A stretch of 64,000 bases of DNA, taken from assembly GCF_003838195.1 (NCBI RefSeq), contig NZ_RCBY01000004.1, positions 1-64,000 of the forward strand, read 5' to 3'. A program made the translations under genes and the position numbers. Origin of the DNA: Okeania hirsuta. GTDB taxonomy: Bacteria > Cyanobacteriota > Cyanobacteriia > Cyanobacteriales > Microcoleaceae. This document shows positions 1 through 64,000 of this stretch, in pieces. A model generated the notes under the pieces. That model ran no database searches, was not told where the DNA came from, and was given only the letters and a program-made list of their open reading frames with translations. The first letter of the stretch is position 1; every line of letters begins with the position of its first letter.

Positions 1-325
1 TTTTCAGCTTAGTAAATGCAGAAAACTTGGTACTTAATTATAGTTTCCCTAGTTTGAAGCCAACTTCTCAAAAATGCATAACCTAACTTAGACCAGATAT
101 ACGCATCTTTACAGTTACAGGAAACAACTTGATTCCTGAGATTAATACTAGCTCAAATGACGTAAATTCGTTATTACAGTTTCTCTAGTTTTAAGCCATT
201 TACAGATATAGAAATAGAACTGGTGGCAGGGACAGAAATAGAGATGTTAGTTTAACCCACATCTGCTATCTCAAACCTTTCTCCATCATTCTGTTCAGCA
301 AACCCAATCTCAACGGAAATAAAGC
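1..325. other. Upstream region of the biosynthetic cluster
   Basis: No gene is seen here. A short direct repeat (agtttccctagtttgaagcc at 45-64 and a similar agtttctctagttttaagcc at 178-197) lies upstream of the first gene of the cluster. It is the natural place for the cluster promoter, but I cannot assign -35/-10 boxes with confidence. Confidence 0.3.
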
Positions 326-1423
326 ATGATAATTGTCCTCAAAGCAGCCACTCCGACAGTCGAAATTGAACACATTAAAGACGAACTGTCCCAATACAAA
401 GTCAGCGTCGAAAAAATCATCGGCAAACACCGAGTGGTTATTGGTTTAGTCGGTGAAACGGCTGAACTCGATCCCTTAAAAATTCAAGCTGTCAGTCCTT
501 TTATTGAAAAAGTCTCACGAGTTGAACATCCCTTTAAACGCGCAAGTCGAGACTTCCGACATGGTGAACCCAGTGAAATTATTGTTGAGACACCGAACGG
601 TTCTGTTACTTTTGGCGAACACAGTCCCATCGTTCAAACTGCCGGTCCTTGTTCGGTTGAAAATGAACAGATGATTGTCGAAACCGCCCAACAAGTTAAA
701 GCAGCAGGTGCTCATTTCCTACGTGGTGGAGCTTACAAACCTCGGACTTCTCCTTATGCTTTTCAAGGACATGGTGAGAGTGGTTTGGAATTGCTAGCCA
801 TTGCACGTCAAGAAACTGGCTTGGGAATTATCACCGAGGTAATGGATGCATCCGACATCGAAAAGATAGCAGCTGTTGCAGATATTCTCCAAGTTGGTGC
901 TCGTAATATGCAGAACTTTTCTCTATTAAAAAAAGTTGGTGCTCAAGAGAAACCGGTTCTGCTGAAGCGGGGAATGTCAGCAACCATTGAGGAATGGTTA
1001 ATGGCGGCTGAATATATTTTAGCAGCGGGAAATCCCAATGTTATTTTGTGTGAACGGGGAATTCGCACCCATGACCGCAAATATACCCGGAATACCCTCG
1101 ATTTATCCGTGATTCCTGTCTTGCGGACACTGACTCACCTTCCCATTATGATTGACCCCAGTCACGGGACAGGTAAAGCCGAATACGTCCCGGCAATGGC
1201 AATGGCTTCAATTGCAGCAGGAGCTGATGCTCTGATGATAGAAGTTCATCCCAACCCTTCCCAAGCTCTGTCTGATGGTCCTCAATCCTTGACACCTCAT
1301 CGCTATCAAGACCTGATGCAAGAAATGACAGTTATTGGTAAAACAGTGGGTCGTTGGCCAGAAAAGTTAGCCCTCGCCCCTTCATCCCCTCAAGCCACCA
1401 AAAAATTAAGTGCCATTGTTTAA
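326..1423 (+). CDS. aroF: 3-deoxy-7-phosphoheptulonate (DAHP) synthase, type I-beta with N-terminal regulatory-like domain
   Basis: Catalyses condensation of phosphoenolpyruvate with erythrose 4-phosphate, the first step of the shikimate pathway, in the cytosol. The first ~70 residues form the ferredoxin-like extension typical of Thermotoga-type enzymes. The barrel follows with the family motifs AGPCSVEN (~106), GGAYKPRTSPY (~134), VGARNMQNF (~192), LKRG, CERGIRT and DPSHGTGK (~277). The length of 365 aa is normal for this form. It heads a co-directional run with a chorismate-lyase-like gene, ligase, carrier protein, halogenase and hydroxylase. I therefore infer a cluster-dedicated copy that raises flux to chorismate rather than the housekeeping enzyme, though it could serve both. 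The family call is very secure; the dedicated role is inference. Confidence 0.95.
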   Translation: MIIVLKAATPTVEIEHIKDELSQYKVSVEKIIGKHRVVIGLVGETAELDPLKIQAVSPFIEKVSRVEHPFKRASRDFRHGEPSEIIVETPNGSVTFGEHSPIVQTAGPCSVENEQMIVETAQQVKAAGAHFLRGGAYKPRTSPYAFQGHGESGLELLAIARQETGLGIITEVMDASDIEKIAAVADILQVGARNMQNFSLLKKVGAQEKPVLLKRGMSATIEEWLMAAEYILAAGNPNVILCERGIRTHDRKYTRNTLDLSVIPVLRTLTHLPIMIDPSHGTGKAEYVPAMAMASIAAGADALMIEVHPNPSQALSDGPQSLTPHRYQDLMQEMTVIGKTVGRWPEKLALAPSSPQATKKLSAIV

Positions 1424-1429
1424 ATTTTG

Positions 1430-1481
1430 TTGTGAGTTGAAGGAAAAATTGAAGGCTAACTTAGATTGATTCAACTCACAA
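1430..1481 (+). terminator. Hairpin downstream of aroF
   Basis: Perfect 12-bp inverted repeat (ttgtgagttgaa at 1430-1441 pairing with 1470-1481) directly after the aroF stop codon. There is no clear T-run, so it may be an RNA-stabilising or attenuating hairpin rather than an intrinsic terminator. Confidence 0.4.
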
Positions 1482-1523
1482 TATCTGATCAAACATGTCT
1501 TTTTAGCCAATTCTAGAAAAATA

Positions 1524-2108
1524 ATGCATATGAACGCTCAAACCCTAGTCTTAAGACCAATTTTTTCCCAACACTTTCCGCGAAAGCGGAATTACATCGA
1601 ACCTGTATTACTCAGCCCATTTCAGCGAATATTACTCACAACAAACGGCACTGTTACAGATATGATTGAAGCTTACTCGGGGGAAGCAATCAAAATCAAA
1701 AAGCTGTTTGAAGACGAGATTCAACTTGAAGAAGACATCGTGCCGATGAACCTCAAAAAAGGCACAGAAGTTATCGCTCGCAAAGTGCTACTTCAAGGTA
1801 AGATGAGTGACCGCAACTATGTCTATGCGGATTCAATTTTAGTTCTCGACAGACTGAATGAAAAAATGCGAAACCAACTGTTACAGACCAAAACTCCCAT
1901 TGGGAAACTCTGGATCGAGAACAAAGTGGAAATCTTCAAAGAAAATGTCGAACTTGGCAAAGAACATGCAGGGGATTTAGCAGATTATTTCCAGATTCAA
2001 CCCAAAGACAATCTCCTGTATAGAAGCTACTGCGTCATCTCCAATCATCAGTACACCATGATGATTACAGAGAAGTTTCCGGAAAATAGTTTTAGGCGAA
2101 ATTTCTAA
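1524..2108 (+). CDS. Chorismate lyase-like protein (UbiC/DUF98 family)
   Basis: Predicted to split chorismate into 4-hydroxybenzoate and pyruvate. The 194 aa show the family layout: LLSPFQRILLTTNGTVTDMIEAY near the N-terminus, a basic IARKVLL stretch (~92), YADSILVLDRL (~106) and the C-terminal Y-VISNHQYTMMITEKFP signature (~169-185). ATG 1524 and ATG 1530 are both possible starts. It lies 100 bp after the DAHP synthase and ahead of an acyl-activating enzyme, which is what a pathway built on 4-hydroxybenzoate would need. The stop codon (2106-2108) falls inside the terminal repeat of a MITE, so the last few residues may have been altered by that insertion. The alternative is a plastoquinone-pathway chorismate lyase; the cluster context argues for a secondary-metabolism role. 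Confidence 0.82.
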   Translation: MHMNAQTLVLRPIFSQHFPRKRNYIEPVLLSPFQRILLTTNGTVTDMIEAYSGEAIKIKKLFEDEIQLEEDIVPMNLKKGTEVIARKVLLQGKMSDRNYVYADSILVLDRLNEKMRNQLLQTKTPIGKLWIENKVEIFKENVELGKEHAGDLADYFQIQPKDNLLYRSYCVISNHQYTMMITEKFPENSFRRNF

Positions 2109-2217
2109 TAGACATCTCCAATAATAAAAAAGAAAATCAACTATCGTAAAGAAATTATCAATTCTTTCCCACTACTCCCTACTCCCTACTCCCTCTTTTG
2201 GAAGAGATGTCTAATAG
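2105..2217. repeat. MITE-like element, family C (ends taatagacatctcc / gagatgtctaata)
   Basis: About 110 bp bounded by inverted ends taatagacatctcc and gagatgtctaata, with an 'actccctactccct' microrepeat inside. Related ends occur at 11581 and 13291 (single ends), 16625-16707 and 41838-41955. It separates the chorismate-lyase-like gene from the ligase gene. Confidence 0.65.
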
Positions 2218-2253
2218 CATCGGTTGTTCAAGTGGCACAATAGAGGTAAAATT

Positions 2254-3792
2254 ATGATTATTAAACAGTTGAAAGAAGCGGCTCATTCCTTTCCCAAACA
2301 TACAGCAATTGTCTATAATGAGTCCCGAATTAGTTATGAGCAACTTAACTTCAAAGTTCAAGGATTAAGTGAGGGATTAAGTTCTCTAGAAATCGGCAAA
2401 GGTGATTGTGTCGCTTTCGTTTTACCCAACTGTCCTGAGTTTGTTTATAGCTTCTATGCTGTTGCTCAGTTACAGGGAATTGTTCTGCCTCTCAATCATT
2501 TATTCAAAGCCGAAGAACTGAGTTATTGTCTCAGGGATAGCAAGGCAAAAGCAGTAATTACTGACCTCAAACGTGCCAAAATTTGTCAGGATATTATTGC
2601 AAATATTGACCGAAAAATTGAGTTGATTGTTGTGGATGGTGTTTATCCCGAAAGCCACTATATATACCATCTAATTCTGCCAGGAAAATTTCAACATCAA
2701 GACTATTCAGAAAAAGCTCTTTCTTCTGATCTTCTGTATCAATATTCATCCGGTTCAACGGGGAAACCAAAACGAATTGCACGCACCCAGGCGAGTCTTT
2801 GCCATGAGGTAAAAAACTTCGCAGAAACCACCCAAATTCAGCCCTCAGATAATATTCTTTGTGCAGTTCCGATGTATCATGCTCATGGGTTAGGAAATTG
2901 TCTCCTCGCAGCCACTTGTAATGGTGCAACCTTAGTTATTTTAGAACAGGTTTTGCAGAAGGATGGTACACCTGTTGAGGTTCCCTTTGTCTTCCGGTGC
3001 CCCCGAATTTTTGAACTGATTAAAACGGAGAAGATTACCATCTTTCCGGCAGTACCTTATATCTTCAATGCTTTAGCAGAAACTCGAACAAAAACCTTGG
3101 TGAACCTATCTAGTTTGAGATTATGCTTTTCAGCCGGAAACTTTTTATCCAAAGACATTTTTGATAAGTTTTGGCAGCGATTTAAGATTCCTATTCGACA
3201 GCTTTATGGCTGTACTGAGGCTGGATCTGTGGCAATTAATTTAGAGGAAGACATCAACAAAATTTATCACTCTGTTGGATTTCCGCTCAATAATGTTGAA
3301 CTCAAAATTGTTAATGAAAGTGGAAATGAGCAACCCATGGGAATGAGTGGAGAAGTTGTGATCAAAAGTCGCTCTCTAACTCAAGGTTATATTAATCAGC
3401 CAGAACTGAATCAACAAGTCTTTAAGGAAGGATGTTTCTATACAGGTGATTTAGGGAAAAAAGATGAGTGGGGTCGAGTGTATATTACTGGTCGCAAGAA
3501 GCTGCTCATTGATACCGGAGGTCGCAAAGTTGACCCGATAGAAGTAGAAGATATTTTGATGAATCATCCTCACATTAAAGAAGCTGTTGTTGTTGGTGTA
3601 AAAGGATCTTATGCTGGCGAGTTGGTTAAAGCTGTAATTGTCAAAAAAAGTCGAAAAAATTTTGACGACCAAGAGATTCTTTCATTTTGTAAGCAGCGTC
3701 TTGCGGAGTTTAAAGTTCCCAAAATCATTGAATTTCGCCCAGATATTCCCAAAAGTCCACTCGGAAAAATTCTGAGAAAGGAATTAGTTTAA
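2254..3792 (+). CDS. AMP-forming acyl ligase, probable 4-hydroxybenzoate-activating enzyme
   Basis: ANL-superfamily enzyme (513 aa) expected to adenylate a carboxylic acid and pass it to CoA or a carrier-protein thiol. The P-loop-like A3 motif SSGSTGKPK is at ~165-173. YGCTEAGS, then YTGDLGKKDEWG and GRKKLLIDTGGRKVDP follow. A C-terminal PKSPLGKILRKEL supplies the catalytic lysine. ATG 2254 is chosen because tagaggt lies just upstream; an in-frame TTG at 2224 would add ten residues but has no ribosome site. It is followed 50 bp later by a free acyl carrier protein, the likely acceptor. The substrate (4-hydroxybenzoate) is inferred from the neighbouring chorismate-lyase-like gene, not from a binding-pocket code. 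Confidence 0.88.
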   Translation: MIIKQLKEAAHSFPKHTAIVYNESRISYEQLNFKVQGLSEGLSSLEIGKGDCVAFVLPNCPEFVYSFYAVAQLQGIVLPLNHLFKAEELSYCLRDSKAKAVITDLKRAKICQDIIANIDRKIELIVVDGVYPESHYIYHLILPGKFQHQDYSEKALSSDLLYQYSSGSTGKPKRIARTQASLCHEVKNFAETTQIQPSDNILCAVPMYHAHGLGNCLLAATCNGATLVILEQVLQKDGTPVEVPFVFRCPRIFELIKTEKITIFPAVPYIFNALAETRTKTLVNLSSLRLCFSAGNFLSKDIFDKFWQRFKIPIRQLYGCTEAGSVAINLEEDINKIYHSVGFPLNNVELKIVNESGNEQPMGMSGEVVIKSRSLTQGYINQPELNQQVFKEGCFYTGDLGKKDEWGRVYITGRKKLLIDTGGRKVDPIEVEDILMNHPHIKEAVVVGVKGSYAGELVKAVIVKKSRKNFDDQEILSFCKQRLAEFKVPKIIEFRPDIPKSPLGKILRKELV

Positions 3793-3841
3793 ACCGATAT
3801 CATCACAGTCCAAATACTAATTTTTTAACGAGCATAATACC

Positions 3842-4096
3842 ATGATTACAACTACAAGAATTCAAGAACAAGTTCAAGGGTTAGTTTTGGAAGTTCTACC
3901 CGATGTGACCTTAGAAGAGTTGCAAGACGATGTAGATATCTTCAACTTGGGTCTAGATTCAATTAACACGATGACTCTAATTTCTAACTTGCAAGAGACT
4001 TTTGAAATTGAGTTAGATGTGAGTGAGATTAGTTTTGAGAACTTTCAAAATATCTCAACAATTGTGGAGATGATTGAAGAAAAGAAAAGTTGTTAA
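3842..4096 (+). CDS. Free-standing acyl carrier protein
   Basis: 84-aa acidic four-helix carrier protein. The phosphopantetheine attachment serine is S40 in the motif NLGLDSIN; the C-terminal half (FEIELDVSEISFENFQNISTI) is typical helix III/IV. It would hold the aryl group activated by the preceding ligase, and could present it to the halogenase, the hydroxylase and the condensation domain encoded downstream. Discrete carrier proteins paired with a ligase and a halogenase are known from pyrrole and phenol halogenation pathways. The exact acyl cargo is inference. Confidence 0.9.
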   Translation: MITTTRIQEQVQGLVLEVLPDVTLEELQDDVDIFNLGLDSINTMTLISNLQETFEIELDVSEISFENFQNISTIVEMIEEKKSC

Positions 4097-4338
4097 ATTT
4101 TATAGCGCTACTTGAATCGGGAATAGGGAATAGGGAATAGGGAATAGTAGACTAATAAAGGGTTTTAGGATTTAGAAATGTCAAGAGCCTTAATGCGTAG
4201 CACTATAACAATCTATTTAGGGTTTCGGTGCGTTACGCTACCGCTAACACACCCTACCCATAGCTTTCTTCCCTTCTGCCTCCTGCTTTCTGCCTTCCTT
4301 CCTCCAAAGTGTAATTATTCAACCAGACATGATATAAT
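4097..4338. repeat. Spacer with microrepeats and a MITE-A end
   Basis: Holds three tandem 'gggaata' units (4118-4147), a dispersed palindromic piece ggtgcgttacgctaccgcta with its partner acacaccctacc (4218-4258), pyrimidine-rich 'tgccttcctt' microrepeats, and at 4323-4335 the degenerate right end of a family-A MITE (ccagacatgatat). The next start codon lies 3 bp beyond that end. Confidence 0.5.
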
Positions 4339-6939
4339 ATGTCACTCGAAACATTAAACAAAAAACAACAGAAAACTTCTCCAGTTACCAATAATTCAAC
4401 TCAATCAGTGGCTGCTAAAAAGGAGTTATGGGAAGCAATGAGAACGGTCATTAGCTTACAAAATCAAGCTCCACCCTTAGTCTCTGTTTCCCGAGAAAAT
4501 CCACTTCCTCTCTCTTTTCCTCAAGAGCGGTTATGGTTTTTACAACAGTTGGAACCAAGTAAAGCTGCTGCTTATAATATGCCATTTGGGTTTCGCATTT
4601 CCGGTTCACTTAATCCATTAGCTTTAGAGCAAAGTCTGAATGAACTTATTCAACGTCACGAGGCTTTGCGAACGACTTTTACCTTAGTTGAAGGTCAACC
4701 AACTCAAGTCATTCACTCCTCTTTTTCCTTTCGTTTATCTGTAATTAATTTACAGAACTTCCCTCAAAAACAACGGGAAAATAAGGTAATGGAATTAGTG
4801 AAGGGAGATATTGAGCAACCGATTGAATTGACTCAACTGCCTCTGTTTCGAGGAACACTTTTTCAACTTGATGAACAGGATTATTTTCTGTTACTGAATG
4901 TTCACCATATTATCGTCGATGCTTGGTCAAAAGGAGTTTTATTTCAGGAGTTATCAACACTCTACGAAGCATTTTCTCTCGGTCAATCTTCACCACTACC
5001 AGAACTTCCAGTGCAGTATGCGGACTTTTCGGTTTGGCAACGTCAATGTATTCAAGGTGAGTTTAAAGAGACTTTGCTAAACTATTGGAAGCAACAACTT
5101 GGCGATAATTTACAAGCCTTAAAGCTGCCAACTGACTATCCTTATCCGACTAATCCTACCCATTCTAGTGCCTACAATAAACAGTTACTTTCTGTTGAAC
5201 TCACGACTCAACTTAAAAGCTTCAGTCGAAAACAAGGAGCAACATTATTTGCAACGTTATTAGCTGCATTTAATGTGCTATTATATCGCTACTCTGACCA
5301 AGACGATTTTTTTGTATGTAGTCCAATTGCGAATCGGAGTCGGAAAGAAACAAAGGGATTAATCGGTTACTTTGCGAACTTACTGATTCTACGGACACAG
5401 TTGAACGTAAACCAAACGTTTCGGGAGTTTTTGAGTCAAGTTCGTCAGGTTGTTTCCGGAGGTTACGCTTATCAAGATTTACCCATTCAAGAAATTATTA
5501 ACGCTCTAAATTTACTGCAAACTCCTCTATCTAAGGTGATGTTTGCACTGCAAAATACAACAATTCATACCTTAAACTTACCCGATTTAAATGTCGAAAC
5601 CTTTAATCTTGATAGCGGAACAGCGGATTTTGACCTCTATCTCTATCTGATTCCAGAAGGTGATACTTTTGCTGCTATATTCAAATACAATGCTGATTTA
5701 TTTGAGGAAGCAACCATTGCTAAAATGCAGGAGCATTATCGTACTATTCTGGAAAACATTTTAATCAATCCAGAGCAGTCTATCTTGGATTTACTCCCTT
5801 TGAGCGCAACTGAACAACAACAATTAGAGGAGAAACGAGCCAATCAATCTACATTAAAACCACCCAGTAATTATTCTAAACCTGCTTATCTTGCACCCCG
5901 CAATTCAACTGAACTCAAACTCGTTCAATTATGGAGTAAAGTATTAGGAATTGAATCCATTGGAATTCGAGATAACTTCTTTGATTTAGGTGGACAGTCC
6001 TTAATGGCGATGAGTTTGTTTACTCAAATTGAACAAACCTTTGGTAAAACGTTACCTTTGGCAACACTACTAAAATCTCCAACCATTGAACAACTAGCCG
6101 AAATTCTTGCTGAAAACGAATCTTCTCTCCCTTGGTCTTCATTAGTTCCACTTCAACCTCGTGGTTCTAAACCCCCTTTCTTCTGCATTCATGGACAACA
6201 AGGAAATGTATTGAATTTACGAGAATTAGCCAAATCTCTAGGTTCAGAACAACCGTTTTATGGATTGCAAGTTAAAGGGTTAGATGGCAAACAAATGCCT
6301 GACTTTACAATCGAAGCAATGGCGACTAATTATCTTCAAGAAATTCGCAGTGTTCAACCCCATGGTCCCTATTTTCTAGGGGGAAACTCTATGGGAGGTA
6401 CGATTGCTTTTGAGATGGCACAACAACTTCAACAACAAGGAGAAAAGGTGGCATTACTGGTGATGTTTGACACTTTCAATAAAAGTGCTTTTCCTCGCCT
6501 TGTATTCCGAAACCAACACTACTTCAAATACTTATCCCAATTGGGACTATCCAAGTCACTATTTGAGGAACTCAAAGACGTTACTCAACGCCAACTGCAA
6601 GCAATCCTTTGCCAGCTTTATCTAGGTTTAGGAAAACCTCTACCTCATCATCTCAGTCGTGCGATCGTAGCTGAGGCGAATATGCAGGCAAAGTGGGTTT
6701 ATTCACCACAAGTTTATTCCGGTAAAATTACCCTGTTTCGGGCTAAAAAATCTGCTAAATTCAACAAGTTTTATTTACCGAATCAAGCAGATTGGGAAAC
6801 TCGTGATCCTGAACATGGTTGGAGTAATTTTTCTAGGGATAAATTAGAAATTTACGATGTACCGGGAGACCATTATTCAATTTTTGATCGACCAAATGTA
6901 CAGGTCTTAGCTGAGATTTTAAAAGCTTGCTTAGGTTAG
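4339..6939 (+). CDS. NRPS-like condensation - peptidyl carrier - thioesterase protein without adenylation domain
   Basis: 866 aa. After a ~45-residue linker there is a full condensation domain (~50-480). It starts with the C1-like LSFPQERLWFL and has a core HHIIVDAWS at ~189-197, where the usual glycine after the aspartate is alanine. A carrier domain follows with LGGQSL (attachment serine ~S554). A type-I thioesterase ends the protein, with GGNSMGG (nucleophile ~S684), a probable acid in MFDTF (~D711) and GDHYS (histidine ~H845). No adenylation domain is present, so the carrier must be loaded in trans. I infer that it condenses two aryl-thioester units (ester or depside bond), or an aryl unit with a free nucleophile, and releases the product. 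No clear Shine-Dalgarno precedes ATG 4339, and MITE sequence lies immediately upstream. Confidence 0.9.
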   Translation: MSLETLNKKQQKTSPVTNNSTQSVAAKKELWEAMRTVISLQNQAPPLVSVSRENPLPLSFPQERLWFLQQLEPSKAAAYNMPFGFRISGSLNPLALEQSLNELIQRHEALRTTFTLVEGQPTQVIHSSFSFRLSVINLQNFPQKQRENKVMELVKGDIEQPIELTQLPLFRGTLFQLDEQDYFLLLNVHHIIVDAWSKGVLFQELSTLYEAFSLGQSSPLPELPVQYADFSVWQRQCIQGEFKETLLNYWKQQLGDNLQALKLPTDYPYPTNPTHSSAYNKQLLSVELTTQLKSFSRKQGATLFATLLAAFNVLLYRYSDQDDFFVCSPIANRSRKETKGLIGYFANLLILRTQLNVNQTFREFLSQVRQVVSGGYAYQDLPIQEIINALNLLQTPLSKVMFALQNTTIHTLNLPDLNVETFNLDSGTADFDLYLYLIPEGDTFAAIFKYNADLFEEATIAKMQEHYRTILENILINPEQSILDLLPLSATEQQQLEEKRANQSTLKPPSNYSKPAYLAPRNSTELKLVQLWSKVLGIESIGIRDNFFDLGGQSLMAMSLFTQIEQTFGKTLPLATLLKSPTIEQLAEILAENESSLPWSSLVPLQPRGSKPPFFCIHGQQGNVLNLRELAKSLGSEQPFYGLQVKGLDGKQMPDFTIEAMATNYLQEIRSVQPHGPYFLGGNSMGGTIAFEMAQQLQQQGEKVALLVMFDTFNKSAFPRLVFRNQHYFKYLSQLGLSKSLFEELKDVTQRQLQAILCQLYLGLGKPLPHHLSRAIVAEANMQAKWVYSPQVYSGKITLFRAKKSAKFNKFYLPNQADWETRDPEHGWSNFSRDKLEIYDVPGDHYSIFDRPNVQVLAEILKACLG

Positions 6940-7007
6940 TCTCACTTTTCCTTGAATTAATGTTAACCGAAATAATGTTTACTCTCAATACAGCAGGAGA
7001 TTTCACA

Positions 7008-8735
7008 ATGAATACAATGACTTATGATGTAGCAATTTGCGGTGGTGGTTTAGCGGGTTCTACTTTAGCTAGACAGTTGAAGTTAACAATGCCCGATCTT
7101 TCTATTATTGTCCTAGATCGTTTGGCTCGACCTCTACCTGAAGGTGCTTTTAAAGTTGGAGAATCAACGGTTGAAGTGGGTTCCTATTATCTGGCTGAAA
7201 CACTCCAATTTGGTGATGGTTATTTCAAACTGAATCATATGCCAAAGTTGGGACTGCGTTTCTTCTTAGGTGATGCTCAAGGTAAATTTGAAGAACGTCC
7301 TGAACTCGGACTATCTAAATTTCATTCTCCTTCCTCCTATCAAATTGACCGAGGTAAGTTTGAAAATGATCTGCGAAACTTAAACATCGAAGCAGGAATT
7401 GAATTTTTAGAAAATTGCAAGGTTCTTGATATGATCCTATCTGAAAATAATCAAGACTTCCATGAAATTGTTTACACTCAAGATGACACGAAGCAAAAGA
7501 ATACCATTCAAGCTAAATGGGTTATTGATGCGATGGGTCGTCGTAGATTTTTGCAGAAAAAACTGGGTTTAGCTCAACGAAATAGTTCTAAACATAGTGC
7601 GGTTTGGTTCTGGGTCAATGAACGGGTTGATGTCAGTGATTTTGTTCCCAAAAGTAACCAAAACTGGCATGAGCGTGTCCCGGGAAATCAACGATATTAT
7701 TCAACCAATCACTTGTGTGGAAAAGGCTACTGGATTTGGATGATTCCCCTCCCCAATAACTATACCAGTATTGGGATTGTCACTGATGAAACGGTTCATC
7801 CTTTCAAACAACATAACACTGAGGAAAAAACATTTAATTGGCTCCAAACCTATGAACCTACTTTAGCTAATCATCTTCAAGGGATTTCAACTCAAAAATT
7901 TATGAAGATGCCTCACTATAGCTATTCCTCTAAACAAATTTTTTCAAATAATCGTTGGGCTTGTGTTGGTGAAGCTGGAGTATTTCCCGATCCCTTCTAT
8001 TCTCCTGGTACTGACCTAATTGGATTTGGAAATTCTCTCGTCACTCAGATGATTGAAGCGGATTTGCAAGGTAACTTGACTTCAGAAATAGTCGCGGAAG
8101 CCAATCGCTTTTTACTCACTTATGCCGAAGGGGTAAAAGATAATATTCATAAGGTTTACTCCTGCTTTGATAAAGATTTAGTGATGGCAATTAAGGTAAT
8201 TTGGGATACCCTATCCGGCTGGGCATTTAGTGCGCCTCTGATGTTTAATTCGATTTTCCTTGACTCTGAAAAACGGGCAAAAATTCGTCAAGGTTCAGGT
8301 CGATTTTTTCTGTTAGCTCACCGGATGCAAAAGTTGTTTATAGACTGGGCAGAACTCTCGCAAAATCGGGGAACTTATGAGTATCTTGATTACTTAGAAA
8401 TGGATTTCATCAAGCAATTGCGATCGCGGAATTTACAATCCAATAAAACGGAACAGCAACTCATTGATGATCATATTGCTAGTTTGGAAATGTTTGAGGA
8501 ACTTGCCCAGGTTATTTTTCGCATGGCACTTGAAGATACAATGCCTGAAAAATTAGCTGATTTTCCGGAGTCTGCCTGGTTAAATGCTTGGGCAATTAGC
8601 CTCAATGAACACCGATGGGAAAAGGATGGATTATTCCGCCCCAGAACTCAACCCCGTGACTTGCATCCAATGACTCAACAACTCCGAAAAAAGATTCACT
8701 TCCCTTCAGTTGTTAAGCAACCTGTTACGGTTTAA
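7008..8735 (+). CDS. FAD-dependent halogenase family protein
   Basis: 575 aa flavoprotein. The N-terminal GGGLAGS (~11-17) is the FAD-binding GxGxxG. The motif WIWMIP (~242-247) exactly fits the WxWxIP signature of flavin-dependent halogenases, and GEAGVFPDPFYSPG (~321) follows. These enzymes use FADH2, O2 and halide to make HOCl/HOBr equivalents and chlorinate or brominate electron-rich aromatic rings. ATG 7008 is chosen because caggag lies 9 bp upstream; longer frames back to 6927 would overlap the NRPS gene and lack a ribosome site. Its position after a carrier protein and an aryl ligase suggests action on a carrier-bound phenol. Some family members are not halogenases, so halogenation itself needs proof. 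Confidence 0.85.
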   Translation: MNTMTYDVAICGGGLAGSTLARQLKLTMPDLSIIVLDRLARPLPEGAFKVGESTVEVGSYYLAETLQFGDGYFKLNHMPKLGLRFFLGDAQGKFEERPELGLSKFHSPSSYQIDRGKFENDLRNLNIEAGIEFLENCKVLDMILSENNQDFHEIVYTQDDTKQKNTIQAKWVIDAMGRRRFLQKKLGLAQRNSSKHSAVWFWVNERVDVSDFVPKSNQNWHERVPGNQRYYSTNHLCGKGYWIWMIPLPNNYTSIGIVTDETVHPFKQHNTEEKTFNWLQTYEPTLANHLQGISTQKFMKMPHYSYSSKQIFSNNRWACVGEAGVFPDPFYSPGTDLIGFGNSLVTQMIEADLQGNLTSEIVAEANRFLLTYAEGVKDNIHKVYSCFDKDLVMAIKVIWDTLSGWAFSAPLMFNSIFLDSEKRAKIRQGSGRFFLLAHRMQKLFIDWAELSQNRGTYEYLDYLEMDFIKQLRSRNLQSNKTEQQLIDDHIASLEMFEELAQVIFRMALEDTMPEKLADFPESAWLNAWAISLNEHRWEKDGLFRPRTQPRDLHPMTQQLRKKIHFPSVVKQPVTV

Positions 8736-8757
8736 GGATTCATTTTCTATCATCAAT

Positions 8758-8784
8758 GAGGTGAGTGAAATACCCACCTCTTTT
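8758..8784 (+). terminator. Hairpin plus T-run between halogenase and hydroxylase genes
   Basis: gaggtg (8758-8763) pairs with cacctc (8775-8780) and is followed by tttt. It could be a weak terminator or a processing hairpin between two genes otherwise likely to be co-transcribed. Confidence 0.5.
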
Positions 8785-8815
8785 CCAAAAGATTGACCAA
8801 AATTAGGAGTTTACG

Positions 8816-10018
8816 ATGACAAAGACCACACAGTTAAAAACCTCAGTCTGTATTCTTGGTTGCGGTCCAGCTGGTATTGTTCTCGGCAATATTTTGCTCA
8901 GAAATGGAATCGATTGTATTGTGATTGATAAGTATAATCGTGAAGAAATTTATGCCAGAGGACGAGCCGGAGTGATTGAAAGTACAACAGTTCAAGTCCT
9001 TAAAAAAAATGACCTGGCGGATACCCTGCTGAAAAATGCTTATACTCACGGTTCTTGTGAGTTTCGCTATCCTGATAAAAGCCTAACTTTTGAATATGGA
9101 AGCTTAAGTGGAGGAGATGTTCATTATGTTTATCCTCAAAGTGATCTCAACGATGATTTGATTGAAAAATATATCAAGGATGGTGGTAAGTTACTTTTTC
9201 ATCATGAAGGAAAAAAGATTGTTCAAAGTGATGACAAAGTCGAAGTTGAATGTTATGATTTAGATAGTCAAAAAACTGTAACGATTCAAGCGGATTTTGT
9301 AGCTGGATGTGATGGTTATCATGGGTTAGCTCGTCAATCTGTTCCCCCTGAAGCTGTAGAGATTTACAGCAAACAATACAACTATCGCTGGTTAGCAATT
9401 TTAGCCTACGCTCCCCCTTCAGCCCAGTATACTCTTTATGGTGTACATCCAGATGGTTTTGCAGCTCATATGCTTCGCAATAGCAAGATTTCTCGCTATT
9501 ACCTTCAAATTCCCAGCACCGATACTTTAGAAGATTGGTCAGATGAGCACATCTGGGCTAATTTACACCAGCGGCTTGCTAAAGAAGGATGTCCGTTAAA
9601 TGAAGGCGAAATCTTTCAAAAGCGTATTATGGAGCTGCGGAATTATGTGATGGAACCCATGGGTTATCAACGATTATTATTAGCAGGAGATGCAGCTCAT
9701 ATTATTACCCCAATGGGTGGAAAAGGCTTAAATTTAGCGGTGCAAGATGCGGGAGTTTTAGCAGAGACATTGATTAGCTACTATCTCGAAAACCACGATC
9801 TTTCTTATCTAAACCGCTACTCCGAAATTCGCTTGCCCTACATCTGGCGTGCTCAAGAATTCTCCTACAGCTTGTTAACAATGTTGCACTCACCGGAAGG
9901 AGAGGATTTAGAGGATGTACGTTTTCGACGTAAACTCAGTGAATCTAAGCTCTCTCAATTAACAACTTCATCAACATTTGCTAAGAATTTTGCCCGAAAC
10001 TACGTTGGTATTGTATAA
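8816..10018 (+). CDS. pobA: 4-hydroxybenzoate 3-monooxygenase-like flavoprotein (PobA family)
   Basis: 400 aa single-component class A flavin monooxygenase. Motifs in order: GCGPAGIVLGN (~15, FAD), RGRAGVIESTTV (~44, very like PobA RARAGVLE), and LLAGDAAHIITPMGGKGLNLA (~292), which combines the GD motif and the flavin-shielding region. PobA hydroxylates 4-hydroxybenzoate to 3,4-dihydroxybenzoate with NAD(P)H and O2. There is a good ribosome site (aggag, 8 bp upstream of ATG 8816). In this neighbourhood the likely substrate is 4-hydroxybenzoate or its halogenated or condensed derivative. No ring-cleavage genes are nearby, which argues against simple catabolism. A family relative acting on a modified phenol is the main alternative. 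Confidence 0.85.
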   Translation: MTKTTQLKTSVCILGCGPAGIVLGNILLRNGIDCIVIDKYNREEIYARGRAGVIESTTVQVLKKNDLADTLLKNAYTHGSCEFRYPDKSLTFEYGSLSGGDVHYVYPQSDLNDDLIEKYIKDGGKLLFHHEGKKIVQSDDKVEVECYDLDSQKTVTIQADFVAGCDGYHGLARQSVPPEAVEIYSKQYNYRWLAILAYAPPSAQYTLYGVHPDGFAAHMLRNSKISRYYLQIPSTDTLEDWSDEHIWANLHQRLAKEGCPLNEGEIFQKRIMELRNYVMEPMGYQRLLLAGDAAHIITPMGGKGLNLAVQDAGVLAETLISYYLENHDLSYLNRYSEIRLPYIWRAQEFSYSLLTMLHSPEGEDLEDVRFRRKLSESKLSQLTTSSTFAKNFARNYVGIV

Positions 10019-10025
10019 TTTTCGA

Positions 10026-10051
10026 GATTCCTTGGGAGACCAGGGAATTTC
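10026..10051 (+). terminator. Imperfect hairpin between pobA and the cupin genes
   Basis: Imperfect inverted repeat attccttgg / ccagggaat just after the pobA stop codon, without a convincing T-run. It may mark the end of the cytosolic part of the cluster. Confidence 0.3.
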
Positions 10052-10089
10052 AGACCATTACATTGTCAAAATTTTTAGCAGGTATACCC

Positions 10090-11580
10090 ATGAATGCCAG
10101 TACTAAGTCTACCGCATTTTACGTCGCTAGTTCATTTCTATTAATTTTGGGAATCAGTTTTCCAGCAGAAGCTCACTTTGGTTTTGATTTCCATGAGCAT
10201 GGACAACAGGATTCCTCAAATGTTTCTTCTTTTACCATTCCGACCAATGCTACTGAAGCTTCAAATACTCTTGAAATCACAGCAAATGGTGACACTCCAG
10301 TTGTATTACCTGATGTAGACCGTCCGGGCTTTTGGCTATTCAGTGACAACGCAGAGTTTGTTGAAATTGGTGACAATACTGATGGTCAGTTAGCACTTTT
10401 TGATTTCATTACCTTACCGGGTGGACCACTACCTCACTATCACACCCTTGAAGATGAGTTTGTCTACGTTCTTGAGGGAGAAATAACCTATCAACTTGAA
10501 GACCAACTCTTTACTGCGACACCTGGAACCTTCATTTCTAAACCGAAAGATGTTCTCCATGCTTTTGTTAATGCGGGTGAAGAACCTGCCCGTCACATAG
10601 AGTTTGTAATCCCGGCTGGAATTGATGGCCTATTTGAACTTTTGGGTCAACCGGGAACCTCTGATAATCCACCTTTTCCTCAACTTCCAACACCTGAATT
10701 ATTAGAGGGTGGCTTCCAACTGTTGAGGGATTTTGGGGTAGTGGCACCTGACTCATTACTCATTACTCCCCCTCAATTTGGAATTACGCAAGAGGGTGAT
10801 CCTGAACTTGTTGTAATTCGTCCGGGTGAAGCTGATGGAGAAGCGAGTGCGACACTGATTGTTAGTAATCCTGAAGATGACTCAACTGTTGCTGAAATTC
10901 CTGTTACCTTTGGGGATGGAGAACGAATTCAAAACTTAGAGATTACTGGTATTGAAGGTGCAGAAAATCAGAACTTTGAACTGACCTTAGTTGATCCGAT
11001 TGATACCAGTATTGCACTCCTACAAAATAAAGCCCTTTTCACCTTGGGTGAGGATAATACTTACACCTTAATTGATGGGTATTCTCCGGATGATTTTCCT
11101 CTGTTACTCCCTGATCCGAATCCGAATTCTTTTTGGTTAGGTGGAAGTAATTATACACAGGTTGCTAACCTGAATCAAACGGAAGGACTGCTCTCATTAT
11201 TTGATGTCTTTATTCCCGAACAAAACTCAGGGATTGAAGAATTATTAACAGCTCCAACCGATTTAGCACTCTACACGTTGGATGGAGAGCTAACTATTAA
11301 TGTTGCCGATCAATCCTTTAGTGCCGATCCGGATACCTTTATTTACTTGCCAGAAGGAAGCAAGTACAGTTTTAGTAACTTTGAAACATTTTCCGCTCGC
11401 ACTCTACTATTTACGACTGATAATCCCTCTAAATTAGAAGATTTTGTTATGACATTTGGTACTCCAGATGATCAAGACAATGTAAATATTCCTGAGCCTT
11501 CTTTGATTTCTGGTTTACTACTCATGGCTTGCAGTGCAGGCGCTCTGTTGAATAAAAATCGTAAATCAGTAAATCATTAG
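10090..11580 (+). CDS. Exported bicupin with Calx-beta-like domain and PEP-CTERM tail (copy 1)
   Basis: 496 aa. A signal peptide ends at AEA-H (~30). Cupin 1 follows (~70-175) with an intact metal site: PHYHTLEDEFVYVLEG and PKDVLHAFVN give the HxH, E and H ligands. A Calx-beta-like segment (~225-305) precedes a second cupin (~325-440) that lacks the histidines. The C-terminus is a PEP-CTERM signal: PEPS, a hydrophobic segment, then NKNRK. Such proteins are exported and processed by an exosortase. ATG 10090 is used; an upstream in-frame TTG at 10063 is unlikely. A metal-dependent oxygenase, isomerase or sugar/phenol-binding role at the cell surface is possible; I cannot name the reaction. From about residue 35 on it is identical to the next gene. 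Confidence 0.85.
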   Translation: MNASTKSTAFYVASSFLLILGISFPAEAHFGFDFHEHGQQDSSNVSSFTIPTNATEASNTLEITANGDTPVVLPDVDRPGFWLFSDNAEFVEIGDNTDGQLALFDFITLPGGPLPHYHTLEDEFVYVLEGEITYQLEDQLFTATPGTFISKPKDVLHAFVNAGEEPARHIEFVIPAGIDGLFELLGQPGTSDNPPFPQLPTPELLEGGFQLLRDFGVVAPDSLLITPPQFGITQEGDPELVVIRPGEADGEASATLIVSNPEDDSTVAEIPVTFGDGERIQNLEITGIEGAENQNFELTLVDPIDTSIALLQNKALFTLGEDNTYTLIDGYSPDDFPLLLPDPNPNSFWLGGSNYTQVANLNQTEGLLSLFDVFIPEQNSGIEELLTAPTDLALYTLDGELTINVADQSFSADPDTFIYLPEGSKYSFSNFETFSARTLLFTTDNPSKLEDFVMTFGTPDDQDNVNIPEPSLISGLLLMACSAGALLNKNRKSVNH

Positions 11581-11799
11581 ACATCTCCAGAAAAGAGGGA
11601 ACTTAGATAGCCCAATTCAATTGTCATTGTTTGATACTTCTGAGTTGACTACTAGATGTAAAAAGTTTAATGGTGCACTTCGGGCGATCAATTAAGTTTG
11701 TTCTCAAATTTTAGGGGAAAGTAATTTATATGCTGGTTGCTTTCCTCCCAACACTAAAACACACTTTATAGTGTGGGTCTCCAGCAACTATTTTTATTA
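11581..11799 (+). promoter_or_regulatory. Spacer carrying a perfect palindrome just before a cupin gene
   Basis: The spacer starts with a family-C MITE end (agacatctccagaaaag) right after the stop codon. It contains the palindrome cacact-ttat-agtgtg (11760-11775), about 24 bp before ATG 11800. The same spacer recurs at 13291-13509. The palindrome could be an operator or RNA hairpin; no ribosome site is evident before the ATG. Confidence 0.4.
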
Positions 11800-13290
11800 A
11801 TGAATACAAAAACTAAGTCTACCGCATTTTACGTCGCTAGCTCATTTCTATTAGCTTTAGGAATCAGTTTCCCCGCACAAGCTCACGTTGGTTTACATTT
11901 CCATGAGCATGGACAACAGGATTCCTCAAATGTTTCTTCTTTTACCATTCCGACCAATGCTACTGAAGCTTCAAATACTCTTGAAATCACAGCAAATGGT
12001 GACACTCCAGTTGTATTACCTGATGTAGACCGTCCGGGCTTTTGGCTATTCAGTGACAACGCAGAGTTTGTTGAAATTGGTGACAATACTGATGGTCAGT
12101 TAGCACTTTTTGATTTCATTACCTTACCGGGTGGACCACTACCTCACTATCACACCCTTGAAGATGAGTTTGTCTACGTTCTTGAGGGAGAAATAACCTA
12201 TCAACTTGAAGACCAACTCTTTACTGCGACACCTGGAACCTTCATTTCTAAACCGAAAGATGTTCTCCATGCTTTTGTTAATGCGGGTGAAGAACCTGCC
12301 CGTCACATAGAGTTTGTAATCCCGGCTGGAATTGATGGCCTATTTGAACTTTTGGGTCAACCGGGAACCTCTGATAATCCACCTTTTCCTCAACTTCCAA
12401 CACCTGAATTATTAGAGGGTGGCTTCCAACTGTTGAGGGATTTTGGGGTAGTGGCACCTGACTCATTACTCATTACTCCCCCTCAATTTGGAATTACGCA
12501 AGAGGGTGATCCTGAACTTGTTGTAATTCGTCCGGGTGAAGCTGATGGAGAAGCGAGTGCGACACTGATTGTTAGTAATCCTGAAGATGACTCAACTGTT
12601 GCTGAAATTCCTGTTACCTTTGGGGATGGAGAACGAATTCAAAACTTAGAGATTACTGGTATTGAAGGTGCAGAAAATCAGAACTTTGAACTGACCTTAG
12701 TTGATCCGATTGATACCAGTATTGCACTCCTACAAAATAAAGCCCTTTTCACCTTGGGTGAGGATAATACTTACACCTTAATTGATGGGTATTCTCCGGA
12801 TGATTTTCCTCTGTTACTCCCTGATCCGAATCCGAATTCTTTTTGGTTAGGTGGAAGTAATTATACACAGGTTGCTAACCTGAATCAAACGGAAGGACTG
12901 CTCTCATTATTTGATGTCTTTATTCCCGAACAAAACTCAGGGATTGAAGAATTATTAACAGCTCCAACCGATTTAGCACTCTACACGTTGGATGGAGAGC
13001 TAACTATTAATGTTGCCGATCAATCCTTTAGTGCCGATCCGGATACCTTTATTTACTTGCCAGAAGGAAGCAAGTACAGTTTTAGTAACTTTGAAACATT
13101 TTCCGCTCGCACTCTACTATTTACGACTGATAATCCCTCTAAATTAGAAGATTTTGTTATGACATTTGGTACTCCAGATGATCAAGACAATGTAAATATT
13201 CCTGAGCCTTCTTTGATTTCTGGTTTACTACTCATGGCTTGCAGTGCAGGCGCTCTGTTGAATAAAAATCGTAAATCAGTAAATCATTAG
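11800..13290 (+). CDS. Exported bicupin with Calx-beta-like domain and PEP-CTERM tail (copy 2, hybrid)
   Basis: 496 aa. The signal peptide (cleavage near AQA-H) and first ~37 residues are identical to the downstream cupin B protein; everything after is identical to copy 1. It therefore has the same intact first cupin metal site, Calx-beta-like middle, histidine-free second cupin and PEP-CTERM anchor. The simplest explanation is unequal crossing-over between copy 1 and cupin B within their shared signal-peptide region, which doubled the gene dose. An in-frame GTG at 11773 lies inside the spacer palindrome region and is an unlikely start. The function is as uncertain as for copy 1. Confidence 0.83.
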   Translation: MNTKTKSTAFYVASSFLLALGISFPAQAHVGLHFHEHGQQDSSNVSSFTIPTNATEASNTLEITANGDTPVVLPDVDRPGFWLFSDNAEFVEIGDNTDGQLALFDFITLPGGPLPHYHTLEDEFVYVLEGEITYQLEDQLFTATPGTFISKPKDVLHAFVNAGEEPARHIEFVIPAGIDGLFELLGQPGTSDNPPFPQLPTPELLEGGFQLLRDFGVVAPDSLLITPPQFGITQEGDPELVVIRPGEADGEASATLIVSNPEDDSTVAEIPVTFGDGERIQNLEITGIEGAENQNFELTLVDPIDTSIALLQNKALFTLGEDNTYTLIDGYSPDDFPLLLPDPNPNSFWLGGSNYTQVANLNQTEGLLSLFDVFIPEQNSGIEELLTAPTDLALYTLDGELTINVADQSFSADPDTFIYLPEGSKYSFSNFETFSARTLLFTTDNPSKLEDFVMTFGTPDDQDNVNIPEPSLISGLLLMACSAGALLNKNRKSVNH

Positions 13291-13509
13291 ACATCTCCAG
13301 AAAAGAGGGAACTTAGATAGCCCAATTCAATTGTCATTGTTTGATACTTCTGAGTTGACTACTAGATGTAAAAAGTTTAATGGTGCACTTCGGGCGATCA
13401 ATTAAGTTTGTTCTCAAATTTTAGGGGAAAGTAATTTATATGCTGGTTGCTTTCCTCCCAACACTAAAACACACTTTATAGTGTGGGTCTCCAGCAACTA
13501 TTTTTATTA

Positions 13510-14628
13510 ATGAATACAAAAACTAAGTCTACCGCATTTTACGTCGCTAGCTCATTTCTATTAGCTTTAGGAATCAGTTTCCCCGCACAAGCTCACGTTG
13601 GTTTACATTTCCATGAGCATGAACAACAGGATTCCTCAACAGAAACATCTAGCTCGACAGAAACATCTAGCCCGATTGATATCTATGATTTTTTGAATGG
13701 CCCCATTCCCACGGCTATCACTGATTATGTAGCCGGGTTAGATGATATCTCAGCGACATCTTTATTCTACCAAGATTTAGAAACTGCATGGGTTGCAGGT
13801 GGACGAATTTCCTTTGTTGAAACAGGCGAGACCACTAATGAACAATACACCCTATTAGATGTGGTTGTTGTCCCTGGTGGTGGTACTCCATTACACTTCC
13901 ATGAAAATGAAGCTGAGTGGTTTTTCATGCTGGATGGTACTTTAGAGTTTCAATTAGAAGACCAAACAGCACTGACACCACCTGAAACGCTTATTTTTGG
14001 CCCCGAAAATGGCAAGCACGCCTTCCGAAATCAGACATCAGATTTGGCGAGGCTACTCATTTATTATGAACCTACAGGAGTTGAAGACTTTTTCCGGGAA
14101 GTCGGTCAGCCCGTAACAGATCCATTTAATCAACCTCCTGTAAATCCTGAAGAACTTTTGGAAGCCGCCCCAGCAAACGGGCTTATATTTCCTAGCTCAC
14201 TAGAGTTTGCCGGTAATCAATTCTTCACTGAGGAAGGGTCTTCTGTCGCAACAGTAGATGTAATCCGCACTGGTGCTGTTGAGGATATTGTTGGTGGTAG
14301 CATTTTTCTAGGTACTGGAACTGAAATCCCAATTGAGTTTGGTATTGGCGAGAGTTTTCAAAGGGTAAATATTCCCCTACCTAATGACATTAACACCATT
14401 GACTTATTCTTAAAAAATCCTACGGGTGGAGCTTCTATTGGTCTGCTAGCAGACCAGGCTATTATTAGGACAAGATCAATCCCTGAGTCTTCTTTCCCTG
14501 TTGGTTTGTTAGCTTTTGGTACAATCGGTGCAGGTTTAATGCTCAAAAATCGCAAGTCAAATCAATGGAATGTAGAACGTAGTTTCATGTTTAATTCATC
14601 TAAAACAAAGTCTTCTAAAACTTTATAA
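13510..14628 (+). CDS. Exported single cupin with Calx-beta-like domain and PEP-CTERM-like tail (cupin B)
   Basis: 372 aa. It shares the signal peptide of copy 2, then diverges into a linker with a repeated SSTETS. The cupin (~85-200) has an intact metal set in PLHFHENEAEWFFMLDG and GKHAFRN. A Calx-beta-like segment (~235-315) follows. The tail has PESS, a hydrophobic stretch and KNRK, but then runs ~22 residues past the basic cluster, unusual for a PEP-CTERM protein. It is the donor of the 5' end of the hybrid gene. It is co-directional with the cluster and followed 112 bp later by the GDSL gene. Probably an extracytoplasmic metalloprotein; the reaction is unknown. Confidence 0.82.
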   Translation: MNTKTKSTAFYVASSFLLALGISFPAQAHVGLHFHEHEQQDSSTETSSSTETSSPIDIYDFLNGPIPTAITDYVAGLDDISATSLFYQDLETAWVAGGRISFVETGETTNEQYTLLDVVVVPGGGTPLHFHENEAEWFFMLDGTLEFQLEDQTALTPPETLIFGPENGKHAFRNQTSDLARLLIYYEPTGVEDFFREVGQPVTDPFNQPPVNPEELLEAAPANGLIFPSSLEFAGNQFFTEEGSSVATVDVIRTGAVEDIVGGSIFLGTGTEIPIEFGIGESFQRVNIPLPNDINTIDLFLKNPTGGASIGLLADQAIIRTRSIPESSFPVGLLAFGTIGAGLMLKNRKSNQWNVERSFMFNSSKTKSSKTL

Positions 14629-14670
14629 ACAGAAGTTTAGCGTCAGACTTTTTTAATCTCAGAAAATAAA

Positions 14671-14700
14671 AACTGGAGTGGAAAAAATCCTGCTCCAGGA
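14671..14700 (+). terminator. Hairpin between cupin B and GDSL genes
   Basis: ctggag pairs with ctccag across a ~15-base loop (14671-14698). No T-run follows, so the role is uncertain. Confidence 0.35.
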
Positions 14701-14740
14701 CTTAAATTGATAACTCAACTAGGACAAGGAGAAATTTTTG

Positions 14741-15829
14741 ATGAGCATCACTATCGATCAAATCTTTGATGAAGATTTTTATCTTTCTCAATATCCAGAA
14801 GTGGCTGATGCGATCGCAAATGGTACTGCCAACAGTCCCCTCGATCATTACCTAACAGTTGGTCAATATCAGGGTGATCTTCCCGGCAAACTTTTTAGCG
14901 ATGTTTATGTCTTTGGAGATAGTTTTTCTGATGATGGGAATTTGTTTGAACTGACTAACGGTATTTTTCCAGAATTTCCAAATTTTGAAGGACGTTTTAC
15001 CAATGGGATAATTTGGATTGAAACTTTAATCCCTGAGTTGGGTTTAGAGATAAATCCTGAAAATAATGTCGCCTATGGAGGTGCAACGACAGGAACCGAT
15101 AATGTTCTCAATCCGAGAACAGATGTTTTACCCGATAACCTACTGCCTTTACCCGGAATCCAAACACAAATTGATGATTTTGTCGCCGAAAATCCTGTTG
15201 CCGATCCCGATGCACTTTATATGGTTTGGGGAGGCGGTAATGATTATGTGGGTTTAAGTCTAACGGAAGTTGATACACCCATTACCAACTTATTAACAAC
15301 AATTGATAAATTAGCCGATGCAGGGGCAAAAAATATTATGATACCTAATCTTTTTGATTTAGGTGCAATTCCCCTTGCTGTTAATGGTTCTCCTGAAGTT
15401 CAGCAAAGACTGGCACAAGTTACTCAAGATCATAATGCAGCGTTGCAAACAGCTTTAGAAGAAGTTGAACAAAATTCAGATATCAATATTATTCAGGTTG
15501 ATATGTATTCAGCCCTGAATCAAGCTATAGAAAATCCAGCTAACTTTGGGTTTTCTAATGTCACAGAGGCTTTTTTAGATACGAATGCAACCAATCCTGA
15601 TGAATTTGTATTCTGGAATCCGATTCATCCTACTGTCCGTTCTCATAATTTATTTGCAAATCAGGCTCAGAAATCTCTTTCTGAGGTTTCTGAAGTGCTG
15701 AGTATTGTCGAAGCAACTCAAGAATATCCCCGTCAATCTGTACCTGAACCTTCAATTTTTAATTCCGGATTGGTGATTGTATTGGCATTATTATTTTTGA
15801 GTAATAACTTATCAAAAAAAACAAGATAA
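14741..15829 (+). CDS. GDSL-type esterase/lipase with N-terminal cyanobacterial repeat module and PEP-CTERM tail
   Basis: 362 aa SGNH/GDSL hydrolase. An N-terminal module FDEDFYLSQYPEVADAIANG with HYLTVGQYQG resembles the 'YYLxxNPDVA...HYxxxG' repeat of cyanobacterial secreted proteins. Catalytic blocks follow: FGDSFSDDG (block I serine, ~S67), WGGGNDY (block III, ~163) and NPIHPT (block V Asp/His region, ~287). The C-terminus is VPEPS + hydrophobic segment + SKKTR, a PEP-CTERM sorting signal. ATG 14741 is preceded by aaggag at good spacing. Placed directly after the cupin genes, it may hydrolyse or transfer an ester outside the inner membrane, perhaps of the cluster product. No classical N-terminal signal peptide is obvious, which is odd for a PEP-CTERM protein. 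Confidence 0.85.
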   Translation: MSITIDQIFDEDFYLSQYPEVADAIANGTANSPLDHYLTVGQYQGDLPGKLFSDVYVFGDSFSDDGNLFELTNGIFPEFPNFEGRFTNGIIWIETLIPELGLEINPENNVAYGGATTGTDNVLNPRTDVLPDNLLPLPGIQTQIDDFVAENPVADPDALYMVWGGGNDYVGLSLTEVDTPITNLLTTIDKLADAGAKNIMIPNLFDLGAIPLAVNGSPEVQQRLAQVTQDHNAALQTALEEVEQNSDINIIQVDMYSALNQAIENPANFGFSNVTEAFLDTNATNPDEFVFWNPIHPTVRSHNLFANQAQKSLSEVSEVLSIVEATQEYPRQSVPEPSIFNSGLVIVLALLFLSNNLSKKTR

Positions 15830-15851
15830 ATTATCCGGAATACTGACATTT

Positions 15852-15937
15852 TGCCCCCCTAGACCCCCAAATTTGGGGGGAATAAGAGTCAACTTGCTTC
15901 TAAAAGTCCCCCTAAATTGGGGGATTTAGGGGGCTTT
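15852..15937. repeat. C/G-rich palindromic intergenic repeat
   Basis: Two palindromic blocks: ccccctagacccccaaattt with its complement ggggggaat, and tccccctaaattgggggatt followed by tagggggc. This is a repeat type common between cyanobacterial genes. It could act as a bidirectional terminator between the GDSL and GST genes. Confidence 0.6.
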
Positions 15938-15984
15938 CACATCAAGTTAACTGAAAATTTCACTGCTCAACCTAGGAGTCTTCA

Positions 15985-16605
15985 ATGATTGAACTGTACA
16001 CACACAATACCCCAAACGGTCACAAAATTTCTATTTGTTTGGAAGAACTTGAACTCCCTTACACTGTAAAGCATATAAATGTTTATGAGGGAGAACAATT
16101 CAAAGAAGAATTTGTTGCACTCAATCCTAATGCTAAAGTTCCAGTAATTGTAGATCAAGAAACTGGACAAACGGTATTTGAATCCTGTGCAATTTTACTC
16201 TATCTTGCAGATAAAACTGGACGGTTAGTATCACAATCAACTCAAGGTCGTTGGGAAGCAATTCAATGGTTGTTTTTCCAAGCGGCTTCTATTGGACCAA
16301 TGTTCGGACAACGAGCGCACTTTGCCTTGTTTGCTCCTGAAAAAATCCCTTACGCAATTGAACGCTATACCAAAGAAACTGAAAGGCTGTATGGTGTCCT
16401 TGAACAACGTTTGAAGCAGCAAAAATATCTCTGCGGTGATGAATACTCTATTGTAGATATTGCCCATTGGGGTTGGGTTTATACTGCTAAACGTATGGGA
16501 TTTGGCTTCGATCAGTTTTCCTGCTTAATCGCATGGCACGATCAAATTGCAGAACGTCCTGCGGTTCAGAAAGGAATTCAAGTTCCTGGACCTCTTCCTT
16601 TCTAA
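15985..16605 (+). CDS. Glutathione S-transferase family protein, YfcG/Nu-class-like
   Basis: 206 aa. The thioredoxin-like N-terminal domain begins MIELYTHNTPNGHKISICLEEL, the TPNG signature of YfcG-type proteins; PVIVDQETGQTVFESCAILLYL holds the glutathione-binding ES pair. The C-terminal helical domain has the family-conserved SIVDIAHWGWV. YfcG-like enzymes act as disulfide-bond oxidoreductases or detoxifying transferases. A ribosome site (taggag) precedes ATG 15985. At the end of a cluster with a halogenase it could protect against reactive phenols or quinones, or tailor the product; that is inference from position. Confidence 0.88.
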   Translation: MIELYTHNTPNGHKISICLEELELPYTVKHINVYEGEQFKEEFVALNPNAKVPVIVDQETGQTVFESCAILLYLADKTGRLVSQSTQGRWEAIQWLFFQAASIGPMFGQRAHFALFAPEKIPYAIERYTKETERLYGVLEQRLKQQKYLCGDEYSIVDIAHWGWVYTAKRMGFGFDQFSCLIAWHDQIAERPAVQKGIQVPGPLPF

Positions 16606-17109
16606 GTTCATCACAATAGATAGAGATGTCTGGTGCTATTTCAACAGAAATATTATGCATTATGTAATTTTATGATTCCAGACATCTCTGGAGATGTCTA
16701 TTGAAAAACACTATTCATCAAATATCAACAACCCATCACTTTTTGAGGATAAACTGATTTGCAAAATTTTTACAACTGATAAAACTCAACTCACGAGTTG
16801 TTTTTTTTGACTGTTTTTTAAATCAGTAATAAAATATGAGGATTTTTAATCCCTGTTATATCATGTTCGGATGATTAGTTATAAAAACTTCTTCACTTCA
16901 AACTTTGCTCTCTTCCTTCTGCCTTCTGCCTTCTGCCCTCTGCCTTTCCTCTGCCAAAGTATAAGTATTTAACCTAGGATGATATTATATCAATTTGTTT
17001 ACTAATAATCAACTTAAGGGATATTAATTATATTTGATCAAAGCCGCAATCAAAAAGCTGATAAAATTAGCTTTTTTATAAAAAAATAATCTTCAATAGT
17101 TTAAAGTTT
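16606..17109. repeat. Intergenic region with two degraded MITEs
   Basis: 16625-16707 carries family-C ends (gagatgtctggtg ... agacatctctggagatgtct). 16858-16985 is a degenerate family-A element (atatcatgttcgg ... aacctaggatgatat) filled with 'ctgccttctgcc' microrepeats. No gene is seen. Confidence 0.5.
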
Positions 17110-18135
17110 ATGTATTCATTATTTCAGTTGATTTTATCCCAACGTTCCATTCGTTATAGTCTATTGTGTGTACTCACAGTTTGGACAAGCTGGCTGATTA
17201 TTCTTGAACCTAGTCGAGCTATTTATAACCTGATTGAACATTGGGAATTTGCCTTCACAATGGTCTTTGGTTCCATGGTTGCAGGAGCGACAAGTATGGG
17301 AGGAGGCGCAGTTGCTTTTCCAGCTTTAACAAAGTGGCTTCACGTCTCTCCCCCTGATGCAAAACTCTTTTCTTTAGCCATTCAAAGTATTGGCATGAGT
17401 GCCGCATCTTTTACGATTGTGGCTATGAAAACTCAAGTAGAATGGAAGTTAATTCGTTGGGTGAGTTTAGGGGGAATTCCAGGTATTTTTATGGGAACAG
17501 CTTTTCTGGCTCCTTTACTTCCTCCCGAAGTCATAAAAATTTCATTTACAATGATGATTGGCAGTTTTGCCCTCATTTTAATTCACTTAAATTTAACTAA
17601 GAATGAACGGAAATTTACTATTGAACACTGGGGTAAACGAGAAAAAATTTTATCTCTAGTCGTCGGATTAATGGGTGGTATGATTAGCGGTTTAGTCGGA
17701 AGTGGAATGGATGTTTTTGCCTACTCTGTAATGGTGTTACTATTTGGTTTGTGTGAGAAAGTTAGCACTCCTACTTCAGTGATTTTGATGGCAATTAATG
17801 CCGTCACAGGCTTTTTAATTCATAACTTTATCCTGGGGGATTTTGTTACTCCCGTCAGTAATTATTGGTTAGCGGCGGTTCCGGTTGTGGTAGTTGGTGC
17901 GCCAACAGGAGCAATTCTTTGTAGTCTGATGGAACGTCAAATGGTGGTTTGGATTTTGATTAGTTTAATTGGAATTGAATTGTTGACTTCTTTATTGTTG
18001 ATTCCGCTCACAACATCCGTAGTTTCGGCTGGATTGTTTGCCCTGATTTTATTTACTTCATTTTATTATCTCATGTATCGCACAAAACTAAGATGCTCTT
18101 CTCAAGGGGTGACAAGCATTTCAAAACTATTGTGA
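17110..18135 (+). CDS. TauE/SafE-family membrane permease
   Basis: 341 aa with about eight to nine hydrophobic segments and the two-fold repeat of the TauE/SafE family. The first half has GSMVAGATSMGGGAVAFPAL and the second half GGMISGLVGSGMDVFAYSVM; these paired 'G-S-GGG' and 'G-GSG' turns are the family hallmark. Members export or import sulfite, organosulfonates or sulfoacetate across the inner membrane. It begins ~500 bp after the GST gene, so membership of the biosynthetic cluster is doubtful. The substrate is unknown. Confidence 0.85.
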   Translation: MYSLFQLILSQRSIRYSLLCVLTVWTSWLIILEPSRAIYNLIEHWEFAFTMVFGSMVAGATSMGGGAVAFPALTKWLHVSPPDAKLFSLAIQSIGMSAASFTIVAMKTQVEWKLIRWVSLGGIPGIFMGTAFLAPLLPPEVIKISFTMMIGSFALILIHLNLTKNERKFTIEHWGKREKILSLVVGLMGGMISGLVGSGMDVFAYSVMVLLFGLCEKVSTPTSVILMAINAVTGFLIHNFILGDFVTPVSNYWLAAVPVVVVGAPTGAILCSLMERQMVVWILISLIGIELLTSLLLIPLTTSVVSAGLFALILFTSFYYLMYRTKLRCSSQGVTSISKLL

Positions 18136-18142
18136 GATAAAG

Positions 18143-18297
18143 GATCAACCCACATTCCGCACCACAAAATGTAGTATAGGAGAAGGAGTCAGGAGACAGG
18201 AGACAGAATTTTAGAAGAAAATCATAGCTGCCGTGAAGGCTAAAACCTTTATCTGTAAAAACTTTGAGATTTAATCAGCAAGCTCTAACTAAACCCT
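18143..18297. repeat. Relics of repeat elements between permease and guanine deaminase
   Basis: Contains cccacattccgcaccacaaa (18150-18169), matching the end of the IS1-type relic near 56630. A half element of family B (ttaatcagcaagctctaact, ~18271) is also present. The left arm of family B is not found. Confidence 0.45.
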
Positions 18298-18379
18298 TTT
18301 TCCTTCTTCCTTGCAAACTTAACTCAAGCTTATCAACCCATTTTCTTCATATATACTCTTACCAAAATATCAGATAAAA

Positions 18380-19720
18380 ATGAATCAAAATATTAACATC
18401 TCAGCCATCAGGGGTTCATTCCTAGATTTTGTTGCAGATCCGTTTTACTATCCAGAATTAGAAACCGTTCGTTATATTCATGATGGTTTAATGATTATCT
18501 CCAGAGGCATAATTCAAGAACTAGGAAACTACGACAAATTAAAGCCTAAATATCCTGAAATTCCTATTATTTCTTATCCAGGAATGCTAATTTTACCAGG
18601 ATTTATCGATATTCATATCCATTATCCCCAAACAGAAATAATTGCCTCCTCTAGTAAACAACTTTTGGAATGGTTAGATAAATACACTTTCCCAGCAGAA
18701 GGAAAATTTAAAGATCAAACCTACGCTCAACAAATAGCATCCTTTTTTCTAGATCAACTACTAAAAAATGCCACGACAAGTGCTTTAGTTTTAACCACAG
18801 TTTATCCTCAGTCAGTTGATGCCTTATTTGAAGTAGCAGAACTACGAAATATGCGGATAATTGCTGGTAAAATGCTCATGGATCGGAATGCTCCAGATTA
18901 TTTGTTGGATACTCCAGAAACTAGCTACGAAGATAGCAAAAATTTGATTAAAAAATGGCATGGTAAAGGCAGACTTCTATACGCCATTACTCCGAGATTT
19001 GCCATTACTTCTACCCCAGAACAACTACATCTAGCTGGAGTTCTCAAACAAGAATTTCCAGATGTGTATGTACATACACATTTATCTGAACAAAAATCTG
19101 AAACTGAGAAAGTTGCCCAGCTTTTTCCTAATAGTAAAGACTACTTAGATGTTTATGAAAAGTTTGGTTTAGTTAGTAATAAATCAATTTTTGCCCACGG
19201 TATTTATCTCAGTGATTCTGAATTTAATCGACTCTCACAAGCAGGTTCAACTATTGCATTTTGTCCGACTTCAAATCTATTTTTAGGCAGTGGTTTATTC
19301 CAACTACACACAGCAAAATCTCAACAAACTCCAGTGAAAGTTGGTTTAGGTACAGATGTGGGAGGTGGCACTAGCTTTTCAATATTTCAAACTATGAACG
19401 ACGCTTATAAAGTATCTCAATTACAGGGACAAAATTTATCTTCTTTAAAAGCTTTTTATCTGGCTACTTTAGGAGGAGCAAAGTCTCTATCCCTGGAAGA
19501 TAAAATTGGCAATTTTGATGTAGGGAAAGAAGCAGATTTAGTTGTGCTAGATACCAGAGTAACTCCGTTGTTAAAGTTGCGGAATTCTCGAAATAATTCC
19601 GATTTATTAACTGACATTATTGATGAATTATTTACCCTGATTATTTTGGGAGATGAACGAGTAGTTAAAGCTACTTATTTAGCAGGAAATTTAGTTTATG
19701 AACCTAATATTATGTCCATT

Positions 19721-19723
<3 letters not shown>
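18380..19723 (+). CDS. guaD: Guanine deaminase
   Basis: 447 aa amidohydrolase converting guanine to xanthine and ammonia, a purine salvage/catabolism step. Metal and catalytic motifs: PGFIDIHIHYPQ (~74-85, HxH with the guanine-deaminase-specific PQ), THLSEQ (~233), FAHGIYLSDSE (~272) and GLGTDVGGGTS (~326, metal aspartate). The length is typical. Its TAA stop (19721-19723) is the first triplet of the terminal repeat of a family-B element, so the original C-terminus may have been trimmed or extended slightly. Confidence 0.94.
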
Positions 19724-20123
<400 letters not shown>

Positions 20124-20551
20124 TTATAATAAAGCTCTTATAGTGTTTTTATTTGAACTGGGTAGTTCTACTCGCGTAATGGTGAAGATATATATTTTTG
20201 GTGTTGGTGAAGCGCGTGTATGATATTAATCGCGCATTACTTAGGAGTCAGGAGGGAAGAAAGAAGAAGTAAAGAGGAACAGAAGGAGAATGTTTTTTGT
20301 TTGCTGGCGCACAAAGCACGTTAACGCAGAGCGCGGAACGGAGTTCTATCCCTAATTATCTGGACATGATATCATACCTCAAATCACCAACGCCATATTT
20401 TTTAATTTCTTCCCACACTCCCCATCTCCCCACACTCCCCACGCTCTCTCTACCATTACTATGCACCACTACCTTGAACTGTTCCCTCTCTTGATCCACC
20501 TTCCCTTGCGTCTGCTACCGACGGGGGGTCGCACCGCTGTTGCCTCCTATA
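20124..20551. other. Intergenic region with repeat fragments
   Basis: Contains 'ggagtcagga' and 'ccccacactcccc' microrepeats, a family-A right end (tctggacatgatat, 20359-20372) and a small palindromic piece near 20310-20345. Short open frames here consist of repeat sequence and are not considered genes. Confidence 0.4.
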
Positions 20552-21301
20552 CTACAACTTCAATACATGATATTGCACGCCTGTTTCAAAAATTCTTACC
20601 CCACCCCCTTCCGCAACAGTTTGTCTTAAAACTTCAGCATTACTAACAGTAACTCCTGCCAAATAATCAATCCCAAATTCCTTTAACTCTGCTAACCAAG
20701 GCATAGTCGGACCCATCAAAACTAACTGAGAATTTTTTGCCAACTCCACTAACCGAGGAAAGGTCTTATTAGCAATAGAAGTCGCTGTCAAAAACACCCA
20801 TTCCGCCTCCGGTAATAAATATTCTGATGCAGTGTCGGGAAGATCATCTGCTCCCGGTTGCCGTTCGATGACAGTTATTTCCATCTCATTCTCATAACGA
20901 GACAACCGAGGATACCTACCAATAATAACAACTTTTTTTCCCCGAATCATTGGTAGAAAATATTCAAATACTGCCAAATTTCCTGGTCCGTATGGAGATA
21001 AGGGTTCCGCTTGAGTCGGAAGTCGAGATTGCCCATTTATCTCAGCATTAATAGCTGCCATTCCCACAGTTGCCTCAAAGCTATTCCAAGAGCGTAACCA
21101 GGATGCCAACTCTTTCACAGGTTTATTTACCAGAGTTCCTGACCAAGGTAATGTGCGTGTAACTGTACCTGGACTCATACATAAACCAATGCCTTCTGTT
21201 TCGCACAAAGTCCAGGTTAAACCAATTAATATTTCTTTGATTGGAGTACTTGTGTTGCCGTAATCTAATAATAAGTCGTATATTTCTTTTGGATGCACCA
21301 T
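20552..21301 (-). CDS. DUF364/DUF4213-type putative heavy-metal chelation protein
   Basis: 249 aa cytosolic protein. The N-terminal part has GIGLCMSPGTVTRTLPWSGTL (~38-58) and the conserved ATVGMAAINAEIN (~77). The C-terminal Rossmann-like DUF364 part has KKVVIIGRYPRL (~121) and LMGPTMPWLAELKEFGIDYLAG (~192). Family members are annotated as putative chelation or metal-centre assembly proteins, but no reaction is established. The gene stands alone on the minus strand with repeat-rich flanks. The fold/family call is good; the function is unknown. Confidence 0.78.
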   Translation of the reverse strand: MVHPKEIYDLLLDYGNTSTPIKEILIGLTWTLCETEGIGLCMSPGTVTRTLPWSGTLVNKPVKELASWLRSWNSFEATVGMAAINAEINGQSRLPTQAEPLSPYGPGNLAVFEYFLPMIRGKKVVIIGRYPRLSRYENEMEITVIERQPGADDLPDTASEYLLPEAEWVFLTATSIANKTFPRLVELAKNSQLVLMGPTMPWLAELKEFGIDYLAGVTVSNAEVLRQTVAEGGGVRIFETGVQYHVLKL

Positions 21302-21428
21302 AGTTTAAAAGTCAAAATTCAAAAGTCAAAATTCAAAAGTTAGATTTGAGTCAAAATTGCCAAATTTTAGGGATTATTTTAATATAATGCCACGATTTGT
21401 ACTTGAACAAAATACAGGACTACCAAAT

Positions 21429-22409
21429 TTATATTCTGTTACCAGTAATGATTAAATCTGTGATTAAAGGTAAATGATCTGAACCTATATTTTTACCACT
21501 TTTTATTTTGACAACCCTAATATTTTGACTTACCAAACAATGGTCTATTGGAATAGATAATAACGGGATGAAGCTTGGCCAAGTGGGAATCATACCAAAG
21601 CCTGTTCGTGCATTATACAGTCCAGAATTACGAATCAACTCTTTGTAATATGGAGACCACATCGTTATATTCAAATCCCCAATGACTACAATTGAGCTTT
21701 TCTGACTTGCTACATAACTGGCAATTTCTGATAGTTGTTTATTCCTCAAATTAAACTTATATTTTCCAATACTCCAAGTAGGATGGGTTGCTAATATTGA
21801 GAGAGTTTTTCCCTGAATCTCAACTTGGGTACTTACGGTTTTTCTTCCTCCTCCTAAATCTTGTATCGATGTATTTTTTAGAGGTATCTTACTATAAACT
21901 GCTATTCCCAAATTTATATTTTTACCGAAAGCAATTTGTGGATCTTGATGAATCACCCAATAAGAATAATCTTGTTGTAAAAGTTCTAATTTTTCTGCCC
22001 AAGCATCAGTCACTTCTATAAATATGGCTACATCGGGATTTTCTTCTTTGACTTCAGAGATTAATCGCTCATACTGTTGGTTCATATAGAAGACATTCGC
22101 TTCCAAAAATCTGATTTTTTGAACGCTCCCATCTTTGATTATATTTCGGGAAATATAAAACGGGATTACTTCTAACAAATTAATCGTCAGGCAGAATAAA
22201 CTAATCAGCAACCAGAGATAATTGCCAACCCATAAAAAAAACGAGATCCCCAACAAGCTAAGAAATGTATATTGGATTTTAAAATGGCAGGTTAGTTCGA
22301 GCAGAAAATGAAACTTCCCTAAATAACTTGCCAGAGAACATAGAGTCACTAAAACGATGGTAATGACAAAAATCAAGTATAGTAGTTTTTCTATCCCCAA
22401 AATATCCAT
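21429..22409 (-). CDS. Membrane-anchored endonuclease/exonuclease/phosphatase (EEP) family protein
   Basis: 326 aa. About three N-terminal hydrophobic segments (~10-88) are followed by an EEP domain. Motifs: RFLEANVFYMN (~100), PDVAIFIEV (~127, catalytic glutamate), ATHPTWS (~208), VVIGDLNITMWSP (~241, GD-N) and the terminal GSDHLP (~311). The architecture matches bacterial membrane EEP proteins that hydrolyse phosphodiesters or phosphoinositide-like substrates outside the cytoplasm. The substrate is unknown. It is followed upstream by a MITE, so its promoter may be mobile-element derived. Confidence 0.85.
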   Translation of the reverse strand: MDILGIEKLLYLIFVITIVLVTLCSLASYLGKFHFLLELTCHFKIQYTFLSLLGISFFLWVGNYLWLLISLFCLTINLLEVIPFYISRNIIKDGSVQKIRFLEANVFYMNQQYERLISEVKEENPDVAIFIEVTDAWAEKLELLQQDYSYWVIHQDPQIAFGKNINLGIAVYSKIPLKNTSIQDLGGGRKTVSTQVEIQGKTLSILATHPTWSIGKYKFNLRNKQLSEIASYVASQKSSIVVIGDLNITMWSPYYKELIRNSGLYNARTGFGMIPTWPSFIPLLSIPIDHCLVSQNIRVVKIKSGKNIGSDHLPLITDLIITGNRI

Positions 22410-22422
22410 TAGATTTCCTGTT

Positions 22423-22562
22423 ATATTATGTCCGGTTGAATAGTTATAAATAAGTAGGGAGGAGTCAGTCCTCAGGAGTCAGAAGTCAGGAGGGAAGAGG
22501 AGAAAGTTTTAAGGTCTTAGGAGAAGCAAGTTTTTTGATCGCTAATTATCCGGACATGATAT
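22423..22562. repeat. Family-A MITE
   Basis: 140 bp; ends atattatgtccgg and ccggacatgatat are near-perfect inverted repeats. The interior holds 'ggagtcag' repeats and a purine-rich stretch. It lies 14 bp upstream of the EEP gene start and 36 bp downstream of the FkbM gene end. Confidence 0.8.
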
Positions 22563-22597
22563 TAATAAAGATATCCAAAATTAGATTTGGAATGGTT

Positions 22598-23446
22598 TTA
22601 TTGAGGAAGTGCGAGAACATTTATACTTCCACCAGGAGGACATAATTTTTCGATCGCCTCCTTTGTCATCATAATTGGATATTTAGCAGTTAAATGTACT
22701 AATCGATATTGAGCATCTTTTAACTCAGCAAGCAATTTCTCTAACTGTTTTTCCTCTTCCTCATTCTGACGAGCCATCTCAAGAATTATCTTGGGGGAAT
22801 CTCGTAAAAGCAGTTTCCTTGCACCTTTAAGAACAGCTAGTTCATAGCCATCCACATCTAATTTAATCAGATCGACTTTATTGTGGGGATTCTTCTCGAA
22901 ATATCCATCAAGTGATATCCCTTGACCCCCATCAGTAGTCATTAATCTTCCTTTGTGTTGTGGGTGCGTCAGTTTGTCCTCGCTCGCCGACAGATTCCAG
23001 CTCGAATACACAAAAGATGGCAGTTCTTTTTCCTCCTCTAGTAACATCATCTGCTCAGTCTTAACCCGATTAAGCAAATGAGGGTTTAAAGATAAGTTAT
23101 TCTGTAACTTACCATAGGCCCATGAGGTTGGTTCAAAAGCAATAACACATCCATCAACTCCCACATATTGAGCTAAGGGAAGGGTTAGTGCGCCGATGTT
23201 AGCACCGATATCCACAACAACATCTCCAGGCTTAACAATACGCTTTAGTTCCTTGATTGTTTCTGGCTCGTAAACTCCTAAATAAATGGCAAGGTCTATA
23301 CCCTCTTTTAAATCAAGAGACCAATGTAAACCTCGACGATATACTTTAGTAATTGATGAAAGCCCAAAGATTGCTCTAAACCCAACAATCAAATTACTAA
23401 TAAATCGGGCAATTGTGATTTTTTTCTCAGTTGGAAGTTTCACCAT
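22598..23446 (-). CDS. FkbM-family SAM-dependent methyltransferase
   Basis: 282 aa. The SAM-binding motif VVDIGANIGALTLPLA (~74-89) is followed by VIAFEPTSWAYGKL (~98) and the FkbM signature LIKLDVDGYELAVLKGA (~193). FkbM-type enzymes O-methylate sugars, polyketides or lipids. Neighbours on the same strand (an oxidoreductase of the Gfo/Idh/MocA family and a GT2 glycosyltransferase) suggest carbohydrate or glycolipid modification, but spacing of 0.5-1 kb argues against one operon. Confidence 0.88.
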   Translation of the reverse strand: MVKLPTEKKITIARFISNLIVGFRAIFGLSSITKVYRRGLHWSLDLKEGIDLAIYLGVYEPETIKELKRIVKPGDVVVDIGANIGALTLPLAQYVGVDGCVIAFEPTSWAYGKLQNNLSLNPHLLNRVKTEQMMLLEEEKELPSFVYSSWNLSASEDKLTHPQHKGRLMTTDGGQGISLDGYFEKNPHNKVDLIKLDVDGYELAVLKGARKLLLRDSPKIILEMARQNEEEEKQLEKLLAELKDAQYRLVHLTAKYPIMMTKEAIEKLCPPGGSINVLALPQ

Positions 23447-23999
23447 GTCATTTCAGTTATCAGTTATCAATTATCAGTTATCAATTATCAGTACCTCTGG
23501 CTGTTTGCGCAGCATGACCTAGGAAACCCAGAGGCTTGAAATACGGAAACTTAATTTTTTCATCCCCTTAAAAGGGGAAGCTTTAGACTTTATTTTTTGG
23601 TAAAATTACCATTCGTTAATTAACATCATCCTAAAGAAATCTTAGCAAAAGTCTACCTGAAAGGGGAAAGCTTCAGATCCACTTTTTCGGTTAAGCCTTT
23701 CAATATTTTTCTCCAATGACACGTTATACCAATTCACTTTAAAGATGTGAAATTATTTCCTGAAGTAGCTGTAGTGTCAAAGTTCTGAGTCTATAAAATC
23801 TTACTTTTGACTGTCTTGAGTGCGTCTTACATTCTGAGGAAACCTCAGAATTACGCACTCGCTTTTGTACGGGCGTTAGCGGCAGCTTTGCGTCAGCAAA
23901 TGGCCATTCGCCCCTACGAATTTTGACTTCCGTGAAACGGTATTTGAATCTATAAAATCTTACTTTTGACTTTTGACTTTTAACTTTTGACTTTTGACT
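23447..23999. repeat. Repeat-rich intergenic region
   Basis: Contains 'agttatcaattatc' tandem microrepeats (23455-23493), a small dispersed repeat tgtttgcgcagcat (23504), two cccttaaaaggggaag/aaaggggaaagctt palindromes (23560 and 23660), the palindromic piece attctgaggaaacctcagaat (23831-23851), and 'ttttgacttttgac' repeats just downstream of the next minus-strand gene. No gene is seen. Confidence 0.5.
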
Positions 24000-25064
24000 T
24001 CAGTGAAGAGGAACCCCACCTCCCTCGCTGGACTGGTAGGCTGCTTCGACGCAGGACATGGTGACGAAGGCATCTTCCACCGAAGTAGGCAAGGGGCGAG
24101 ATGGGTCTTCCAACTTGCGCATCAGACTGGACATGGAACCAATAAAAGCTTCTGGGAACCACGACCCGCGAATCTCGTAGCTTTGCCACTCCGCTTCCTG
24201 CTCCCCCCGCAACAGGCAAACTTCAAATTCATCGTTAGTTCCCTTGGGATAATCCATCAGCACGCCCAAGTGGATCTTGATCGCTCCTTGGGAGCCCTCG
24301 AATTTCAAATATGATTCCTGATGTTTCAGACCAAACTCATGACAGTGGTTGGTATTGATAGTCGCCCGGACAAATTCGCCATAGTCCAACATTAAGGTCG
24401 TGCGCACTGAGGACATTTTCATCATCTTAGGATGCTTTACTGTTTTTGCGTAAACCCCCTTGGGGTCTCCCAAGAATGAGCGGATCAGGTCGATATAATG
24501 GATGCTGTGGTAAAGAATTTCCACTCGCTGGCACTTTTCCAAGAAGTCCCATAAATGCCAGGGGGTGTAAACTGTGACTCGCATCTCAATGTCGTTAAGT
24601 TCGCCCAGGTTACCTTCTTCGATCAGATGGCGATCTGCTATCACAGGCGGTGCCGTGCGCAACTGAAAATTAACCGCCGCAGTGTACTCCCGTTCACGAC
24701 AGATACTTAATAACTGACGTGCCTGAGCTAGATCCTCGCCCATGGGCTTTTGGATCAATATCCCAGCTCCTCGCGGAAACTTGGGCAGCAGTCCCGGTAA
24801 AGCCGAAGCTGGTACAGCAATATCAAAGACTGTGTTTGCTGGAGCATGAGCTACAGCTTGTTCAACACTAGCGTAAACATTAGGAATGGAGAATTTTTGA
24901 GCTAGCGAGACTGCTTTCTCCTGCTTAATATCGGTAATTCCTGCTACCTTAAAACCAGCGATCTGATATGCTGGTAGGTGAGCATCGGATACAATGCCAC
25001 CAGCACCGATAATTACTATGGGTCGTGGCTGCTCAGGCATGGGAATTTGGTCATTTATCTGCAT
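24000..25064 (-). CDS. Gfo/Idh/MocA-family NAD(P)-dependent oxidoreductase
   Basis: About 354 aa. The Rossmann motif VIIGAGGIVSDAHLPAY (~15-31) is followed by GVTDIK-type binding and the family's GAGILIQKPMGEDLAQA (~102, EKP-equivalent QKP). The C-terminal substrate domain has HSIHYIDLIRSFLGDPKGV (~186). Family members oxidise or reduce sugars, inositols or biliverdin. The first in-frame ATG is at 25064; a TTG at 25076 would add four residues. The base composition is less AT-rich than most neighbours, which may indicate a different history. The substrate is unknown. Confidence 0.87.
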   Translation of the reverse strand: MQINDQIPMPEQPRPIVIIGAGGIVSDAHLPAYQIAGFKVAGITDIKQEKAVSLAQKFSIPNVYASVEQAVAHAPANTVFDIAVPASALPGLLPKFPRGAGILIQKPMGEDLAQARQLLSICREREYTAAVNFQLRTAPPVIADRHLIEEGNLGELNDIEMRVTVYTPWHLWDFLEKCQRVEILYHSIHYIDLIRSFLGDPKGVYAKTVKHPKMMKMSSVRTTLMLDYGEFVRATINTNHCHEFGLKHQESYLKFEGSQGAIKIHLGVLMDYPKGTNDEFEVCLLRGEQEAEWQSYEIRGSWFPEAFIGSMSSLMRKLEDPSRPLPTSVEDAFVTMSCVEAAYQSSEGGGVPLH

Positions 25065-25085
25065 GAGTGACACCAAAATATTACT

Positions 25086-25908
25086 ACTTAGGGTTTTCTG
25101 AATAAAATCTTTTGGTAAGGGTAGGAGTCAGGAGTCATATAGAATCCGGTTACATAATATATGTTCATAATTTTATCTAGACTTCAATATCCAATCTCCT
25201 CCTATATCCTATCTTCCCATCCCCCTCAAATATATAATTAAGTGTTTAACCTGATTTTATATGAGGGTTTGGAGACTAAATGAGGGGTCTGACCCTTAAC
25301 TGCAACGTTATAGTTATTATGAGGGGTCTGACCCTTAACTGCAACGTTATAGTTATTATGAGGGGTCTGACCCTTAACTGCAACGTTATAGTTATTATGA
25401 GGGGTCTGACCCTTAACTGCAACGTTATAGTTATTGAAATTTTTGGATGATATAGAATCTGGTGATTTAACGAAGTCAGAAGTCAGAAGTTAACCCACCC
25501 CTAACCCCGACCGTGGAGGGGAAGTAGGGGATTTGAGCTTCGCTCCAAAAATATTCCGCCTTAAAAGGCGGGGGTTTTAGACCCATATTATTTTGATAAT
25601 ATGTGTTCATAATTCTCGATAAGACTTCAATATTCAATCTCCCCTACTGCCCAAACTATATATAAGTACTATTCAACCGGATTTGATATCAGGTAAGGGA
25701 GCCATCGGATTAGCGATGTACAGGAGAAATGGGAATTATAGAGGAAGTCGTCGGAAAAACTGTCCATAGATTTTTCTGCCATAATCAGCCCAAAATACTA
25801 GCTTTTTGCAGCTCTTTCCACTGAAAAGCTGGTACTTTCTCCAACCCAAAAAGGCTAAAGCCTTTATCTTTCAATACGCGCGAGAATTAATCAGCAAGCC
25901 CTACTTAA
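25086..25908. repeat. Composite family-B element containing nested MITEs and a 39-bp tandem array
   Basis: Outer ends acttagggttttctgaataa (25086) and ttaatcagcaagccctactt are inverted repeats. Inside are family-A subelements (25138-25262 and 25450-25690), the 39-bp tandem array, a family-I palindromic piece (25530-25590) and an interior block (25745-25890) that recurs in the 61645-61916 element. Confidence 0.65.
25281..25436. repeat. Tandem array, four copies of a 39-bp unit
   Basis: Four head-to-tail copies starting at 25281, 25320, 25359 and 25398, each beginning tgaggggtctgacccttaac. No sequence difference between copies was seen except at the last base. The unit holds an imperfect palindrome, aggggtctgaccct. 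The length is divisible by three, but no start codon or long frame supports coding. Confidence 0.95.
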
Positions 25909-26093
25909 ATAGGTATTAGTTTTTAGCATTTCCGTTCCGGAATACTTTCCTAGGTCATGCTACGCAAACGCAAACAGCTATCAGCTTTTAGAGAAAATCA
26001 AGTCTATAGATTTCTTAGTAAACCAGTATTATTAACTAGGCTATAGATAAATACTAAAAATTTCTGAAAAAATTGCATTATTGCATTAATTTC

Positions 26094-26846
26094 TCACCTC
26101 CTAACCTCTGAAGCAGTATATAAAATCATTTTTAAAAGTTGGAAACCGCCTTGGATATGTTTAATATTTGATTTCCCATAAGTTCTTGGTAAATATTCTA
26201 CAGGAACATCCTGAATAGTTAAGCCAAATTTTTTGCTCCCAATGAGCAAATCAAAATCCCCAAAAGGATCGTATTTACCAAAGTTTTGCCAATTAGCAAC
26301 TATCTGGAGATAGTTTTCTTTGGTAATAGCTTTAGTTCCACAAAGGGCATCCTTAATTTCAACTCCCAATACAATTGATAACAGTTTAGCAAAAAAGCGA
26401 TTAGCAAGTTGATTCACCAATGGCATCGCTTTCAATGATACTGAATGGGTAAGTCGCGATCCATTCGCTAATTGGCAATCACCTGAAGCGATCGCCTCGA
26501 AAAATTTGGTTAATTCTTTTGGTTGAACAGTTAAGTCAGAATCTAGAATAATCAGAACATCACCTGTTGCCATGTTAAAACCCTGACGAACAGCATCGCC
26601 TTTTCCTTTACCATTCTGTTGACATATTTTGATATCCCATTGCTCCTCATATAAACTCTTAACTCTCTTAATTTCTTCCCAAGTATTGTCTGAGGAATTA
26701 CCCTCAATAAATATAATTTCTGTATGTTTGCCTAGTTTTGGCATTTTAGTAATGCAATCTTCAATAGTACCAGCTTCGTTTCGGGTGGGTATAATTACAC
26801 TTGCTGTTTTTTGATAACTTGGTGCTTTTTTTGTTAACTCTAACAT
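26094..26846 (-). CDS. Family 2 glycosyltransferase
   Basis: 250 aa GT-A fold enzyme. VIIPTRNEAGTIEDCI (~18) is the donor-binding start, EIIFIEGNSSDNTWEEI (~43) the next strand, DVLIILDSDLTVQP (~91) gives the metal-binding DSD, and ALCGTKAITKENY (~167) plus FGDFDLLIGSKK (~194) are as in dolichyl-phosphate-mannose-synthase-like members. There are no C-terminal membrane helices. It probably transfers a nucleotide-sugar to a lipid or polysaccharide. The region upstream of the ATG is occupied by a family-G repeat beginning only 4 bp before the start codon, with no Shine-Dalgarno. Confidence 0.9.
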   Translation of the reverse strand: MLELTKKAPSYQKTASVIIPTRNEAGTIEDCITKMPKLGKHTEIIFIEGNSSDNTWEEIKRVKSLYEEQWDIKICQQNGKGKGDAVRQGFNMATGDVLIILDSDLTVQPKELTKFFEAIASGDCQLANGSRLTHSVSLKAMPLVNQLANRFFAKLLSIVLGVEIKDALCGTKAITKENYLQIVANWQNFGKYDPFGDFDLLIGSKKFGLTIQDVPVEYLPRTYGKSNIKHIQGGFQLLKMILYTASEVRR

Positions 26847-26850
26847 ATAT

Positions 26851-27034
26851 TACCGAAAAATTAAGGTTTAAAGCCTCTCCTTTCAAGAAGAAAAAGCGGT
26901 CGTTTAGCTAGCGCACAACTACATTAACGGCTGTCGCCGACATGAATGCGGAGCATTCGGAAGTACGCCATATCCAATCGACCAAGAGAACAAAAAAATT
27001 CCTTTTAACCAATCCTCTTCTTTTTAAGAAGAGG
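26851..27034. repeat. Family-G repeat copy 1, interrupted by an IS element
   Basis: Begins taccgaaaaattaaggttta, contains aaaaagcggtcg and ccatatccaatcgaccaaga, and ends in the palindrome cctcttctttttaagaagag. Copies occur at 59594-59759 and (split) at 61512-62105. The IS903-like element is inserted exactly at the terminal palindrome. Confidence 0.75.
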
Positions 27035-28129
27035 GGCTTTGTTGCATGAAAGTAGCGATCGCCAAAAACTCCCTTAGTTGGAAGTTAACTAGATTTCTAC
27101 TTTGTAGCTCTGGGGTTTACCATTTTGAATCATCACGTTGAGTATGGAACATTGTATGAATAACTCCACTGCCTGATTATCAAATTTTCGTCGTCGTAAC
27201 TTGCATCCATTGAGGACTTTGAGCCTGAACATTGTAGTTTCTGACAACGAGCGTCGGTGGTAGCCACATTCACGTTTCCACTTCTTGCGTCCTACTTTTC
27301 TTATCCTTCTGAGGTTTTCATCTCTGGGATGAGGTGAGCATTTACAGTTGCCATGTTGACCTATTACTGCATTTTTCCTGGGTGGAATTGTTGCCTTTGC
27401 CCCTCGTTGCCTAGCTTTCTCGTAACACTTATACTTGTCATAGGCTCCATCTCCTGATACTTGGGCTATTTCCCCATCTACTCCATCTAACAGGTCAGAA
27501 AATACTTGGTCGTCACTGACATCATTGGTAGTCACTACCCCACTGATAATCTCCCCTGTGGCCTCCGAAACTCCTAGATGTAATTTACGCCATGTACGCC
27601 GTTTACTGACACCATGAACTCTTGTTTTCCATTCACCTTCGCCGTAAACTTTCACCCCTGTAGAGTCTACTACCATATGAATTGCTTCGTTCGTTGGTAT
27701 AACTGGTAGTTTAACATTCAGTTTTGGCAAGCGACGGGATACAGTGCTATGGTCAGGTACTGGTAAATCTAAGTCCATCAATTGAAATATAGATTTGACA
27801 AAACCTTCGGTCTGTCGTCCGGCCAGACTATACAAGGATTGCATAGTCACCATCAATTCAATGGCCGTGTCACTATAATTATTAGATGCTCCCCTACGTC
27901 CAGTTTTTTTCTGATTAAGCCACTGCTCGATGGCCTCTGGAGTCAGCCAAAAAGTGAGACTCCCTCGCTGCTTTAAGGAGGCATCATACTCAGACCAGTT
28001 TTTGAGTCGATACAAGGACTTGGAGTTGGATTTAGACTTACTCTTACTCATATCTGCTGAGTGTAGTTTCGTGTACCATCTTGACTTCTTTATTTTTACC
28101 CTAAACATCATCTTTTGTGCAACAAAGCC
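27035..28129 (-). mobile_element. Complete IS903-like insertion sequence (IS5 family) with 9-bp target duplication
   Basis: 1,095 bp bounded by inverted repeats ggctttgttgca (27035-27046) and tgcaacaaagcc (28118-28129), which match the IS903-group termini. The flanks 27026-27034 and 28130-28138 are both aagaagagg, a perfect 9-bp target duplication as expected for this group. The insertion split a palindrome of the family-G repeat. Confidence 0.93.
27089..28111 (-). CDS. Transposase of the IS903-like element (IS5 family, DDE)
   Basis: 340 aa DDE transposase that cuts and joins the element ends. The N-terminal part resembles IS903 (YRLKNWSEYDASLKQRGSLTFW). Catalytic core: HMVVDSTGVKVYGEGEWK (first aspartate, ~134), QVSGDGAYDK (second aspartate, ~207) and KRECGYHRRSLSETTMFR (the YREK-like segment with the catalytic glutamate, ~272-289). 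The frame is uninterrupted and spans nearly the whole element, so the copy may be active. The start codon lies 18 bp inside the right terminus. Confidence 0.95.
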   Translation of the reverse strand: MMFRVKIKKSRWYTKLHSADMSKSKSKSNSKSLYRLKNWSEYDASLKQRGSLTFWLTPEAIEQWLNQKKTGRRGASNNYSDTAIELMVTMQSLYSLAGRQTEGFVKSIFQLMDLDLPVPDHSTVSRRLPKLNVKLPVIPTNEAIHMVVDSTGVKVYGEGEWKTRVHGVSKRRTWRKLHLGVSEATGEIISGVVTTNDVSDDQVFSDLLDGVDGEIAQVSGDGAYDKYKCYEKARQRGAKATIPPRKNAVIGQHGNCKCSPHPRDENLRRIRKVGRKKWKRECGYHRRSLSETTMFRLKVLNGCKLRRRKFDNQAVELFIQCSILNVMIQNGKPQSYKVEI

Positions 28130-28429
<300 letters not shown>

Positions 28430-30664
28430 CTAACTTTGCAGCGATTTATACAAAGATTCTAATTTAGCAGAAACATTTGGAGGTTTAGCCGTAAAACGAA
28501 TATAAAAATTACCATTTTCTCCTGATTTCTCTAAAACTTTGCCATAAACATCCTCACTTTCTTTTCCATCCCAGATAAAATTAAGCTTAATATTAATCAA
28601 AGCTGGTGGAAGATGATCTCGTGTTTGCACAACCTGAATTTCTGCTTCTTTTTCTGATAATTTGATTAAGCTTCCTTTTTGCAAACAATCACCGACATTT
28701 TTGCCATCTAATACTACATAATTTAGAGATATTGTTTCTGTGAGTGGGAGATAATGTTCTTCTTCTTTTGTCAAAAATAAATTATATTTACCATCAATAC
28801 CAGCAACATCATAAATCGTAATTGGTTTTTTAACTCCTTTTGGCATTACTTCTTTTTCATCATTAATTTTAATTATCGGTCCCACATTTTTTAAGGTTGT
28901 CTCAGAAATTAAAATTTGACCACCTGTAGTATAAGATTCAATCCGATAAGTTAAATTTACCTGACTGCCTACCACACCATATTTTGTTCGTTTATCAGAG
29001 CCAATATTACCAACAACAACCTCTCCAGTATTAATACCAATTCCCATTTCTAATGGCGGTAAACCCCATTCTTTCATCTGTTTATTCACAGGTTCCATAG
29101 CTAATTGCATATCAATAGCACAAGCAACAGCTCTTACCGGGTCGTCTTCTCTAGTTATAGGGGCACCGAATAAAACCAAAATTCCATCCCCCATAAACTC
29201 ATCAATAGTTCCCTGATACTTAGTAATTACATCTGCCATATATCCCAGATAAAAGTTAAGAATTTTCACAACTTCTTCTGGTGTTATACGTTCTGATGTG
29301 GCAGTAAATCCTCTTAAATCGGAAGTTAAAATTGTGATGTTTCGGCGTTCACCTCCTAGCTTTAATCCTCCTGGACTTTCTAATAAAGTAGCCACTACTT
29401 CATCAGTTAAATAACGACCAAAAGTTTTGCGAATATCTTGTGCAGTACGAGCAATATAAGTTGTAATTGTAACTGCTGATCCAGTCAGACCTAAAAACGC
29501 AGGAATTACTGGCAACCACCAATTCCATACAAAAGCAGTATAGGTGCTAGCGAATAAGACTATACCTGAAGCGAACATTGTCAAGACTTTCCAAATAGAA
29601 AAATAGCTAACACCACCAGCAGTACGCCATTTCCAAGTTGTAGCTGCTCCCACCAAAGACCAGAATAAAATCCACGCCCACTCAAGAGGTTCCCCCCAAA
29701 TCTGAATCAGAGAACGACCATCCATAGCAGAACTAATTAGTTGACTGATTAGATTAGCATGAACTTCTACCCCACTCATGGGTTCTAGAGTTGTAATTAA
29801 GTTACTACTGTAGGGAGTAGAAAATAAATCATTAAAGCCTTCACTGACTGCTCCAATCAAGATGATGCGATCGCGACCCCAATCAGCAGGCACTCTGTCT
29901 TCAAGAATATCCATCATGGAAACAATCTCAAAGTAACGACTCGGACCCCGGTAGTTTAAAAGCATTAAATAACCACCTGCATCTGCTCTAATATAACCAC
30001 CATCATTGGCTTCAAATGGCTCTATTATTGTCTTTCCTAGCTGAAATTTGTCACCATCAATTTTCTCTAGACTAATATCAAGAGTATCTAAATAACGCAA
30101 AGCAATATGAGAAGCAAAACTCCAGACATTTTCTCCGTTTTGTAGCGTGATATATAAATAGCCTCGTCGAATTTTTTTATCTGGGTCTACCTTTACATCA
30201 TTAGCACCTGCTTGATGATTAGTTTCCAGAGCTGGTGGTGCTTCTAATACGTCATTTTGCCTTTCCCCCACTACTTTTTTAATTCCTACCAAGTTGGAGG
30301 TAGACTGGAATACTTTCACTAAGTCCTGATGGCCAGGTTCTACAGGTAAGTCTCGATAAATGTCTAAACCAATAACTTTTGGCTCCATTGCTTTTAATTT
30401 ATTCAGCAATTTAGCGTAAATAGCGTCAGGAAAAATTGGCTGCCCGACTGCTCTGACATCATCTTCATTAATACCTACAATCACAATGCGATTGTCTGGA
30501 CTCTCCAAAGGCCGTAATCGCATATATTGGTCATAAGTTGCCCATTCCCAAGCTTGTAGTAAGCCAAGAAAACGTAGTATAATTACTAACCCTGTTACGG
30601 TGGGGGCGGTAATCCATACACCATACCACTGATAAAAAAAATTCTTGCATTTATTCCATAACAT
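28430..30664 (-). CDS. CHASE2-domain adenylate/guanylate cyclase
   Basis: 744 aa inner-membrane signalling protein making a cyclic nucleotide in response to an extracytoplasmic signal. After one N-terminal membrane segment (~17-37) a CHASE2 sensor (~40-315) includes NRIVIVGINEDDVRAVGQP and PKVIGLDIYRDLP. Three membrane segments follow (~325-415). The class III cyclase domain (~435-615) has TSDLRGFTATSE (metal aspartate), FMGDGILVLFGAP and VNLTYRIES (transition-state N and R). A C-terminal ~110 residues (GSLIKLSEKEAEI ... VYGKVLEK) looks PilZ-like, a weak call that would imply c-di-GMP cross-talk. The neighbouring DUF928 gene is on the same strand 149 bp upstream, a pairing frequent in cyanobacteria. 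Confidence 0.92.
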   Translation of the reverse strand: MLWNKCKNFFYQWYGVWITAPTVTGLVIILRFLGLLQAWEWATYDQYMRLRPLESPDNRIVIVGINEDDVRAVGQPIFPDAIYAKLLNKLKAMEPKVIGLDIYRDLPVEPGHQDLVKVFQSTSNLVGIKKVVGERQNDVLEAPPALETNHQAGANDVKVDPDKKIRRGYLYITLQNGENVWSFASHIALRYLDTLDISLEKIDGDKFQLGKTIIEPFEANDGGYIRADAGGYLMLLNYRGPSRYFEIVSMMDILEDRVPADWGRDRIILIGAVSEGFNDLFSTPYSSNLITTLEPMSGVEVHANLISQLISSAMDGRSLIQIWGEPLEWAWILFWSLVGAATTWKWRTAGGVSYFSIWKVLTMFASGIVLFASTYTAFVWNWWLPVIPAFLGLTGSAVTITTYIARTAQDIRKTFGRYLTDEVVATLLESPGGLKLGGERRNITILTSDLRGFTATSERITPEEVVKILNFYLGYMADVITKYQGTIDEFMGDGILVLFGAPITREDDPVRAVACAIDMQLAMEPVNKQMKEWGLPPLEMGIGINTGEVVVGNIGSDKRTKYGVVGSQVNLTYRIESYTTGGQILISETTLKNVGPIIKINDEKEVMPKGVKKPITIYDVAGIDGKYNLFLTKEEEHYLPLTETISLNYVVLDGKNVGDCLQKGSLIKLSEKEAEIQVVQTRDHLPPALINIKLNFIWDGKESEDVYGKVLEKSGENGNFYIRFTAKPPNVSAKLESLYKSLQS

Positions 30665-30813
30665 TGGTGTAAGCTGCTCTGTAGAAATTAAAAGTTTTTG
30701 GGGGAGGGTAAAAAAAAACAGATCTATCTGCCCACCTTTACCATGAAATCAATGTGAGAGTAGTTTACCAGACTCAACTTAGTTACTGACAGCTATTTCA
30801 ATGCTAACTTAAT

Positions 30814-31548
30814 TTATTCTTCTACTTGACAGCAGGGTGCAAAGGGTTCAGAAGCAATCTCGTGTAATCCTACTGATGTGAGTAATTCTTCCCACTCTGT
30901 TGGGTAAGAATTGCGTAACTCGGCCACGGTAGCGATCGTTTCATTCCAAATCTTTGCTTTTGCATATATTTCTGCTTGTTCAAGGGGACTAGCATTTTTT
31001 AAGCTATTTTCTAAGTCTGAACTGATTTCTACTTTTTTGACAATTCCTTCAACAGATTCGTTAGCACTGTGATCCCATTCATCGCAAATCATAGCAAATC
31101 TCCAAGTATATTCTTTATTAGTTGTCAAACTTACATTTTTTGGCAGGGCAAGTTTCACAATACCAGAAGTCTCGGAAATATCTAATTTAGTTAAATAGAT
31201 GCTCTTACCTGATTTATCAAATACTTCAAATTCTGCTGACTCTGCTTTGTGTTCGGGAACATACACGAAAAACTTGGGATGATCGGCAACTGTTGTTCCG
31301 ACATTATCTCCTGGCATTAAGGCTGTCAATTTGGTTTGACCAGGAGTACAGTAGGATTCTGGAGCGCGAGTACCCCCACCTCTTGTTCTTCCTGAGCTTG
31401 CTCTTTGTGGCCCAGAAGGAAATTCTACACTAATCAACAATTCTGCGGTTGACTGTGCTTGTACTAACTGCACGCCTGAAAAAGTTACAATAATTGGGGA
31501 TGTAGCTAAAGCCAAAAGTCCCCAAAACTTGATATTTTGCCTCGCCAT
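30814..31548 (-). CDS. DUF928 family exported protein
   Basis: 244 aa. The signal peptide (ALATSPIIVTFSGVQLVQAQS) is followed by an RGGGTR motif (~61), C-x-PGQTKLTALMPGDN (~69) and the family strand pattern FFVYVPEHKAESAEFEV with KSIYLTKLDI. DUF928 proteins are cyanobacterial, periplasmic, of unknown function, and often sit beside CHASE2 sensors. Co-transcription with the downstream cyclase is likely, and the protein could feed the CHASE2 sensor. ATG 31548 is preferred to TTG 31554 because aaggag precedes it. Confidence 0.87.
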   Translation of the reverse strand: MARQNIKFWGLLALATSPIIVTFSGVQLVQAQSTAELLISVEFPSGPQRASSGRTRGGGTRAPESYCTPGQTKLTALMPGDNVGTTVADHPKFFVYVPEHKAESAEFEVFDKSGKSIYLTKLDISETSGIVKLALPKNVSLTTNKEYTWRFAMICDEWDHSANESVEGIVKKVEISSDLENSLKNASPLEQAEIYAKAKIWNETIATVAELRNSYPTEWEELLTSVGLHEIASEPFAPCCQVEE

Positions 31549-32932
31549 AATCAATGATATCTCCTTTTTTTGATATTTTCACTATTTCGTATAATTTTAA
31601 CATATCTCTAAATCAGTTTTTATCGATATATTAATTTACTTCATACTTTTAATTATTTATCTTTGATAGATTATTACTGATAATTAATCTGAGATGCAGT
31701 TGAATTTTTATACATGAAGTGATTAGAGGTCAGGAAAAAGAATAGAGTCAAGAAGGATAGGGCAGAATAAACTTTTTTGAAAGCTCATTAAGCGGACATG
31801 ATATAACCTATTAAATATTGCTAATCAATAGAAAAAACCACAAAAAATATTTACGCTATATCTTGCAGTAGAGGAGTGAGAAGATCAAAAAATTGTTGTA
31901 ATTTGTTCTTCATATACTAACTTAAAGATCGATATAGCAATCCTAAATAGATCGTGACAAATCAAAAAGTAAATAAAAAAACTGAAACTCTTACCTGTTC
32001 TCTGTTCCCAGTTAAGTGTTCCCTAAAAAGCAGTAAGATTTTTGACACGAATAAAATAGGATTGCTATATCAGCAACCAAAAGGAAAAAAGATTAAATTT
32101 TGATCTTGATAAAAAAGTTTATGGATAGAGGTAAAGTCCTACTAAATTTTTCCAGTAATTTCCTCTAAAACTAACATTTTTTTGGGAAAATTCTATATTT
32201 AGCGAAATTGGATTTGTTGGATTTGATATACTAAGTAAGGGATCATCAGAAAGTAAATCTAAAATAGATCTGAGAGGATAGGCAAACTGATTAAGTATAG
32301 TCATCAAGGAAGACAAAATAGAACAACATTTAGGAAAATCTTGATTTGTTGGTGTAGCTACCATTTGAATCAGTGAACAGTTAACAATTATTTAATTAGC
32401 ATTCTGGGGAGGAACTGCGGAATTCAGGTGTATGATGGAAAATGAGCAACCCGCCACAAAGGTGCAGCACGCACTTTTCAAGCAGAAACGTGGGGGTATT
32501 AACCTGTTAAAAATATTAACTGTTAACTGATGAGTGATAAATAACATCTTTAAATACTGAGTTAATTGACAATATCTCACAAAAATTTTTAACAATAGTC
32601 TGTTTTTTTAGGAGATGTATTATATCAAGTTGTTAGTGATGTATACAAAAATTGTCTACTTATCCGGCCTCTCTTTTTGAATAGTCCCAATCTGGTGAAA
32701 AGATAGTTAAGCTACTCTATATAAATACAGCTTTTTATTTGGGCAAAGTATATATTCTAGCTTAAAGGTAGCAATGCAAAGGTTATTTTCCTTAAAGTGA
32801 AAAAAGCTGTAAATACTTTTCACATATTCTCTCAAATCAGGCTAGTAATTATTATTCAAAGCCATTAATATTTTGAGTCTGTCGCTCAAACAACCTGACA
32901 TTTACAGTAGCAGATTTAAGAAATGAGGTAGT
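31549..32932. other. Long intergenic region with repeat relics
   Basis: Holds a family-A half element (gcggacatgatataac near 31792), a family-D element (31931-32071) and a dispersed '...cgggttgctcattttcc'-type piece near 32420-32470. Two minus-strand frames (32119-32364, 81 aa; 32392-32595, 67 aa) have no recognisable domain or ribosome site and are not called. Confidence 0.4.
31931..32071. repeat. Family-D MITE (ends gatatagcaatccta / taggattgctatatc)
   Basis: 141 bp with a perfect 15-bp terminal inverted repeat; the interior has 'gttctctgttccc' microrepeats. A relative with ends atatagcaatca / tgattgctata is at 38291-38416. Confidence 0.8.
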
Positions 32933-33226
32933 ATGACTATTTTATTATTAAAACAACTCGGTTTGATTTCTGTTATACCTATATTTTTAATAATATCTTT
33001 TGAGTATCCTTCTTTGTCAAAAAATTATACTCAAAATCAAAAAATCTCAGATCATGAAGCAAACAATATATTAAAACTGAACAAACCTCAATCTACTAAA
33101 CTTCAAAATCAACCTGCTAATAAATATCTAAAAAATAGAATAGAAGTATCTGAAAATGGATGTATAATTAAGAACTTGAGATTGAGAAATGGTATGAAGA
33201 TCAAAATAAGACAAAATTGCAATTAA
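32933..33226 (+). CDS. Small hypothetical exported protein
   Basis: 97 aa. A hydrophobic N-terminus (LGLISVIPIFLIISF, ~9-23) suggests a signal peptide or anchor, followed by a polar, Asn/Lys-rich region and a C-terminal IEVSENGCIIKNLRLRNGMKIKIRQNC with two cysteines. A possible ribosome site (gaggt) precedes ATG 32933. No family is recognised. It may be a real small gene, or a chance frame in AT-rich DNA. Confidence 0.4.
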   Translation: MTILLLKQLGLISVIPIFLIISFEYPSLSKNYTQNQKISDHEANNILKLNKPQSTKLQNQPANKYLKNRIEVSENGCIIKNLRLRNGMKIKIRQNCN

Positions 33227-33669
33227 GTGAAATTTAAAAAAAATCAGGTTTGAAGAAGGAGTCAGGTAGGGGAGCCGTCGGATTGGTGACGTACAGGAGT
33301 CATAAAAATGTGGTCTATGGGGATTCTAACCCCAGCAACCACATTTGCACCACAGGTGATGATGGGTTATTAAACCCATAAGGGATAAAGATAAATAATA
33401 CAAGTATTTTACAGCCAAAAATAAGGAATTAAATTAAATTTACCGATCATTATTGAAGTCTTAAAAAGTCAAATAATACTCTAGTAATAGCAATTTAAAA
33501 AAGTAAGACTTAACAATAAATTTAAGTAGGCAATAAACCTTTTTAAGCCTAATGTTGTTGGTATCCAAAAAATAATTAAATATTTTAAATACTACCCATT
33601 TTAACTTGCCATTAGAATTAGAATATATTTGTTGACTGCAATATCCGAATTCAGCAAGGTAATGCAACT
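33227..33669. repeat. Intergenic region with an inverted family-H structured repeat
   Basis: 33307-33385 carries atggggattctaaccccagc ... gatgggttattaaaccca, the reverse orientation of the unit at 28165-28235. Just before it (33256-33302) a short dispersed repeat interrupts a 'ggagtcagg' microrepeat; the same unit occurs at 25686-25725. Confidence 0.55.
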
Positions 33670-34965
33670 ATGACACAAACACCACCACCTCGTCCCCCAG
33701 CTCCTCGTCCTCCAGGAGGCCGTGGTTTACCGCGTCCCCCAGCTCCACCTAGTCCACCAGCAGCAAGAAGACCGCCAACATCTCCTCCAACTTCTGCCGA
33801 TCCTCCAGCATCATCAACACCTGTTTCTCAACAACTAATTCCTCCAACGGAAACAGCACCAGTACCTCAAATAGCAACTCCTGGTAGTCCACAACTGGGT
33901 TATGGACAAATTCCGCTGACAGATATTGTCCGGCGAGCTAATCAAGAAGGTGTTTCAGATGTTCATTTAGGGGTGAAAGAAATACCACGGTTCCGCAAAC
34001 TTGGAGACCTTCTACCGCTTGAATATCCAGAAACTGACTTGAACACCTTTATGTTTTGGTTGCGAGAAATTCTTACAGATGAAGAAATTCGTCGATTCCA
34101 AGAAAATCTTGACTTTGATGGTGCTGCGGACTTAGGTTTTGTCAGGATTAGGATTAGCTTGTTTGACTCTCTTGCAGGTCCAGGGATGGTTTTACGACTG
34201 ATTGGATCTAAAATCCTAACTATGGAACAACTTAAATTGCCAGGAGTCTTGAAGAAAGTCTGCCATTACCATAAAGGGTTAATTTTGGTGACCGGACCTA
34301 CAGGTTGTGGTAAGTCCACCACCATGGCGGCGATGATTGATTATATGAACAATACTTTTCCTTATCATGTCATCACTATCGAAGACCCTGTAGAATTTGT
34401 CCATGAAAGCCGAAAATGTTTGATCAAGCACCGGGAAGTAGGTAGACATACTCTAAAATTCTTCAATGCTCTTAAAGGTGCTCTCCGTCAAGACCCTGAC
34501 TTAATGTTAGTAGGGGAAATTCGAGATAAGGAAACGGTGGGAATTGCAATTAAAGCTGCTTCTACAGGACATTTGGTGATGGGAACATTGCACACCAACA
34601 GTGCCATCAAGACTCTGACTCGTATTTTGGATATGTTTTCTGCTGAGGAGCAACCAGCGATTAAATTAGCTCTTTCAGAAATTCTGGTAGCAATTATTGC
34701 TCAGTTGTTGTGCAAAACTACTGATGGTAAGCGGGCAGCTTTCCATGACATTTTGATTAATACTGATGTAATTAAGGAATATATTATTAAAGACCAGTAT
34801 GAAGACATTAACCAAATTATGCTCAAAGATACTTATGAAGGTATGATTACTATGAATAGGTCTTTGTTTGAGCTTTACCAAGAAGGTCGAATTACAGAAG
34901 AAACAGCAATAGATCAATCTCCTTACCCAAATGAAATGGCTATGATGTTACGAGGTAGAATTTAA
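33670..34965 (+). CDS. PilT-like type IV pilus ATPase with proline-rich N-terminus
   Basis: 431 aa. Residues 1-75 are proline-rich and disordered-looking (PPPRPPAPRPPGGRGLPRPP), followed by the PilT N-terminal PAS-like part (IVRRANQEGVSDVHLGV, ~95). The ATPase core has GPTGCGKST (Walker A, ~212), ITIEDPVEFVHE (Asp box), LMLVGEIRDKETV (Walker B, ~279) and GHLVMGTLHTNSA (His box, ~301). PilT hexamers power pilus retraction and twitching. The canonical C-terminal AIRNLIR motif is not seen, so this may be a PilT2-like paralogue with a regulatory role. It is followed 135 bp later by a KaiB-domain gene. Confidence 0.88.
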   Translation: MTQTPPPRPPAPRPPGGRGLPRPPAPPSPPAARRPPTSPPTSADPPASSTPVSQQLIPPTETAPVPQIATPGSPQLGYGQIPLTDIVRRANQEGVSDVHLGVKEIPRFRKLGDLLPLEYPETDLNTFMFWLREILTDEEIRRFQENLDFDGAADLGFVRIRISLFDSLAGPGMVLRLIGSKILTMEQLKLPGVLKKVCHYHKGLILVTGPTGCGKSTTMAAMIDYMNNTFPYHVITIEDPVEFVHESRKCLIKHREVGRHTLKFFNALKGALRQDPDLMLVGEIRDKETVGIAIKAASTGHLVMGTLHTNSAIKTLTRILDMFSAEEQPAIKLALSEILVAIIAQLLCKTTDGKRAAFHDILINTDVIKEYIIKDQYEDINQIMLKDTYEGMITMNRSLFELYQEGRITEETAIDQSPYPNEMAMMLRGRI

Positions 34966-35100
34966 AAAGATTGTGAAGTTTTAAATTTTAAGTTCTCAGG
35001 ATGAACTAGAGTATAAGTTAAGGTTACAGTTTTAAGTTAAGCTAATGCCTTAAGCAGTTGAGTTTAATGGAAAAACTCAAAAGTCTGTAGTCGATCCTAA

Positions 35101-35889
35101 TTGATTTTCTTGAAACCAGCTCCAGTAAAATTTCCCCTGTTGTTCAAGGGTATTGCCTTGTTTACACCTGGGGGAGATTTAATTTATTGTATAGACCCAA
35201 GTAAACAAAATCGATGGCATCTACACCTCTGTGTAGAGCTACAAGAAATATTGGGGTTATCAGAACCACCTCATTTCTTAATACCAGGATACACTGCAAC
35301 TATTGATAAATGGTTAGACCATCGCACTCAAAAAGTCCAAGTTTCTGCTGAAGCTTATGCTCCAGTCTTAAGATATCAGATATTACTTAATGCCATTTTT
35401 AAGACTGATGACTTGATTTGGCAACCTGCTCCTTGGTCAGAGGAATTTTGTAATCCAATGGTAATTGCTAGTTATTACGACCAGTTTTCTCAACTCTGGG
35501 AAAATCATGACCTTGTTGTACATCTTGAGCAGCAAGAGGTTAATCTGGATTCAACTCCAGAGAAATTTTTGACCTCCAGTCTCGACCTACAACTAGAAAA
35601 ACCAAAAGTTCAAGGGTCTGTTCTTCGCTTATTTGTATCGGGTAACAATATTGGCACTGAGCGGACTCTCAAGAGTCTGCACCAAATATTAGAAAAGTCT
35701 CTTTCTCATCCTTATACTTTAAAGGTAATAGATGTGTTGCAAAATCCGGAACAAGCTGAAGCAGATCAAATTACTGCTACTCCTACGCTGATTAGGGTTT
35801 GGCCTCTACCTGTGCGGAGAATTGTTGGGGAATTTAATGATGTGGAAAAAATTATTAAGTTGTTGGAAGGTGTTAATTCTAGATTTTAA
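35101..35889 (+). CDS. KaiB-domain protein with a long N-terminal extension
   Basis: 262 aa. The C-terminal ~90 residues (VLRLFVSGNNIGTERTLKSLHQIL ... YTLKVIDVLQNPEQAEADQITATPTLIRVWPLPVRRIVGEF) match the thioredoxin-like KaiB/SasA-N fold with its conserved TPTL and P-R-GE features. The N-terminal ~165 residues start FPLLFKGIALFTPGGDLIYCIDP, a cyanobacterial extension of unknown function. No ATG opens the frame; TTG 35101 (or TTG 35110) is the best start, with weak ribosome signal. KaiB-fold proteins bind KaiC or related ATPases, so linkage to the adjacent PilT-like ATPase may be meaningful, but that is inference. Confidence 0.8.
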   Translation: MIFLKPAPVKFPLLFKGIALFTPGGDLIYCIDPSKQNRWHLHLCVELQEILGLSEPPHFLIPGYTATIDKWLDHRTQKVQVSAEAYAPVLRYQILLNAIFKTDDLIWQPAPWSEEFCNPMVIASYYDQFSQLWENHDLVVHLEQQEVNLDSTPEKFLTSSLDLQLEKPKVQGSVLRLFVSGNNIGTERTLKSLHQILEKSLSHPYTLKVIDVLQNPEQAEADQITATPTLIRVWPLPVRRIVGEFNDVEKIIKLLEGVNSRF

Positions 35890-36692
35890 ATGTTAGATTT
35901 TTTTAGCGTTTGGTAGTAAAACTTTTCAAATTTATAGTGCTACGCGCTAGGGAATAGGGAACAGGGAATAGCAAACTGTCAAAGGGTTTTAGCATTGAAA
36001 AATGTCCTAAGAGACTGTTTGTAAAGTTTTGTAGTATACAATGATTGACCTTTAAACTGTAACAACTTGGTTATTTATCCCAGATTTATAGGCTGAAATA
36101 CCCAATTTGCCAGGGGTAAAAACACTTCATAATTCTTTACAAACGACCTCTAACCAATTCTTGTAGTGCTATAGTATGAAACAACCTATGACATTCCAGC
36201 AGCTAAGATGAATTTTTTAGTTGCTGGTAATGCTTGTATACTAACAATTCACTAACTACGGCTTGCTGATTAAATCTAAAAGCATTGACATATAAAGACA
36301 AGTGCCTTTTTGGGGTCGAAAAAAGTGTCTGGTTTTCAGCTCTTCATACTCATGCATGGAGCGTATTTTAGGCTCATAGTTGGGCAGAAAAATCATTCTT
36401 ACAATTGTTATATCATGTCCGCTTAATTAGTGATAATACAGTTTTTAGGTTGTAGGTTGTAGGCGTTATATAGAATCCGGTTATATAGTATATGTTTATA
36501 ACTATACTTAAAGCCTTCAATCTCCCCTACTCCCCTACTCCTCTACTCCCCCGAACTATATAATAAGTGTTCAACCGGATTTGATATTACTCCTACCTTC
36601 TCGCTCCCGATCCATTTCTCCCCTCCTGGGAGGGGGAGGGGCGAGGGGTGGGTTGTCTCCTACCTCTACTACAAGACTTTTGAGCGCAAACC
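35890..36692. repeat. Repeat-rich intergenic region
   Basis: Contains 'ggaataggg' microrepeats, palindromic tgtttgtaaagttttgtagt and acttcataattctttacaaa pieces (~36013-36143), and a family-B element (36253-36699) with two nested family-A units (36410 onward; 36466-36587). Confidence 0.5.
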
Positions 36693-36699
36693 CTAACTA
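36253..36699. repeat. Family-B element with nested family-A MITEs
   Basis: Ends taactacggcttgctga (36253) and gcgcaaaccctaacta (36684-36699) are inverted repeats. Inside is a family-A unit (atagaatccggttatatagt ... aaccggatttgatat, 36466-36587). The right terminus contains the stop codon of the minus-strand NHL gene. Confidence 0.65.
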
Positions 36700-38207
36700 G
36701 GTAAACAGACATCAGGAGCGCACAAACCAGGAAAATTTACGGTTGTGACTTGCAAGGTATCTAGCTCAACTTTGCGGATAATACAATTATTTGTATCTGC
36801 AATAAATAAATGTTGCGCGATCGCACTTAATCCTGATGGCTCAAAAAATTGACAATTAATACCTTGTCCATCTTGATGACCGGCGGTGCCATCTCCCAAC
36901 ATGGTAAGGCATAAACCTGCGTGATATTCTACCCGCTTAATTTTGTGATTATAGGTATCAGCAACCCAGACATAATTTTGGGTATATTCTATTCCCAAAC
37001 AATGCTGTAGCAAAACTTCTGGACCTCGGCCATCTTTGTCGCCAAAGCCAAATAGTCCTCCACTACCACAAATAGTCCGCACTTTCGGATGCTCATTAAT
37101 ACCTACTGCTCGAATAGAACTAATTTCACTGTCAGCCACAAATAATTCATTGCCATCCGTACTAATACCGCTAGGTTGAGCAAAAGCAGATTCTGTCAGA
37201 GAGCCATCTACACAAGCTTCTGCACCAGTCCCTGCATAAGTGCTAATCATCCCAGTATCCAGTTGCAACAGCCAAATTTGATGGGAACCTGCCATAGCAA
37301 TAAAAATGCGATCGCCTATCTTGTCCACATCCCAAGGTGAATTAAGTCTAGTTTCTCTAGCAACTCCACTATGAGGCGAAATTTGATAACTCTTTTCTCC
37401 AGTACCTGCAATAGTCTCCACCTGCTGAGTTGTAAAATCAATTTTGCGCAAAGCATGATTTTCTGTATCGGCAACATATAAAACTTGATTCTTGGCATCA
37501 AAAGTCATACCTTGGGGAGCAAAAAATTGAGCTTCAGAAAATGAACCATTAATTAATCCTGGTTTCCCAGTACCAATAATGTGCAAAACTTCTCCCTCAA
37601 GAGTACTAACAACAATACGATGATGTCCTGAGTCGGCGACAAATAATTGATTAGTATCACTATCAGCGAGAACTTTACCAGGAAAAGCTAAAGGTGTAGT
37701 CAAAGGTTGCTTTTGTTTTTCTAGAATTGAGCTAACTTCACTAAAATTAATAGTACCTTTGTCTTGATGTTCTTCTATCAACTTACCAATAATTTCATCC
37801 AAGAAATCACGTTTACCTTCACCAGAAACAGACCCTACTATATACCCTTCTGGATCGATAATTTTGAAAGTAGGCCATGCACGAACAGCATATTGTTGCC
37901 AAACTCTCGATCCACTGTCCACTAAAACAGGATGTCCAATGTCGTAGCGGAGGATAGCTTGGCGGACATTTTCCACATCTTTTTCATTCTCGAATTTTGC
38001 TGAGTGGACACCGATAACAGTCAGACTATCTGGATATTTTTGTTCTAGGAATTTTAGGTCTGGTAGAACGTGGAGGCAATTGATGCAACAGTAAGTCCAG
38101 AAGTCGAGGATAACCACTCGTCCTTTCAGAGATTCGAGGGATAGTGGTTTGTCTGTATTTAGCCAGGGATAATTTTGGGGCAGTTTAGGTGCTCTGATAC
38201 GGGACAT
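36693..38207 (-). CDS. Thioredoxin-like domain fused to NHL-repeat beta-propeller
   Basis: 504 aa. Residues 1-145 are a TlpA/redoxin-like domain with a CCINC motif (DFWTYCCINCLHVLPDL, ~35-51) and a VIGVHSAKFENEKD stretch. Residues 170-500 form NHL repeats (LFVADSGHHRIV, LYVADTENHALRKID, LFVADSEISSIRAV, VWVADTYNHKIKRVE, LFIADTNNCIIRKVE). The arrangement resembles NHLRC2-type proteins of bacteria and animals. It is cytosolic, with no signal peptide. Role unknown; a scaffold with redox function is likely. The stop codon (36693-36695) lies inside a family-B element terminus. Confidence 0.92.
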   Translation of the reverse strand: MSRIRAPKLPQNYPWLNTDKPLSLESLKGRVVILDFWTYCCINCLHVLPDLKFLEQKYPDSLTVIGVHSAKFENEKDVENVRQAILRYDIGHPVLVDSGSRVWQQYAVRAWPTFKIIDPEGYIVGSVSGEGKRDFLDEIIGKLIEEHQDKGTINFSEVSSILEKQKQPLTTPLAFPGKVLADSDTNQLFVADSGHHRIVVSTLEGEVLHIIGTGKPGLINGSFSEAQFFAPQGMTFDAKNQVLYVADTENHALRKIDFTTQQVETIAGTGEKSYQISPHSGVARETRLNSPWDVDKIGDRIFIAMAGSHQIWLLQLDTGMISTYAGTGAEACVDGSLTESAFAQPSGISTDGNELFVADSEISSIRAVGINEHPKVRTICGSGGLFGFGDKDGRGPEVLLQHCLGIEYTQNYVWVADTYNHKIKRVEYHAGLCLTMLGDGTAGHQDGQGINCQFFEPSGLSAIAQHLFIADTNNCIIRKVELDTLQVTTVNFPGLCAPDVCLPS

Positions 38208-38290
38208 AACAATTAATAATTAATAATTAATAACTGGACAGTACAAAGTTATGAGTGGAAAGAAACTATGTTAGCAATGGATAATTAGAA

Positions 38291-38416
38291 ATATAGCAAT
38301 CATATTTCAGTTGTAAGATTTTAGTTGTAATTCTGGGGAAGTGACGTAATATAAAAGGATTTTGATTTATCTTAATTGTTCTTAAACATCTCATAAATCA
38401 TTCCTGATTGCTATAG
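38291..38416. repeat. Family-D MITE-like element
   Basis: Ends atatagcaatca and tgattgctata flank ~125 bp; a weaker relative of the 31931-32071 element, in the gap between two minus-strand genes. Confidence 0.55.
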
Positions 38417-38449
38417 TTTTCATTATCCATTATTCATTAGATTTTTTAC

Positions 38450-41149
38450 CTAACGTTGCCCTTTGCGAATCATACCCAGTCCATACAAATATAGTTCAGC
38501 AACACTATAAACACGAGCAGACTGGGAGGGATCTTTACGGCGCAAATATTCTTGGAAAATACCTGCATCCATCATTTCCTTAAGACGAGTAGTTAACTCT
38601 GTACCTTCAATTTCCCATATTTCTGTTAGTCGATTTTCATCAATAGGAGAACGTTCACCCTGGAGTTTATCCAATAATTTTTCCAGTTCAGGATATTCGT
38701 TGCGCACTTCATTGACACGCTGCTTAGATACCTCTGGTAAAACATCAGACAATGAGCGAGGTCGCAAAATTCTACTATCTGTGTATTCTGTTGATAAATT
38801 TTTCTCTCTTTTAACTGCTTCGTCTAAAAGCAATATCAAGCTTCGAGGGAAGCGGTTATCTTGACTGTCAGCGGTTCGTTTACGTACCCAATTATATGTG
38901 TAAGCAGCTTTGCCACGACCCATCTTTTCGCCCCACAGAGGAAAAAGACTTTTGCGTAATTGCTTTAATTCAATATTCTCAAGTCGTTCAACTTTTACTC
39001 CTGATTCCTGATTGATAGTTTGGCTAAGACTGCGAGAATTATTGAGAACTTGACGTAGTACAAGTCGCCAGAGATCGGCTTCTTCCCACTTCAATTCAAG
39101 CGATCGCCCACTGACGTAATGTCCTTTGTTAGTAAAGTTAAGTTGATTCCAAATATCCTCTCGTAAAAATATCTTAGGCACAATATATTTAAGACCAATG
39201 CCACTTTCCAACCACCAAGCGAGCAAAGCTTCTAATGCTTTCCTTCGTCGCTGATAGTCTTCTTGACTATAACCAAATCCTGTATCTAACTCATCATAGA
39301 GGAGCCAAACTCGTCGGTTATTTTCTTCCAACCATGAGTTAATATCTCGTAGTTGGTCAAAAGTTTCGAGACTAGCTGTTGACGATTTTGCTTGTTCAAC
39401 TAACCATGAAACTATATCAGCACTTCTAGGTTTCTCAGTAGCTATTAAACCTTTTAAATTATCATTAATATTAGGGAGTGACTGCAACTCTGGCAAAGAA
39501 GAACATAATTGCAATAAAGCATAATTTAACCAAAAATATTTCCAGCAATCATCGCCTACCTCACGTTCATAACTAGCTAGAGCAGTACCCTCTAAAATAT
39601 AGCTTTTGATTGTAGGTTTACCATGTCCCGCAATAAAATTAACATTACCGATCTCTTGATAATAACCAGCTAGTTTTTTAGCTTCTTCTGGTTGCTCTAC
39701 AAATAGTCTAAATAACAAACTTTTTCCTGTACCTTTAGCACCTCGAATTAGCCAATTTTTATCGCTTAAAAATTTGGGGAAATCTTCTGTACGTTGAAAT
39801 ATTTCTGGAATTTTTTCTGGTTCTATATCTTGTGCTGTTGCTGCTATAAAATTCAACTCATTTAAAATAGTTTTCTTGGTAGCTTTCTCAACAATAGTGT
39901 CAGTTGTTAGACTAGGTTTAATATCTGGTAAACTAGCATCAATTACTTCTGCAATTGAGAGATAATTATCTAGTAAACTTTTAGGTACATCATTAACAAG
40001 ACTTGACAAAGTGCTAATGTTAGGATTGTAGTTAATTTCATAGTAAAGTTCGTTAACTGTTGTATAGCTTGGCACTCTCCAATTCTTCTCTATCCAATCT
40101 TCAACTTCATAGATCCAAATTTGACGTTGTTCTGCAGCAACAGCAGGCATAGGTGTGAGGACAAAACGTAAATCTGGTCTGCCTCGATATTGGCATTGTT
40201 TACTAACAGTTTGTACAATCCAACTTAACCCTTTAAAACTTTGGTCAGTTGGTGAAAAACAGATAATTCCTAAATCAGCTAAATCTAATAAAGCAATAGC
40301 GCTAGTATCATTAAATCCAGGACGAGCATCAATTAAAATTACATCAGGATTTAGTTGTTCTTTAATATCTTCAATTAATTGTTGAACAGGATTATTGTCT
40401 CTGCGATAAAAAGCCTGTAAAGTTCCCCGGTCTAGTTCAGCTAAACGATGAATATAATTTTCATCATATTCTCCAACTGGAACTAAAAAGAGTTCGCCAC
40501 GGGCTTTTATTTCTACTTGATAAATGCAACTTTCAATAGGAGGAAATTTTTCTTCTGGGGTGAGAAAGCGTTGGTATAAATAATCTAATACACCATAATT
40601 TTCTTGATTAATCAGCTCAATATCTGACTCCAATAAAATTGAAATTCCTGGTGCTTCTAAATCAAAATCTACTATTACTACTCGACGTTTTTTTTCAGTA
40701 GCTAATATTCCGGCAACTAAACCTAGTGCAGTAGAACGACCAACTCCTCCTCTAAAAGAATAGAAAGTTGCTATTAAAGGAGTTTTAAAAACATCTTCTT
40801 CATTTGGTTCTTTAGTTTCCTCTGGTTCTGATGACATGAGAATATCTGACCATAAAGGTAACTGAAGTTGAGTATATTCAGGAGGTTGTTCTGTTGCTTC
40901 TTCAGGAGTTAATAAGTCATAGCTTAAAATTGGGTATTTACTCAAATTAAAGTCTATATAGGCTAATATTTCATCAATCTTTTGTTCGCGCTCTTCTAAA
41001 GATTTTTCTTGAAATAAATTGGTAATAATTAAAATCTTTATCCAACCCAATGAATTGCGTATAACAGTTATTTTTGATGAATCATCTTCAGCTACTAATA
41101 TTGTACTTAAATGAGTTTTAATTTTTGTAGGTAAAGTATTGAAATCCAT
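38450..41149 (-). CDS. Dual P-loop ATPase: KGGVGR-type MinD/ParA-like domain plus AAA-like ATPase
   Basis: About 899 aa. Residues ~1-125 are a poorly conserved N-terminal part. A deviant-Walker ATPase (~125-400) starts ATFYSFRGGVGRSTALGLVAG and has VVIVDFDLEAPG and DVILIDARPGFN; this is the 'KGGVGR' variant of the MinD/ParA fold. A second P-loop ATPase has LIRGAKGTGKSLLFRLF (~470) and a Walker-B-like RVWLLYDELDTGFGY (~617). A C-terminal winged-helix-like segment ends the protein. ATG 41149 is used; TTG 41158 would add three residues. It starts 12 bp after the HEPN gene stop, so the two form an operon. Such ATPases accompany effectors in bacterial conflict systems; the role here is inferred. 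Confidence 0.82.
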   Translation of the reverse strand: MDFNTLPTKIKTHLSTILVAEDDSSKITVIRNSLGWIKILIITNLFQEKSLEEREQKIDEILAYIDFNLSKYPILSYDLLTPEEATEQPPEYTQLQLPLWSDILMSSEPEETKEPNEEDVFKTPLIATFYSFRGGVGRSTALGLVAGILATEKKRRVVIVDFDLEAPGISILLESDIELINQENYGVLDYLYQRFLTPEEKFPPIESCIYQVEIKARGELFLVPVGEYDENYIHRLAELDRGTLQAFYRRDNNPVQQLIEDIKEQLNPDVILIDARPGFNDTSAIALLDLADLGIICFSPTDQSFKGLSWIVQTVSKQCQYRGRPDLRFVLTPMPAVAAEQRQIWIYEVEDWIEKNWRVPSYTTVNELYYEINYNPNISTLSSLVNDVPKSLLDNYLSIAEVIDASLPDIKPSLTTDTIVEKATKKTILNELNFIAATAQDIEPEKIPEIFQRTEDFPKFLSDKNWLIRGAKGTGKSLLFRLFVEQPEEAKKLAGYYQEIGNVNFIAGHGKPTIKSYILEGTALASYEREVGDDCWKYFWLNYALLQLCSSLPELQSLPNINDNLKGLIATEKPRSADIVSWLVEQAKSSTASLETFDQLRDINSWLEENNRRVWLLYDELDTGFGYSQEDYQRRRKALEALLAWWLESGIGLKYIVPKIFLREDIWNQLNFTNKGHYVSGRSLELKWEEADLWRLVLRQVLNNSRSLSQTINQESGVKVERLENIELKQLRKSLFPLWGEKMGRGKAAYTYNWVRKRTADSQDNRFPRSLILLLDEAVKREKNLSTEYTDSRILRPRSLSDVLPEVSKQRVNEVRNEYPELEKLLDKLQGERSPIDENRLTEIWEIEGTELTTRLKEMMDAGIFQEYLRRKDPSQSARVYSVAELYLYGLGMIRKGQR

Positions 41150-41160
41150 AATTATCAAGT

Positions 41161-41610
41161 TTATCCTTGTTTATCTAGCAATAATCTGTGTAATTTTTCG
41201 ACAGCTTTGATAAATCTTTCACTATCTTGTTCTTGACCACTTTTATCTGAGTAGCGTAATCGATCGTTGTGCCATAAAGATGAGACTGTATTCCAAGCAT
41301 CTTTATAACTATTAGTACGATCTAAAGCGATCGCTCTTTGTACCGAGTTTACATAATCTAGAAAAACAGCCAGATTATGTAAATTTGAACCTTGTATTTT
41401 TATTTTTTTGTATGCTTTTGTATCTTTGAAGTTATGTTTTTTTTCCTCATAACAAATGAGAGATTTTAAGGCGCATTCAATAGCATAACCACCCATATAA
41501 ATAGCACCATTCCATCGTTTTTGACCATGTAGCACTCTAGCATCTTCAAGACGACGACGAGAAGCACCTAACTGAATGCTTCTGCCATAAGTATCTGGCG
41601 TATTTGGCAA
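41161..41610 (-). CDS. HEPN-domain protein
   Basis: 149 aa helical protein. RRRLEDARVLHGQKRWNGAIYMGGYAIECALKSLICYEE (~18-56) is the classic HEPN first-half pattern (AxE-ALK), followed by LHNLAVFLD (~78) and RLRYSDKSG (~117). No clear Rx4-6H ribonuclease motif is visible, so catalytic RNase activity is doubtful and an adaptor or regulator role is possible. The start is TTG 41610, supported by a near-perfect ribosome site aaaggaggt eight bases upstream. It is the first gene of an operon with the dual ATPase. Confidence 0.8.
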   Translation of the reverse strand: MPNTPDTYGRSIQLGASRRRLEDARVLHGQKRWNGAIYMGGYAIECALKSLICYEEKKHNFKDTKAYKKIKIQGSNLHNLAVFLDYVNSVQRAIALDRTNSYKDAWNTVSSLWHNDRLRYSDKSGQEQDSERFIKAVEKLHRLLLDKQG

Positions 41611-42031
<421 letters not shown>

Positions 42032-45000
42032 TTAAACAGATAACATAATTTGAGAACCTTGAGGGGTTTTACTAACTTCTATTCGTGCCTGAAAAGCTTC
42101 TTTAAAATGAGGAATATGAGTCACAGTTAAAATACAGGAAAAATCAGAAGAAATGGCATTAATAGCTGCAATTAATCTGTCGCATCCCTCGGCATCTTGA
42201 GTGCCAAATCCTTCATCAATAATCAGCAGTTGTAATGCAGTTCCAGAACGTTGTGCTAATAATTTTGACAATGCTAAACGAATGGCAAAGTTAACTCGAA
42301 AAGCTTCTCCACCGGAATAAGTTTCATAAGGTCTTGTTCCTTGAGTATCTGCAATTAAAATATCTAATGTATCTATCCATTTACTATTTTTTTTACTTCC
42401 TTTTGTGGCTTTTTGAGTCACGAATTGAATATGTAATTGATTACCACTTAATTTTGCCAAAATCTGATTTGTTTCAGCCTCTAACTGTGGCAAAATATTT
42501 TCAATCATTAGCGCCTGAATACCTTTTTTGCCAAAAGCTAAAGATAATTCTTGATAAACTCGATATTGCCGTTTAGCAGTTTTTAATTGTTCCAATTGTT
42601 GACTGGTTTGAACTTTCAATTTCTCTAAATGTTGTAACTGCTGTTCTACTTTTCCTAAACTTCCCAACTGTTCATCTAACTGCCGACGACGGTCTTGAAT
42701 TTTTTTATCTAAAAATAGAATCTTTTCATCCGCATCAGGAGTTTGTTCTAACTGTTGATTTAAAGTAAAAATCTGGCTTTTAATTCCTGCTAAATCTTGT
42801 TGCTGATTTTCTATAACTTCTTTCAATTCATTAATTCGTTTTAGTAGGTGGGGATATTGTTTTTGAGCCTGACATAATTTTTCGATACGAGTTAACCAAA
42901 ATTGTGTCTTTCTCAATTCAGACCTCACACAATTATGCTCTTCTAAATCATATCCAATTTCAGCAATTTCTCTCTCAATCACAATAATTTGCTGTTGTAC
43001 TTGAGAAGTTTGTTTTTGCTGCTCCAACTCCTGTTTTAAACTAACTATTTGCCCTTCAATTTCTGGCAGATGAACCCTAATTTTCCCCAACTTTGTCTCT
43101 GCATCTTTTATCTGCCCATACTTAATTTCTGCCCACCTTAATTTCTTCTCTTCTTGTCTAGCTAAACTATGACTCCGGTCATCATAATTAAGCTGTTGAA
43201 TTTTTTCCTCTAAAATGCTAATTTCAGCATATAAATTAACTGCAAAATCTCCTGTCTGTAGCGATCGCTCTACCTGTCCCACTTCCTTTACTAACTCTTG
43301 CAATAAAGTTTCATCTTTGCCAATATTATCCAACTGCGCTTGTAAACTACCTCGACATTCCCGCAACTCATCATATTTCTCTAACTCTCCCTCTATTTGC
43401 CGATATTCCGTTCTCAAAACCTGAATTTCCCGCTCAGAAATAGCTAGTTGTTCCCGTGTAACCCATAATAAATCTCTAATTTCCTTTTGCTGACTCTGAT
43501 GTTTGTTCACAACTAAATTCCAGTGATGTTCATCCAAAGGGCGATCGCATAATGGACAAGGTGGGTACTCTGTCACTCCTATTTCAATATTATCGGTACC
43601 TTTATTTAATAATTTCAACTTTTGATCTAACTCGGTAAGTCTAGTTTCGTAGTCTTTTTTATTGCGAACTAAACGTTCGAGAAAATGATGTCTTTCCTGT
43701 CCTTTTTCCTGTACCCGTCGCAGATAAACTCGCTTATTATCTAATTTAGAAATTTCTTCTACTACTTCCTGTAATGCTGTCTGTAGTTGAGGTTGCTTTT
43801 GCCGTTGAGTTTTTCTGAGTTGGTGCGTTCTAGAATTGAGTTCTTCCAAACGAGCGCTCAAACGTGCTTGCTCCCGTTCCAGTTCAGTTTGTAATTTTTG
43901 GCGTTGTTGTTGTAGTGGGGTAACTTCCACCTGTAATTTGTCTAGTTCATTTAATTTTGTTCTGGCAGTTTGTAGTTGTTCCAGAGCAGTTTCAATATCA
44001 GCACGTTTGCTCAAAATATCTAAATTTTCTTGTTCCTGTTGTTTGAGAGAATTTAACTGTGCTTGATGTTGCTGAATTTTGTTTTGTACTTCTTGCAGTT
44101 GTTGACGTTGTTTTTCCTGGAGTTGTTGACGCTGGTTCAGAGCATTTTGATGGGTTCTAAATTTTGCAGATAAATTCTCTTCGGTAGTTTGCAAGTTTTG
44201 GAAATGAGCATATCCAGCTTTAATTTCATTTTCCTGTTGCAAAACTGCTAATAGTTCATCTTGTTGTTGTTGAGTAGTTTTGAATTCCTGTTGGAGGCGA
44301 TAACATTCTTGCACCAGTTTGTCATATTGTTGTTGTTGTCCGTGCAGTAGTTTTTCCCAGGTTTGACGATGGTTTTGTTGAATTTGCAGTTGTTTGAGTC
44401 GTTCTTTATCACATTCTTGTTGTTGCTGGAGTTGAGTAAGGGTAGTTTGGAGATGAGTCTGTTGTTTAGCGATCGCTTCTTTTTGTTGGAGTTGTTTTTG
44501 GTTTACTTCTAAAGTCTGTTCAAGTAATTCCACTTTCGCTTTGAACTGCCGAGCAGTATCTTTAGCTTTTTCCCCCAGGGTGTCATATTGGTCGAGTTTT
44601 AGGAGGTTGGCGAGAATTTCTTTCCGTTCATTAGGACGTTTGAGCATAAATTCATCTGCTCTACCTTGACGCAGATATGCTGAGTTAACGAATGTGTCGT
44701 AGTCGAGTTTGAGATGTTGGATAATAGTTTGTTGGGTTGCACGGACACCTTTTTGAGTCAGACTTTTAAACCGGGAACCAGTGCTAATTTGAAATTCTAG
44801 AGTAGCTGAACTTCCCCGACGACGACCACGAATAACACGGTAAACATTACCGTTGCTGCTAAAGGTGAAGTCTACCCGTACTTCTTTTTCTCCCAGACTG
44901 ATAATATCATCTTCAGTAGCGGCGCGACTATTTCCCCACACCGACCAGGCGATCGCTTCCAGTAGAGAAGATTTTCCTGCACCATTTGGTCCGCAAATAC

Positions 45001-45082
45001 AGGCAGTATGCAGACCTGTAAAATCTAGAGTTGCTTCCTGATAGCTGAGGAAATTTTTTAGTTGCAATTTTTGAGGAATCAT
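42032..45082 (-). CDS. sbcC: SbcC-type exonuclease subunit (SMC-like ATPase)
   Basis: 1,016 aa. Rad50/SbcC protein that with SbcD cleaves DNA hairpins and ends. N-terminal Walker A GPNGAGKSSLLEA (~33-45); long coiled coils, very Gln-rich (~190-430), flank the zinc-hook CPLCDRPL (~505); the C-terminal ABC signature YSGGEAFRVNFAIRLALSK (~926) and Walker B LLIIDEGFGTQDAEGCD (~958) complete the ATPase head. The length and order are canonical. No sbcD is adjacent, as often in cyanobacteria. The abundance of palindromic repeats here gives such an enzyme plausible substrates, but that is only an association. Confidence 0.95.
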   Translation of the reverse strand: MIPQKLQLKNFLSYQEATLDFTGLHTACICGPNGAGKSSLLEAIAWSVWGNSRAATEDDIISLGEKEVRVDFTFSSNGNVYRVIRGRRRGSSATLEFQISTGSRFKSLTQKGVRATQQTIIQHLKLDYDTFVNSAYLRQGRADEFMLKRPNERKEILANLLKLDQYDTLGEKAKDTARQFKAKVELLEQTLEVNQKQLQQKEAIAKQQTHLQTTLTQLQQQQECDKERLKQLQIQQNHRQTWEKLLHGQQQQYDKLVQECYRLQQEFKTTQQQQDELLAVLQQENEIKAGYAHFQNLQTTEENLSAKFRTHQNALNQRQQLQEKQRQQLQEVQNKIQQHQAQLNSLKQQEQENLDILSKRADIETALEQLQTARTKLNELDKLQVEVTPLQQQRQKLQTELEREQARLSARLEELNSRTHQLRKTQRQKQPQLQTALQEVVEEISKLDNKRVYLRRVQEKGQERHHFLERLVRNKKDYETRLTELDQKLKLLNKGTDNIEIGVTEYPPCPLCDRPLDEHHWNLVVNKHQSQQKEIRDLLWVTREQLAISEREIQVLRTEYRQIEGELEKYDELRECRGSLQAQLDNIGKDETLLQELVKEVGQVERSLQTGDFAVNLYAEISILEEKIQQLNYDDRSHSLARQEEKKLRWAEIKYGQIKDAETKLGKIRVHLPEIEGQIVSLKQELEQQKQTSQVQQQIIVIEREIAEIGYDLEEHNCVRSELRKTQFWLTRIEKLCQAQKQYPHLLKRINELKEVIENQQQDLAGIKSQIFTLNQQLEQTPDADEKILFLDKKIQDRRRQLDEQLGSLGKVEQQLQHLEKLKVQTSQQLEQLKTAKRQYRVYQELSLAFGKKGIQALMIENILPQLEAETNQILAKLSGNQLHIQFVTQKATKGSKKNSKWIDTLDILIADTQGTRPYETYSGGEAFRVNFAIRLALSKLLAQRSGTALQLLIIDEGFGTQDAEGCDRLIAAINAISSDFSCILTVTHIPHFKEAFQARIEVSKTPQGSQIMLSV

Positions 45083-45118
45083 TTTGTTATCGCACTTTTA
45101 GTTGTCAAGATTTATTAA

Positions 45119-45233
45119 CAGGACTTACGCACAGACACTAAATCTAATGAGGGCGAATGCCATTTGCGCTCCGCAAAGCTCCGAATTGCGCCCCTACATA
45201 TGGCGCTTTCAAGGTAAATTTGCGTAAGTCCTG
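45119..45233. repeat. MITE-like element with ends caggacttacgca / tgcgtaagtcctg
   Basis: 115 bp with a perfect 13-bp terminal inverted repeat, containing the small palindromic dispersed piece tttgcgctccgcaaagctcc. One copy is seen in this window. The element lies just upstream of sbcC. Confidence 0.8.
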
Positions 45234-45489
45234 ACTAAAATAATGTTTCACTGAGTTTTGTTTTAACTAATTTGGTTGATGTTAATTCACCCTAGTTTTT
45301 GCTTTCTTTTCTACGTTACTTTTTAGAAAACAACTATATTAGTCTGGTTATATTTTTCACATTTTACATTAGCACAAAAAAATAACTATTGTGCTTAGGT
45401 TTCTATCTGCAAATATAAATTATTGGGCGTTGTCAGAAAAGAAGATAATTCAGAGAATGATCAGCGTCTAGAGTTCAAGGAGAGATGTC

Positions 45490-46310
45490 ATGGAATGTCC
45501 AGAATGCCACAGTCACCACATCCATAAAAATGGTCACGTGAAAAGGTAAGCAAAATTATATCTGTGTCAAGTGTGGCCGTCAATTGATCCCAGAATATCA
45601 ACCCATACGGATATAGTGATGATGCCAAGCGCAACTGCTGGAAAGTGTATGTTAATGGCATGGGTTTTCGTGCCATAGAGAGAATTACAGGAGTTTCACG
45701 CACAACGATTATTGATGGGGTCAAACTTGTGGGAACACTTCTACCAGATGCCTATGAGGCAGAAACTATGCCAGAGGTCGGAGAATTGGATCAACTAGAA
45801 ACCTTTGTCGGAAAAAAAAATCAAATCTGGCACAGGAGCTGCTGTAGACCATTTTCCAGCCGGGATTTTAGGTTGGGTAGTAGGTAACCATAGTGCAGAA
45901 ACATTTATGGTACTATGGCAGACTATTTCCTGGTGGAAATGTTATATCAAATCCGGTTAAACAGCCATAGAATGGTTAAGTTAGGAGTCCTCAGGAGTCA
46001 GTCGGACCTCCTCAGGAGGAGAAAGAATTACAAAGATAAACGTAGTTATGGCGATTGAAGATTTTTTTTATGTCCAATTAAACGGATTTGATATTACTTT
46101 TGGGTGAGGAATGGTAATCCAGTTTATAGCAAATTTATTCCGGCAGGAGATCAGATTGTGAGCAAGACTTACATGACTGGTGTAGAGGGAGAAAATACAC
46201 GCGCTACGTCATTACTGAGCTATGTTAGATGGCAAAACCTTGTGCTATTCCAAGTCTGTTGAAATGTTAAAGCACTCAATTGACTACTGATTCATTACCT
46301 TAAGTTTAAA
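45490..46310 (+). pseudogene. IS1-family transposase pseudogene, disrupted by frameshifts and a MITE
   Basis: Starts MECPECHSHHIHKNGH (zinc-binding InsA-like) and then shifts frame near 45545. ICVKCGRQLIPEYQPIR, YVNGMGFRAIERITGVSRTT, VGTLLPDAYEAETMPEVGELDQLETFVGKK and GWVVGNHSAETF follow in different frames, with shifts near 45615 and 45830. After the MITE the reading resumes as YFWVRNGNPVYSKFIPAGDQ and SKTYMTGVEGENTR, then decays. At least three frame breaks plus the insertion mean it cannot encode an active transposase. Confidence 0.9.
45944..46094. mobile_element. Family-A MITE inserted in the IS1 transposase pseudogene
   Basis: 151 bp with ends atatcaaatccggttaa and ttaaacggatttgatat. 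Removing it, with one copy of the dinucleotide at the junction, restores the transposase reading 'tggaaatgttattacttttg'. This fixes the element ends and shows a 2-bp target duplication (TA or AT; ambiguous). Confidence 0.92.
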
Positions 46311-46372
46311 GAGGTCCCTGTTCCCACCCTGTCCCTATAATTCATCTTTTAATCTGACAACGCCAATTATTG

Positions 46373-46890
46373 AGCTTCCTATGGTAGACTAAATCTCATT
46401 TTTTCTATATTTGGTGTGATTAATTTATTGTTGACACTATATATAAATTTTCTAGAGGTAGCGATCACTAAAAGTTGATTTATAAACTTGTTTCCCTGGT
46501 GTTAGATGATAAGTATTATACCAAGGGTGATAAATGTTTGCTACATTTTCTTGAGTAGGGGAGTAGGGTAGTAGGGGGCGAACGGCCGTTCGCCCGTACA
46601 GAGAAGTAAACATCAGAATCATTAATACGCTACTGACTAATCATTATCAAAAATGTGATTCCACCTGTGTTAATTACTTAATAATTGAAGTTTCACCTAA
46701 ACTTAATAATTGAAGTTTCACCTAACAAAAGCATTCTTTTTTCACCCTTGGTATTAGAGAGCTTCTATTTCTCAATGGTGCTAAACAAGTTCAACTTCAT
46801 TTAAAAACCTAAATATTATTGATTTATCGAAATTTACAGTCGTGCCAATTGAGCTGTTTTTTGAGGGTTTTATCTGTTTCGTTTTGAGCC
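46373..46890. repeat. Intergenic region with a family-E repeat element
   Basis: 46519-46753: ends taccaagggtga and tcacccttggta (perfect 12 bp), 235 bp. Inside are 'gggagtaggg' microrepeats and a direct duplication of taataattgaagtttcacct (46678 and 46703). No gene is seen. Confidence 0.65.
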
Positions 46891-46891
46891 G

Positions 46892-47452
46892 TAATATCAA
46901 ATCCGGTTGCATAACTTCACTTCAATGTTTATAATAATAATATTGTCAGGCTTAATATCTCTATATAATTATATTCCTTTGATGAAAATATTCAAAAATA
47001 TCTAATAATTTGAGTGTAAAATGTACAGCATCAAAGATATTCATTACACCTTCTGCTACAAAATTTTCTAATGTACTTCCTTCTATCAATTCAGTCACCA
47101 TGTAGAGAGGAATATCTTCCTGAAAAAGTTTTGTCTTGACCACCACCACCAATATATTCAAATTTTTCCCAATTTTCATCCCAAGGTTTAGGTTTACTTT
47201 TACTTTTGCTCATAATTACACTGACTGAAACGCACAAATGTTATTATATAGAGCTTCGCTAGGGGTTTACTTACAAGTTATAATCAAATATAGTCAATGA
47301 AAAGTCGCTCAAAAGGAGATAAATACTTAGATGGTGATCGCTTAGAGTGTGAGGTCTTAAAATCTAATTTGATTCAGAAAAAATAGGGTTGAGCATTCTC
47401 TACTGACTACTAAATTGAAGTGAGGTTCTTCAACCTAATTTTATCTGATATT
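46892..47452. repeat. Long inverted arms of family-A type enclosing the kinase remnant
   Basis: taatatcaaatccggttgca at 46892 plus the following aacttcacttcaat is matched in reverse at 47412-47452 (attgaagtgaggttcttcaa ... gatatta). The ~40-bp imperfect arms resemble family-A ends. Confidence 0.6.
46925..47213 (-). pseudogene. Serine/threonine protein kinase remnant
   Basis: Reading down the minus strand from ATG 47213: MSKSKSKPKPWDENWEKFEYIGGGGQ is a kinase N-terminus with its glycine-rich loop. After an internal deletion the frame resumes as EDIPLYMVTELIEGSTLENFV, then FTLKLLDIFEYFHQRNII and, past a stop, YRDIKPDNI (equivalent to the catalytic HRDIKPxN). The lysine region between strand 1 and the hinge is lost, so it is inactive. 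The whole remnant lies between inverted repeat arms at 46892 and 47452. Confidence 0.82.
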
Positions 47453-47879
47453 ATGTGTGTTTAATTAGTGATAAAAAAACTTTCTCCTCCTCCTACTCTT
47501 TCTTCATTCTTTAACCTATCCCACTAATAATACTTTTGCTAAAAACTCTAAATATGTTGATAGTTAAAAACGAAAAATCAAGCTTTTAAAACACATTTTA
47601 CTTAAACAAATAAACTTGTTAAAAATAGTGGGATAGCTTCTTTCTTCCTGAAACCTGACTCCTGACTCCTAACTTATTACTTATGACTCCTCCGTCGTTA
47701 TTTATAACTGTTCAAGGGAATTTGATATTATTTCTCGCTCGCTACTTAATTTTTTCCCCATACAAAAACAACGCCTCAGTCTTACTCACTCAGTGACTTC
47801 CTTCAATTTCTGGATTATTTCTGGAGTTGCACTAAGTCATAAAATAAATCTTAGTTACATTGCTCCCCTTTTACCATTT

Positions 47880-47966
47880 AAGGAAGTATTAGTTTTCTAT
47901 TTTGGCGTTGTTTTTGATTATTTAAGGAGACAGATTTTCGTAGATTTAACAGCTTTGTAACCTCCT
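47880..47966. repeat. 85-bp unit A of a four-member repeat family
   Basis: Plus strand: begins aaggaagtattag, carries tttaacagctttg near its end, and closes with cctcct (47961-47966). The edges aggaa/tcct are complementary. On the minus strand it starts with aggagg, a ribosome-site-like sequence. Confidence 0.55.
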
Positions 47967-48062
47967 GAGTTCCTGAAATTATTTCCTCTGTTTTAATGAA
48001 TTTTAAATGAAGTTTAACTCAAATCTCAACTTGAGTAATCTTTACTTCCTTACCGTTACAAC

Positions 48063-48146
48063 TTGAGGAATTATCAGCTTCTGCCAAAGAAGTTGCTGTT
48101 GTTGAATCACACAGATAACTAGAGTTAACAGTATTTTTTTCCTCCT
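48063..48146. repeat. 85-bp unit B
   Basis: ttgaggaattatcagcttct ... gttaacagtattttttt and cctcct at 48141-48146. Edges gaggaa/ttcctc are complementary; an internal cttctgccaaagaag hairpin is present. Confidence 0.6.
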
Positions 48147-48466
48147 TATTTTTAATGTCAACTACTTAACTAACAATTAAGGTTGACAACAACCTGTTTC
48201 TCGGTCAAAACCTTAACACTCAGTATTAAGTTATAACTCTTTGATCGAAGAAGATGAGGTTATGAATGTTTGAAGCTTTGCTGCTTCAATTACTAATCTA
48301 ACACTGTTACTAATAATTACAAGACAATTTAACGAAACTTTACTTTATTTTTTTAAGTCAATCTTTTCAAACAATAACACCCACCTATACTCACTTTATT
48401 ACTTCCTTTTTTCCTCTTTAGGTCTTGGATGCACAGCTTTAAATTCACTGTACTAATCCCAAATTT

Positions 48467-48552
48467 TTAGGAAGTATTCGCTTTCTAGATGGGTGTTATT
48501 CCGACTTTGTATTGAGATTAACTTAAAATTTAACAGCTTTTTTTTTCCTCCT
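48467..48552. repeat. 85-bp unit C
   Basis: ttaggaagtattcgctttct ... tttaacagctttttt and cctcct at 48547-48552. Closest to unit A. Confidence 0.6.
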
Positions 48553-48639
48553 TGGCTGAGTAATTTCCTCTACATTATTCAATATTAAATAGAGTTAGAA
48601 TTTTTCAAAAATTCAAATTCATTGCTCCCCTACAAATAT

Positions 48640-48725
48640 TTGAGGAAATATCAACCACCGTTGGTAGCTGTTGGAATCTAAATGAACAGATGATGAACAG
48701 GTTAAACAGTTTTTTGTTACCTCCT
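48640..48725. repeat. 85-bp unit D
   Basis: ttgaggaaatatcaaccacc ... gttaaacagttttttgtta and cctcct at 48720-48725; contains the hairpin accaccgttggt. Closest to unit B at its 5' edge. Confidence 0.55.
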
Positions 48726-49240
48726 AAGTTATTATTTTAACTTTTGACATCTGCTAAAGAAGCCTTTTTGCTTCTTCATGTTTTTAATTTAGCACTATCA
48801 ATCAACTATGCAAGTTAATTTAACGAAACTTCACTGAATAGCTTTTCAATACCTTTGAGATTGTAAATATAGGTTAAATTTTAGTCATATTTACTATATA
48901 ATTAAAATCTAAGTAAAACTCTGATTAGGAGATAATTTAGTATTTAGGAAAGTAACAATATATGGTGTTAAGAATTGAAAAATTAATAACTTTGAACACC
49001 GTTATATGCTAGACAGCAATCGCAGTATTCAGAAAACAAGAAAATACTTCCCAAGTTCACCATCAATTTTCACCTCACTTTCTATTTATAATAATTTCTC
49101 CTTTCGATTTCTGATTTTTATTGAGACAATGAGGTAGAATTGTGGGATTCTAATGAATATACAAACTACTAATTAAGTAAGTATCTAAAATCTAAAAAAG
49201 CTAAGATAGTAAAATTACACCTAATTGGCCTATAACTAGA

Positions 49241-49978
49241 ATGTTAAAAACATCAATTCCATCACTACGAGAACAACAGCACCCCTTAATATGCCAACTA
49301 GCAGATACCATAGAAGCAATTTGGCAACGTTACCTGGACTTACAACCATATTACCTACCCGCAGAACTAGGGTATGTAGAAGGCCGTCTCGAAGGAGAAA
49401 AACTAACAATAGAAAACAAATGTTATCAAACCTCCCAGTTCCGCAAGCTACATCTGGAACTGGCCAAAGTAGGTCAAAGCTTAGATATATTACACTGCGT
49501 AATGTTTCCTAGAACAAGTTATGCCCTACCTATATTTGGCACAGATTTAGTGGGAGCAAGAGGTCAAATAAGTGCAGCAGTAGTCGATCTATCACCCCTC
49601 AATCAAGAAAGGAAACTGCCACAAGTCTATAATTACCAACTTAAAAACTTACCAATAAAAGAATTTTCTTATCCTCGCCAACTTCCTAAATGGGGCGAAA
49701 TATTTTCAGAATTTTGTCTATTCATACGACCTAGTGATTTAGACGAAGAACAAAAATTTCTATCTATAGTGGAATCTTACCTAGAAATACATTGCCAACA
49801 AGCGATCGCCCAAAAACCTGTTACCTCAGAACAACAACTTGAGATTCTTAAAGCTCAACGCCATTACTCTAGTCAGCAGAGACAAAACGACAAAACTCGC
49901 CGAGTCTTGGAAAAAGCTTTTGGGCCTGAATGGACAGATTATTATTTGACAACTGTATTATTTGATAGTCCTGATTAA
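49241..49978 (+). CDS. pcyA: Phycocyanobilin:ferredoxin oxidoreductase
   Basis: 245 aa ferredoxin-dependent bilin reductase converting biliverdin IXalpha to phycocyanobilin, the chromophore of phycobiliproteins and phytochromes, in the cytosol. Diagnostic runs are ELGYVEGRLEGEKLTIENKC (~45), QFRKLHLELAKVGQSLDILHCVMFPR (~67-92, with the active-site histidine region), FGTDLVGARGQISAAVVDLSP (~98, with the catalytic aspartate), WGEIFSEFCLFIRP and the C-terminal NDKTRRVLEKAFGPEWTDYYLTTVLFD. Length and order are typical. It stands alone after a 2-kb gene-free region; a family-A MITE follows 41 bp after the stop. Confidence 0.97.
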   Translation: MLKTSIPSLREQQHPLICQLADTIEAIWQRYLDLQPYYLPAELGYVEGRLEGEKLTIENKCYQTSQFRKLHLELAKVGQSLDILHCVMFPRTSYALPIFGTDLVGARGQISAAVVDLSPLNQERKLPQVYNYQLKNLPIKEFSYPRQLPKWGEIFSEFCLFIRPSDLDEEQKFLSIVESYLEIHCQQAIAQKPVTSEQQLEILKAQRHYSSQQRQNDKTRRVLEKAFGPEWTDYYLTTVLFDSPD

Positions 49979-50019
49979 TGATTACAAAAGAAATTGCGAA
50001 TAATTTTTTTTGATTTGTT

Positions 50020-50171
50020 ATATCATGTCCGCTTAATTAGTGAGAATAAAGTTCTTAGTTGGTAGGTGTAAATTCAAGAGGGAACACTGGAAACGGAGCA
50101 GAAGTTTGGGATATTCCTTCCAGATTGAGAGGAGAACATTTTTACTATATTTAATCATCCGGACATGGTAT
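50020..50171. repeat. Family-A MITE
   Basis: Ends atatcatgtccgcttaatta and taatcatccggacatggtat, ~150 bp, downstream of pcyA. An open frame inside it (from 50040) is therefore repeat sequence. Confidence 0.8.
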
Positions 50172-50589
50172 TTAATATATATTAAAGATTGTAGAGACCT
50201 TCGATTAAACATATCTACAACTCAACAAATTCGAGAGTCAGTAGCTAATCTAAATTGTATAGTAATTTCAAATAAGAATGAAACACTTTTTCGGCTGAAA
50301 GTATTTCCAGACGAGGAAACCTTACCGGGTTCTGACCGCTTGCATCTGTCGCCGACGCGGGGTGACACCCATTTTCTCTATTCCCTGCTATAAATGCGAC
50401 GCAAAATGTGCAAATGTATTGAGAATTTCACCCCAATTTTTTAGGCAGAAACTCTCCATCAAATCATAGAAATTTTTAGAATTAATAGGATTAGGAGAAT
50501 GAGTACATTACTACCCTAAGAGTTTATATAGCGAGCAAAAGTAAAGGGTAGCGATCGCTCATGCTTTAATAATTAAACCTAAGTTAGTA

Positions 50590-50740
50590 TTGCAGTAGAT
50601 GAACCCACGGTTGCTTTAGATAGTAAATCTGGTATAAATATAGTTTAAATTATGATAGTTTAAATTCTGCAAAATTTAGCTAGTAAAAAGAAGAAAATTA
50701 TATTTATTTTTACTCGCAATTATCGCATTTTATCAAAATA
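50590..50740 (+). pseudogene. DevA-like ABC transporter ATPase remnant
   Basis: The plus strand reads VDEPTVALDSKSGINIV, then after a stop and frame change NLASKKKKIIFIFTRNYRIL. This corresponds to the Walker-B/D-loop ADEPTAALDSxSG and the following 'LA...VTHDNRIL' of heterocyst-type DevA exporters. About 50 codons survive. The sequence stops exactly where a family-A MITE begins (50741). Confidence 0.75.
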
Positions 50741-50916
50741 ATATCATGTCCGCTGGGGCGCGTTCGTGTAAACCCAAAGGTGAATATCTACAGGAAATTT
50801 AAGTTTTTTTCTTGCTCTTAAGTATTCTTGCCTGTTCCCTGTTCCCAGCTCCGGTGTTCCCTGTTCCGGTGTTCCCTACCCTTGCTATACAATACCGATG
50901 CTACCGGACATGATAT
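50741..50916. repeat. Family-A MITE, ggggcgcg subfamily
   Basis: Ends atatcatgtccgctggggcg and taccggacatgatat. Nearly identical to 51035-51195 apart from an extra 'ccggtgttccctgtt' microrepeat; related to 41663-41815. Confidence 0.9.
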
Positions 50917-51034
50917 AATTGGGTCGCGCAACCCCGCCTTTTAAGGCGAAATATTTTTGGAACCTTGCTCAAATTCCCCGTTACAAAAATAACTTCTGAT
51001 TTCTGACTTCTGACTTCTGACTTCTGACTTCGTT
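50917..51034. repeat. Family-I palindromic piece and microrepeats
   Basis: ttgggtcgcgcaaccccgcc followed by ttttaaggcgaaatattttt (50920-50960); copies at 59899-59955 and, reversed, at 25530-25590. 'ttctgacttctgac' repeats fill the rest. Confidence 0.6.
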
Positions 51035-51195
51035 ATATCATGTCCGCTGGGGCGCGTTTGTGTAAACCCAAAGGTGAATATCTACAGGAAATTTAAGTTT
51101 TTTTCTTGCTCTTAAGTATTCCTGACTGTTCCCTGTTCCCAGCTCCGGTGTTCCCTACTCTTGCTATACAATACCGATGCTACCGGACATGATAT
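51035..51195. repeat. Family-A MITE, ggggcgcg subfamily (second copy)
   Basis: 161 bp, ends atatcatgtccgctggggcg and taccggacatgatat. Its near-identity to the copy 118 bp upstream suggests recent local duplication or transposition. Confidence 0.9.
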
Positions 51196-51410
51196 TAAAT
51201 GTTGCTAACCTGATAGTTAAAATTGAAGATTTTTACCTGTTAAGCTAGGCATATTTAAACACAATAAAATCAAACTAGTCAATTTCCACTCATTAACATT
51301 TCGCTACACTACATGATTCCTGAAGTCTGCTTTTCTTCTTCTTTGTTCCTTTTTCCTGACTTTAATTATTTCCGAATTTGAGTATTTTTAGCATTATTTT
51401 TAATTGGGTA

Positions 51411-51900
51411 GTGCAGAGCGCAAAGTGTGGGAGAAGTAATTAGGTCGTTCCAACTCTAAGGAGTGATACTGCGCTCTGCAATGCTCCGCGAACGCGTTCC
51501 TCAGCTGTTTGTGCAGCAGTATTTTCTTTGCGACTATGAACCCAAATCCAATTGAAGTAGGCCATACTGCTGATGCCACGCTCCGCGAATGCTAACCTAA
51601 CCGTTATCTCTGTCTGTGCCCAGACCTTACCAAATTTATTCTGGGGTGCGATGCCACCTACCTATCTGCTGTGTCTGGTCTTTAAACTTGATATGCTTTA
51701 CTTCTGGAGGCAAAACTCGCTCATACCCACCCTAATCATCAGTATGCCACTGCCAGTCAGTTAGTTTTCCCTTCTGTGTTGGTGATTAATTCTGTATCGG
51801 AACTGGTCAGTGTGTTTGCTGACACGAGTGGCCAAAATTAATCCACGTTCTGGATGCTTGAGTCATCCCAATCCAACAATCACATGAGTGTCAATTCATT
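51411..51900 (-). pseudogene. IS1-type transposase (InsB-like) remnant, copy 1
   Basis: The minus strand reads WQWHTDD, then after a stop GGYERVLPPEVKHI and KDQTQ, RWHR, and further on YFNWIWVHSRKENTAAQ before decaying. These are the C-terminal DDE motifs of IS1-type transposases. Several stops and frame changes are present. The same remnant type is at 56110-56660. The downstream end is followed by the palindrome attctggggagatcccagaat (51934-51954), also seen at 23831. Confidence 0.75.
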
Positions 51901-52040
51901 CATCTGACAGTGTTTTTGTGTTTTGAGTCCGTCTTACATTCTGGGGAGATCCCAGAATTACGCACTCGCTTTTTTTTGGACAAATGACCAAAATTCGTCA
52001 CTACTGACTTGTGAGGTTTCTATATGCGCGTACATGGGCA

Positions 52041-53039
52041 TTATGAATCATTTCCACACTTTCTTGATACACTACCTTTAATTGCACCTTTTGTTTTCCT
52101 TTTTGCAGATACCTGCATTCTTGCTCCTTTAGTATTTTTAACATTATTTTTAATTGCACCTTTTATTTTCCCTTTTGTAGATACCTGCATTCTTGCTCCT
52201 TTAGTAGTATTTCTTTTACTTACAGTTGATCTGAATGGAGGTGGAGGTGGAGGTGGAGGTGGAGGTGGAGGTGGAGGTGGACTAACATTTCTTGCTGCTG
52301 GTCGGTTAGTACGAAATAGAACTCCATCATTAGATTGCTCTAGTACCAACATCGGTGTTGGTTTTGCTTTTTGATCCCAATCAATATGTACAATTCGACC
52401 TTGAATAGTAGGAGTCCAATTATCATGATCGTCACTAGGACTAAGGTAGGTTTCTAAACAATCAATAATTTGATTAATAGTTTGAGAAGTTGCCTGAGTT
52501 GGTAATTTTGTTAGTTTGATTGACACCCGAAATAACACTCTTTTTTTCAGATCTTTGCCTGGTTCCCCAGTATCATATTCTACATCAAACATAGAATCAA
52601 TTTGTCGCCCACTTGGGTTTCCTTTTTCTCCTGCTGCTAATGGAGTAGGACGCAATACAATACTAATTTGTTGTTTAACTTTTACCTTAATTTGATTGAC
52701 AATAGCAAAGTGAAAAACTTCCTCTACCATCCGCATTCTTAAGTAGTCTAAGTTAAACTCTCGCGAATGGATTAGGTCAGGATTTTTTTCCATTTTTGAG
52801 ATAGTTGCTACAGCCAATTTATATTTTTTACGCAGGTCTTTATTTCTAAATCCTTCCATATTTAGTTTTTTATTAAATTGCTTCATTTTTACTTGGTGGA
52901 ATATACCCATAATAATCACTAATAGTAATAGTAGTCCAGATGCAGCCATCCAAATATATTCTGATTTTTGCAAAGTTACTTGTGGTGCTGGTGAAGCTTG
53001 GGTTAACCTTGGTTCCACAATAGTAATTGGTGTTAACAT
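52041..53039 (-). CDS. Single-pass membrane protein with poly-proline tract and basic repeats
   Basis: 332 aa, no recognised family. One membrane segment (YIWMAASGLLLLLVIIMGIF, ~28-47) precedes a mixed alpha/beta domain (~70-230), e.g. VFHFAIVNQIKVKVKQQISIVLRPTP and IDCLETYLSPSDDHDNWTPTIQGRIVHIDWDQKAKPTPMLVLEQS. A run of about fifteen prolines (~253-267) is encoded by a tandem aggtgg hexamer (52235-52280 on the plus strand). The C-terminus carries two copies of a basic TKGARMQVSxKxKxKGAIK repeat. The repeat-rich tail suggests length variation between strains and perhaps nucleic-acid or envelope binding. The function is unknown. Confidence 0.75.
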   Translation of the reverse strand: MLTPITIVEPRLTQASPAPQVTLQKSEYIWMAASGLLLLLVIIMGIFHQVKMKQFNKKLNMEGFRNKDLRKKYKLAVATISKMEKNPDLIHSREFNLDYLRMRMVEEVFHFAIVNQIKVKVKQQISIVLRPTPLAAGEKGNPSGRQIDSMFDVEYDTGEPGKDLKKRVLFRVSIKLTKLPTQATSQTINQIIDCLETYLSPSDDHDNWTPTIQGRIVHIDWDQKAKPTPMLVLEQSNDGVLFRTNRPAARNVSPPPPPPPPPPPPPPPFRSTVSKRNTTKGARMQVSTKGKIKGAIKNNVKNTKGARMQVSAKRKTKGAIKGSVSRKCGNDS

Positions 53040-54071
53040 AGGTTTTAAATAAAATTTGACAATTAATTTACAGAAATTTAAAGTTAAAATCAGGGAGTTA
53101 ATATTTTCAGGATAAATACCTGATGGTTATAGTTGGTAGAAAATAGTTGAAGTTATTGATTGGCTAAAAAACTATAAACAGGTTAAAAATTACTACAATT
53201 ACAGGTATAGTAAGCATCTTGATAATTTGAATTTTAAATATATTACAGAAAATAAACTATAAATTTGTCTTATTTTTATCTGTTTTTAGGCCGCCTTAAA
53301 TTCTGATAATATCTCATGGTTATCCACTAGCTTTTGATTGATTTTATCCACAAAGTATCATATAAAATCTAGAGTTTTTTTGTTTGATTTTCTGTAAAGT
53401 GTAAGCATTTCCTGCGGAATGCTGTGCAAATAGCTATTAGCTGTATGCTCTCAGCAACAAGGATCTCTCCTTAAGGACAGTGTTGAAATTAATATAGACT
53501 TTAAGGGCAAGGGATATAACTTTTGTAGTAAGACAATTAATAAAGCTTTGATCGTAAACTAAAAGCAATAGCTGATAGCTAATAGCTGACTGCTGAATGC
53601 TTATTGTCAAGTAAAGATTGATTGTCTAAATAATCAAAAATAAATCCTAAACCAGCTAGCCAATTTTCCAGCCTCATAGAAATTGATAGGCAATTCTAAA
53701 TTAAGTTAGAACTTTTTCAAGATTACTCAAAAAATCAAGGCTATTCAAAAAATTTTTCTAAAAGTTAACTCATCATTTAGGAATCATATTAGAAATTAGA
53801 CATACATTTAATTTATGCACAAAAATTAAGTAAGATATTTAAAATCTTTGAACTACTACTCTATAATAGTAATAGTAAATATTATACTTTATATAAATTA
53901 GGGAAAATACATAAATTGTTAAAACCTTTGTAAAGGAATAAATTGTCATAGACAATATAACTAAAATATCATCAAAATTTTCAGCAGAAATACTGAAAAA
54001 AAACAAGAAATTAGTATTGCTGATTACTTTAATCAAACTAGAATATACGAAATCATTCTTATTTCTGAATT
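53040..54071. other. Gene-free region upstream of dnaX
   Basis: AT-rich. Holds the family-F repeat (53434-53600), a small dispersed repeat atttcctgcggaatgctgtg (53408), and no convincing gene. The dnaX promoter is presumably near 53900-54060 but is not resolved. Confidence 0.45.
53434..53600. repeat. Family-F repeat copy 1
   Basis: Ends agctattagctgtatgctct and gctgatagctaatagctgac surround ctctccttaaggacagt and the block ttttgtagtaagacaattaa taaagctttgat. Copy 2 is at 62365-62515 with the same order and an identical central block. Confidence 0.8.
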
Positions 54072-56102
54072 GTGGCCTACAAACCCCTCCATCACAAATA
54101 TCGTCCTCAGACTTTTGCTGACTTAGTGGGTCAGGAAGCGATCGCCCAAACCCTCACAAATGCTATCCATACTGAACGAATAGCTCCAGCATATCTATTC
54201 ACAGGACCGAGAGGTACAGGGAAAACTTCCAGCGCCAGAATTTTTGCCAAATCTCTCAACTGTCTCTCCCATGACCATCCTACCCCCAGTCCTTGTGGTA
54301 CTTGTGATGTTTGTATAGGTATTACAAAAGGGTCAACTCTGGACGTAATAGAAATTGATGCAGCTAGCAATACTGGTGTGGACAACATTCGGGAATTGAT
54401 TGAAAGATCCCAGTTTGCACCTGTTCAATGTCGTTATAAGGTATATGTGGTCGATGAAGTCCATATGTTATCTGTGTCAGCTTTTAATGCTCTACTCAAA
54501 ACTTTAGAAGAGCCACCAAACCGAGTGGTCTTTATTCTGGCAACTACAGACCCTCAGAGAGTTTTACCGACTATTATCTCCCGTTGTCAAAGGTTTGACT
54601 TTCGCAGAATTCCTCTAGAAGCGATGGTTGGACACTTGCAAAAAATTGCTACGGAAGAAAAAATTGAAATTACCACTGAAGCTGTCCAAATGATAGCTCA
54701 AATTGCTCAAGGTGGACTGCGAGATGCAGAAAGTTTGTTAGACCAGTTGAGTTTATTGGCAGGTGAGATTACAGTTGAACGAGTATGGGACTTGGTAGGG
54801 GCAGTGCCAGAGCGAGATTTAATGTTACTTTTAGAAGCGATCGCCTCTGATAATTCTACGGAAGTTTTGGAATGTACTCGTCAAATAATGGATCGGGGTC
54901 GAGAACCGATTATTGTATTACAAAATTTAGCAGGATTTTACCGAGATTTATTAATAGCAAAAACTGCACCGACAAATGGAAATTTAGTGGCGTTGACAAA
55001 ATCTACTTGGGAACAACTTTGTCAAGTTTCTCAAACATGGGATATTAGCACTATTTTAGCCGGTCAAAAGCATTTACAAACTTCTGAAGTACAAATTAAA
55101 AATACGACTCAACCTCGTTTATGGTTGGAGGTCACTTTGTTGGGATTATTGCCTGCTGCATTGGCAAGTTCGAGGGTAATAGTCGAACAGTTACCTCAAA
55201 GACAAACAAGTCAAAATATTTCGGTTCAAAGTACTTCTAAAAGTTCTAGTCAACCACAAGCAAAGCCTCCTATTTATTCACCTCCAAAACAGAAAATATC
55301 GGAGGTAAAAGAAATTCCGACTGCATCAAAAAATGAGGAAAATTTAGTTCCTTCGGAAGCTGTTAATGTTAATCCTAAAGAAGTTGATTTACAAGAAATT
55401 TGGCAAAGGGTACTTGCTGAAGTTAAATTAAGTACCCAACAGTTACTACTTCAACCTCAGCCTCAAGTTATATTATTAGGGTTTAACAATCAAGTAGCGC
55501 GTATTGGTGTTAGTTCTGATAAATGGCAGAAAATGGTAATGTCTAAAGTTGCTAATATTGAAGCTGGGTTTGAGAAGGTTTTTAAGACTGCGGTAAAAGT
55601 TAAAGTAGAAGTAACAAATACCAAGGGAAAAAATCAAAGTGTTAGTGAAAATATTTATCCCAATAATAGTAGAAGAGAAAGAAACATAACTAACCATGAA
55701 AAACATCAAGAAACCTCTAACTCTGATGATGAAGTTATAGAAGATGAACCAGAAACAATCCAAAAATCTAATACAATAAAATCGGACAGAGAAAACAGAT
55801 CTATGCCAGATATTTCTTTGTTTCAACCACAGTTGGATAATGTAGCGAAACAGGAAAAATCTCCTGAAAAAGAAAGACAAACTGTAGCAGTTGCCACTCG
55901 CCGAATAGCTGATTTTTTTCAGGGAGAAATAGTAGATATAGAGTTAATTAAATCAGCAGATAAAACTGATTTATCTGCTGCATCAGAGTCTTCTCAGTTA
56001 TCGGTTAACTCTCAGATTTTTGAGTCTGAAGATAGTAATATTGGCATAGATGAGCCAGAAAAAAATGAAGACCTTGAACTTGATGATGATATTATATTTT
56101 AA
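54072..56102 (+). CDS. dnaX: DNA polymerase III gamma/tau subunit
   Basis: 676 aa clamp-loader ATPase of the replisome. The start is GTG 54072, giving MAYKPLHHKYRPQTFADLVGQ. AAA+ features: GPRGTGKTSSARIFAKSLNC (Walker A, ~45), zinc-binding CGTCDVC (~74), VVDEVHMLS (Walker B, ~127), ATTDPQRVLPTIISRCQRFDF (sensor 1 and Arg finger, ~157) and GGLRDAESLLDQL (sensor 2, ~214). The C-terminal ~300 residues are a low-complexity Ser/Lys/Glu tail plus a tau-like region with a highly acidic end (EDLELDDDIIF). There is no intein, although dnaX inteins occur in other cyanobacteria. Confidence 0.96.
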   Translation: MAYKPLHHKYRPQTFADLVGQEAIAQTLTNAIHTERIAPAYLFTGPRGTGKTSSARIFAKSLNCLSHDHPTPSPCGTCDVCIGITKGSTLDVIEIDAASNTGVDNIRELIERSQFAPVQCRYKVYVVDEVHMLSVSAFNALLKTLEEPPNRVVFILATTDPQRVLPTIISRCQRFDFRRIPLEAMVGHLQKIATEEKIEITTEAVQMIAQIAQGGLRDAESLLDQLSLLAGEITVERVWDLVGAVPERDLMLLLEAIASDNSTEVLECTRQIMDRGREPIIVLQNLAGFYRDLLIAKTAPTNGNLVALTKSTWEQLCQVSQTWDISTILAGQKHLQTSEVQIKNTTQPRLWLEVTLLGLLPAALASSRVIVEQLPQRQTSQNISVQSTSKSSSQPQAKPPIYSPPKQKISEVKEIPTASKNEENLVPSEAVNVNPKEVDLQEIWQRVLAEVKLSTQQLLLQPQPQVILLGFNNQVARIGVSSDKWQKMVMSKVANIEAGFEKVFKTAVKVKVEVTNTKGKNQSVSENIYPNNSRRERNITNHEKHQETSNSDDEVIEDEPETIQKSNTIKSDRENRSMPDISLFQPQLDNVAKQEKSPEKERQTVAVATRRIADFFQGEIVDIELIKSADKTDLSAASESSQLSVNSQIFESEDSNIGIDEPEKNEDLELDDDIIF

Positions 56103-56109
56103 CTAGCTG

Positions 56110-56660
56110 GTAGCTTATACCGTCTGGAAAAAATATTCGGTAGTGCAGAGCGCAAAGTGTGGGAAAAGCAATTAAGTCTTTCCACTTCCAAGGAGCAACT
56201 GCTAATCCTGCCCTTTGTGCTGCTGTACTATCCTTTCTACTATGAACCCAAATCCAATTGAAGTAGGGGATACAGCGTTTCGCCACGCTCCGCGAACGCC
56301 AAGCTTACTGTTACCTCCATTTGTTGCCAGAACTTGCCAAATTTATTCTGTTGGCAATACCATCGACTAGTCTGCTGTATGATAATTCCATTTGTGCCTT
56401 CCAATTACTGTGTCTGGTCTTTACCAATGATGTGTTCTACCAATGGGGGTAGAACTCCTTCATACCCTCCTCAATCATCAGTATGCCATTGTTTAGAGTT
56501 AATTTTCCCTTCTGTGTTGACGATCAATTCCTCAATGAACTGCTCAGTATGTTTACCAACTCTAGCACTCAGCATTACAGCGGTTTTCCTGCACGGTAGA
56601 CCACAGTAGGGACGTTCCTTAAATCCCACATTCCGCACGACAAAATGTAGTATGTAAAAG
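56110..56660 (-). pseudogene. IS1-type transposase remnant, copy 2
   Basis: The minus strand reads VVRNVGFKERPYCGLPCRKTAVMLSARVGKHTEQFIEELIV and KQWHTDD, then after a frame break GGYEGVLPPLVEHIIGKDQTQ, and finally YFNWIWVHSRKDSTAAQRAGLAVAPWKWKDLIAFPTLC. It is better preserved than the copy at 51411, but broken by stops and indels (near 56280-56470). The plus-strand edge ggtagtgcagagcgcaaagt is shared by both copies. Confidence 0.82.
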
Positions 56661-57033
56661 TTAGAAAACTTGAGTAAGTATTGATATAGCAATGTGCGCT
56701 GGCATATTTACAAATTACAGGAGGTGTCCAATAGCTAAAAGTCTTATATGATTCCTACGGAATGCTTGCGCAAACAGATTTTTATTCCCCTCCTGGGAGG
56801 GGGAGGGGCGAGGGGTGGGTTGCCTGTTGCCTGTTGCCTTTTGCCTGCGCGCAGCGCTATAGTGCTCAAAAAGACTTGCTCACTGCTGCTGAGTATAAAT
56901 TCAACTATAACTGTGCCAAAATATGAGGTTATATCATGTCCGGTTGAATACTTATAAATAAACGACGGAGGAGTCAGGAGGACCGAGTCAGGAGGGAAGA
57001 AAGAAGAAGCAAGAAGGAATAAGAAAAAAGAAA
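56661..57033. repeat. Intergenic region with G-rich repeat and half a family-A MITE
   Basis: 56795-56819 is the G-run repeat gggagggggaggggcgaggg, also at 36628 and 59972. 56932 begins a family-A left end (atatcatgtccggttgaata) followed by 'ggaggagtcagg' repeats, but no right end; it abuts the methyltransferase fragment. Confidence 0.6.
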
Positions 57034-57492
57034 GATGTTTATGAAACTTTTGAGGGGCAATTTTTATGTTTGGAAGCTGTTCCTGCTACAACAAGTGCAA
57101 AGGAAGAAAGTAAAATAATTTCTGAGGTGGAAAATATTAGTGATGGAGCTGTTAAATTTAATCATCTTTTTAATCAATTAATTAACAAATGGCAACAAAA
57201 ATTTGATGAAATAACTAAAAAACATCAAAAAGTAGTAGTTTGGGGTGCTGGTTCAAAAGGTGTAACTTTTTTAAATTTATTGAAAGAATATAATGATATT
57301 GAATATGTTGTAGACCTAAATTCTCGCAAACAAGGAATGTATATTGCTGGAGCTGCTCAAAAGATTGTTTCTCCAGAATTTTTAAAAGATTATCAACCAG
57401 AAATAATTATTATTATGAATCCTATATACGAGCAAGAAATTAGACAGCTTACTTATCATTTAGGTTTAAAGTCAGAATTTATTTTAGTTTAG
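57034..57492 (+). pseudogene. C-terminal fragment of a C-methyltransferase-like protein
   Basis: The open frame reads DVYETFEGQFLCLEAVPATTS, then a helical linker and VVVWGAGSKGVTFLNLL (~Rossmann), IEYVVDLNSRKQGMYIAGAAQKIVSPEFLKDYQPEIIIIMNP. This is the C-terminal domain of SAM-dependent C-methyltransferases that act on sugars. The catalytic N-terminal SAM domain is missing; a MITE left arm sits where it should be. No proper start codon supports independent expression, although TTG 57070 exists. Best read as a truncated gene. Confidence 0.75.
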
Positions 57493-57668
57493 ATTAAAAT
57501 TGGGCGTTGCATCATCATAGGATGATTTTGATATGTGTCAAAAAATTTGTTTTGATCTATCAACATTTTCAGATAGGTGCAAATGTGATTATCATCCCGC
57601 AATTATGCAACGTCTCTTCTCCCCTCTCTCCTAGATAACCAAACGCCTTCTTCCTTCTGCTATATCTT

Positions 57669-59462
57669 CTAAATTTGCCATAATCTCACTGTTCCATCCT
57701 CACTCCCAGTCGCAATCATTTTACTGTCTGGACTAAAAGCAATATCATTCACAGCATCTGTATGTCCAGCCAATACCTTAATTTCTGTAGCTGATTTTGT
57801 ATCCCATAATTTGACAATACCATCCCTATCTCCAGCAGCCAAAAATCGACTATCGGGACTTATTGCAACACTCTCTACTGAGTTGTCATATCCTTCTAAA
57901 ATTGTAACTTCATCCTGAGATACCATATTCCATAAATGCACTTGCTCGCAACTGCTAAAGCTTAGAAACTGACCATCGTTACTGAACGCAACATTACTTA
58001 TGCAATTAACGCGACTCTCCAAAATATTGATTTCTGTCTCAGAAGCAATATCCCATAACCTCACAGTACCATCATCGCTACCAGAGACCATAAACTTACC
58101 GTCAGAACTAAACACAACACTTTGAATATAGTCTGTATGTCCCAAAAAACTTTTGACTACTTGCTTTGATGCAATTTCCCATAAATTTAGATGATGTTCT
58201 GAATTAATAAACGCTACTAATTTTAGGTCTGGACTGATAGCAATAATTTTCGGGCAACTATTTCGCGGTATCTGAATATAAGTTTTTGATTGATTTTTCC
58301 ACAAGCATATCTGATTAAAGTTGCCATCAGAAATCAGACTACTGCCAAAAGCAAAACAATAATCATCTGAGTTATTAGATGTAACTGTTTGCACCCACTC
58401 CATATCTGAGACTATTGTTTCGATCTTTTCTCCAGAAAGGATATTCCATAATTGGATTTGATTACGACTGACAATAGCTAGAAATTTTCCATCAGAACTA
58501 AAAGCCACTTTTTTGATGAAAAAATTTGTTTGAGTTTCCAGCACTGTCATCGTTTTTCCCGATGGAATTTCTAAAATATTTACTCGATCGTAACTGCTAG
58601 CAGCCAAAAATTCACTATTAGGACTAAAGGCAATACTACCAATGTAATTAGGATGACCGGGTAATGTGACTATGTTTCTTTGCGATGCCAACTCCCAGAT
58701 TTGATTATCAGCAGCTAGGAGGCGACTGTCAGAGCTAATAGCAGCATTGTTATGCCATGAGTCAAGAAATTTTGACTCGGTTCCTGCTACCATATCCCAT
58801 ATATGTAAACCATTACTCCCGCAAACAATTAATCTGCCGTCTGGACTAGAAAATACAAAATTAGAGGGAAAGTCTGTTTCCCCTGCCATCGTTTTTACTT
58901 GAGTTGCAGATGTTATTTCCCAGACTATAAGATCACCTATATCTATAAATGTAGCTGCTAGAAATTTACCATGGGAGGCGATCGCTACACTCACTACTTC
59001 TAACTCTTCTTCAGAATAAGATAATTGTATCGCTGGAGTCTCTGTTGTCGATGCTAAATTCCAAAACCTGACAGTACCTTTATTATCTCCACAGGCAAGA
59101 AACTGACCTTGAGAACTAATGGCAATACAAGTTATTGTTATATCATCATCAGTTTGTATTTGCAGTTGTCGCAAAAGTTGCCTTTGCCGTAAATCCCAAA
59201 TATAAATTTTTTGACCCCAACCTAATGCTAGTGTTGTACCATCGTGACTTATTGTGCCACATTTTGCCGGGGAGTCGATATCCCACAGTCGTTGCCAATT
59301 ATTAATATCGTATAAGCTAGTACCACCACTGGCGCAGATTACTAATAAATCGTTATTCAGGAATTTGATTTTGTAGATATGTCCCAAGGCTATTCGTTGA
59401 GTAATTCCTGCTTCTTTTAAGCTAGGTAAAACTACTTGCAATTGATTGGAGTGAGTGTACAT
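57669..59462 (-). CDS. WD40-repeat protein
   Basis: 597 aa made almost wholly of WD40 repeats, about thirteen to fourteen, probably two propellers. Clear blades include GNKG-type GDNKGTVRFWNLAS (~121), SGSDDGTVRLWDIAS (~458), AGDRDGIVKLWDTKS (~540) and the last GSEDGTVRLWQI. There is no kinase, NB-ARC or effector domain and no signal peptide. It probably serves as a scaffold; partner unknown. ATG 59462 has no strong ribosome site. A family-G repeat starts 132 bp upstream in the same orientation as at two other genes. Confidence 0.93.
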   Translation of the reverse strand: MYTHSNQLQVVLPSLKEAGITQRIALGHIYKIKFLNNDLLVICASGGTSLYDINNWQRLWDIDSPAKCGTISHDGTTLALGWGQKIYIWDLRQRQLLRQLQIQTDDDITITCIAISSQGQFLACGDNKGTVRFWNLASTTETPAIQLSYSEEELEVVSVAIASHGKFLAATFIDIGDLIVWEITSATQVKTMAGETDFPSNFVFSSPDGRLIVCGSNGLHIWDMVAGTESKFLDSWHNNAAISSDSRLLAADNQIWELASQRNIVTLPGHPNYIGSIAFSPNSEFLAASSYDRVNILEIPSGKTMTVLETQTNFFIKKVAFSSDGKFLAIVSRNQIQLWNILSGEKIETIVSDMEWVQTVTSNNSDDYCFAFGSSLISDGNFNQICLWKNQSKTYIQIPRNSCPKIIAISPDLKLVAFINSEHHLNLWEIASKQVVKSFLGHTDYIQSVVFSSDGKFMVSGSDDGTVRLWDIASETEINILESRVNCISNVAFSNDGQFLSFSSCEQVHLWNMVSQDEVTILEGYDNSVESVAISPDSRFLAAGDRDGIVKLWDTKSATEIKVLAGHTDAVNDIAFSPDSKMIATGSEDGTVRLWQI

Positions 59463-60007
59463 TTTCAGCAGCCAAATATAGGGGGATATAACAGAAATAT
59501 TATCTCAATTTTCAATTTAACAAAGTGTTGGGCCACTCAAGAGTTTTATAGGGCAAGGCAACAGGCAACAGTGGGAAGAGTATTTCTCTGTCTTACCGAA
59601 AAATTGTGGTATAAAGCCTCCCCTTTTAAGGGGATAAAAAGCGGTCGTTAGCGGAGCTTCCCGTAGGGTGGGATGGATGGGTTTCCTAACCATATCCAAT
59701 CGACCAAGAGAAGAAAAAATTTCATGATTAGTCAATCCTATCCGTTTTAAAGGAGAGGTAATTCTAAATTCTTAATTCTTGAAGGTTCATCATTAATCTA
59801 TGTCCTAACCAACTGGTTCCTTGCTATATACTCAAATTATTTGAATTTTCAAAAAAAAATTTCTTGAGTTGGTAATAAGTATTTATTTATCAAAATAATT
59901 GGGTCGCGCAACCCCACCTTTTAAGGCGAAATATTTTTGGAGCGAAGCTCAAATTCCCTACTTCCCCTCCTGGGAGGGGGAGGGGCGAGGGGTGGGTTAA
60001 CTATAGA
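59463..60007. repeat. Intergenic region with family-G, family-I and G-run repeats
   Basis: 59594-59759: uninterrupted family-G copy (taccgaaaaattg ... cctccccttttaaggggata ... ccatatccaatcgaccaaga ... ttttaaaggagagg). 59899-59955: family-I. 59972-59996: G-run repeat. No gene is seen. Confidence 0.75.
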
Positions 60008-60743
60008 GCAATATTTTTGTTGATTCCAACTTCGGTCTTTCGGTAGTGCGAAAACTATAACGTCTTAGTTTTTGGTTTGAGACAGACTCAGAATATAGTG
60101 CAATATTTTTGTTGATTCCAACTTCTGTCTTTCCTTGTCCGTAAAACTACAACGTCTTAGTTTTTGGTTTGAAACAGACTCAGAATATAAGGCAATATTT
60201 TTGTTGATTCCAACTTCGGTCTTTCGGTAGTACGAAAACTATAACGTCTTAGTTTTTGGTTTGAAACAGACTCAGAATATAAGGCAATATTTTTGTTGAT
60301 TCCAACTTCGGTCTTTCGGTAGTACGAAAACTATAACGTCTTAGTTTTTGGTTTGAAACAGACTCAGAATATAAGGCAATATTTTTGTTGATTCCAACTT
60401 CGGTCTTTCGGTAGTACGAAAACTATAACGTCTTAGTTTTTGGTTTGAAACAGACTCAGAATATAAGGCAATATTTTTGTTGATTCCAACTTCGGTCTTT
60501 CGGTAGTACGAAAACTATAACGTCTTAGTTTTTGGTTTGAAACAGACTCAGAATATAAGGCAATATTTTTGTTGATTCCAACTTCGGTCTTTCGGTAGTA
60601 CGAAAACTATAACGTCTTAGTTTTTGGTTTGAAACAGACTCAGAATATAAGGCAATATTTTTGTTGATTCCAACTTCGGTCTTTCCTAGTGCAAAAACTA
60701 CAACGTTTTAGTTTTTGGTTTGAGACCAACTCAGAATATAGCG
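60008..60743. repeat. Tandem array, eight copies of a 92-bp unit
   Basis: Units start at 60008, 60100, 60192, 60284, 60376, 60468, 60560 and 60652, each with gcaatatttttgttgattcc. The four or five central copies look identical; the first, second and last carry substitutions. Each central unit has a hairpin tttcg-gtagta-cgaaa. 92 is not a multiple of three and stops are frequent, so it is not coding. A further partial unit is at ~60776-60805. Confidence 0.96.
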
Positions 60744-60871
60744 ATCGCCCGACTCTATTTTGATTGGCTTTTCATTATAACTACAACGTCTTAGTTTTTA
60801 GATTTTGGATAAAGTCAGAAGGTACTGAGTCCTAACTTTTAACTTCTCAACTAGAAAGGCCAGCACAAAAC

Positions 60872-61510
60872 CTACAATGTGGAAAAATCTATTTTTTCTT
60901 CTGTAGAAGCAGCGGTTAATGTGATTTGTTTAACTTCTTTAAGTAGTTTTTCTGTATCTTCAAGTAAGGCAGAAAATTCTCGATTTACTGCCAGAATTTT
61001 CCGAATATTAAACTGTACTTCTCCCGGAAAGTTTTGCAAAACATTGATAGGTGTAAAATCTTGAGATTTCGCAGTTTTAATTAAAGCCTCTCTCAGAGCG
61101 ATCGCTCCATTATTTCTACCTTGAGTTTGAATCATTTCTCCTAAATATTGGAGTAATTTTTCTCCCATAGGGGAATACAAACCTTGAGCAAGTTGCATGG
61201 GATTAATATTCAGATTAAATTGGAGTACATTTCTCAGTTTTTGCTGATTTTCTGCATCTATCAATAGGAAATATAACTTTAAATCATCTTCAACTTTACC
61301 TGTTTCAGCATAAGTTTCTAAAGCAGTGAGAGATACAGAAATTTTCAGCAAACCGTAATTAAAATGAATCTGTTCTGCTGCTTTAGCTGAGAAATTTACT
61401 AGCACAAGTGATGTGGTTACTAAGACGAGGGACAGTAACCATAAAAACATCCTTTTTTTAGTTTTTCTCTGACGTTTGATGGAAAAATCAGGCTTAATTT
61501 TGCTACTCAT
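60872..61510 (-). CDS. DUF1400-domain exported protein
   Basis: 212 aa. An N-terminal basic stretch and hydrophobic segment (MFLWLLSLVLVTTSLVLVNFSAKAAEQ) form a signal peptide or anchor. IHFNYGLLKISVSLTALETYAETGKVEDDLKLYFLLI then matches DUF1400, which in cyanobacteria usually forms the N-terminal domain of a larger alpha/beta hydrolase. Here the protein ends after the DUF1400 part, and a separate hydrolase-containing gene lies ~1.1 kb upstream on the same strand. It may be a split or truncated member. A family-G repeat begins 2 bp before the start codon, without a ribosome site. Confidence 0.82.
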   Translation of the reverse strand: MSSKIKPDFSIKRQRKTKKRMFLWLLSLVLVTTSLVLVNFSAKAAEQIHFNYGLLKISVSLTALETYAETGKVEDDLKLYFLLIDAENQQKLRNVLQFNLNINPMQLAQGLYSPMGEKLLQYLGEMIQTQGRNNGAIALREALIKTAKSQDFTPINVLQNFPGEVQFNIRKILAVNREFSALLEDTEKLLKEVKQITLTAASTEEKIDFSTL

Positions 61511-61511
61511 T

Positions 61512-62105
61512 TACCGAATAATTAAGGTTTAAAACCTCCCCTTTTAAGCTATCCCTGATAAGGAACTTCTGAAAACCTTGTGGGGAGCAGGGGAGTAAGG
61601 AGCAGGGGAGAAGGGAGAAAGAGTATAGATAGGTAAGCAAAACTACTTAGGGTTTGCTGAATAAAGTATAAGTGGTAGGGGTAGGAGTCAGAATTCAGAA
61701 TTCAGAATTCAGAATTCTGAATTCTGAATTCAGGAATTAGGGGAATTAATTAGGAGGTAGTCAGAAAAATTGTCCCTTGATTTTTCTGCCATAATCATCC
61801 CAAAATACTATCTTTTTGAGCTTTTTAGACTGAAAAGCTTGCACTTTTTTCGACAAAAAAATGCTAAAATCAATATCCGTAAATGCTTTGATATTTAATC
61901 AGCAAGCCCTACTTAAGTTATCAAAAAAATGTATTTTTCAATGCACTTTTTATCCGCAAAAATCCTCTCAAATGCCAATACATAACTTGTCTATTTTATC
62001 AAATTTTATGTTAAGAAAGGTGTTTATAAAGCATAGCCTTTTAAGGGGATAAAAAGCGGTTGAGGGATGGCTAGGTGCCATATCCAGTCAACTAAGAGAA
62101 AAGAG
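61512..62105. repeat. Family-G repeat split by a 488-bp insertion with 9-bp target duplication
   Basis: The left part is 61512-61548 and the right part 62037-62105. ccttttaag flanks the insertion on both sides (61540-61548 and 62037-62045). Joining them recreates the uninterrupted cctccccttttaaggggata seen at 59616. Confidence 0.88.
61549..62036. mobile_element. Non-autonomous 488-bp insertion carrying a family-B element
   Basis: Weak inverted ends ctatccctg / aaagcatag. Contains a family-B unit (acttagggtttgctgaataa at 61645 to cagcaagccctacttaag, ~61916) and 'gaattcagaattcaga' repeats. No transposase gene, so mobilised in trans if at all. Confidence 0.7.
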
Positions 62106-62594
62106 AATATTCCATATTTCAAGCCTCCTTATTACAGAGGTACTGATAAGGTAAGCATTCAGATATTATACCATTTTGAAAAAATAATTTTACATATAGT
62201 AAGCAATATTAAAGTAATTTATAGAAAATATCTATTGGACGAAAAAGATAAATTACTACATAAAAAATGGTATCAAACCTATCCCCATACGACTCCTGAC
62301 TCCTGTCTCCTGACTCCTAAGCAGTAACCTAAATATTTGTAGCAAAGATTTATAAAACTGATATTAGCTGTCAGCTATCAGCAACAAGATTCTCTCCTTA
62401 AGAACAGTATTTAAATTAACAACTGACTTTAAGAGTAAGGAAAGCAACTTTTGTAGTAAGACAATTAATAAAGCTTTTATCCTAAACTAAAAGCAATAGC
62501 TGATAGCTGATGGATGACTGTTGTTTGCGCAGCATTCCGGAGGAAATGCTTACCTGATAACTGATAACTGATAACTGATAACTGATAACTGAAA
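62106..62594. repeat. Intergenic region with family-F repeat copy 2
   Basis: 62365-62515 is family-F (atcagcaacaagattctctc ... agcaatagctgatagctga). It is followed by the small dispersed repeat gtttgcgcagcattccggag (62523) and five 'gataact' repeats. No gene is seen. Confidence 0.65.
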
Positions 62595-64000
62595 TTACTT
62601 TTTATGATTCACGCAATAATCTAGATTTTCTAACTGATAAGGAAACAACTTTTTGAACCATTTTTCATCAATGGGTTGAGATTTATCGCCATCAATAAAA
62701 GAGTTAAGTTTATTTTGCCATTCTGGGTCATTATTCGGAATAATCATCCCATAAAAATCACAGGTTAAAGGTTTTTCTGGAACTAACTTGTAATTATTAA
62801 TATCTAAATTTTGCCTGACTACTTCCCCGATAGATAAAATTCCATCATTAACAAAAGCCTGAATTTCTCCTTTAGCTAAAGATTTTACAGCTTGATTCAC
62901 CCCTGTATTACCTTCAAAATAAATTGCTTCAGTTTCAGGATATTTTGTTTGAATAAATTTTTCTGTAGTAGTATTTCTCAAGACACCTGTTTTAACTCCT
63001 GCTAAATTGCTATTAGGATTTATTTCTGTGTCTTTAGCAACTAGAAAATTCGTTCCTGTGACAAAGAAAGGATTAGAAAAAGCCACATTTATCACATCAT
63101 CTCTAATAGTATTTGGACCGCATTCTAAATGTACATTACCATTCTGAACTAACTGAAAACGATTTTCTAGATTCGATGGAATTTTTATTACTTTAACTCC
63201 AGTGGAAATTTTCAATTCTTGAGCAATTTTTTGAGCAAAAACATCAATTATATCTTCACAATAACCAGCCCATTCTCCGGTATTATTTACATAACCAAAA
63301 GGAGTAGCGTCTCTTCTAATTGCTACTTTCATTACTCCAGTTCTTTGAATTTCTTCTAAGATACTTTCTTGTCTTTTAGGAACTTGAGCAGTAACAGTTG
63401 GAGGTACGATCGGTTTTGGTGGAGAATTACCATAAGCAGTTTCTAATTGTTGTGCTTTTAAAGATTGAATTAAATTCAAACTTAGGGAATCTTTATTCAT
63501 AACTTTCCCATAAGAAGCAGTTAAATATGGTTCATATTCTGATTGATTATCTAGATATTTTTTAAAGAAAGCTACGCTCAAGTTCTTGAGATAATACTGT
63601 CCTACTTCTGGTGTTGGTCCCTGTAATATTTCAGGCAAACCAGGTATTAAAGTGCTGGTAGAAAAATGAGTTCCCGGAATCAAAAAAGCTAAATATTTAT
63701 CTGGGTTATCCATCCAAATAAAAGGATGAACATCTTCTTCTATTCCTGGGGTGAGAAGATCGTGACTACCTCCCATCATTAGAGTAGGAACAGAAATATT
63801 TCTCATTTCTTCAGGTCCGAAAACTACACTTGTTAGAGGAAAGTAAGCAAAAACTGCTTTGATACGAGGGTCTCTTAACTGATAGTTTGAAGGAGGTAAA
63901 TAATTGGCACGACATTGCAATAATACTGATATATTTAAACTCAAATTTTCCGGGTCACATTCTTGATTTAATCTGGGCAAATTAATATTTGCACCTCCTA
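62595..64000 (-). CDS. Alpha/beta hydrolase fused to a type-3 solute-binding protein domain (5' end beyond window)
   Basis: At least 467 codons; the frame is open to the window edge (GGANINLPRLNQ precedes the first internal start), so the N-terminus with the nucleophile serine is missing. Residues to ~200 are the C-terminal half of a DUF1400-type alpha/beta hydrolase: LLQCRANYLPP, DPRIKAVFAYFP, VPTLMMGGSHDLLTPG (acid residue) and GTHFSTS (catalytic histidine). After a Pro-rich linker the rest is an amino-acid-type periplasmic binding domain: GVMKVAIRRDATPFGYVNNTGEWAGYCEDIIDVFAQKIA, ECGPNTIRDDVINVAFSNPFFVTGTNFL and GVLRNTTTEKF. Fusion of an extracytoplasmic hydrolase with a ligand-binding domain is unusual. 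The binding domain may present the substrate or sense the product. Confidence 0.85.
   Translation of the reverse strand, partial: GGANINLPRLNQECDPENLSLNISVLLQCRANYLPPSNYQLRDPRIKAVFAYFPLTSVVFGPEEMRNISVPTLMMGGSHDLLTPGIEEDVHPFIWMDNPDKYLAFLIPGTHFSTSTLIPGLPEILQGPTPEVGQYYLKNLSVAFFKKYLDNQSEYEPYLTASYGKVMNKDSLSLNLIQSLKAQQLETAYGNSPPKPIVPPTVTAQVPKRQESILEEIQRTGVMKVAIRRDATPFGYVNNTGEWAGYCEDIIDVFAQKIAQELKISTGVKVIKIPSNLENRFQLVQNGNVHLECGPNTIRDDVINVAFSNPFFVTGTNFLVAKDTEINPNSNLAGVKTGVLRNTTTEKFIQTKYPETEAIYFEGNTGVNQAVKSLAKGEIQAFVNDGILSIGEVVRQNLDINNYKLVPEKPLTCDFYGMIIPNNDPEWQNKLNSFIDGDKSQPIDEKWFKKLFPYQLENLDYCVNHKK

Follow-up and report, generated by a model that had tools for sequence, protein, structure and literature searches.

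We found that the window, the whole stretch of 64,000 nucleotides analysed here, carries a gene cluster that may encode a hydroxybenzoate assembly line, in which one free ligase would load two carriers, a condensation (C) domain would form an aryl ester (depside) and a thioesterase (TE) would release or cyclise it. We give this reading a probability of about 0.45, and the aryl ester is, as an unproven candidate, the best-supported product. The proposal follows from the recurrence of genes for aryl-acid supply, the ligase, an acyl carrier protein (ACP) and a C-PCP-TE protein without a travelling amino-acid adenylation (A) gene. The genes of the cluster are as follows.

326..1423, + strand: DAHP synthase, the shikimate-pathway entry enzyme, as predicted dedicated precursor supply (PF00793, E 3e-84; NF009933, 675 bits, cut-off 486)
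1524..2108, + strand: chorismate pyruvate-lyase of the Rv2949c type, predicted source of 4-hydroxybenzoate (PF01947, E 1e-14)
2224..3792, + strand: free AMP-forming ligase for aryl acid activation (PF00501, E 2e-79; AMP-binding_C), start codon probably internal at about 2251
3842..4096, + strand: free ACP with a GLDSIN motif, the putative donor carrier (PF00550, E 1e-12; motif comparison)
4339..6939, + strand: C-PCP-TE protein of 866 aa with an ATG start and no A domain
6927..8735, + strand: flavin-dependent halogenase with the motif WIWMIP (WxWxIP; PF04820, E 1e-9), start probably internal at about 7005
8816..10018, + strand: 4-hydroxybenzoate 3-monooxygenase-like flavoenzyme (NF006091, 407 bits, cut-off 351; PHBH in the PDB, E 2e-82)
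10063..14628, + strand: three tandem cupin-domain genes (PF07883)
14738..15829, + strand: GDSL esterase-like gene, common to the Okeania relative only, of uncertain membership in the cluster
15985..16605, + strand: glutathione-dependent disulfide-bond oxidoreductase or GST-like gene (NF010579 match, below its cut-off)

The free ligase that the preliminary description had placed upstream of the C-PCP-TE gene, and the free carrier it mentioned, were both confirmed there with Pfam. The closest solved structures of the ligase are 4-coumarate and oxalate-CoA ligases, and the PDB matches of the halogenase are PltA, ChlB4 and CmlS. In relatives too, the DAHP synthase gene adjoins the chorismate lyase gene, and the lyase was present in 21 of the sampled neighbourhoods. 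Cupin genes were found in 8 clusters and the GST-like gene in 5. Two of the cupin genes (10090-11580 and 11800-13290) share 99.1% identity across 1491 nt, and their 14 differences all fall within the first 97 nt. The third copy is diverged and comes next, with the 1710-nt spacing repeated.

The C-PCP-TE protein was described from the following features.

4501..5826, + strand: C domain (Pfam Condensation, PF00668, residues 55-496, E 9e-104)
4903-4923, + strand: C core motif HHIIVDA (residues 189-195)
5317-5319 and 5530-5532, + strand: Cys327 and Ser398, which form the clade signature of the C domain together with Tyr344 and Gln384
5917..6105, + strand: in-cis PCP (PP-binding, residues 527-589) with Ser554 of GGQSL
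6175..6936, + strand: TE (Pfam Thioesterase, from residue 613) with Ser684 of GNSMGG, Asp711 and His845

The Pfam profile search found no AMP-binding domain in this reading frame, so its content is C, PCP and TE only, as the preliminary description had it. A hidden or misread A domain was ruled out by the linker between C and PCP, which is about 28 aa long, and by the identical layout in relatives. Profile, fold match and the HHxxxD motif identify an NRPS condensation domain, and the protein lacks the cis A domain of a canonical C-A-PCP elongation module. Ser554 and the candidate triad Ser684/Asp711/His845 are present and align with those of relatives; the Ser/Asp/His triad is that of a type I releasing thioesterase. 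The PHROGs search returned a generic C-domain match only.

To see which genes travel together, we compared neighbourhoods of ligase orthologues, which were found in 28 of the 391 host-order genomes and in 2 of 65 from another order. Most of these neighbourhoods have the ACP and the A-less C-PCP-TE gene alongside, and usually a chorismate lyase and/or a chorismatase. We defined type A clusters by the halogenase; they all have the hydroxylase except those on cut-off contigs. Type B clusters have the ligase, ACP and C-PCP-TE genes without halogenase or hydroxylase (L115, L117, L145-L148, L152, L153, L155-L158 and L160, among which L115, L117 and L146-L148 have the core with aryl-acid supply included), usually with a chorismate lyase and often with a DAHP synthase of another subfamily.

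Chorismate lyase yields 4-hydroxybenzoate, and Hyg5-type chorismatases yield 3-hydroxybenzoate. A chorismatase of the FkbO/Hyg5 type lies near the ligase in six neighbourhoods: without a lyase in the stretch in L155, L156 and L158, and together with one in L153, L157 and L159, and some clusters may thus supply two different aryl acids. In L160 (8204-10714) the domain scan showed a chorismatase fused to the aryl ligase, and the ligase of L161 (10001-12529) has the same enlarged size. These neighbours and the L160 fusion tie the ligase to chorismate-derived aryl acids, and judged from this sequence context it is very likely an aryl-acid ligase. Some A-less C-PCP-TE proteins come after PKS or NRPS modules where no hydroxybenzoate ligase is present, so the class is not tied to hydroxybenzoate. 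We also observed a tandem pair of A-less C-PCP-TE genes with a sulfotransferase downstream (L116, 3315-8901), and a Male-sterility-type reductase fused to an A-less C-PCP (L020, 8011-10950) whose neighbours are a ligase, an ACP, a chorismate lyase, a radical SAM enzyme and sulfotransferases.

The free ligase is the only adenylating enzyme of the cluster, as had been supposed from the window, and no amino-acid activating gene travels with the core set. In four relatives (G343, G063, G388 and G401) the C-PCP-TE protein carries the genome's only C domain. Two of them, G063 (a single contig) and the core-only type B genome G388 (96% complete, so that an A domain could be missing from its assembly), have no amino-acid A domain at or above the curated cut-off, and their best amino-acid-adenylation match is the cluster ligase, below that cut-off. 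Loading of the PCP by a separate A domain elsewhere, which the preliminary description had weighed against its own proposal, is not needed in these two. In G343 the ligase gene of the cluster gives the best A-domain match, which lies above the cut-off, and G401 possesses one true A domain at another site in its genome. The window genome (G000) has eight amino-acid A-domain matches; for the window, the argument from missing A domains therefore runs through the relatives. Taken together, the four relatives with a single C domain, two of them without an above-cut-off A domain, suggest that the cluster ligase probably loads both the free ACP and the in-cis PCP.

To place the C domain, we built a tree from the 205 C and E domains collected at the loci, with 60 FastTree bootstrap replicates. 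The A-less C domains group together, nearest LCL-type domains, with a local support of 0.89 (0.99 with two A-containing neighbours). The hydroxybenzoate-type set and the type A set were each recovered in 60 of 60 bootstraps, and all A-less C domains formed a clade in 30 of 60, so that support for their monophyly is only moderate. In L149-L151, an orthologous ligase and ACP precede NRPS proteins that contain A domains; a clade uniting the first C domains of these proteins with the A-less set was recovered in 0 of 60 bootstraps, and an aryl-starter C domain type fed by hydroxybenzoyl-ACP was ruled out on this basis.

The A-less domains are marked by residues in the C domain itself. Cys327 occurs in 34 of 35 A-less C domains and in 0 of 129 A-containing ones, where ordinary domains have the conserved Gly of the (V)GxPxAxR motif. 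Tyr344 was found in 34/35 against 5/129, Gln384 in 35/35 against 3/129, and Ser or Thr at position 398 in 32 of 35, where ordinary domains have Phe. The first C domains of L149-L151 keep G327, E384 and F398, so the signature follows the missing A domain and not the donor. The signature residues are also present in a plasmid-borne relative from Gloeothece verrucosa PCC 7822, which lies beside genes for an AMP-binding protein, an ACP and a P450.

The preliminary description had pointed to an altered core motif, HHxxxDA, and suggested that its Ala may mark an ester-forming C domain. The motif is real (HHIIVDA), but it is not rare: among the 156 C domains that do not belong to the A-less group, 14 (9%) have Ala after the catalytic Asp, including ordinary modules (10 of 129 C domains with a cis A domain), and type B relatives with the same core have Gly there. 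Ala was thus rejected as a class marker, and its reading as a mark of ester formation is not supported. By sequence comparison, Cys327 with Tyr344, Gln384 and Ser398 is the better marker. Ala or Phe follows the catalytic Asp in all type A clusters and in L113, the halogenase-bearing ones, so that a non-Gly residue appears to track with the cluster halogenase in two origins, an association that is suggestive only. FscG has Glu at this position, and non-Gly residues there have been linked to small acceptors (PMC8097023).

The AlphaFold model of the C domain (pLDDT 85, pTM 0.83) matches C-domain structures with TM up to 0.87. By sequence and by this model, the closest solved structures are the amide-forming LCL domains Txo2, TycC6 and DhbF, which have Gly where the A-less clade has Cys327 and lack Ser398; the match to SgcC5 is weaker (E 5e-38 vs 2e-78). 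Whether the C domain clusters with ordinary amide-forming domains, a check proposed with the initial reading, thus received a mixed answer: its neighbours are LCL-like and the LCL gate arginine is kept, yet it lies in a separate clade in which the conserved G327 and F398 are replaced.

Several known systems share parts of this arrangement. VibH of the vibriobactin pathway is a C enzyme acting with a soluble amine, and SgcC5 of an enediyne pathway forms esters; both work without a cis A domain, but they are stand-alone enzymes with no fused PCP-TE. In enterobactin synthesis, EntE, EntB and EntF likewise provide a free aryl-acid ligase, an aryl carrier and a C...PCP-TE protein; EntF differs in having an A domain for serine, and its C domain, which served as a reference, has G and not C at position 327. 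The terminal module of yersiniabactin HMWP1 is A-less and depends for the loading of its PCP on HMWP2, whose A domain, the only one in the pathway that adenylates an amino acid, acts in trans. This is an analogy for one ligase loading both carriers; the yersiniabactin unit has a Cy domain and uses cysteine, whereas here a C domain is paired with a stand-alone aryl ligase.

On these grounds we propose the following assembly line. The dedicated DAHP synthase and chorismate lyase would supply 4-hydroxybenzoate, which the free ligase would activate and load onto the free ACP. With the carrier promiscuity that we infer for it, the same ligase would load the PCP of the C-PCP-TE protein in trans. The hydroxylase-like flavoenzyme and the halogenase would modify the ring, perhaps in that order. 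The C domain would then transfer the aryl acyl group on the ACP to the phenolic OH of the aryl unit on the PCP, forming a depside, and the TE would release or cyclise the aryl ester. The depside suggested in the preliminary description is still the most economical product, given that the core set recurs without an amino-acid A gene and that two relatives have no above-cut-off A domain.

The findings counted against a depside include the NRPS A domains in the host genome, the nearness of the C domain to amide-forming LCL domains rather than to SgcC5, the gate arginine R64 (P0001 numbering), which all 35 A-less C domains have, and the A-less C-PCP-TE proteins that come after PKS or NRPS modules. 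We infer the equivalence of R64 to FscG R2577 from its position and the pattern of residues. The gate arginine was proposed to favour aminoacyl over neutral acceptors (PMC8097023), and its conservation speaks mildly against a neutral acceptor. According to the PDB titles, 8g3i is an FscG acceptor complex loaded with glycolic acid, showing that such a C domain can accommodate a hydroxy-acyl acceptor. The first two findings, with the gate arginine, would fit an ordinary amino acid loaded on the PCP in trans by an A domain elsewhere, giving an aryl amide, as would the orthologous ligase and ACP that precede amino-acid modules in L149-L151. We consider an aryl amide rather improbable, since the cluster is transferred between genomes as a whole, no amino-acid A gene accompanies it in the sampled type A and core-only neighbourhoods, and G388 and G063 have neither an above-cut-off A domain nor another C domain.

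It is also possible, if unlikely, that the aryl group on the ACP is handed by the C domain to a soluble nucleophile (amine, alcohol or sugar), much as VibH acts on a soluble amine, or to the PCP thiol, from which the TE would transfer it to a soluble acceptor. The clusters contain no A domain, and some relatives have sugar-linked neighbours (dTDP-sugar epimerase, DRL-type oxidoreductase) or sulfotransferases. The TE nucleophile is Cys instead of Ser (GxCxGG) in many relatives (L113, L115, L117, L118, L119, L146-L148 and L157), which could favour acyl transfer over hydrolysis. However, if the C domain by itself used a soluble acceptor, the conserved PCP and TE would have no role, yet none of the relatives compared has lost the PCP Ser; R64, which is likewise kept, has been proposed to keep out unloaded Ppant and to prevent pass-through (PMC8097023). 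Decay of the module was considered as well, because in the C-PCP-TE relatives L153 (2654-5281) and L155 (12189-14840) the C domain reads HQxxFDG, with the second His lost, and the TE triad is degenerate in L153 and L160; these losses also count against the depside. Every catalytic residue is preserved in the window and its close relatives, and the reading frame stays open over an identity range of 58 to 96%, making a non-functional module very improbable.

The depside assembly line, if correct, belongs to a mobile cluster. This cluster occurs in G003, of the same genus as the window genome, in two genomes of a Moorena-type genus (L139 and L140/L023), in part in a Crocosphaera MAG (L022, about 95-96% DNA identity), and in G036, G161 and G182, where the individual proteins are roughly 40-83% identical. 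Between the window (295-18100) and L139, a Moorena-type genome of another family, the cluster is 93-96% identical in DNA, whereas rpoB is only 73-76% identical. This difference indicates recent horizontal transfer, and by this measure the cluster is recently exchanged between Okeania- and Moorena-type genomes.

In the open-access literature we found no known product and no described C-PCP-TE depside enzyme; an earlier description elsewhere is possible. We tentatively propose, with the odds somewhat against us, a cyanobacterial class of C domains that have Cys for the Gly of (V)GxPxAxR and use a hydroxyl acceptor on an A-less carrier, here making depsides of halogenated hydroxybenzoate, both carriers being charged by one ligase. 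Depsides are usually products of polyketide enzymes. If this reading of the Cys-marked class is true, it would mean that thiotemplated synthesis of depsides needs neither a PKS nor an amino-acid NRPS, and would add an aryl-ester route from chorismate-derived acids with about five core genes. The residue signature would offer a handle for mutagenesis on what decides between amide and ester in C domains, and an orphan halogenated product is predicted from Okeania- and Moorena-type marine cyanobacteria.
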